IMG/VR virus record: IMGVR_UViG_3300020446_001245
Span: 1 to 28,629 of that record
Length of the DNA stretch: 28,629 bases
Strand: one strand, 5' to 3'
From: a virus
In this document: positions 1-28,629 of the stretch, in pieces
How positions within the stretch are numbered: the stretch's first letter is position 1
Layout of the letters: each line of letters opens with the position of its first letter
Notes under the pieces: generated by a model
Told to the model about the DNA's origin: nothing
What the model saw: only the letters and a program-made list of their open reading frames with translations
Databases searched by the model: none
Translations under genes and position numbers: made by a program

Positions 1-1
1 T

Positions 2-667
2 TGGTCTTGGAAAATACATGATATGCACGGTGAAGGCGATCTTAACGAAGAAGAAATTGTAGATTGGTCTAGTGAAACTAGATTTATGAAACGCAGTTTA
101 CCCTGGCACGCCGACAACCCCTGGAGTAAAAATTTTCAGTTTCCTTTACGTGTATTTTATGCTGTAAATATACCTGATCCAAAAGACGGACCTTTAGAGT
201 TTTTAAATCAAACAAAATGGTTTGAATCATTAGAAGAAAAACAAAAAGCAGACTTTAGAAAAATGAAAGTTCTTGTACAGTGTTACAAAGGAAATTGTCA
301 ACCTTACTATGATAGTTTTGTAAAAATTAATCCAATTACAGGTACAGAAAGTTTAAAATGGGGAAGCAAAGTTGTCTATAGCGATGTACATGGATTACAA
401 CCAGATGAAGGTCACCCGCATAATCATTTTTCATATACTATGGCTATTATGCGTGAACGTGAAATTATATCTGATGAGGAAATATCCACTTGGTTCCAAG
501 ATATGATTGATAAAGGTTATCATGATATTGTTGAGTTTAAAGAGGGCGATTTACTTGTAAATGATAATTGGACAACATTTCATTATAGAAGAACACTAAC
601 AAACCCTAATGAACGTTTACTTTATAGGAAAACATTATTACAACCATGGCAACCGTATATTGGCTAA
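2..667 (+). CDS. TauD/TfdA-like Fe(II)/2-oxoglutarate oxygenase, 5' truncated by window edge
   Basis: Likely a non-heme iron oxygenase that uses O2 and 2-oxoglutarate; the substrate is unknown. The frame is open to the first bases of the window and the first ATG is at 23, but the iron-binding HxD motif (WHADN, H29 and D31 counted from that ATG) normally lies about 100 residues into this family, so the N-terminal part is missing from the window. The second metal-binding His is probably H187 in a TTFHYRRT segment. It is followed by NERLLYRKTLL, whose arginines fit the 2-oxoglutarate-binding Arg. The stretch HPHNHFSY (131-138) adds further His residues. It is one of only two plus-strand genes and runs into the next gene with a 22-base overlap. 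The family call rests on motif order and the C-terminal pattern; a specific activity cannot be given. Confidence 0.72.
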   Translation, partial: WSWKIHDMHGEGDLNEEEIVDWSSETRFMKRSLPWHADNPWSKNFQFPLRVFYAVNIPDPKDGPLEFLNQTKWFESLEEKQKADFRKMKVLVQCYKGNCQPYYDSFVKINPITGTESLKWGSKVVYSDVHGLQPDEGHPHNHFSYTMAIMREREIISDEEISTWFQDMIDKGYHDIVEFKEGDLLVNDNWTTFHYRRTLTNPNERLLYRKTLLQPWQPYIG

Positions 668-1110
668 CAATTAATGTAATCTCTAAAGGAAGTTATTTTA
701 ATGACTATCTAACAAATCCTAACAAAAGATTTCAAACTGGATCAGGCAAAGACTTAGGCAAAGATTACTGGAAAATGTATGAGGAAGCATATCTATATGC
801 AAAAAATAATGGACACATTATTTTGCGGGCAAAGGTTATAAATGAAAAAAATATTTTAAAGATATATCAAATATGGGCAAATAAAAAAGTACGTGAACAA
901 TGGGAGAATATAGTAGATCCTAAATATTTTACAAACACTGTGCCTCTAGTAACATATCAATATCCTTTGAGTGTTAAAAGAAAAAATAAACTTTTTGAAT
1001 TAATTTTAACAAGAAAAAAAGTTATTTTACAAGCTGTAAGAGAAGATCACAGAAAGCCTGGAATGATAATTGGTGATCCTCTTAAAGCAGATCAATTAAT
1101 CAGGACATAA
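646..1110 (+). CDS. unknown protein, 154 aa
   Basis: I do not recognise this protein. It is basic and rich in Lys, Asn and Tyr, with a charged C-terminal third ending in GDPLKADQLIRT. No signal peptide or membrane segment is evident. The start at 646 overlaps the oxygenase gene by 22 bases. A purine-rich AAAGGAAG stands at 686-693, but the ATG it precedes (701) reads only three codons to a stop, so 646 remains the best start; an internal ATG giving MYEEAYLYAK is the fallback. The 3' end overlaps the convergent dehydrogenase gene by 15 bases, with no terminator between them. Pairing with the oxygenase suggests co-expression only. Confidence 0.6.
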   Translation: MATVYWLTINVISKGSYFNDYLTNPNKRFQTGSGKDLGKDYWKMYEEAYLYAKNNGHIILRAKVINEKNILKIYQIWANKKVREQWENIVDPKYFTNTVPLVTYQYPLSVKRKNKLFELILTRKKVILQAVREDHRKPGMIIGDPLKADQLIRT

Positions 1111-1527
1111 AGTAATATCTTTTACCCTATGTGGTTGTTCTATTACCCATTTTATAACATCACAACAATATTCTATTGACATTTTATTTTCTGTAACATG
1201 AGCAACACGAGGTGAGTCAAAATACCCAAAACGCACTATAGTTGTGTTAACACCTTGATAAAATAATTGATTATTTGCTAGGTCTAATGCGGCTTTTTGA
1301 ACTTGATAAATGTGGGGTTGATATTTTGTTTTATCAGGAGAATTTGAACCAATATTTATAATTCTATCTATACCTAATTCTGCGGCTTTATATAGTAAGT
1401 CTACCTGAGAAAATCCATCATGTTTGCAATTTATAAATAAATCACATTCTTCTAATGAAGAGTTTCCGTAAATTTCTTGTAAAGCTAAACCTAAACCACG
1501 TCTAGCACCAGTTATAAAAACTTCCAT
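1096..1527 (-). CDS. miniature short-chain dehydrogenase/reductase (SDR)-like protein, 143 aa
   Basis: Rossmann-fold NAD(P)-dependent oxidoreductase of SDR type, judged by the N-terminal cofactor motif TGARRGLG (residues 6-13), a NIGSNS segment holding a candidate catalytic Ser61, and YQVQK with Tyr74 and Lys78 in the YxxxK spacing. Ordinary SDRs have about 250 residues. Here the stretch between the nucleotide motif and the Ser strand is cut by roughly half, with ECDLFINCKHDG left where NNAG usually stands. All three catalytic residues survive, so the shortening looks tolerated rather than degenerate. It is the last minus-strand gene of the virion-type block. A TATAAATA box lies five bases before the ATG with no Shine-Dalgarno between. 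The substrate is unknown. Confidence 0.62.
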   Translation of the reverse strand: MEVFITGARRGLGLALQEIYGNSSLEECDLFINCKHDGFSQVDLLYKAAELGIDRIINIGSNSPDKTKYQPHIYQVQKAALDLANNQLFYQGVNTTIVRFGYFDSPRVAHVTENKMSIEYCCDVIKWVIEQPHRVKDITLCPD

Positions 1528-1532
1528 AAAAA

Positions 1533-1540
1533 TATTTATA
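1533..1540 (-). promoter_or_regulatory. T4-late-type promoter box TATAAATA before the SDR gene
   Basis: Minus-strand TATAAATA is followed by five T residues and then the ATG of the SDR gene. In T4 late promoters this box is the -10 element and RNA starts about six bases downstream, so a transcript from here would start at or beside the ATG. The TAA stop of the protease gene (1536-1538) lies inside the box. Short motifs of this kind occur by chance in AT-rich DNA. Confidence 0.4.
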
Positions 1541-3479
1541 GACTAAAATTACCAGATACGTTAGAACTGAATGCTTCTTCATCGTCCCAAAGTGGGCTAA
1601 AGAAATATTTATTATTTCCACCCCATATACTATCTTGATCATCCCATACAATATCAGTTGATACTGTAATAGTTCCTTTCATTGCACTATGAGCACTACA
1701 AATATAATAAAATGTACCAGGCTTTGTTGGTGTCCATGTAACAGTGCCACCACCACTAGCACCTTGTCCTGTAGCCGCTGGTGATGTAACTTGGTCTCCT
1801 GTTCCTGTTGTGGCCGCAGACTTAAAATACATTGGGTGTGATCCACTTGCATTATTGGTAATAGCAAGAGTATCACCAACTTTTATTGCTATAGAATCAT
1901 TATCGCCTGAGACAGATCCATTCCTATCTGTACCATTACTTAGTGTATATGCACTTGAACTATTATTTGTTGCATCAACTGTAAAAGATTGCGGTGTAAA
2001 TTTGCCAACATCATTGAGCAAGTCACTTTTTGCATTATTAACCATATATTGTTTAACTTGTGCTGGAGTAAGCATTGGATTTGCTTCTAGTATACAAGCC
2101 GCCATTCCTGCTACTTGCGGAGATGCCATACTTGTACCAGAAATTTTCATTAATCTATAACTTGCATCAAGAGGTGATGTTGGACCTCCTGCGGAAGCAA
2201 GTTTATCACTTGAACCACTAGCATTATCTGTACTTCCTACACTAATAATTTCTGTACCTGGTGCGTAAATACCAACTCCTGGACCAGCACAGCTTGATTC
2301 TGCTTTTTGTTCTTTTCCGTTTTTATATGTGTAATCTATATTACCAACCATAAATGCTTCTGTATCATAAGGTGAGCTACCTCTAAATAAATATTCTTGC
2401 CCACTACCAAAGTTTGCAGTGTCATCCCAGTTTGGACCACCGTCTACATCTATATAATAATAACTATTTCCTGCCGCAATACAAAATATAATACCAGCAT
2501 CTATACATTCTTGTAAGTCTGCATCAACACTTGCTACTCTAACATTAATTCTTCTTGTTAATCCTACTACAGGAACTACTCCAACATTTGCCCAAGCATT
2601 GTTATCACTACTGCCCCATTCGGACCATGTCCAAGAATTACCTCTAAATACACCCGAAGTTGGATCGGAACCTCTGTTTCCACCATATCCCCAACTTGCA
2701 TTTACCACAGTAGGATTTATCAAACCAGTTTTAGGATTTATTGGCTTGTTATTATGCCAACCTTTTATAACATCAAAGCAATCTGATACACTTATTCCAG
2801 TACCGCCATCTCCGGTACCTTCTAATCCATTTACTTTTACTGAATATATGTTTGCATCTCTTGCCCAACCTTGTGTTCGCCCTGCTACTGTACCTGCACA
2901 ATGACTACCATGCCCATCGTAATCTCTATTGTGATTAGCACTTTGTGAACCTGACACTCCTGATTCTGCATACCAATCTATATTTCTAATTCTTGATATT
3001 CCTGCACTATCGGTGAATTCTGGGTGATCTGTTTGCACTCCACTGTCTTGAATAACAACATCAACATCTTTACCAGTTAATGTATGTTTGAAATCTGTTG
3101 TTATAGTAGAAGTTCCTGATCCCCAAGGATCTGATGCTGATGCACCTCTAACAAGTCCCCAATTTAAATCAGAACTTACGCCTTGCGAAGTATCTTTTTT
3201 CCAAGAACCTGATTGCACTGCATTCAATCCAATTTCAATATCGCTTCTGTCTTGAGGAGGTATTTGTACATCTACAACTCTACTATCACCTCTAAGTGCA
3301 GTAGCTTCTGCGTCTGTTAGTGCATAATGTGTATTTCGTTTACTAAGTAATCTTGCATTTGCAACATCAACTGTTCTATTTGGAATATCACCTGCTCCAG
3401 TTGATGCTATCATTTCTGCATTAAATGCATCATAATCTACATCTTTTTTAAGTGTAACAATATACTCTTTCTCGCTCAT
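1536..3479 (-). CDS. subtilisin-like S8 serine protease with C-terminal cupredoxin domain, likely virion protein
   Basis: Residues 1-75 resemble an S8 prodomain (EYIVTLKKDVDYDAFN near the start). The catalytic domain spans about 100-490 with all parts intact: Asp145 in IQDSG, His190 in DGHGSHCAGTVAG, oxyanion Asn338 in AAGN and Ser450 in ISGTSMASPQVAG. Residues about 500-608 form a plastocyanin-like domain carrying the full type-1 copper set: His548 (SGSHPM), then Cys594, His597 and Met600 in YYICSAHSAM. A 40-residue acidic, aromatic tail follows. There is no secretion signal. A strong AAGGAGACTCC ribosome site precedes the ATG, and the gene follows the fibre gene by nine bases, which points to a particle-associated protein. 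A possible role is cleaving a virion or host-surface protein; the copper domain's role is unknown. Family calls are firm; location in the virion is inference. Confidence 0.88.
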   Translation of the reverse strand: MSEKEYIVTLKKDVDYDAFNAEMIASTGAGDIPNRTVDVANARLLSKRNTHYALTDAEATALRGDSRVVDVQIPPQDRSDIEIGLNAVQSGSWKKDTSQGVSSDLNWGLVRGASASDPWGSGTSTITTDFKHTLTGKDVDVVIQDSGVQTDHPEFTDSAGISRIRNIDWYAESGVSGSQSANHNRDYDGHGSHCAGTVAGRTQGWARDANIYSVKVNGLEGTGDGGTGISVSDCFDVIKGWHNNKPINPKTGLINPTVVNASWGYGGNRGSDPTSGVFRGNSWTWSEWGSSDNNAWANVGVVPVVGLTRRINVRVASVDADLQECIDAGIIFCIAAGNSYYYIDVDGGPNWDDTANFGSGQEYLFRGSSPYDTEAFMVGNIDYTYKNGKEQKAESSCAGPGVGIYAPGTEIISVGSTDNASGSSDKLASAGGPTSPLDASYRLMKISGTSMASPQVAGMAACILEANPMLTPAQVKQYMVNNAKSDLLNDVGKFTPQSFTVDATNNSSSAYTLSNGTDRNGSVSGDNDSIAIKVGDTLAITNNASGSHPMYFKSAATTGTGDQVTSPAATGQGASGGGTVTWTPTKPGTFYYICSAHSAMKGTITVSTDIVWDDQDSIWGGNNKYFFSPLWDDEEAFSSNVSGNFSL

Positions 3480-3488
3480 GGAGTCTCC

Positions 3489-5675
3489 TTAGTGTAAGTC
3501 TACCCAAGCACCGTTTGCATATCCTTGGAATTTATTTGTGGTTGAATTATATACCATATCACCATTTGCTGAAGCTAGAGCATCACGTTCTGTTGTTGTG
3601 AAGCTACAAAATCTTACTGGAGAACTTGTAATTACCACTGCATTTCCTGCTGTTACCTTTAAATTTGCATTAGCTTTAATTTCTGGATCATCTGTGCTAG
3701 TGCTTGTAAATCTATTTGCAGTAATAACATTAGTTACATTAAGGTTGTTTTCAACAGTTAAGTCACTGCTCATAGTTACTGCTGGAGTTATTGTTATACC
3801 ACTTGAATCTGAAGAGTCTAATACACTTGATGTAAACGTAAAGTTACCAAGTGTAGCTGGTTGTACTGCGGAATCAGCTTTTGTACCTTGTGCTGATGTT
3901 GCCGCATCTGTTATTCCGTAACCTGCAAGTGTAGTAGGAGTACTTGTTAATCTTGCCCATTGTATTGTACCATTTGTACCATCAATAACCAACGTACTAT
4001 CATCTGCAAATACACTACCAATAAAATTACTTGTTACAGATCCAACTGATAGGTTATCACTTCCGCCTGTTAATACAGTGCCATTAAGTTGAAGATAACC
4101 TTTTACAAATGTATTACCATCTTCTGCTACTTTGAATATATGATCTGCTTCTATTGTGGAACCTAAATTGTCTGGATCAACATTGTTATAGAGTCTAAAT
4201 GCACACGATGAATCTCCGCCATTACTATCGAGGAACATATTAATACTTTTTACACTGCTTAATACTGTGGTGTTGTTTGCTCCAAACTGAGTTGTAGTAA
4301 AGTTCAAATGACTTACAGCAGATCCACCCGATGCGGCAAATGTAATTCTGTTGCTTCCAGTTACTAAATCACCGCCTAGTACAGGAGAAGTATCGTTTGA
4401 AAGTTCAATATTAGCATTAACAGTAATGTTACCTTCAGCATCACTTGCAGTTGTAACATTTGTACCACCAATAATTTTGAAACTTTCGCCTGAATTAATA
4501 AGTCTTATTGCACTATCGTCAGCACCAACACCTATGTTGCCAATACCGCCAGAACCTCCTGATCCTACAGTGTCTGCGTCATTTACCCAAGCACTACCAT
4601 TATATTTTAGCACTTGTCCTGCTTGTGGATTGCTAGTAGTAACATTGGCTAAATCTTCTACATTATTAGGAGCAATATTTACTTTTCCTGCTACACCATC
4701 TACAAGAATTGTTGAATCATCTGCTACAAAAGTTCCTTGCATTGAAGCGGCAGTAAGTGATCCTGTAAATACACCACTACCTCTAACATCTAGAGCTTTT
4801 GCAGGAGCATCCGTTTTTATACCTAAATAACCAAAACGGTTAAAAACCATTGCATTGTCTGTGCCTGTAGCACCTGATTCATTGTATGTTAAAAATACAA
4901 TTCTTCCTGGCATAATACCATCGGCAATAGCAGATGTATACTTATCTGGGCCTAACTTAATAACTGCGGTATTTTCAAAACTATCACCGTCATAACCTCG
5001 AGCAGTAATATCTAACGCACCATCGCCTGCTTGTGAAACTGCTGGAACTGCCAACGTACCTCTTGATGAACTAGCAATTATATCATGTCCGCTTCCGCCT
5101 GATACAGCTCCGTTAATAATAATTTGAGGATTAGTAGCATCTTCAAGATCTAATTGCTTACTTTTCAAACTATTACTGCTAGTATCTACCATTGCATGGC
5201 TAGCACCAAACCATGTCGAAGCAATAACTCTATTATTTTGTCCGTCAATAATTATTGTAGAATCATCCCCGTATACTGATCCTTCAATGTCGCCGTCTAT
5301 ATTACCAGTAAATGTATTTGCTGTCATTGTGGTTGCACTTACGTTGCCACCAAATGATCCGTTTAAATTTACATCTAAACTAAGTGTCGCATTTATACCC
5401 CCAGTAATATTAATATCACCAGTACCGGTAATATCATAACTATTTAAATCTAAATTTCCGCCTAATTGTGGAGTAGTATCGTTAACTATATCTGCTAAAC
5501 CGCCACTTCCACCGCCCGTACCTTGGACTGCAACTCCTCCAGAAGTGGATCCATCCCCTATAAAAACAGGAGCAACACCGGCACTTGAATAGTCAGTGAC
5601 ATATATTGGTTCGCCTAATTCCGGGGTGTATGCGAGCCTTTCTGCGTTGGTCCCTCTTTTAATTCTCAAAGCCAT
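3489..5675 (-). CDS. large repetitive tail-fibre-like structural protein, 728 aa
   Basis: Probable receptor-binding or fibre protein of the particle. The N-terminus (MALRIKRGTNAERLAYTPEL, then PIYVTDYS and VFIGDGST) matches the short domain that opens many phage fibre proteins. The body is rich in Gly, Ser, Thr, Asn and Asp, with repeated motifs. A DDST(I/L)-x2-DG unit occurs at residues 133-150, 314-332 and 553-571, and an NDT(T/S)P-x-LGG-x-L unit at 65-76 and 427-437. GSAWV and GAWVD ends are typical of trimeric fibre modules. No chaperone or peptidase domain is visible at the C-terminus, which closes with GYANGAWVDLH. The start is supported by GGAGAAG upstream and by a TATAAATA late-type promoter at 5698-5705. 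The neighbouring protease gene lies directly downstream. The exact position of the protein in the tail cannot be told. Confidence 0.82.
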   Translation of the reverse strand: MALRIKRGTNAERLAYTPELGEPIYVTDYSSAGVAPVFIGDGSTSGGVAVQGTGGGSGGLADIVNDTTPQLGGNLDLNSYDITGTGDINITGGINATLSLDVNLNGSFGGNVSATTMTANTFTGNIDGDIEGSVYGDDSTIIIDGQNNRVIASTWFGASHAMVDTSSNSLKSKQLDLEDATNPQIIINGAVSGGSGHDIIASSSRGTLAVPAVSQAGDGALDITARGYDGDSFENTAVIKLGPDKYTSAIADGIMPGRIVFLTYNESGATGTDNAMVFNRFGYLGIKTDAPAKALDVRGSGVFTGSLTAASMQGTFVADDSTILVDGVAGKVNIAPNNVEDLANVTTSNPQAGQVLKYNGSAWVNDADTVGSGGSGGIGNIGVGADDSAIRLINSGESFKIIGGTNVTTASDAEGNITVNANIELSNDTSPVLGGDLVTGSNRITFAASGGSAVSHLNFTTTQFGANNTTVLSSVKSINMFLDSNGGDSSCAFRLYNNVDPDNLGSTIEADHIFKVAEDGNTFVKGYLQLNGTVLTGGSDNLSVGSVTSNFIGSVFADDSTLVIDGTNGTIQWARLTSTPTTLAGYGITDAATSAQGTKADSAVQPATLGNFTFTSSVLDSSDSSGITITPAVTMSSDLTVENNLNVTNVITANRFTSTSTDDPEIKANANLKVTAGNAVVITSSPVRFCSFTTTERDALASANGDMVYNSTTNKFQGYANGAWVDLH

Positions 5676-5697
5676 GTGAAACTTCTCCTACAGTAAT

Positions 5698-5705
5698 TAT
5701 TTATA
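5698..5705 (-). promoter_or_regulatory. T4-late-type promoter box TATAAATA before the fibre gene
   Basis: Minus-strand TATAAATA lies 22 bases before the ATG of the fibre gene, with GTAGGAGAAG between them as ribosome site. This is the expected geometry for a T4 late promoter (RNA start near 5692). A second, one-mismatch box, GATAAATA, sits immediately upstream. The match of box, spacing and a structural gene makes this the better of the two late-type boxes. Confidence 0.6.
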
Positions 5706-5736
5706 GTATTTATCACTATATAAAGATAATGCACTT

Positions 5737-6033
5737 TTACTTGTTAAGCTTTAAGAAACGTTTTGTACGCCTTGTAATGTCTTTTTTAAGGCGTTCGGTA
5801 TCAAGTCTAAAATCCACAGTATCAATTGAATCTTTATATTCTTCTAAAAACTCATGTATAACAGTACCTGGATCTTGGGTTAATCTTTTACGATTATCTA
5901 CTGCTACTTCCCAGGTTTTACCGTCTAAAAATCTAACAATAATTGTACTTACATATTCAATTGGTAGAAAATCATAATTTACATCGTCTAAGATTTCATC
6001 CCATACTTTACTATTATCGCTAGTATCAGACAC
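5737..6033 (-). CDS. unknown small acidic/basic protein, 98 aa, GTG start
   Basis: I do not recognise this protein, but its reading frame is real after about 6033: it has an ordered composition (DEILDDVNYDFLPIEYVSTI, then a VRFLDGKTWEV strand pair) and a basic C-terminal helix (RLKKDITRRTKRFLKLNK). The open frame extends further upstream to 6246, but that part lies on top of the preceding gene and is Leu/Gln/Lys-rich shadow. The best start is the GTG at 6033, which overlaps the preceding gene's stop by eight bases (GTGTCTGA) and follows a GGAAA. It lies between the fibre gene and other small genes, so a structural or assembly role is plausible but unproven. Confidence 0.6.
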   Translation of the reverse strand: MSDTSDNSKVWDEILDDVNYDFLPIEYVSTIIVRFLDGKTWEVAVDNRKRLTQDPGTVIHEFLEEYKDSIDTVDFRLDTERLKKDITRRTKRFLKLNK

Positions 6034-6658
6034 TTTCCATAGTTTTCTTGCTGGATTTTCTCTTAGTAGGAACAAGTTCTTCTGCTTGTTCTCTAAGTTG
6101 TTTTGCTTCTTTAAATAAAGCATCTGCTTGAGATCTATAACTAGCCGCCAAATCTTCATCAGATATAACACCGTCTGTTTTGGCAGTTGCTGGTTCAGGT
6201 GAACTAGTATATACTTTTGTAGGATCAACTGTTTCTGTACTATCAACTGCTGGTACTACTGTTTCACCATCTGGACCTTTAATTGCTAAGTCTGCTATAG
6301 TAACACCTTGTTGTTCAGCAATGATTTTATTTAATTCACTTAATTGTACAGTATCATTATTAGTTGGAGTCATTTCGACTAATTCTGTAGGCACTTTTCT
6401 AAGTTTACCTGTAGTATGAAATCCAGCAAGCATATTTCTACCATCTGGCAATGTAACTCTAGCCATTGCTTCGCCAAATTCATTTGCTTCCTGTCCTGCC
6501 GCAGATTCGACAGCTTTAATTAACGAATCATGTTCGTCAGCTGATAAATTTTCAGTTTGTATAACTAAGCAATTATCTGGATCACCAGGAACTACCCTGT
6601 ATGCAACAATTACTTTTCTTTTATTTGAGATAATTCTTCCCACGTGTTTAAAGGCCAT
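6026..6658 (-). CDS. conserved-looking phage protein of unknown function, 210 aa
   Basis: No named domain is recognised. The N-terminal two thirds look like a compact alpha/beta domain (VAYRVVPGDPDNCLVIQTEN, then a helix with ADEHDSLIKAVES, then VTLPDGRNMLAGFHTTGKL). The last third is a low-complexity, acidic linker with a predicted helix rich in Glu, Gln and Ala (about 170-195) and a Lys/Ser-rich tail. A clear AAGGAGT precedes the ATG. It stands between two small genes in the block that leads into the fibre gene, on the same strand and with 1-8 base spacing, so it is probably made with virion proteins. The C-terminal helix could mediate assembly; this is only inference. Confidence 0.65.
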   Translation of the reverse strand: MAFKHVGRIISNKRKVIVAYRVVPGDPDNCLVIQTENLSADEHDSLIKAVESAAGQEANEFGEAMARVTLPDGRNMLAGFHTTGKLRKVPTELVEMTPTNNDTVQLSELNKIIAEQQGVTIADLAIKGPDGETVVPAVDSTETVDPTKVYTSSPEPATAKTDGVISDEDLAASYRSQADALFKEAKQLREQAEELVPTKRKSSKKTMESV

Positions 6659-6661
6659 TTT

Positions 6662-6934
6662 TTACTCCTTCATTTCAGCAGGTTCTTCTGCTGGTTGTGC
6701 CACAGGTGCCTGTGCCGCTTGCTCTTGTGCTTCTTTTGCCGCTTTTGCTTGTTCTTCTACATTTTTTAAAAATGCATTAAGCTTATTATAAAGAGCACCT
6801 ACATTAGCCAATTCTTCTGCTTTAAAACATCCTCTCTCTGTAGCAAGTTCAACTACTGCTCTTGCTAAAGCAAGATCTTGAATATTTAATTCATTTGGAT
6901 CGGGCTTTGGTGCTTGTGGTTGTTGATCAGTCAT
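6662..6934 (-). CDS. unknown small protein with Ala/Gln/Glu coiled tail, 90 aa
   Basis: The N-terminus is Pro/Gln-rich (PQAPKPDPNELN). A central helical part (LALARAVVELATERGCFKAEELANVGALYNKLNAFL, in separate helices) runs into a heptad-like Ala/Glu/Gln segment and a Pro/Glu tail ending EMKE. This is the look of a small phage assembly or scaffold-associated protein, but no function is known to me. A strong GAAGGAG ribosome site precedes the ATG. Upstream (6935-6969) there is only an AT-rich leader without a convincing promoter. Confidence 0.65.
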   Translation of the reverse strand: MTDQQPQAPKPDPNELNIQDLALARAVVELATERGCFKAEELANVGALYNKLNAFLKNVEEQAKAAKEAQEQAAQAPVAQPAEEPAEMKE

Positions 6935-6969
6935 TATTTTTTACTCCTTCTATAGTAATTATATTAATA

Positions 6970-7269
6970 TTAGTTTGTATATTTCAAATGTGGACAAGCT
7001 AACATGAATAAACTCATTTCTTTTGTTTCTTCAAATCCTACTGTGTATATACTTTGAATTGAATCGTCAGCTTTTGACAAAGTTACGTTTTCACCTAAAA
7101 AATATCTACCAGATAAATTATCATTAATCCATTCAGATACGGCTGTTTCAATATTATATGTTCTTGGTAAATTTACAGTTTCAAAATCAGGAGGACAGAA
7201 ATTTAACCTTCTTATACCTAAAATATCAAATGGATTTGTTTTAATTTTTTTAAGCAACGGCTTCCTCAT
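6970..7269 (-). CDS. unknown protein, 99 aa
   Basis: Real coding sequence begins at the ATG at 7269, giving MRKPLLKKIKTNPFDILGIR and so on; the longer open frame to 7380 lies on top of the VWA gene and is shadow. The start overlaps the end of that gene by 20 bases, so translation is probably coupled; only a distant GGAA stands upstream. The protein contains RRLNFCPPDFETVNLP, an amphipathic helical segment (ETAVSEWINDNLSGRYFLG) and a C-terminal beta-like region ending in a Cys-Pro-His segment. I see no catalytic motif. Confidence 0.6.
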   Translation of the reverse strand: MRKPLLKKIKTNPFDILGIRRLNFCPPDFETVNLPRTYNIETAVSEWINDNLSGRYFLGENVTLSKADDSIQSIYTVGFEETKEMSLFMLACPHLKYTN

Positions 7270-8695
7270 AATGCACTGTTGTTCCAAATGGTGCTTGCAT
7301 TTCTTTGTCAGCATGACCATGAATAACAAATAATGTATCACAATATTCAGTTTCACCCCAAGAATCAAAAGGATATCCATCTGTAAACATAATTAATTTT
7401 TTAGGTTCTATATTACGTTCTCTCATATATCTCCAATTTGTCATAAAGTCGGTTCCTCCACCGCCTACAACTTTGTAATTTGCTATATCATCCGCATCGT
7501 CTGCCGTAAATACTGCTTCATTATAAACTTTTGTATCAAAACACCAGATTCTAATTTTAAAATCTTTGTATTCTTCCATTATGCCTTTTACTTCACTTAA
7601 GAAGTCTTTTGCTTGATCGTCACCAATAGAGCCACTCATATCTATACTGATGCAAATATCGATAGTTTCTTCAACTTGCATACCTGGAAGTATTGCACCT
7701 GTATGCCAACCTTTTCTGTTTGGACGGATAAAAGTGTAATCACTTTTAATTATACTCTGTATCTGTTGACGTAGTATTTGTCTCCAATTCATTTTAGGTT
7801 CAGTAAGTTCCTTAATCATTCTAGCAATTTCGCCAGGAACATTACCTGCACCAGCACTTTGAGCCGCGGCTAAAACTGCCTCTTTAATTTCATCTTTTAT
7901 AGCTTGTTTCGCCTCTTCTGAAAGAGCTTTTGATTCGCCTTTAGTTGATCCATCTTTATTGTCATCGTTACTATTACCAGGACCTTCTCCCCATTGAAAA
8001 TGTTCATCTAAAAGTTCTCCTAATTGATCAATATCAATCTTTTCTGCATTTTCAAATAGCTCATCGTATATTTCTTCGCTAGTCCATGATTCATATTTCA
8101 TATCTTGGTAACATTCGATGAGTTTTGGTTTTTCACCAATTCTATCTCTAACAAGTAAATTGTTTACTTTATAATCACAAGCAATATTATAAAGTTTAGG
8201 ATGCCTATCTTCTCTTCTTGTTAAGTGATCAAACACCATATGTAATATTTCATGTGCAATAACAAATTCTATTTCTTTATTGCTCAAAGCATTAAAAAAT
8301 TGTGTATTAAAATAAAGAAAACGACCATCTACAGCCGCAGTTGGTATATGTTTATCAGCCGCTTTAATCCTTAACCTAGTGGCCATATTTCCAAAGAAGG
8401 GATGTCTTAGTAGTAGTCCAACACGAGCAGTAATTATTCGATCAAGCACGTCTTTACGCATCACTTCAAGATCTTCATCCGAAATATTAGGATCTGGTTC
8501 CCAGTTCTTTTTCTTAAGATCTTTCTTTACTTTATCTACGGCTTTGCCTAAGTCTTTAACTTTTTTACCAATTTTTGGAGCAGAACCCGGAACAGGCATA
8601 TGATTTACATCTGCATAATCACCATCCATGCCATGTTTAATTATTTCTTCAACCATAGCATTTTCTTCATTTATTTGCTTTTGTGTCAGTGCCAT
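7250..8695 (-). CDS. VWA-like metallopeptidase-domain protein, partner of MoxR ATPase
   Basis: Two parts are visible. The N-terminal half (about 75-200) has a zinc-peptidase-like HEILH (His148, Glu149, His152) inside IAHEILHMVFDHL, as in the DUF2201-type putative metallopeptidases. The C-terminal part (about 340-480) is a von Willebrand A-like domain whose metal site is seen as IDMSGS (Asp352, Ser354, Ser356), GGGGTD (Thr415, Asp416) and FTDG (Asp439). A hydrophilic Asp/Asn/Lys linker lies between (about 235-290). Such proteins usually work with MoxR-type AAA ATPases as chaperone-like pairs that insert metals or remodel targets, and a MoxR gene lies directly upstream. Ribosome site GAGGGAAG and a sigma70-like promoter at 8724-8752 precede it. 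The target in a phage is unknown. Confidence 0.85.
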   Translation of the reverse strand: MALTQKQINEENAMVEEIIKHGMDGDYADVNHMPVPGSAPKIGKKVKDLGKAVDKVKKDLKKKNWEPDPNISDEDLEVMRKDVLDRIITARVGLLLRHPFFGNMATRLRIKAADKHIPTAAVDGRFLYFNTQFFNALSNKEIEFVIAHEILHMVFDHLTRREDRHPKLYNIACDYKVNNLLVRDRIGEKPKLIECYQDMKYESWTSEEIYDELFENAEKIDIDQLGELLDEHFQWGEGPGNSNDDNKDGSTKGESKALSEEAKQAIKDEIKEAVLAAAQSAGAGNVPGEIARMIKELTEPKMNWRQILRQQIQSIIKSDYTFIRPNRKGWHTGAILPGMQVEETIDICISIDMSGSIGDDQAKDFLSEVKGIMEEYKDFKIRIWCFDTKVYNEAVFTADDADDIANYKVVGGGGTDFMTNWRYMRERNIEPKKLIMFTDGYPFDSWGETEYCDTLFVIHGHADKEMQAPFGTTVHYEEAVA

Positions 8696-8723
8696 TTCGT
8701 ACTTCCCTCTTTGTTATATGTAT

Positions 8724-8752
8724 AATATAGCATTATTTAATCTATATGTCAA
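8724..8752 (-). promoter_or_regulatory. sigma70-like promoter for the VWA gene
   Basis: Minus strand: -35 TTGACA (8747-8752), 17-base spacer ending in TGC (extended -10), -10 TATATT (8724-8729). The expected RNA start is near 8717, about 22 bases before the ATG at 8695. It lies just downstream of the intrinsic terminator of the MoxR gene, so the VWA gene is a separate transcription unit. Confidence 0.8.
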
Positions 8753-8761
8753 CCTAAAATA

Positions 8762-8794
8762 GAAAAAATGGGCAGTAAAATACATTACTGCCCA
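8762..8794 (-). terminator. intrinsic terminator after the MoxR gene
   Basis: On the minus strand TGGGCAGTAA pairs with TTACTGCCCA (10 base pairs, six-base loop, 8769-8794) and is followed at once by TTTTTTCT. It starts 13 bases after the MoxR stop codon. It is the only clear rho-independent terminator I found in the window. Confidence 0.9.
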
Positions 8795-8807
8795 AATATA
8801 TGACTCA

Positions 8808-9896
8808 TTAAACGTTTTGGGCCGCCTTGATATATTTCCCATAACGGTCATGAAACTCATCAAAACAAGCAACTGCATCCGGATCAATAGGAAGATTGTA
8901 TTGGGTAAGAGCTAATTTAATGCCCATTACTACCAATTCAGTCTCAAAATTATCCATAGCAAACCTTAAAAAGTTATTAACTTTATCGTCAAACTTTTTA
9001 TCATTTTTATCGCTTGCTTCTTTAAGCTCGTAGCAAAGAGATACAGTTAAGGAATACTTTGCACTGATTTCTTCTGTATTAAGCTCTTTTACTTTGCCTG
9101 CCAAAACATCACTTGGATTTGGCATATTTGCCGCTACTTTTCTATGAGCCATAAACTTTACAGCCAAACCTTCACCTACTGAACCTGCTACTAGGTCTGT
9201 AGTTGTAGCTTCGTCTGGATCATCTTCTTCAATAAGTTCACTAACAAAACTCCACGAACGTGGTGTAGCAAATGAACGACTTGGACTTTTTGGATCAAAA
9301 TCATATAAGTCCTGTTTTGCAAACTGCAAATAACCAACTACATCTTGATGTATTGTGTTAATTACTGCCCAAGCAAACCAATCATCAAAATTAACTTCAA
9401 GTTCTAAGTGTACAAATCGATTAGCTAACGGTGAAGGCATTCTATAAGTAACACCTTTATCAGCTTCTCTATTACCTGCCGCAACAATAATTACATTATC
9501 AGGTAATACATATTGACCTACACGTCTGTTCAAAATTAACTGATAAGCCGCCGCTTGTACTGCCGGAGCCGCAGAGTTCATCTCATCAAAAAAGACAACA
9601 ATATTGTCGTATTTCGACGCCATTTCTTCGTCTGGCAATTCACTAGGTGCACCCCAAACCATTTTGCCTTGATTAGCATCAAAGTATGGAATACCTTTAA
9701 TATCAGTAGGTTCCCAAAGTGATAGTCTAATATCTATTAAATGGCTATTAGGCATTTCGTCTGTAACCTGCCTAACAATATCGGATTTACCAATACCTGG
9801 AGGTCCCCAGATAAAAATTGGTCTTTTCTTTCCAAATGCCCTACGAATGCTTTTCTTAGCTTTATTAGGGCTAACTGTTCGAACTTGTGTGTCCAT
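8808..9896 (-). CDS. MoxR-type AAA+ ATPase
   Basis: ATP-driven chaperone-like enzyme of the MoxR family. Visible motifs are Walker A GPPGIGKS (31-38), Walker B VVFFDE (100-105, Asp104 and Glu105), sensor-1 Asn142 in VAAGN, and an arginine-finger type SPLANRF (155-161). A variable helical lid follows to residue 362. It is encoded immediately before the VWA/metallopeptidase gene, the classical partner arrangement. Unlike most neighbours it is an independent unit: its own sigma70-like promoter (9939-9967), ribosome site AGAGGAAT, and an intrinsic terminator after its stop. Whether it acts on host or phage proteins is not visible. The family assignment is firm. Confidence 0.9.
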   Translation of the reverse strand: MDTQVRTVSPNKAKKSIRRAFGKKRPIFIWGPPGIGKSDIVRQVTDEMPNSHLIDIRLSLWEPTDIKGIPYFDANQGKMVWGAPSELPDEEMASKYDNIVVFFDEMNSAAPAVQAAAYQLILNRRVGQYVLPDNVIIVAAGNREADKGVTYRMPSPLANRFVHLELEVNFDDWFAWAVINTIHQDVVGYLQFAKQDLYDFDPKSPSRSFATPRSWSFVSELIEEDDPDEATTTDLVAGSVGEGLAVKFMAHRKVAANMPNPSDVLAGKVKELNTEEISAKYSLTVSLCYELKEASDKNDKKFDDKVNNFLRFAMDNFETELVVMGIKLALTQYNLPIDPDAVACFDEFHDRYGKYIKAAQNV

Positions 9897-9938
9897 TTTT
9901 GTATTCCTCTTTTAATTATCTATCAGTGCTTATACTTA

Positions 9939-9967
9939 ACTATAGCAAAATTATAATGCTATGTCAA
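9939..9967 (-). promoter_or_regulatory. sigma70-like promoter for the MoxR gene, overlapping the SWIM gene stop
   Basis: Minus strand: -35 TTGACA (9962-9967), 17-base spacer ending in TGC, -10 TATAGT (9939-9944). The TGA stop codon of the SWIM gene (9964-9966) is the centre of the -35 hexamer. Confidence 0.8.
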
Positions 9968-10173
9968 CCTATTTCTAACCAAGTTTTTTCAATTAATTTA
10001 ATATGCTTGCATTTTTTATATGCAGGGCAATCGCAACTGAAACCTTTGTCTTGCATTTCTACAGTATATATGTCGCCTTTGCTACCAACCACTGGCCATT
10101 GAATTCCTACGGCCCAATGATTCTTTGTATTGATATGTTCACTAGCATATACAGATGGTCCATATTTAGACAT
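9964..10173 (-). CDS. stand-alone SWIM zinc-finger protein, 69 aa
   Basis: The C-terminal half holds a SWIM zinc motif, CxCx5CxH (Cys47, Cys49, Cys55, His57) in FSCDCPAYKKCKHIKL. The N-terminal half is a short beta-like region with WAVGIQWP and GDIYTVEM that leads into the finger, as in larger SWIM proteins. SWIM fingers bind DNA or proteins and are usually one part of larger enzymes; here the finger is nearly the whole protein. The start overlaps the preceding gene by eight bases (ATGTCTAA). The stop codon lies inside the -35 box of the MoxR promoter. Confidence 0.78.
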   Translation of the reverse strand: MSKYGPSVYASEHINTKNHWAVGIQWPVVGSKGDIYTVEMQDKGFSCDCPAYKKCKHIKLIEKTWLEIG

Positions 10174-10552
10174 TAACTTCCTCCTTAGAAGAAAACTGCT
10201 CTTTTGCCGCTTTGAGCATAATATCTGTCATAATAGGCTCTAATGTTTTTTCCAGTTGTTGGAAATAATTTTGACTTATACCACCTCTAGTGTATACACC
10301 AAAGCCAAAGAACTGTCTAAAATGTGAACCTCTGTTCATTAACCCATTGTTAAACAAATCGTAGATAAGATTTTGTGCTACTCTAAATTTTTCTAAGTTT
10401 TTATTCTTAGATCTAGCAAACTCAACTGAACCTTCACAAGGTATAAGTTCGTCTAGTTTTTCTTGAAGTGATTTAAAACCTTCATTGATTGCCCAAGAAT
10501 TACCAAACAATTCACCTTGTTCTCCAACATACATATCATCTAATTTTTTCAT
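10166..10552 (-). CDS. unknown protein, 128 aa
   Basis: I do not recognise this protein. It has a charged N-terminus, a predicted helix (INEGFKSLQEKLDELI), then a region with RVAQNLIYDLFNNGLMNRGS and FRQFFGFGVYTRGG, and a C-terminal helix ending SSKEEVNV. No metal site or catalytic motif is evident. It is the first gene after the promoter at 10585-10613, with AGAGGG as ribosome site, and is followed by the SWIM gene with overlap, so the two are one unit. The early-type promoter suggests expression soon after infection. Confidence 0.62.
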   Translation of the reverse strand: MKKLDDMYVGEQGELFGNSWAINEGFKSLQEKLDELIPCEGSVEFARSKNKNLEKFRVAQNLIYDLFNNGLMNRGSHFRQFFGFGVYTRGGISQNYFQQLEKTLEPIMTDIMLKAAKEQFSSKEEVNV

Positions 10553-10584
10553 AATGCCCTCTATGTTTTATTAACTATACATAT

Positions 10585-10613
10585 ACATTAGCATCTTTTT
10601 AACGCAAGGTCAA
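10585..10613 (-). promoter_or_regulatory. sigma70-like promoter overlapping the Smr gene stop
   Basis: Minus strand: -35 TTGACC (10608-10613), 17-base spacer ending in TGC, -10 TAATGT (10585-10590). The TGA stop of the Smr gene (10610-10612) lies inside the -35 box. The -10 is a weak match, helped by the extended TGn. Confidence 0.65.
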
Positions 10614-10840
10614 CCTTTTTTTACAAAAAATATAGTAAAAGATCCTGGATTATATTTTGTTTGTCTATATTCTTTTAGACGGGGATGATTGCTTACCCAT
10701 GTAGGAAATTCTTTCATCATTTGGCCTTGCCCTGTAATTACTGTACACCGTTTTACACCTTTATAATAGGCATTTTCAACTTTTTGGTTAAATTTACGCC
10801 AAGCCTCGTGTACGTGATAACCATGTAAATCAATCCGCAT
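10610..10840 (-). CDS. Smr-domain protein, 76 aa
   Basis: A minimal Smr (small MutS-related) domain, a fold with nuclease activity on DNA or RNA in several proteins. The signature IDLHG lies at residues 3-7 and the TGQG turn at 36-39 in VITGQGQMMKEFPTWV. The usual C-terminal strand follows (GSFTIFFVKKG). The length fits a bare Smr domain with no extra modules. The start overlaps the preceding gene by 11 bases, so translation is likely coupled. Its stop codon is part of a promoter. It may act in phage DNA or mRNA processing; this is inferred from the family only. Confidence 0.82.
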   Translation of the reverse strand: MRIDLHGYHVHEAWRKFNQKVENAYYKGVKRCTVITGQGQMMKEFPTWVSNHPRLKEYRQTKYNPGSFTIFFVKKG

Positions 10841-11219
10841 TTTTATTTGATCTATTCATTGCTTTAGTTAATCCATATTTCCTTAAATCACCACTAAATA
10901 ATGTTAATTCTACTGCTTTCTTTTCATTTGTTACAGTAATACTCCTATTTGTTAAGTAATAAGGACAATCTATAAATTTATCTAAAAATATAATCACTTG
11001 TGTGGTTAAAGGCATATCTTTTGGATATGGAATATCATATGTTGCTAGTCCAATTTCTTTTATTGTATCGTAACCTTGATCAGTTAGTCTAAGACCACCA
11101 ACATTTTTTTCTCTTGTGTTTTTCCACCACAAAGGCAAATATTCTTTAACTGATAAGTCATTTTGACTTTTTCCTAATTCTTTTAAGAAAATTTTTGTAT
11201 AGGTTTGTTTATTAGACAT
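10830..11219 (-). CDS. unknown protein, 129 aa
   Basis: Compact protein with a basic N-terminus, WWKNTREKNVGGLRLTDQGY resembling a winged-helix-like turn, and a beta-hairpin-like middle (YYLTNRSITVTNEKKAVELT) followed by FSGDLRKYG. The LRLTDQGY pattern recalls small DNA-binding proteins, but I cannot name the family. It starts at a TAATG junction with the gene before it and overlaps the Smr gene by 11 bases. Nucleic-acid binding is a guess from shape and neighbours. Confidence 0.62.
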   Translation of the reverse strand: MSNKQTYTKIFLKELGKSQNDLSVKEYLPLWWKNTREKNVGGLRLTDQGYDTIKEIGLATYDIPYPKDMPLTTQVIIFLDKFIDCPYYLTNRSITVTNEKKAVELTLFSGDLRKYGLTKAMNRSNKNAD

Positions 11220-11503
11220 TAATCAATTTGTTCACCTTCGACTAATTTTACCACTGTAAATTCATCTGTTTTGAACATTTCATTAAGTTTTTTTGCTAAG
11301 TTATGTGCGTGTCCTGGATTTGAAAAACTTGTTTTCTTGTATTTAGGTCCAGGATAATTTGTTAATGAATTACTACTTTTTAAATTAAAAGGTTTGTTTT
11401 TAAAAAACACAGCCCATATTGCTTCAGCTTCTAAAACTTGTTCGGATTTATAAGTTACATTGTTAGTAAACTCTAATAATACGTTTGGTTTTGGTCTACT
11501 CAT
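11219..11503 (-). CDS. unknown protein, 94 aa
   Basis: Small basic protein. The middle is Asn/Ser/Lys-rich (SSNSLTNYPGPKYKKTSFSN); the C-terminal part NPGHAHNLAKKLNEMFKTDE then FTVVKL looks like a helix and strand of a small domain. No catalytic motif is seen. AAGGAT serves as ribosome site. The 59-base gap upstream contains a GATAAATA, one base off the T4 late box, with plausible spacing. Function is unknown. Confidence 0.6.
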   Translation of the reverse strand: MSRPKPNVLLEFTNNVTYKSEQVLEAEAIWAVFFKNKPFNLKSSNSLTNYPGPKYKKTSFSNPGHAHNLAKKLNEMFKTDEFTVVKLVEGEQID

Positions 11504-11532
11504 TAGCGATCCTTATTAATAATATACGCATA

Positions 11533-11540
11533 TATTTATC
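11533..11540 (-). promoter_or_regulatory. possible late-type promoter box (GATAAATA, one mismatch)
   Basis: Minus-strand GATAAATA lies about 30 bases before the ATG at 11503, in the only non-coding gap of this stretch (11504-11562). One base differs from TATAAATA and there is no sigma70-like -35/-10 pair here. This is weak. Confidence 0.25.
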
Positions 11541-11562
11541 TTTTAAAAAGAGTTATATGGTA

Positions 11563-11805
11563 TTATTTCCAATCAGAATCTGAACCAAATACTACTTCAA
11601 TATCTTCCATATTAGTACTAGCATTTTCTTTAACAAATTTTTCTAAGTCCCCGTTCATACGTGCCATAACAATACCTAATGTGAATGCAAGGTTTTTTGC
11701 ATTTACCATATCAAGCCTTAATTCTCTAGCACGACTGCTTTCAGCGGCTTTTACTTGTTGTATAAATTGTTGTATACTAGCAGTATTAAGGGGTTCTATT
11801 GGCAT
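11563..11805 (-). CDS. unknown protein, 80 aa
   Basis: Mostly helical by composition: TASIQQFIQQVKAAESSRAR, then LRLDMVNAKNLAFTLGIVMARMNGDLEKFV, ending in an acidic tail (EDIEVVFGSDSDWK). The ATG overlaps the preceding gene by 20 bases. The pattern of a helical body with an acidic tail is seen in small phage accessory proteins, but I cannot name a family. Confidence 0.6.
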   Translation of the reverse strand: MPIEPLNTASIQQFIQQVKAAESSRARELRLDMVNAKNLAFTLGIVMARMNGDLEKFVKENASTNMEDIEVVFGSDSDWK

Positions 11806-12256
11806 TTGATAATGCGGCTTTCATTTCTATTTCTGTTTTATATGGTCCTAAATATTTATTTCGTTGTAAAGTAATTAATTTAGGACAATAACTTTTTAAC
11901 CAATTTATATTGAATTTAACCAAGTAATATCCTGCACAATACAAGCTTTTGGATTTTTTACTTTTTGTAAATATTGGCAATTTTTCTTTAATATCATACA
12001 TACTGTTAAATGGCTCAGATCTTGTAGGATATCCATGAACTTCTTTTTCATTTGTTGTATTAGCAGGCAGAGTGGCAACAAATAAATTTTTACCAAGTTT
12101 GCGTTTTAACGCATTTTCGCTTTTATACCTACTCACTGTTCCTTTAGAAGCAACTACAAATCCTTCTTCTTCTTTGGATAATGTACCAATTCTTATTCCT
12201 TCTTCTTCAACTATCCAAAATTTATTTTCTAGTATTGGTTTAGCCTTTACAGTCAT
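11786..12256 (-). CDS. unknown protein, 156 aa
   Basis: The first third is beta-rich and charged (KFWIVEEEGIRIGTLSKEEE, then FVVASKGTVSRYKSENALK). A linker contains HGYPTRSEPFNSMYDIKEKL. The C-terminal part has Cys-containing YCAGYYLVKF, WLKSYCPKLITL, and KYLGPYKTEIEMKAALSNAN. Two repeats of the same small fold (a strand followed by a helix starting Y-K-(S/T)-E, near 44 and 138) can be guessed: SRYKSENALKRKL and GPYKTEIEMKAAL. The start overlaps the exonuclease stop by four bases (ATGA). Function is unknown. Confidence 0.62.
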   Translation of the reverse strand: MTVKAKPILENKFWIVEEEGIRIGTLSKEEEGFVVASKGTVSRYKSENALKRKLGKNLFVATLPANTTNEKEVHGYPTRSEPFNSMYDIKEKLPIFTKSKKSKSLYCAGYYLVKFNINWLKSYCPKLITLQRNKYLGPYKTEIEMKAALSNANRTP

Positions 12257-13233
12257 GATTTATACCTCGCTTGTAATGGTTCAGCAAAAGACGCCGCTTG
12301 ATCTGCAATTCTTTGTAAATCCCATTTAGCACAAAATTTAAGTAATCTCATGCCAACTTGGCTTATGTTTTTGCTTTTAGAAGATGATATCGTGTTTTTA
12401 ATTTCATCTTTAATATGTGTTGGCTGTGCAGTTAAATCACACAAAATAACATTTCTATTATAATCATCTAGTACACGATGTTCTATACCTTCATGATCTA
12501 CCCAACGTTGTAGCATCATATTATTCCAATTGAAGCCTTTAGTATCTTTATCTGCAAATGCTTCAACAAGACCAACTTTATTCTTTGTACCCTTTTTACG
12601 TACACCAGGATATGCACTAAAAACATTATCACTAGTATCACCACGCATACACTTTTCAAATAACATATATTCTGGATTTGGTGCAGGCTTTTCTAGTTTA
12701 GTTTTCTTGTCAATTACAGGATTACCTTTCTTGTCAAAATAACCTTCGTGTGTAATTGTAATGTCTTGTATTCCGTTGTATTGTTTTACATTTGGAGCAA
12801 CTAACTGTGCAAAGTCACCATCTGTAGAAACAATAACGTGTTTATCATTAGGGTGTGTTTGTATCCAACCAGCAATTAAATCATCTGCTTCAAGTACCGG
12901 ATTCTGTAAAACTGTGCAATTTGTTTTATCACTTACAAAGTTTTTAAATTCATCAAATACTTCCCAAAATACTTTATCTTCTTCCGCTTCTACTTTGGAT
13001 AAGGCATCTCTTGCTTCTTTTCTATTTCGTTTGTAAGGTTCATAATAATCTTTACGCCAGCTTCTACCTTCTAAACAAAACACAACATGACTTCCTTCAA
13101 AGTCACGCCAAACTTTCTTTATACTAGAAAGAGTTATGTGAATAGCCATGCCTATTTTTGTATCAATATCTCCACGCACAACATGGCGAGCACGGAAAAA
13201 TGTATTTGCGGTATCTATCAATATGTAAGTCAT
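12253..13233 (-). CDS. rnh: 5'-3' exonuclease / flap endonuclease, T4 RNase H type
   Basis: Removes RNA primers and 5' flaps during replication. The active-site acidic residues are visible in order: Asp7 in LIDTAN, the basic SWRKDYYEPYKRNR arch segment (58-71), EADD (115-118), STDGD (Asp138, Asp140) and GDTSDN (Asp199, Asp202), followed by a helix-hairpin-like GVRKKGTKNKV. The length of 326 residues is close to T4 RNase H (about 305). There is no Shine-Dalgarno: a -10-like TATAGT ends nine bases before the ATG, so a transcript from that promoter would be almost leaderless. Read-through from the gene upstream is the alternative. It is followed by small genes with ATGA overlap. Confidence 0.9.
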   Translation of the reverse strand: MTYILIDTANTFFRARHVVRGDIDTKIGMAIHITLSSIKKVWRDFEGSHVVFCLEGRSWRKDYYEPYKRNRKEARDALSKVEAEEDKVFWEVFDEFKNFVSDKTNCTVLQNPVLEADDLIAGWIQTHPNDKHVIVSTDGDFAQLVAPNVKQYNGIQDITITHEGYFDKKGNPVIDKKTKLEKPAPNPEYMLFEKCMRGDTSDNVFSAYPGVRKKGTKNKVGLVEAFADKDTKGFNWNNMMLQRWVDHEGIEHRVLDDYNRNVILCDLTAQPTHIKDEIKNTISSSKSKNISQVGMRLLKFCAKWDLQRIADQAASFAEPLQARYKS

Positions 13234-13239
13234 ACTATT

Positions 13240-13268
13240 ACTATAATATAGTTTTTTTGATTTGTCAA
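13240..13268 (-). promoter_or_regulatory. sigma70-like promoter directly before the exonuclease start
   Basis: Minus strand: -35 TTGACA (13263-13268), 17-base spacer, -10 TATAGT (13240-13245). The upstream gene's TGA stop (13265-13267) is inside the -35 box. The predicted RNA start lies within one or two bases of the ATG at 13233. Confidence 0.7.
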
Positions 13269-13654
13269 GAAATTTCGCTCTTACCTTTATCTATTGGTAC
13301 AACATTAATATAACCTGCACCTCTATCAGTACTTTGTCCTTCTTGTTCAAGCATATTGTATACAATATCTTTAAACCATCTATCTACAATTTCTTCTTCA
13401 GGGTCTGCTTCTTCTCCATAACCAGATTCTATAAGTTGAATAATAAAATATTTGTTCCAATCTAATTCAAAAAATCCATTTCTTACATTATCTTTATTAA
13501 CTTTTACATCTAATACATTAACCCAAGGTTCTTTCTTTTTAGTTGCATAAGCTTTTGGATCTGTTTTAATTAGAACTTTATCTTCTTTTTCATCTAGTTC
13601 TTTTTCTTTTGCAGTAATACCAGTTATGTCTTTAAGCCATTTTTTCATTACCAT
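13265..13654 (-). CDS. unknown acidic/basic protein, 129 aa
   Basis: The N-terminus is Lys/Glu-rich (KKWLKDITGITAKEKELDEK). A conserved-looking core follows: NVLDVKVNKDNVRNGFFELDW, FIIQLIESGYG, an acidic DPEEEIVDRWFKDIVYNML, and a C-terminal GAGYINVVPIDKGK. I cannot name a family. Two starts are possible, ATG at 13654 or 13648; AAGGCGGG upstream fits the second better by spacing. It lies 72 bases downstream of queE, and those 72 bases stay open in the plus-one frame relative to queE. No link to deazaguanine chemistry can be claimed. Confidence 0.62.
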   Translation of the reverse strand: MVMKKWLKDITGITAKEKELDEKEDKVLIKTDPKAYATKKKEPWVNVLDVKVNKDNVRNGFFELDWNKYFIIQLIESGYGEEADPEEEIVDRWFKDIVYNMLEQEGQSTDRGAGYINVVPIDKGKSEIS

Positions 13655-13726
13655 CCCGCCTTTCTAATTGCATCTTGGTCTATTGGTGCTTTCATTGCTT
13701 TTTCCAATTGTTTTTTGTTATGTTCT

Positions 13727-14623
13727 TTAAGTTCCCCAGGCGTTTCCGAATAAGCTGATGTGTAGCCTTGGCGTAAATCTCCATCCTTTTTCCATACAGA
13801 TGTTCGCCACCTCTTGTACGTTGAGGTTGTATTCTTCACTCCTGCCACCCAACGGCATAAGGTATACAGGACACTCCACACCTTCAGCACGATACTCTTC
13901 GACAGCTCTGCCAGCTTCTTCAATGTCAGTACGATCAGCGACAACGAACTTGAGATAAATGTCACTACCGTCCACAAGACTATAATTGTGAGCAACTTTA
14001 GGTTTAATAGCAGTATCCCAAGGTTCTCCACTAACACTAAGTTTCGGGGAGCATGACCATGTGACATTAATCCTGTCGCTATCGTTGAGATAATCGAATA
14101 AATCATTTTTAAGAAATTGTGTAGTATTTGTTTCAAACGTAACATTTTTTAAATCCTGCATTCGTGGATGTTCAAATAATTCAACGTATAGTCGTTGCCA
14201 CGCCAACAACGGTTCGCCTCCAGTCATTATTAAGTGTATGTCCTGGCCGTTATCTTGCACCCACTTTCCATTAGGTGTAAGACTTAATAAATGTTCTACT
14301 ACTTCATCAACAGTTGCTTGCCTGTTAAAGTGCTTAAATTCTGGATATATACTTGCATATGTATCACAGCCTGTGTGTATAATTGGTAAATCTTCAAATC
14401 TATTTGTTTTTTTATGTACTTCGTTGTCTAATAAACCTTGTACTTCTTGATTGTGAATGACGCCTTGTTTTTGTTTGACATCACGCATTGGCTCGCTTCT
14501 ATCCAGTCCAAAGTTCATGCAACGAAAGTTACAACCAAATGTACGAAGGAATACACTAGGTACTCCTACAAACTTGCCTTCACCTTGTACACTATAAAAT
14601 GCTTCGCTATACCTTAGTTTCAT
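13727..14623 (-). CDS. queE: 7-carboxy-7-deazaguanine synthase (QueE-like radical SAM enzyme)
   Basis: Radical SAM enzyme that converts 6-carboxy-tetrahydropterin to 7-carboxy-7-deazaguanine. Visible features are the QueE-type start (YSEAFYSVQGEGKFVGVPSV), the first two cluster cysteines (Cys31 and Cys35 in FGCNFRC), the SAM-binding TGGEPLL (134-140), and the family ending PRLHISLFGNAWGT. The third cluster cysteine is not at its usual place, which is Phe38; the next candidate is Cys86 in IHTGCDTYAS, giving CX3CX50C. Known QueE enzymes vary in this loop (for example CX14CX2C in Burkholderia), and phage relatives seem to share the TGCD(S/T)YAS segment, as far as I recall. The start overlaps folE by four bases (ATGA), so both are translated together for the deazaguanine pathway. 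Confidence 0.88.
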   Translation of the reverse strand: MKLRYSEAFYSVQGEGKFVGVPSVFLRTFGCNFRCMNFGLDRSEPMRDVKQKQGVIHNQEVQGLLDNEVHKKTNRFEDLPIIHTGCDTYASIYPEFKHFNRQATVDEVVEHLLSLTPNGKWVQDNGQDIHLIMTGGEPLLAWQRLYVELFEHPRMQDLKNVTFETNTTQFLKNDLFDYLNDSDRINVTWSCSPKLSVSGEPWDTAIKPKVAHNYSLVDGSDIYLKFVVADRTDIEEAGRAVEEYRAEGVECPVYLMPLGGRSEEYNLNVQEVANICMEKGWRFTPRLHISLFGNAWGT

Positions 14624-15351
14624 CGTGGAGCAAACTCTTGTTGTAGTTTAATATTATCAAAGAACTCCTTTTTTGTACCAGGATCGTCTTTAAAAGCACC
14701 TTTAAGCACACTTGTTTGTGTCAAACTACTATGTGCCATTATGCCTCTATTTTCACAACAACCATGTGTTGCTTGAATATAAACACCTAAGTTATCTGCA
14801 CCTGTCGCCTTTTGTATTTGCTTTGCAATATCGCCTGCAAGTTCTTCTTGTAGTGTTCCACGTCTAGCACACCATTGTGCAATTCTTGTATATTTACTCA
14901 AGCCTATTAGCTTGTCTGCGGCAATAATACCAATATATGCTATACCTGCCACTGGTTGGTGATGATGTGAACATACACTTTTTAGTTCACTTCTAACAAC
15001 CAACATACCTTCATATCGATCTTCATCGTGATTAGGAAACGCTGTAGCCTTAGGTTGTGGAAAGTAACGCCCGCTCATAAGTTCGTTTATGTACATTTTA
15101 GCAAGACGCTTTGCAGTACCTTCACTATTAGGATCATTATCTGTATCTATAATCAATGTTTCAAGTACATCTTGAAACTTATAACTTAGTTCATTTTGTA
15201 TTTCTTGTAATTCAAATTCACTAATGTGTTCACTAATATTATCATTTGCAAAAAAGCGAACATTATTTTTACGAAGTCTTTCACGTACCACTTCGCTAAC
15301 TTTTACCGGATCTACATTATCTGTATCCAGTCCTTCTATAGTATTTGTCAT
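14620..15351 (-). CDS. folE: GTP cyclohydrolase I (FolE)
   Basis: Opens the imidazole ring of GTP to give 7,8-dihydroneopterin triphosphate, the first step towards 7-deazaguanines and folate. The zinc and catalytic residues are visible: Cys127, His129 and His130 in VCSHHHQPVAG, and His196 and Cys198 in ATHGCCENRG. GLSKYTRI (150-157) and QEELAGDIA fit the family's conserved core. The length (243) is near E. coli FolE (222) with a longer N-terminus. It is the first gene after the promoter at 15394-15422, with CGGAG as ribosome site, and leads directly into queE. This placement argues for a role in DNA base modification rather than folate supply. Confidence 0.92.
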   Translation of the reverse strand: MTNTIEGLDTDNVDPVKVSEVVRERLRKNNVRFFANDNISEHISEFELQEIQNELSYKFQDVLETLIIDTDNDPNSEGTAKRLAKMYINELMSGRYFPQPKATAFPNHDEDRYEGMLVVRSELKSVCSHHHQPVAGIAYIGIIAADKLIGLSKYTRIAQWCARRGTLQEELAGDIAKQIQKATGADNLGVYIQATHGCCENRGIMAHSSLTQTSVLKGAFKDDPGTKKEFFDNIKLQQEFAPR

Positions 15352-15393
15352 ATTTATTACTCCGAGTTAAAGACGAGGATGTCTTATTGTTTT

Positions 15394-15422
15394 ATACTAA
15401 CATTATTTAGGTTTTTTGTCAA
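15394..15422 (-). promoter_or_regulatory. sigma70-like promoter for folE-queE, overlapping the upstream stop
   Basis: Minus strand: -35 TTGACA (15417-15422), 17-base spacer ending in TGT (extended -10), -10 TAGTAT (15394-15399). The TGA stop of the upstream small gene (15419-15421) is inside the -35 box. The leader to the folE ATG is about 35 bases. Confidence 0.75.
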
Positions 15423-15628
15423 GAATTAAAATATTTTTCAATCATTTCAAGTCTATCAGCCGCGGCCGCCATTTTATCTAGTTCAGCAATAACAGCCTCA
15501 ACAATATCTGAGTGTTCTCCTATTCCAGCTGGCATAGTTTGGTATACGGCAATATTTGCTTTGTGTACTTCTAGTTCGCCTTCAGCTTGCTTTTTTGCGG
15601 CTAGAATTATTTGTTCTCCTGGCTTCAT
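15419..15628 (-). CDS. unknown small helical protein, 69 aa
   Basis: Helical, Ala/Glu-rich protein: GEQIILAAKKQAEGELEVHK, a short loop with PAGIGEHSD, then IVEAVIAELDKMAAAADRLEM. No known domain. It starts at an ATGA overlap with the CDGSH-like gene, and its stop codon lies inside the -35 box of the folE promoter. Function unknown. Confidence 0.6.
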   Translation of the reverse strand: MKPGEQIILAAKKQAEGELEVHKANIAVYQTMPAGIGEHSDIVEAVIAELDKMAAAADRLEMIEKYFNS

Positions 15629-15846
15629 TTTTCTTCTCCAATTTTTTTATGTTTCAATACTATCCCAGTCTTTTGTTCATATTTTCTCCATTCTATACTA
15701 TAACCGTCTGGGTATTTCTCAGCTATAGACATTTCATTTTGTTGTTTAGCTTCATATTCAGCTTTTTTTATTTGATACTGTTCTTCCGACAGCTTATGCC
15801 AACCGATACATTTACCTGTTGGCGACCTTCCGCATCCGCAACTCAT
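15625..15846 (-). CDS. small CDGSH-like cysteine-cluster protein, 73 aa
   Basis: The N-terminus SCGCGRSPTGKCIGWH carries Cys3, Cys5, Cys13 and His17. This resembles the CDGSH [2Fe-2S] motif (CxCGRS-x3-P-x-CDGSH) but is one residue shorter between the second and third Cys, with IGW in place of DGS. The rest is a charged helix and a short basic tail. The start was chosen at 15846, not the upstream ATG at 15867, because GGAGG stands at ideal distance before it. It overlaps both neighbours. A redox or metal-binding role is possible; a zinc ribbon-like site is the alternative. Confidence 0.55.
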   Translation of the reverse strand: MSCGCGRSPTGKCIGWHKLSEEQYQIKKAEYEAKQQNEMSIAEKYPDGYSIEWRKYEQKTGIVLKHKKIGEEK

Positions 15847-16078
15847 CTTTCCCTCCAAGTGCTTCAAATGTTAATTTTTTGTCATGCTCCCTCACATATT
15901 CGTCTTCACCTGCATACGTACTGCAACTTTTTAATTGACGTTCAACGTGCCACAAGATTTGATATAAATCTTGCTTTGCTCCCCAAGTGTTGAATCCGTC
16001 CATGTATGGATCGTTAGCGGCTCGACTAATTTTATTTATTTCATTAATTATCTGTTCCATATTCCAATCTATAATCAT
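15812..16078 (-). CDS. unknown protein, 88 aa
   Basis: Probably helical: MEQIINEINKISRAANDPYM, then GFNTWGAKQDLYQILWHVER and a charged C-terminal part (EDEYVREHDKKLTFEALGG). No family recognised. The ATG at 16078 overlaps the heme oxygenase stop in an ATGA junction, so that start is preferred to the internal one. The 3' end overlaps the CDGSH-like gene and contains its ribosome site. Confidence 0.6.
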   Translation of the reverse strand: MIIDWNMEQIINEINKISRAANDPYMDGFNTWGAKQDLYQILWHVERQLKSCSTYAGEDEYVREHDKKLTFEALGGKDELRMRKVANR

Positions 16079-16608
16079 TGTTCTAATTGTTCAAACATTT
16101 TCATTGCAAATTCAAAGCATCTGTTAGCTTCAGGCGCCATTCCATCATGTAATCTTTCTCTTACATCACTTATAATTTTTTCTGGATTGTTGAAATCATA
16201 CACAGTTCCTTTTCCAGGGGCACGTTTTTTAATCATTTGTCCGCCATGCAATTCACCAAAATGTCTTACATAAATATGAGCTAATAATCCTTCATTATCT
16301 AACTTTGTTACATAATCTACATATTCAGGAACAACATCGCATAACTGTTCTCCATTTCGTTCAATTCCGTGTTCGTCTTCTAGTTCTTCCATATCTGCAC
16401 GGAAACCAGGAGCTCTACATATATCTTCAATACCATCAAGCACACCTGCTGTTCTGGCAACACTTTCCAAAGCCGCATATTGAACATATTGATTATAAAG
16501 GAATGTATGATATTCATGTGGTGGCATTCCTTTTATTAATTTTCTAGCTACTACTTTTCTTTCAGCTTTTTGATGGTTTTCCCATGTAAGTTCTTTTAAT
16601 TTGCTCAT
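16075..16608 (-). CDS. ho1: heme oxygenase
   Basis: Cleaves heme to biliverdin, iron and CO, using reduced ferredoxin in bacteria and phages. The proximal heme ligand is probably His12 in ENHQKAER. The distal helix is seen in YVRHFGELHGGQMIKK (113-128), whose glycines match the G-x3-GG pattern of the family. The length of 177 is short compared with cyanobacterial HO1 (about 240) and lacks the C-terminal extension. Heme oxygenase is known from marine T4-like phages, often with a bilin reductase (pebS or pcyA), but no reductase gene is seen in this window. The role could be bilin or iron supply. It is coupled to neighbours by four-base overlaps. Confidence 0.85.
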   Translation of the reverse strand: MSKLKELTWENHQKAERKVVARKLIKGMPPHEYHTFLYNQYVQYAALESVARTAGVLDGIEDICRAPGFRADMEELEDEHGIERNGEQLCDVVPEYVDYVTKLDNEGLLAHIYVRHFGELHGGQMIKKRAPGKGTVYDFNNPEKIISDVRERLHDGMAPEANRCFEFAMKMFEQLEQ

Positions 16609-16922
16609 TTTACATATCCTGTCTCTTTTTTAAGTAATTTTCTTATTAGCATTGGTAGATAAATCATTACTGCAACTGCACTCCAATATGCAAACACAAG
16701 TGTAGCATATATTTTCCAGTTTGCAAAATCTAAATAAATGCCTAATGCTATCAAAATTATCCAAGTCCAATCGGTTATTCCATGTATACGTTTTACCTTT
16801 TTTTGTCCAAATCTCATATGCAATAATTTACGTTTATTTGCAAACCAAGGGCTTACATGACGCATAATTACAAAACCTTCATTAAAAAACATTATTGCGT
16901 AACCAATAGCAAAAATAATCAT
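16605..16922 (-). CDS. small membrane protein, 105 aa
   Basis: About three hydrophobic segments: residues 1-20 (IIFAIGYAIMFFNEGFVI), 50-64 (WTWIILIALGIYLDF) and 70-90 (IYATLVFAYWSAVAVMIYL), with a basic loop (FANKRKLLHMRFGQKKVKR) between the first and second. It is therefore likely in the host inner membrane. No family is recognised. ATGA overlaps join it to the phosphoribosyltransferase and heme oxygenase genes. Confidence 0.65.
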   Translation of the reverse strand: MIIFAIGYAIMFFNEGFVIMRHVSPWFANKRKLLHMRFGQKKVKRIHGITDWTWIILIALGIYLDFANWKIYATLVFAYWSAVAVMIYLPMLIRKLLKKETGYVK

Positions 16923-17389
16923 TCATAATCTCCTACTTTTTCCCAAGGATAAACTAACCAAATATCCTTATCTGCTTTGTTTACTTCATGTACATGATAA
17001 TTTACATCGCCAAAATTGCTTGATAAATTTTCAGTCAGCACTGCAAACTTTACTTTATGTGTAATATCGTCTAACTTCCAATCTTCCCAAATCCATTTGA
17101 ATGTTGCCCCAGAATCATTTATATCGTCTACAATTAATATTTTTTTATCTACACTTAGATTTGATAACCAATGATTACTGTCTACTCTATCATCATTCCT
17201 AAAACTTACTTTCATTGCTTCACAAGGAATATCCATCATATTACTAATAATTGACGCAGGAATATTACCACCTCTTGTAAGTCCTAATATATAGTCAGGA
17301 TAAAAGTTATCTTTATACATCTGTTTTACAATGTTAATACACATATTTTCAATGTCTTGCCAACTATAATAATGTTTTTTGATCATCAT
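16919..17389 (-). CDS. phosphoribosyltransferase (xanthine/hypoxanthine PRTase-like)
   Basis: Type-I PRTase fold. The PRPP-binding loop is clear: ILIVDDINDSGAT (84-96). The upstream LGLTRGGNIPASI (36-47) fits the pyrophosphate loop, and the C-terminal IWLVYPWE is characteristic of the XPRT/HPRT branch. Likely substrates are guanine, xanthine or hypoxanthine with PRPP. A second gene of the same type lies at 26731-27288, so the phage carries two. Its role could be purine salvage, or handling of modified bases during deazaguanine DNA synthesis, but neither is shown. The start (MM) could be 17389 or 17386; it overlaps the preceding gene by 26 bases. Confidence 0.82.
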   Translation of the reverse strand: MMIKKHYYSWQDIENMCINIVKQMYKDNFYPDYILGLTRGGNIPASIISNMMDIPCEAMKVSFRNDDRVDSNHWLSNLSVDKKILIVDDINDSGATFKWIWEDWKLDDITHKVKFAVLTENLSSNFGDVNYHVHEVNKADKDIWLVYPWEKVGDYE

Positions 17390-17603
17390 ATTCCATTTCT
17401 GTTTTTATTTCGTCTGGTTCACCTTTATCATAAGCTATACTAAGTGCTAATGCTTGTATATCATTAATTAAGTTCTTACAAGCTGAAATATCATAATTTT
17501 TACCAGATGCTTTACTATATTGATTTCTAATCCTGTGGAGTAATATTGCTTTCTCGTGCATTACATTAATACGCCGAATTAAATCTTCAACAGTGTGATG
17601 CAT
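17364..17603 (-). CDS. unknown small helical protein, 79 aa
   Basis: Basic N-terminal helix (VEDLIRRINVMHEKAILLHR), then an amphipathic segment ending YDDQKTLL. No motif found. AAAGG precedes the ATG, which lies two bases after the stop of the gene upstream. Confidence 0.55.
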   Translation of the reverse strand: MHHTVEDLIRRINVMHEKAILLHRIRNQYSKASGKNYDISACKNLINDIQALALSIAYDKGEPDEIKTEMEYDDQKTLL

Positions 17604-17605
17604 AA

Positions 17606-17977
17606 CTAACCTTTAATTTTTTTCTTTCCTGCATAATCTTGGTGCACCATATGATATATTGTCTTAAATTGTTCATAAACTTTATCAAGTGCAGGATAAT
17701 CTTTACACATTTCATTAATCTTTTTAATATTGGGTAATTCATCTACAAATTCTTCTTTTGGTAATGAACTTATATTTATATCATACATTGGATCATACGA
17801 ATCAGAAATAGTAAATGTGTTATCAGTATCTAACGACACAGTAACAGTATCGTCAATACTATATGTATTTTTATGGAAAGTATAATCTTGTGTATCTTGT
17901 GTGGTAATAGTTATAGTTCCATTATCGCTTTCATAATAACCATAACCACTTTCATCTGGCGCCATTGACTTGCTCAT
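17606..17977 (-). CDS. unknown acidic protein, 123 aa
   Basis: The ATG at 17977 forms a TAATG junction with the gene before it, so the longer open frame to 18043 is discarded. The protein is Asp/Thr/Ser-rich with alternating beta-like strands (GTITITTQDTQDYTFH, DTVTVSLDTDNTFTISDSYD), then a helix (NIKKINEMCKDYPALDKVYE) and a Lys-rich tail. It might bind calcium or nucleic acid, but nothing specific can be seen. No family is recognised. Confidence 0.62.
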   Translation of the reverse strand: MSKSMAPDESGYGYYESDNGTITITTQDTQDYTFHKNTYSIDDTVTVSLDTDNTFTISDSYDPMYDINISSLPKEEFVDELPNIKKINEMCKDYPALDKVYEQFKTIYHMVHQDYAGKKKIKG

Positions 17978-18252
17978 TATATATACCCTAATGCTTCCAT
18001 ATGTCCACGTAGTTTTTCCATATTTTCCAAAACACCTGGCCAATCTTCATTTTGGATCATTTCTTGAATTTCTCTACAATCATCAAGCATTTCAGGACGC
18101 TCAGGCCATTCGTCGATATCATTTAGAACGTGTTTTGCAGTATCTTCAAACCACATAATTCCTTCTAAAAATTCTCCTTCGTCTAAATATTCAATTCCAC
18201 GTAATACCATCCAATAGATATTATCTTGTTCTTTTAATTCACTAGAATGCAT
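17977..18252 (-). CDS. unknown acidic protein, 91 aa
   Basis: Helical, Glu-rich protein with several Trp: WMVLRGIEYLDEGEFLEGIM, WFEDTAKHVLNDIDEWPERP, then a helix EMIQNEDWPGVLENMEKL. AGGAGT within the end of galE gives a strong ribosome site. The pattern of paired helices suggests a TPR-like or scaffold-type small protein, without firm support. Confidence 0.58.
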   Translation of the reverse strand: MHSSELKEQDNIYWMVLRGIEYLDEGEFLEGIMWFEDTAKHVLNDIDEWPERPEMLDDCREIQEMIQNEDWPGVLENMEKLRGHMEALGYI

Positions 18253-19114
18253 TTTTACTCCTTTCCAAATTATACTGGTCTAAACACATATCTTCAATAG
18301 ATTTTGTTAAAGTAACAAAATTAGATAGTTCATCTACTATACTTATAACTGCATCTCCTTCTCTTCTAGGAGCTTCAACAATTTTCAATTTTTTACCTGT
18401 AACCTTTTGCATTGTATCTAACACTTCTCTTACAGAAAATCCAGTATTACTTCCTAAACATTCATAAGGAGTATTTTGTGGACCTGTCTCTACTGCTTTT
18501 ACTATTGCATTTGCCAAGTCTACTACATGAATATAATCACGTATGCAAGTGCCATCTCTTGTGTCATAATCTGTTCCATAAACTTTTATTTCTGGTAATC
18601 TTCCAACAGAAGCAAGAGAAGCAACACGGATAAGATGAGTAGCATCACCCAACTGACGGTTAACTCCGTCAGTGCCGCTAACGTTGAAGAATCTAAATAT
18701 GGTATAACCATTTGCTTTCTCCTTAATTACATCTTCTGCACCAACTTTGCTCCTTGCATATGGAGATGCCATTTCCCAAGCACTACTTGTACTTGCAAAT
18801 AAAAAATGATCTGTATCTATATTGTCAATCATATTTGCGGTGCCCATTACATTCACACGATAGTATTCTGTAGGTTGTTTAATACTTTCTGGAACTACCG
18901 CTTTACCGGCTAAATGAATTACTGCATCATAACTTTTTCTAGGCAAAATACCAGTTACGTCAATATTTTCATGTTTATGCATGAAATGTTCAACATCATT
19001 ATGTTCACCATGAATATTAATATCCCAGCCTGTAACTGTATGCCCTTTTTCAGCAAGTAATTTAACTACATGACTGCCAATATATCCGTTACAACCTGTT
19101 ACTAATATTTTCAT
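18242..19114 (-). CDS. galE: GalE-like UDP-sugar 4-epimerase
   Basis: Extended SDR that interconverts UDP-glucose and UDP-galactose or related sugars with tightly bound NAD. The cofactor motif TGCNGYIG is at 6-13 and the catalytic set is Ser/Thr in ASTSS (107-111), Tyr119 and Lys123 in YARSK. The C-terminal YGTDYDTRDGTCIRDYIHV is the classical GalE sugar-binding segment. The length of 290 is shorter than the usual 330-340, so the substrate domain is trimmed. ATGA overlap with the gene before it. Together with the nearby glycosyltransferase and the ugd/pmm-like genes at 24857-26734 it suggests phage control of surface sugars or of DNA or protein glycosylation. Confidence 0.85.
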   Translation of the reverse strand: MKILVTGCNGYIGSHVVKLLAEKGHTVTGWDINIHGEHNDVEHFMHKHENIDVTGILPRKSYDAVIHLAGKAVVPESIKQPTEYYRVNVMGTANMIDNIDTDHFLFASTSSAWEMASPYARSKVGAEDVIKEKANGYTIFRFFNVSGTDGVNRQLGDATHLIRVASLASVGRLPEIKVYGTDYDTRDGTCIRDYIHVVDLANAIVKAVETGPQNTPYECLGSNTGFSVREVLDTMQKVTGKKLKIVEAPRREGDAVISIVDELSNFVTLTKSIEDMCLDQYNLERSKNAF

Positions 19115-19584
19115 GTTGCAAACTCAAATAAATTTGTGTCATAAACTTTGCTTGGCTTTTCTAAACGTTTTTTTGAAACTTGTTTATTTAATAAAGGGCG
19201 TGGATTTTCTGCTAGAATTGCATCACGTTCTCTATTACTAAGAAAGTTATCAGCATATTGTTTGCCATAAGAATCCCAACGTTCGTTATATTCGTCAGTA
19301 TAATCTCTTACACAAATAGTGACATTGTTACGTTGAATATTCAATCGATTTTCTTTCAATTCTTTGCGTAGTTGTTTAGCCGACCATCCATCATACTTGT
19401 GTGTCCATCCTTCCATTCCTTCTACTTGTCTTGGAATACGATCACCTGTTCCCATTCCCCATTTTAAAACTTGTTGTGTATCAATAATTGCATATAGATA
19501 ATTATGTATACCAAGTTGCTCCATTTCAGTCTTAAACTTTGCTGGTGAAGCATATTTTGCTAAAGGAAAGAAATAGTTGTTCAT
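19111..19584 (-). CDS. unknown protein, 157 aa
   Basis: N-terminal YYLYAIIDT-like stretch (NYLYAIIDTQQVLKWGMGTG) followed by DRIPRQV and a long basic helix (SAKQLRKELKENRLNIQRNN). The YLYAI, LKWG and DRIPR spacing is vaguely like a degenerate GIY-YIG nuclease core, but the catalytic Arg and Glu are not convincing, so I leave it unknown. A TAATG junction joins it to the glycosyltransferase gene and an ATGA overlap to galE. Confidence 0.6.
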   Translation of the reverse strand: MNNYFFPLAKYASPAKFKTEMEQLGIHNYLYAIIDTQQVLKWGMGTGDRIPRQVEGMEGWTHKYDGWSAKQLRKELKENRLNIQRNNVTICVRDYTDEYNERWDSYGKQYADNFLSNRERDAILAENPRPLLNKQVSKKRLEKPSKVYDTNLFEFAT

Positions 19585-20750
19585 TAGTATTTTGTCTCCG
19601 CTACATGATCTCTGTATCGATTTGTATCCCTACGCCATTGTTCACCGTTGCCTTGCATAATATCAATATATCGATCAATAGTTGCACTAGTCCAATCACT
19701 AATTTTGCCAATATCTCTATGTGGAGTTTGTACCAAGTGTCCTAATTTATTAAAAGCATCAGTAATGCTCCAAGGAATATACATACGTTCATGACAGTTT
19801 GCAAATATTTCTGGAAAACTTCTATATGCAGGAAATAATACGTTACAACCCAAAGCATCTGCTTCACTTACAGTATTACTTGTCCAATCTTGTAATGCAC
19901 AATTAAATAATACTTTACTGCTATTTAAAATATTGTAATAGTCATTTTTCTTTTGATTTTCAAATATTTCAATAACACCTCTGTCTGCAAGTTCTCTTGC
20001 ACGTTCGACATATTTCGGATTATTACTTCTTAGTGGTCCACCTTGTACAATAGCAAATTTCATACCATCTACAAATTCATGCTTTTCTGCAAGATCCATA
20101 AAAAAGTCTGGTTGCTTTTCTTGATCAAATCTAGCCGCAAAAACTATTCTATTATCACGTTCTGCCCAAGGTTTAATTTCACCTACTCTTAGCTGAACTT
20201 CAAGTTTATCAAAAGCTAGTCCACTTATGTTATAGATTGGTGCTTTCCAATTTGCAATTTTCATATGTGCAACCATTTCTTCATTACTTGCTAATACGCC
20301 TGTAACAAACTCATTGCACATTTCTTCATACAAACTCATCCACTTGCTCATGCCCCAAACGTGTACAAAATCATCTGGGTCAACTGCTTGTGCTAAACAA
20401 CGGATCCATACTTTGGGTCTATCCTCCGCTGGTATTTGATCCATAATATACGGCAATGACTCCATGCCAGGTTGAAACATATCTTCAAAAAAGATAACAT
20501 CTTCTCCTGTTACTTCACCGTTACGCATCATTTGTACGAGATTCATCATTTGCGACATGGAAAAATAACTTCTTCCATGTGCATCTAATACTTGTCCAAC
20601 TTGTATAGACTTTGTATTATCTATTGTTGTGCCTGGCACACTTAACCAGTCAATATTACGCCTTTGAAAAGTCCTACGAGACCATTCTTCTAATTGTAAT
20701 GTATATCTGCCTTCATAAGGCTCTAACCCCATATAAAACAGTTTTCTCAT
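19584..20750 (-). CDS. glycosyltransferase, GT-B fold (GT4-like)
   Basis: Likely transfers a sugar from a nucleotide-sugar donor. The C-terminal domain shows the GT-B donor half: IVFAARFDQEKQPDFFMDLA, a hinge, YYNILNSSKVLFNCALQDWT, and the donor-site Glu in VSEADALGCNVLFPAYRSFP (SEADALG replaces the common E-x7-E motif). The N-terminal domain is less clear and rich in Met and Asp. The preferred start is ATG at 20750 (MRKLFYMGLEPYEGRYTLQL), which forms a TAATG junction with the gene before it; the ORF extends further to 20789. The acceptor (host surface glycan, DNA or protein) is unknown. Confidence 0.78.
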   Translation of the reverse strand: MRKLFYMGLEPYEGRYTLQLEEWSRRTFQRRNIDWLSVPGTTIDNTKSIQVGQVLDAHGRSYFSMSQMMNLVQMMRNGEVTGEDVIFFEDMFQPGMESLPYIMDQIPAEDRPKVWIRCLAQAVDPDDFVHVWGMSKWMSLYEEMCNEFVTGVLASNEEMVAHMKIANWKAPIYNISGLAFDKLEVQLRVGEIKPWAERDNRIVFAARFDQEKQPDFFMDLAEKHEFVDGMKFAIVQGGPLRSNNPKYVERARELADRGVIEIFENQKKNDYYNILNSSKVLFNCALQDWTSNTVSEADALGCNVLFPAYRSFPEIFANCHERMYIPWSITDAFNKLGHLVQTPHRDIGKISDWTSATIDRYIDIMQGNGEQWRRDTNRYRDHVAETKY

Positions 20751-20938
20751 TATCGCCTTCCTCTGTTGCGGTTTTTGGCACGTATCCAATTTTTATACTT
20801 TTGGAAAGCTTGCCAAACCCTAGCATCTGACTTATACAAGTCTGCTTCGTTAAATGGATAACCTTCAGTTCTGCAAAAGTTATGTAGCTCTTCAAGATCG
20901 TTAAAAATTTTATTTACTACCGGATTTTTTATACTCAT
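20750..20938 (-). CDS. unknown small basic protein, 62 aa
   Basis: Short, with AAGGA about nine bases before the ATG at 20938; upstream in-frame codons to 20998 lie inside the QueD-like gene and lack a ribosome site. It contains LEELHNFCRTEGYPFNEADL and a C-terminal basic helix (FQKYKNWIRAKNRNRGRR) that suggests nucleic-acid contact. No family recognised. Confidence 0.58.
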   Translation of the reverse strand: MSIKNPVVNKIFNDLEELHNFCRTEGYPFNEADLYKSDARVWQAFQKYKNWIRAKNRNRGRR

Positions 20939-20957
20939 CTCCGAATATTCCTTTTTA

Positions 20958-21407
20958 CTATGGATAGACAATTTGACATCCGTTTTCGTTGTCTTCACTT
21001 ACATCAATAACAACAAATCTATTTGGATATTTCAAATTTATATGTTGATATAAATCGTCTGCAATCATTTCACAAGATTTATAATCTAATTGTAATACAT
21101 CATCTTTGTAAAGATTTTCTAACCAACGTTTGAATTGAATAAATTCAATATCTCTATCGTTGTGAGTCACTTGTATTTGTACTTTAAAATAAAATGTATG
21201 ACGATGTGGATATCCTAAAAAACTTACATCATATTCATCACCTGTTGCAAGTTTAGGATCTTCTAGTGCCGCTGGATACTTATGTATACCTTCTTTTTGA
21301 AATGTTACCCAAATACTACGTTTTGCATTTTCCAATGCTTTTGTCATTTTATTGTTTTCCTCTCTATATCTTCTGAGCATATACTCATAATAACGTTCTC
21401 CGTCCAT
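20958..21407 (-). CDS. QueD-like 6-pyruvoyltetrahydropterin synthase-family protein, degenerate
   Basis: Resembles the C-terminal half of 6-carboxytetrahydropterin synthase: FLGYPHRHTFYFKV (63-76) for the zinc-binding HxH strand, then DIEFIQFKRWLENLY, SCEMIADDLYQHI and VVIDVSEDNENGCQI (Glu138 in place of the KET glutamate). The catalytic Cys and the LDHHYL segment of bacterial QueD are not recognisable, so full activity is doubtful. Its position with folE, queE and dpdA supports a pathway role. The start is uncertain. ATG at 21407 has no ribosome site; ATG at 21347 follows GAGAGGA and lies downstream of a sigma70-like promoter inside the gene. Confidence 0.5.
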   Translation of the reverse strand: MDGERYYEYMLRRYREENNKMTKALENAKRSIWVTFQKEGIHKYPAALEDPKLATGDEYDVSFLGYPHRHTFYFKVQIQVTHNDRDIEFIQFKRWLENLYKDDVLQLDYKSCEMIADDLYQHINLKYPNRFVVIDVSEDNENGCQIVYP

Positions 21408-21415
21408 TTTGTCAA
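21387..21415 (-). promoter_or_regulatory. sigma70-like promoter inside the start of the QueD-like gene
   Basis: Minus strand: -35 TTGACA (21410-21415), 17-base spacer, -10 TATTAT (21387-21392). The TGA stop of the 166-residue upstream gene (21412-21414) lies in the -35 box. It would start RNA near 21380, after the first ATG (21407) but before the internal ATG at 21347. Confidence 0.55.
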
Positions 21416-21912
21416 CCAATTATCTCGTCTCTGGTATATTTAGACCAATCAGTAAACACAGCCTTCTCTTTTAGGTCGTGCATTTGATGCACCCATACAC
21501 CTGGATTTGTAGCATCAAAATCTTTATCATCCAACTTTAAACAAGCATTATAACCTAGCTGACTAATATTTGGTAGTTTTGCACTAATCATAGGAATAAA
21601 TCTATTGTATTCTGTATATCCTGCCTCTAATACCCATTCAACATCTTTAATGTCAAAATCCAGTGTGACCCAATATCCTTCTTTTAAAAGTGGAAAAATC
21701 ATTTCATCGTATGCATTGTCAGGAGTGAAACTCATATTTGCACCAATGTAAATATGTTTTATTCCATTTGTTGCATAAGTTATAATATCTTCGTAGTTTT
21801 GTAGTCCAACTACAAATAGTGTTTTTTTGCCAAACATTGCAGTATGTTCAACTTCTGTACCAATAAAAAAATTTACATCTTCATTAATACCATTATCATA
21901 ATCACGTTTCAT
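21412..21912 (-). CDS. unknown protein, 166 aa, within the deazaguanine block
   Basis: I cannot name this family. It looks like an alpha/beta fold (TLFVVGLQNYEDIITYATNG, IKHIYIGANMSF, YWVTLDFDIKDVEWVLEAGY), then a loop region with NRFIPMISAKLPNISQLGYN and a C-terminal part with VWVHQMHDLKEKAVFTDWS. The DFDIKDVEWVLEAG stretch and repeated Asp residues could belong to a metal or nucleotide site. It is placed between the QueD-like gene and dpdA, so it is a candidate for the missing step (for example base activation or editing), on context alone. Confidence 0.6.
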   Translation of the reverse strand: MKRDYDNGINEDVNFFIGTEVEHTAMFGKKTLFVVGLQNYEDIITYATNGIKHIYIGANMSFTPDNAYDEMIFPLLKEGYWVTLDFDIKDVEWVLEAGYTEYNRFIPMISAKLPNISQLGYNACLKLDDKDFDATNPGVWVHQMHDLKEKAVFTDWSKYTRDEIIG

Positions 21913-21919
21913 AAATTGC

Positions 21920-22099
21920 CTATGCTTGTTTTACTTTGTAGATTTCATTCCAAGTATCCCAACGTTTTTTAATATATTCATTTATTTGTTCGTCGGGATA
22001 TTTTTTATTTTGCATATTTTCGATAATTTTATCAAGATCTTCAAGCGATAATTCTAATGCTTGTAATCTAAGTGTTTTTTCCGTGATATCCATTGACAT
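21920..22099 (-). CDS. unknown small protein, 59 aa
   Basis: Found by reading the gap between its neighbours. It encodes MSMDITEKTLRLQALELSLE, DLDKIIENMQNKKYPDEQI and NEYIKKRWDTWNEIYKVKQA. GAAGGCG lies five bases before the ATG at 22099; a second ATG is at 22093. It overlaps the DUF465-like gene by 32 bases and ends eight bases before the 166-residue gene. Highly helical and charged. The promoter inside the preceding gene (22200-22228) could transcribe it. Confidence 0.6.
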   Translation of the reverse strand: MSMDITEKTLRLQALELSLEDLDKIIENMQNKKYPDEQINEYIKKRWDTWNEIYKVKQA

Positions 22100-22289
22100 A
22101 CACGCCTTCGCTTATTAGTTGTCGTTCTATTCTATATATTTCGTCTTTTAACCAAAGTTTTTCAGTTTTGAGCTTACGTAGTTCTTCTGTTATAGAAGTA
22201 TTATATAATTTTTTTATATGTTTGTCAAGCTCTTTGTGCTTTGTACGGAGTTCCTCTAATCTACCAAGTAGTTTATCCGTATCATCCAT
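22068..22289 (-). CDS. DUF465/YdcH-like coiled-coil protein, 73 aa
   Basis: Short double-helix protein in the pattern of YdcH/DUF465: a first helix LLGRLEELRTKHKELDKHIK and a second with ELRKLKTEKLWLKDEIYRIE, whose LKxxKLxLKDEI is the family's recognisable motif. ATG at 22289 follows an ideal GAGGAG and the dpdA stop at 22291; the ORF's upstream TTG (22304) is discarded. A perfect sigma70 consensus promoter lies inside its coding sequence. Role unknown. Confidence 0.65.
   Translation of the reverse strand: MDDTDKLLGRLEELRTKHKELDKHIKKLYNTSITEELRKLKTEKLWLKDEIYRIERQLISEGVYVNGYHGKNT
22200..22228 (-). promoter_or_regulatory. perfect-consensus sigma70-like promoter inside the DUF465-like gene
   Basis: Minus strand: -35 TTGACA (22223-22228), 17-base spacer, -10 TATAAT (22200-22205). 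It would start RNA near 22193 and serve the 59-residue, 166-residue and QueD-like genes downstream. It is made from in-frame codons of the gene it interrupts, so selection on protein and promoter coincide or this is chance. Confidence 0.6.
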
Positions 22290-22290
22290 A

Positions 22291-23748
22291 TTATTTCTCC
22301 TCAAATAATTCTGAAAATTTTGTGCTTGCGTTTACTGTTTTTTTGCCTACATTTAGCCTTGTGCCTATAACTTGCATCCAAAACTTTGAATAATCTTGTA
22401 TTAGTTTTAGACTTTTTTGTCTGTCTTTTAAACTAAAAATTTCTTCTACTACTTGTTTAAATTCTACTCTGTTAAATCTCTCGTCTATAAGCATATATGG
22501 ATATTTACCATTATCATATTCTCTATTGGCTCTTTGTGTACTTTCTATGTGCATCCAAACATTGTGTCCCATTTGTAAAGCATAACTAAAACTATCCCAG
22601 CTTGTTTTACCTTCTTTACCAACTTTATTCAAATCACCTGGTTTGTAAATGCAAATGTCTTTCATGGTGCAATGTTTACTTATAGGAGAATCTTCAAATG
22701 CTTCAAAAACTTCATCATTAACAACACCATTGCTAAACAATCTCGTATCAGCAGAATATTTTTTATCATCAGCACTTGGACCCATCATATAACTCCATTT
22801 ACCTCTATCCTCAATACGTATAGTGTGATAAACTTGCCCATTTGCAGTTGCCAAGAATGGTGATGCACAATCATATGTAATCATGAAATTTGGATTATGA
22901 TGTTTTCTGACAGCTCTTTGTATGTCTGTTAGCAAAACTGCCCATTCTAATTTACTTGTTCCGAGAAAATGCATCACATCATGCAGACCTTGTTCAAGTA
23001 ATCCGTCATGTATTTGATTTACTAACCTATGTAATATAAGATGAACATCACACATATTTTGTCCACCCATTGCCCAGCCATTAAAGTGTGTGTCTGGATA
23101 CTTTGCAGGATCACAATAGTCTTTAAATTCTTCATACCAGCTATCTGCATCTTTATGATTTGTACCTTGCAAAACATTTAAGACTTTGAAATTTCCACGT
23201 CTATTCTTCATATAATAGCCAGCGTTAATATGTGTTGCATCTACCGCATCTTGATAACTGTAAATACCACTTGCTTTTGCCGCTTTAGGATCTTGAAATG
23301 TCCAAGTTGGAATATCCAACATCATTCCATAATCCATATATTCTTCCATCCAATTTACTACAAGTTCTCTTTTCTTTTGTGCTTTTGGACAATTAGGATT
23401 TTTCCAATCACCTTCCCAAAGACCTTTAGCAATTTGAAAGCCTCCTGAATCTCCTAATAGCCACGAAGTATTACGATCACGTTTTCTTATCATATCTTCT
23501 TTTTCAACGTGCTTGTTTATATCTAAATCTGCATGACCTGCACTATATAAAGCCCATTTATATTGAAACGCACCATCTTTTGGATTCAAAAAATTTAACC
23601 CTTCTACAGTATTCAATCCTGCAGGAACTCTATTTGGATCAACATATTCTCCATACCTTTGCTTGCCTATAAATGTTGCATAGAATCCACTTATACTTGG
23701 TAAAAATACTGCATAGTCTTTTTGTTCTGTAGTTAAGTCATTATTCAT
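22291..23748 (-). CDS. dpdA: DpdA-like DNA 7-deazaguanine transglycosylase
   Basis: TGT-superfamily enzyme that exchanges guanine in DNA for a 7-deazaguanine base. TGT landmarks in order are DSGGFQ (100-105, Asp100), MMLDIPT (Asp145), NVLQG (191-195), GWAMGG (224-229), HFLGTS (260-265) and TYDCASP (292-298, Asp293, the candidate nucleophile). The usual zinc CxCxxC site of tRNA TGT is not seen, as in phage DpdA proteins. The length of 485 is close to phage DpdA. ATG at 23748 is chosen because the longer frame starts at TTG; it overlaps nothing functional but sits at the end of the membrane-protein gene. With folE, queE and the QueD-like gene it forms the final DNA-insertion step. Confidence 0.85.
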   Translation of the reverse strand: MNNDLTTEQKDYAVFLPSISGFYATFIGKQRYGEYVDPNRVPAGLNTVEGLNFLNPKDGAFQYKWALYSAGHADLDINKHVEKEDMIRKRDRNTSWLLGDSGGFQIAKGLWEGDWKNPNCPKAQKKRELVVNWMEEYMDYGMMLDIPTWTFQDPKAAKASGIYSYQDAVDATHINAGYYMKNRRGNFKVLNVLQGTNHKDADSWYEEFKDYCDPAKYPDTHFNGWAMGGQNMCDVHLILHRLVNQIHDGLLEQGLHDVMHFLGTSKLEWAVLLTDIQRAVRKHHNPNFMITYDCASPFLATANGQVYHTIRIEDRGKWSYMMGPSADDKKYSADTRLFSNGVVNDEVFEAFEDSPISKHCTMKDICIYKPGDLNKVGKEGKTSWDSFSYALQMGHNVWMHIESTQRANREYDNGKYPYMLIDERFNRVEFKQVVEEIFSLKDRQKSLKLIQDYSKFWMQVIGTRLNVGKKTVNASTKFSELFEEK

Positions 23749-23752
23749 ATTA

Positions 23753-24094
23753 TTAACCAAAATCCATACGCCAAGGTAGTATGGTATAGCCTAGTGGTGC
23801 TAGTAAGTATTCTTCGAAACAGTAAAATGCTATCAATGCTAATATAGTCCTCGCCCACCAAGGCAACTTGCTTACTTGATTTCTTAATGGGGTCATAACC
23901 CAAAATATAAAACGTGAAATATTTCCCCAGAACCAATCCCCAATATTAAATGGTGGTGTCTTCCATAAGATAATTGGAACTATTAACCACCATAGCCATA
24001 GCGGATAATCATCATCTGGTGTGTCAAGATATATTGCTAACGCAACCATTCCTAATAGGTATAATCCTATGTATTTTCTTAGGTGTTCTAGCAT
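23753..24094 (-). CDS. small membrane protein, 113 aa
   Basis: Hydrophobic segments at about 8-23 (YIGLYLLGMVALAIYL), 32-44 (LWLWWLIVPIILW) and 80-98 (ARTILALIAFYCFEEYLL), Trp-rich throughout. It is likely in the inner membrane. It shares its ATG base with the stop of the clamp gene (TAATG). No family recognised. Confidence 0.68.
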   Translation of the reverse strand: MLEHLRKYIGLYLLGMVALAIYLDTPDDDYPLWLWWLIVPIILWKTPPFNIGDWFWGNISRFIFWVMTPLRNQVSKLPWWARTILALIAFYCFEEYLLAPLGYTILPWRMDFG

Positions 24095-24822
24095 TACTTC
24101 TGTTGTGCAGGTAAAATATAATCATATTTTGCCATTCCGCTATCTACACTAATCATCATTGCACCTTGGTCTGTAATAGACATTTTTTTATCACCATCTA
24201 AATTTAATATAGAAAGTGTTTGTGCTACTGGCCAAGCCCATGTGTGTTTTAATTCGCCTTCAATATCATTTTGGAACGTAAAATTACCTGCGTGTGTTAC
24301 TGTATCACCAAAATAAAAATTTAGATTGTTATTTTCAGTTTTAACCTGAAAAACAGTTTCTTCAGCATGAGCACCTGCCATCAGTTTCATCCTACCAATT
24401 GATGCAATGCTTGGTTGTAGTTCAACATCATATGTATTAACTTTGAACTTTACGCTTTTTAATTTTTCTTCAATTATTGCTTTATTCATAAATCGATAAT
24501 CGTTTTGAAAGTCACCGCCTTTATTTTCAAAGTGTATATGTGTTGGAATAGTTTCGCCGTTCCTATCTTCTTGTACAACCTTAATATCAGCATTTTCTTT
24601 ATATTCAGGATTACTTAGATGATAAGCAAGTTTTCCTAAATCTGGCATACCAAAAGTGCCATTAAAATCACCTACTGGTGAATGTGTAGTAGCAGTCATA
24701 ATCACACTACGATCATCTGCCATACTTTCAATCATTGTATCGGCTTCTGCTGTAATTTTTAGTGTTGTAATAAAGCCAAGTCTGTGTGTATGGCTTACAA
24801 TGTCTTGTAGTATATCTTGCAT
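24094..24822 (-). CDS. 45: sliding clamp, T4 gp45-like
   Basis: Ring-forming processivity factor for the phage DNA polymerase, which in T4 also helps start late transcription. The 242-residue length fits gp45 (228). The arrangement of an N-terminal two-strand domain (SVIMTATTHSPVGDFNGTFG, DLGKLAYHLSN), an interdomain region (IIEEKLKSVKFKVN) and a second domain (VFQVKTENNNLNFYFGDTVT, then WPVAQTLSILNLDGDKKMSI) is clamp-like, ending MAKYDYILPAQQK. It is driven by a perfect-consensus promoter (24842-24870) with ATAGGAG as ribosome site. The T4-late boxes elsewhere in the window fit a gp45-dependent late system. The call rests on pattern, not on a catalytic motif. Confidence 0.78.
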   Translation of the reverse strand: MQDILQDIVSHTHRLGFITTLKITAEADTMIESMADDRSVIMTATTHSPVGDFNGTFGMPDLGKLAYHLSNPEYKENADIKVVQEDRNGETIPTHIHFENKGGDFQNDYRFMNKAIIEEKLKSVKFKVNTYDVELQPSIASIGRMKLMAGAHAEETVFQVKTENNNLNFYFGDTVTHAGNFTFQNDIEGELKHTWAWPVAQTLSILNLDGDKKMSITDQGAMMISVDSGMAKYDYILPAQQK

Positions 24823-24841
24823 ATTAATCTCCTATTGTTCT

Positions 24842-24870
24842 ATTATACTGCCTAAGTTATTGTTTGTCAA
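24842..24870 (-). promoter_or_regulatory. perfect-consensus sigma70-like promoter for the sliding clamp
   Basis: Minus strand: -35 TTGACA (24865-24870), 17-base spacer, -10 TATAAT (24842-24847), RNA start near 24835 and a ribosome site before the ATG at 24822. The -35 is inside the last codons of the UDP-sugar dehydrogenase gene. Confidence 0.88.
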
Positions 24871-25609
24871 GGTTTTTTCTTATTTTGTTATTGTATTTTT
24901 TTACTGTTGTAAGTATATTTAGATCATTATCTAAATTATTTGCTGTTTTTAATATAGCATTTATATCCTTAGGAAAACAATGTCCTCCATATCCTCTTTC
25001 TTCTGAAATGTAAGTATGACTTGATCCTATACGTTCGTCTATGCTAATTAGTTCTCTTACAGTTTCATAATTAATATTAGAAGCTTGACATAAATCATAT
25101 ATCTCATTGAAAAATGCAACTTTTGTTGCAAGGAAACTATTCCTAAAATACTTTACAAATATTAATTCTTTTGGATCTGCAGAAAAAATATTTATATTCC
25201 CCATTGCATTTAAAAATATGTCTTGCCAAAAACCTACACTATCACCCCCCATAAGAATAGTTTTGTTTTTTCTAAAATCATCTAACGCCGAATCTGCTCT
25301 TAAAAACTCAGGTGAAAAACTTACATTTTGCCATAAACTTTTTATATATTCCCATCCTTCTATACTAATAGTGCTTTTTATTAGTATTGGCACATCTTTG
25401 GTATCATTAAGTACATCATATACATTTTTCATGTCACAACTACCATCCTTAGCTTGAGGTGTTGCAACACAAACAATTATTGCATCGCACAGACGTAAAT
25501 CATCATATTTTTCTTTTGCTGGATCGTTGACTAAAACAGTATAGTAATCCTTTAGAGCTTTGTAGTGTGCTTGACCAACATACCCAAAACCTGCGATTCC
25601 TATTTTCAC
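24857..25609 (-). CDS. short UDP-glucose/GDP-mannose 6-dehydrogenase-like protein
   Basis: Oxidises a nucleotide sugar to the uronic acid using NAD. NAD-binding GFGYVG is at 7-12, SPEFLR at 99-104, the helix with Lys153, Asn157 and Lys163 (VKYFRNSFLATKVAFFNEI), and the catalytic Cys211 in GYGGHCFPKD. At 250 residues it stops just after the central domain and lacks the C-terminal UDP-binding domain (usual length about 390-440); catalysis may still need a second protein. The start is GTG at 25609, in a TAGTG junction with the preceding gene. It clusters with phosphomannomutase- and cytidylyltransferase-like genes. Confidence 0.82.
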   Translation of the reverse strand: MKIGIAGFGYVGQAHYKALKDYYTVLVNDPAKEKYDDLRLCDAIIVCVATPQAKDGSCDMKNVYDVLNDTKDVPILIKSTISIEGWEYIKSLWQNVSFSPEFLRADSALDDFRKNKTILMGGDSVGFWQDIFLNAMGNINIFSADPKELIFVKYFRNSFLATKVAFFNEIYDLCQASNINYETVRELISIDERIGSSHTYISEERGYGGHCFPKDINAILKTANNLDNDLNILTTVKKYNNKIRKNLDKQ

Positions 25610-26331
25610 TAGTGATGGTTCCTTTCGATATCTTTAAGATGACTAAATGTGTCCTGCCATCCTTCTACTGCCACAGTGTTACCTGACCATTTTTCTGTTA
25701 CAAATTTCATTTTGAGAGGCCAGTCGTTACCGCCGTAGTCCATTTTATCACCAAAGAAATATATAAAATCATTCTCTATATCAAAATCACGAAGTATTTG
25801 ACTTTTATCGTTGCCAACTGGATATATGTCAATACCTGTATCACCACCTACAACTGCATCAATATCAGGAAATTGCTTTTTGAACTCTTCTGCAATATTA
25901 TTTCTTTCATTGTTATCAGTATCCCATTCAACATATAGTTTTCTTTCACCTAAAGTTGCACCACGACCGACAACACTATAATTAACCATTCCGGTACGTT
26001 CTTCAATATGTGTTCCTGTGCGTAGTGGAAATTTACTTTCTTGTAATTTTTGTATTAAAAATTCTCTTGCTTCTTTTGGTAATGTCCAAGTGCTTTGGAA
26101 TATGTTTGTTATGCCTCTATATGTATCATTTCCGCTACAGTTATAAACTCTAATAGCGGCATTATAAATTTGTTCACCTACTTGTTCTACTGTTTTAGGT
26201 TTGTCACTGCCTGTTACAAGATATACAGGATTATTATTACAAAACTCTAAAAACCATTTGCCAAACTCTAAGTCTATTTTACCACGGCTTGGTGTAAGAG
26301 TGCCATCAACATCAAAAATAAAATTATTCAT
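25609..26331 (-). CDS. phosphomannomutase-like HAD-superfamily protein
   Basis: HAD-fold enzyme of eukaryote-type PMM pattern: FDVDGTLTPSR at 6-16 (Asp7 nucleophile, Asp9), RTGMVNYSVVGRGA and the C-terminal FGDKMDYGGNDWPL metal-binding stretch. Such enzymes interconvert mannose-6-phosphate and mannose-1-phosphate. The length of 240 matches the family. ATG at 26331 is chosen; a GTG at 26337 is possible. It overlaps the cytidylyltransferase gene by eight bases and joins ugd through a TAGTG junction, giving a small sugar-phosphate operon. Confidence 0.82.
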   Translation of the reverse strand: MNNFIFDVDGTLTPSRGKIDLEFGKWFLEFCNNNPVYLVTGSDKPKTVEQVGEQIYNAAIRVYNCSGNDTYRGITNIFQSTWTLPKEAREFLIQKLQESKFPLRTGTHIEERTGMVNYSVVGRGATLGERKLYVEWDTDNNERNNIAEEFKKQFPDIDAVVGGDTGIDIYPVGNDKSQILRDFDIENDFIYFFGDKMDYGGNDWPLKMKFVTEKWSGNTVAVEGWQDTFSHLKDIERNHH

Positions 26332-26734
26332 TTTCACATACTCTTTTTCTTAAATCACTAGAACTAAATCTATGATCTCTTTTATTAAAATGTAAATCAA
26401 TATCACGTTTACGGCAAATATCTTTACCTGTAAATTCTTTATCTCTATATTCTTCTCCTAATACACGAACATCTATATGATACATTTCAAGTATATCTTC
26501 TAGATCTTTTTCTGTGCCATATGGAATAATTTCATCAACATACTTTACACCTTTTAATTGTGTATATCTTTCAACAATAGTTTGTACAGGTGGATTTTTT
26601 TCAGGTCTATCATTAGATGGATCCATTTGTAATCCGCAAATTAAATAATCACATTGTTCTTTTGCTTCTCTAAGCATTTGTATATGACCTGCGTGTAGCA
26701 AGTCAAAAGTTGAACAGGTAAATCCTACTTTCAT
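26324..26734 (-). CDS. cytidylyltransferase-like nucleotidyltransferase (TagD/RfaE-C type)
   Basis: Transfers a nucleotide to a sugar or glycerol phosphate. The signature HAGH (14-17) stands in FTCSTFDLLHAGHI, an ERY at 55-57 and a C-terminal HRFSSSDLRKR (121-131) are as in glycerol-3-phosphate cytidylyltransferases and RfaE-type proteins. The 136-residue length fits. The start overlaps the second phosphoribosyltransferase gene by four bases (ATGA). The substrate cannot be told from the sequence, but the neighbours suggest nucleotide-sugar synthesis. Confidence 0.83.
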   Translation of the reverse strand: MKVGFTCSTFDLLHAGHIQMLREAKEQCDYLICGLQMDPSNDRPEKNPPVQTIVERYTQLKGVKYVDEIIPYGTEKDLEDILEMYHIDVRVLGEEYRDKEFTGKDICRKRDIDLHFNKRDHRFSSSDLRKRVCENE

Positions 26735-27288
26735 GCCGAACCTTTAAATGCTGATTGATTATGAGCAGGATCTTGTGCCTGAATTTTCTTTTTAACTTCT
26801 TGTATATTCATATCTTCATATTCTTCCATTGGTTGATGTATCCAAGGAGAATCTTCATAGTACTCAACATAATAATCTGGAGTAAACTTTGATACACCTT
26901 TTACCCATAAACAACCAGTTTTAATATCATCTATGAAAAATCCATGATAGTGTTGTAACCATTTTACACATTTTTCCATTGTTACACCGCTATCACATAA
27001 ATCATCTAACAATAAAACTTTACTTCCTAAATTAGGAGTTGTTTTAGCAAGTGAATTACCAAACACAATTCCGCCTTGTTTGTTTTTTACTCCATCACCA
27101 TGATAAGATTCAACTGACATTATTGCTAGTGGCACATCAAATATTCTTTGTATGATATCACCTACACGTAAACCACCTTTGGCAATACATACTATTTGAT
27201 CAAAATCATAATTATTATCAGCAATTTTTACTGCTAATTTTTCTATATCGGACATATATTTGTCCCAAGTTATATATTCATCACTCAT
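26731..27288 (-). CDS. phosphoribosyltransferase, second copy
   Basis: Type-I PRTase with the PRPP loop VLLLDDLCDSGVT (91-103), an upstream IAKGGLRVGD and a SPWIHQPME segment that aligns with IWLVYPWE in the first copy (16919-17389). The ATG at 27288 is used; the frame also opens at a TTG (27303) inside the polymerase gene. It has a longer C-terminal tail (to 185 residues) ending AHNQSAFKGSA. The divergence from the other copy suggests different substrates or partners. It follows DNA polymerase by one base. Confidence 0.8.
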   Translation of the reverse strand: MSDEYITWDKYMSDIEKLAVKIADNNYDFDQIVCIAKGGLRVGDIIQRIFDVPLAIMSVESYHGDGVKNKQGGIVFGNSLAKTTPNLGSKVLLLDDLCDSGVTMEKCVKWLQHYHGFFIDDIKTGCLWVKGVSKFTPDYYVEYYEDSPWIHQPMEEYEDMNIQEVKKKIQAQDPAHNQSAFKGSA

Positions 27289-27289
27289 A

Positions 27290-28629
27290 TTAATCCCATT
27301 CAAATAAGCTGTTAAATGTTGTACTTTGTTTTGTGCTTTCTAGATCATATTTTAGCACACCAATTAAGTTATCAAGTTTATTATCAATAATAACTTCTTC
27401 CATTGCATCGCCATCAAATGGCAATTCTTTAAACCAGTCTGGCAAACGTAATTCATCTGTAGGATATGCAACACTAGTATATCCTAATGGATTTTGTTTT
27501 AGTTTACAAACAATTACTTTCATACCATCTACAATTTCTTGTGAATATTTGTCGCCGTTCATACGTTTTAGTGTGTTCCAATTAATACTTGCTCTCACAT
27601 GGCCTGGCATATTTGCTTTGCCTTGCTTTTCTTCTAGTCTTTGATAATGTCCAATTTTGTTTGCACGTTTTGGTGAACCTTTTTCAAAACCAGGACGTTC
27701 TTTAAATTCACGCCTAAATGTACTAATACTTTCTAATAGTTCTTGTTCTGGCTTCAACTGTAATACCATATCAAGAAGTTCTTTTAAAAAATTTTGCATG
27801 AATACAGGAGTATCAGAACGCTTCAAGTCCAAACCCATTGCTTTTACTTTACCTAATTTGCCATCACTATCTGTTCTAAAGCCTTCTAAATCGTATACAC
27901 GAACTGCATAACGTTTTTTTGTAATATATAAGCCTGTGTCTGCAACTACTTCTCTACCTGCCGCGATAACATCGCTACGTTGTTTAGGACAATGAAATGC
28001 TTTATTCATAAAGTCAGGAAATGTTGTATTTGCTTGTTCACATATTTGATCATATAGAGTAATAACATTATCTTTACCCCAAGGTATAGTACCTGCTTCG
28101 ACTTCTGGTTTTAATATAGGATATGCACTAAAATACACACTATCAGTATCACCATAAATTATTGCTTTACCAACATGATCATATTCGCCAGTTACAATTT
28201 TGTTTACTTCGGCACTCATATGCTTTGCAATCTGTCTACCAGTTAGTGTTGTACTTTGTCCTATACGTTTATCAAAGAATCTACACCCTGGATTAAGAAT
28301 AGCACCATACAAACTGTTCAAGTTAATTTTTTTAACAAGCTGTCTTTTATCCCAAAAAACAATCTCAGCTTCATTTTCTGCATCTTTTGCTTTCTTTAAC
28401 ATTTTTTGTAGATCTTTACGTTCTGCATACCAACGCTTTAGTAAACCTGGGACAACACCTTCTTTTTCCCAAGTAAAAATAGTACCATTTGCACTTAGCA
28501 TCCATGGTTGATTATTATCAAAAATAAGTTTGTATATTTCTGCACCACTTAATACATGACTAGTACCATCTTCTAAATCTAATGTTAAACTAACATCTTT
28601 ACGTTGCTCCATTACTGCTTCATATTCTA
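27290..28629 (-). CDS. 43: family-B DNA polymerase, T4 gp43-like, C-terminal part (N-terminus outside window)
   Basis: The visible part holds the palm and thumb: motif B KKINLNSLYGA (94-104 from the first ATG, 28612) and motif C YGDTDSVYF (153-161), then the thumb. The frame continues without a stop to the window edge (EYEAV precedes the ATG), so that ATG is internal and the exonuclease domain and motif A lie outside. The C-terminus ends TTFNSLFEWD, like the SLFDMF clamp-binding tail of T4 gp43. The sliding clamp gene lies on the same strand downstream. Confidence 0.9.
   Translation of the reverse strand, partial: EYEAVMEQRKDVSLTLDLEDGTSHVLSGAEIYKLIFDNNQPWMLSANGTIFTWEKEGVVPGLLKRWYAERKDLQKMLKKAKDAENEAEIVFWDKRQLVKKINLNSLYGAILNPGCRFFDKRIGQSTTLTGRQIAKHMSAEVNKIVTGEYDHVGKAIIYGDTDSVYFSAYPILKPEVEAGTIPWGKDNVITLYDQICEQANTTFPDFMNKAFHCPKQRSDVIAAGREVVADTGLYITKKRYAVRVYDLEGFRTDSDGKLGKVKAMGLDLKRSDTPVFMQNFLKELLDMVLQLKPEQELLESISTFRREFKERPGFEKGSPKRANKIGHYQRLEEKQGKANMPGHVRASINWNTLKRMNGDKYSQEIVDGMKVIVCKLKQNPLGYTSVAYPTDELRLPDWFKELPFDGDAMEEVIIDNKLDNLIGVLKYDLESTKQSTTFNSLFEWD

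Follow-up and report, generated by a model that had tools for sequence, protein, structure and literature searches.

A minus-strand gene at 1536-3479 of the DNA analysed here encodes a putative subtilase, with an apparently active protease domain, that carries a cupredoxin with a predicted type-1 copper site in a loop near its C-terminus. The DNA is a stretch of 28,629 nucleotides from an IMG/VR virus contig, referred to in its entirety as the window. The open reading frame runs from ATG to stop over 647 residues, and the opposite (plus) strand is stop-rich. A preliminary description of this DNA had proposed the pairing of a protease with a copper domain in this gene, and our analysis confirms it down to the individual residues (Asp145, His190, Ser450, His548, Cys594, His597 and Met600). 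The idea of a one-off fusion did not survive: the window protein belongs to a large family of marine-phage proteins in which, judging from alignments and a protease tree, the domain has been gained or lost repeatedly at different places. The gene and the parts of its product are as follows.

1536..3479, minus strand: subtilase gene with inserted cupredoxin, of the phrog_9158 type (647 aa; phrog_9158 E 3.5e-103)
3195..3479, minus strand: N-terminal domain, residues 1-95, probable I9-type propeptide / intramolecular chaperone (conserved in 28 homologues)
2013..3074, minus strand: Peptidase_S8 catalytic domain, residues 136-489 (Pfam; PDB fold matches)
3045..3047, minus strand: catalytic Asp145 (invariant in the family alignment)
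2910..2912, minus strand: catalytic His190 (invariant in the family alignment)
2466..2468, minus strand: oxyanion-hole Asn338, in an AAGNS motif (invariant in the family alignment)
2130..2132, minus strand: catalytic Ser450, in GTSMASP (invariant in the family alignment)
1662..1982, minus strand: cupredoxin domain, residues 500-606, in the C-terminal protease loop (Pfam, AF2 and PDB matches)
1836..1838, minus strand: predicted copper ligand His548 (conserved in homologous copies)
1698..1700, minus strand: predicted copper ligand Cys594 (conserved in homologous copies)
1689..1691, minus strand: predicted copper ligand His597 (conserved in homologous copies)
1680..1682, minus strand: predicted copper ligand Met600 (conserved in homologous copies)
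1539..1652, minus strand: conserved C-terminal tail, residues 610-647 (DxxDSIWGGNNKYFFSPL...), in which the protease family sequence resumes past the insert

Residues 136-489 match Peptidase_S8 (PF00082) with an E value of 3e-31 and a score of 109 bits against a curated cut-off of 21.8, and the fold matches of this domain in the PDB include proteinase K, keratinase and aqualysin. Asp145, His190, Asn338 and Ser450 are invariant across the 35 homologues of the family alignment, and the catalytic triad is complete, as first described. Ahead of the catalytic domain, residues 1-95 are predicted to follow the strand-helix-strand-strand-helix-strand order of I9 propeptides. Matches to Inhibitor_I9 itself are weak (5 of 28 homologues, best E 0.004, and none for the window member), and an I9-type propeptide is the likely identity of this region. 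No signal peptide or other secretion signal is apparent on the phage protein.

The way in which the two domains are joined becomes clear from comparison with relatives. In those without the copper domain, the protease core ends about 35 residues past the catalytic Ser and is followed directly by a tail of the kind DDY..SRSIKGGNNRFLVNPF; in the clade of the window protein, the cupredoxin sits between ..LLND and the family tail DDQDSIWGGNNKYFFSPL. Because the same tail continues the core in the domain-less relatives, the cupredoxin is a loop insertion and not an appended domain. A simple C-terminal fusion was accordingly rejected, and the earlier picture of a copper domain following the protease is right as to its presence but not as to its being joined at the end. 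The equivalent loop holds other inserts in relatives L008-L017. Judged from their coding sequences, both domains are under purifying selection, with dN far under dS in each and dS near saturation.

By profile matching and structure prediction, the inserted domain is a cupredoxin fold that lies outside the plastocyanin and amicyanin equivalogs. Residues 523-606 match Copper-bind (PF00127) with E 1e-7 and 32.5 bits against a curated cut-off of 21.2, and an AF2 model of the cupredoxin alone, built from 50 diverse copies, reached a pLDDT of 97.7. All of the PDB matches at the top of the list are copper proteins of the cupredoxin fold (best E 5e-5), comprising rusticyanin, amicyanin, plastocyanin, copper nitrite reductases and multicopper oxidases. 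The NCBIfam equivalog cut-offs for plastocyanin and amicyanin were not reached (26.1 against 87.85 bits and 25.1 against 110.2 bits, respectively). An identity with the auxiliary gene PetE was rejected on these scores and because PetE is a separate gene. The ligand loop reads Cys-x2-His-x2-Met (CxxHxxM), the spacing found in amicyanin.

Across 110 non-redundant copies from all sources, with a median identity of about 40%, His, Cys, His and Met are all kept in 103, a count biased by the patterns used for retrieval from viral contigs and cells, which contained the ligand Cys. Among copies retrieved via the protease only, 17 of the 18 complete non-redundant ones have all four ligands; in the protease-retrieved copies these ligands rank 1, 5, 6 and 8 of 106 columns by conservation. 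In a further alignment (A4), the invariant residues are limited to H, P, Y, C, H and M. The outliers are seven copies, one of them truncated, and some persist with YSAM, HNTM or QSTM. Both counts speak against a chance motif, which was rejected, and the copper ligand set is as intact as originally reported. We take this conservation in sequence as an argument for bound metal: with its ligands intact across very divergent copies, the predicted copper site is probably used. Taken together with the constraint on both domains, this agrees with the earlier suggestion that both parts are intact and so probably in use.

The combination recurs widely. A search of viral contigs returned 80 protease homologues, and at least 566 cupredoxin copies were confirmed in viral contigs. 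In PHROGs, phrog_9158 has no function assigned and its profile spans protease and cupredoxin; the match of the window protein extends over 2-483, and the cupredoxin alone matches at profile 592-695 with E 1.5e-22. The point of insertion varies. In the window protein, L002, L004-L006, S-H9-1 and S-CAM4, the cupredoxin occupies the C-terminal loop or comes right after the core, and in L038 and L040 it is far towards the C-terminus. It is found between the catalytic His and Asn in L082, L088, L129 and L131, between Asn and Ser in L042, between Asp and His in L173, and before Asp in L169 and likewise in L117 and L125, both of which have a second copy later in the protein. Separate insertions or moves are needed to account for such diverse positions. 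The protease tree was built quickly and includes some long branches. Explaining on it which members have the domain takes 8 gain/loss changes, of which strong branches force at least 6, and the placement labels take 12; the change count does not separate gains from losses. By this evidence, the cupredoxin has been gained or lost repeatedly on the protease, at different places. The 22 records found via the protease (about 2.7 Mb, some of them near-duplicates) contain 23 cupredoxin copies, of which 10 are within the protease gene or adjacent to it, a location that accounts for about 6.5% of the bases; these figures are meant as a description and not as a test.

A sequencing artefact was rejected, as the same architecture is present in L002-L006, L097, L098 and isolates. 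The parent contigs of L004, L097 and L098 each contain another cupredoxin match, partial or weak, in a giant open reading frame of about 4,600 residues (G002:28809-28973, G021:91319-91480 and G022:22735-23055, respectively). A separate clade of proteins of 735-744 aa (L087, L108, L118, L141 and L165) keeps the cupredoxin and has Glu at the position of the catalytic Asp, and some of its members have Trp or Phe at that of the catalytic His; these are likely to be dead proteases with an intact copper site.

The cupredoxin is not confined to proteases. It ends tail proteins matching phrog_677 (baseplate wedge / tail fibre connector), and it is present in two copies in the proximal tail fibre of P-SSM2 and in one copy in the long tail fibre proximal subunit of S-SCSM1; giant proteins of 3.7-5.2 thousand residues also carry it. 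In marine Flavobacteria, it forms the end of lipoprotein-like proteins that also have DUF285 and Ig-like domains, and it occurs within T9SS-sorted proteins with cadherin and thrombospondin repeats, and these carriers were found on contigs of up to 1.9 Mb. Tail fibre, hypothetical protein and Ig domain are among the names often given to carriers. Because fibres and flavobacterial proteins bear the cupredoxin without the protease, its role is separable from proteolysis, and its distribution argues for a job that belongs to cell or particle surfaces. The cellular relatives (L175-L253) come mostly from marine Flavobacteria and in some cases from Prochlorococcus single cells, for example L217 and L224; the Prochlorococcus relative is a small secreted protein with plastocyanin-type spacing.

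Evidence on the location of the protein comes largely from phage S-SCSM1. GenBank notes describe as 'virion protein' both its protease homologue, S-SCSM1_228, which has C-terminal LamG lectin domains and no cupredoxin, and its cupredoxin fibre, S-SCSM1_231. Mass spectrometry of CsCl-purified S-SCSM1 virions detected 45 proteins (PMC9602691). The record has 48 'virion protein' tags, which cover three unexpected proteins named in that paper and omit several predicted structural genes. Because these unexpected proteins are tagged and several predicted structural genes are not, the tags likely mark detection by mass spectrometry, with an inexact correspondence. Relatives of the protease have tail/baseplate and fibre genes as neighbours. 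The tagged homologue and these tail neighbours support a virion location for the window protein, and with the fibre-like neighbour in the window itself they lend indirect backing to the location proposed at the outset. Upstream of the protease gene, the window contains the following features.

3485..3490, minus strand: Shine-Dalgarno-like AAGGAG, 5 nt ahead of the protease ATG (read from the sequence)
3489..5675, minus strand: upstream fibre-like gene, 728 aa, with a weakly Mtd_N-like N-terminus (PF18454 E 0.004, below cut-off)
5698..5705, minus strand: TATAAATA, T4-late-promoter-like, ahead of the fibre gene (suggestive by position only)

The AAGGAG overlaps the stop codon of the fibre-like gene, which thus ends within the ribosome site of the protease gene, so that the translation signals of both genes overlap. 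A fibre-like gene also lies immediately upstream of the protease in L002-L006 and L039. TATAAATA is not enriched in the window (6 copies against 6.0 expected). The 'virion-type block' of the preliminary description fits the protease gene and the fibre-like gene but not the surroundings at large, since the other window genes with a recognised function are mostly concerned with replication, nucleotides, queuosine/folate and sugar nucleotides.

Several of these other genes are worth recording. Positions 13727-14623 and 14620-15351 encode a QueE-like radical SAM protein and GTP cyclohydrolase I. A protein of 489 aa at 22291-23760 without a family match resembles, by eye, a tRNA-guanine-transglycosylase (LGDSGGFQI); these three may point to 7-deazaguanine DNA modification. 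Sugar-nucleotide genes at 24857-26734 and 18242-20789 (UDP-glucose dehydrogenase, phosphomannomutase-like, cytidylyltransferase, epimerase) include a weak glycosyltransferase match. A heme oxygenase (PF01126, E 5e-15) is found at 16075-16608. At 7250-9896, a MoxR-type AAA ATPase adjoins a DUF2201 metallopeptidase-VWA protein, which PHROGs labels as an HNH endonuclease without support from the Pfam match. The DNA polymerase fragment at 27290-28612 has its closest relatives in Sinorhizobium/Agrobacterium jumbo phages, with an identity of about 50% or less, unlike the protease, which among named isolates is closest to cyanophage proteins.

We give about an even chance to the reading that the window protein is a self-maturing protease displayed on the particle, with a copper-loaded (copper-stapled) accessory surface module. 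More specifically, the gene product would be a serine protease of the proteinase K type that is associated with the tail and translated together with the fibre-like gene. The N-terminal I9-like propeptide would probably aid folding, and the protease would cleave itself and remain on the particle. The cupredoxin, plugged into a loop near the protease end where relatives hold other inserts, would be a type-1 copper domain that acquires its copper probably after lysis, in seawater. It may act as an accessory surface module in a role comparable to that of the binding domains of phage fibres and hydrolases, so that an adhesive function is inferred by analogy. The protease would then clip host-surface proteins, and the metal-stapled beta-sandwich would hold or position it at the host surface and resist proteolysis. 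A surface job is proposed because the module is common to fibres, phage proteases and flavobacterial surface proteins, and the two domains are thought to act at the same place because the module has repeatedly been joined to the protease.

The most interesting rival, though we consider it unlikely, is a copper switch or self-digestion shield. In the cytoplasm of the host, which is poor in copper, the cupredoxin would be apo and loose; after lysis it would lock on encountering copper, activating the protease outside the cell or shielding the particle from its own protease. Insertions in several protease loops, some of them between catalytic residues, and the conservation of all four predicted ligands are in keeping with this, as is the lack of an apparent signal peptide, by which the protein would be made in the cytoplasm; however, the domain also occurs on proteins without a protease, so switching cannot be its general job. 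A second role for proteolysis, on which we place similarly little weight, is in assembly: as the virion matures, the protease would trim the fibre encoded next to it or further tail proteins, with the cupredoxin docking it on the fibres. In the relatives noted above, a fibre-like gene comes directly before the protease gene, and the overlapping translation signals in the window point the same way, but the broad proteinase-K-like fold equally suits extracellular digestion.

That the enzyme is released at lysis rather than bound to the particle, and digests surface proteins or debris, seems rather improbable. Soluble proteinase-K-like enzymes are usually secreted; against this stand the 'virion protein' tag of the S-SCSM1 homologue and the tail and fibre neighbours of the relatives. 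We regard as very improbable an ordinary Ig-like spacer that keeps cupredoxin residues and binds no copper in nature. A few ligand-less copies do persist and some carriers are annotated as Ig proteins, but the complete ligand sets of 103 of the 110 copies, at a median identity of about 40%, speak against a mere spacer. An exchange of electrons between the copper site and the host surface or reactive species would suit a predicted type-1 site with a strictly conserved Met, whose best fold matches are electron carriers; yet no redox partner domain or gene was found nearby, and the fibre and lipoprotein carriers are without a redox enzyme, so we deem such a redox role highly improbable.

A broader proposal is, in our judgement, doubtful. 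Marine phage particles would carry blue-copper proteins on their outside, the cupredoxin would be a general seawater surface module of fibres, proteases and flavobacterial surface proteins that controls protease activity or targeting, and infection would depend on dissolved copper. If the sites hold copper, virions would make up a pool of particulate marine copper that has so far gone uncounted, and the supply of metal could influence how stable phages are or how they attach. With the copies counted above, hundreds of marine viral contigs encode a cupredoxin of this kind, and its recurrent association with a single protease family points towards a function for which cultured cyanophages (S-CAM4, S-H9-1) offer a test system.

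Each of the two domains is already known, and two-domain proteins are already present in deposited cyanophage genomes, where they are named hypothetical protein, peptidase or subtilisin-like protease. Sullivan et al. (2010) mention an S8 peptidase in P-HM1/P-HM2 and the plastocyanin PetE (PMC3037559); we found no mention of the cupredoxin module there, and nothing on it in a viral nirK paper, a jumbo-phage review and a methylophage paper. A search of the open literature, with most subscription papers outside its coverage, returned nothing on the module and no paper on cupredoxins in phage tail proteins.

Close counterparts are the S8 proteins of the Synechococcus phages S-CAM4, S-H9-1 and ACG-2014e, which have the same two domains and are 28-33% identical to the window protein over about 90% of its length. 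The cupredoxin stands at the very C-terminus in S-CAM4 and S-H9-1, whereas in the window protein it is inserted ahead of the conserved tail, and the records of the three phages do not name the copper domain. With S8 subtilases of the proteinase K/aqualysin group, the window protein shares the fold, the Asp/His/Asn/Ser set, GTSMASP and a probable propeptide; it differs in having no apparent secretion signal, in its long family-specific inserts, in the cupredoxin of its C-terminal loop and in the location of its gene near tail-fibre genes. The beta-sandwich and the His...Cys-x2-His-x2-Met set are those of type-1 cupredoxins (amicyanin, plastocyanin, rusticyanin and copper nitrite reductase domains), but here they form a module of virion-type and cell-surface proteins and not a stand-alone periplasmic electron carrier. 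Cyanophage PetE, an auxiliary metabolic gene product, likewise places a cupredoxin fold in marine T4-like phages, as a separate small photosynthesis protein unlike the window module; S-SCSM1 has both, PetE as a gene of its own (SSCSM1_151) and the fibre that bears a cupredoxin. Like the Ig-like accessory domains of phages, the cupredoxin is a small mobile beta-sandwich on tail proteins that is swapped between genes, and it differs from them in its conserved predicted mononuclear copper site.
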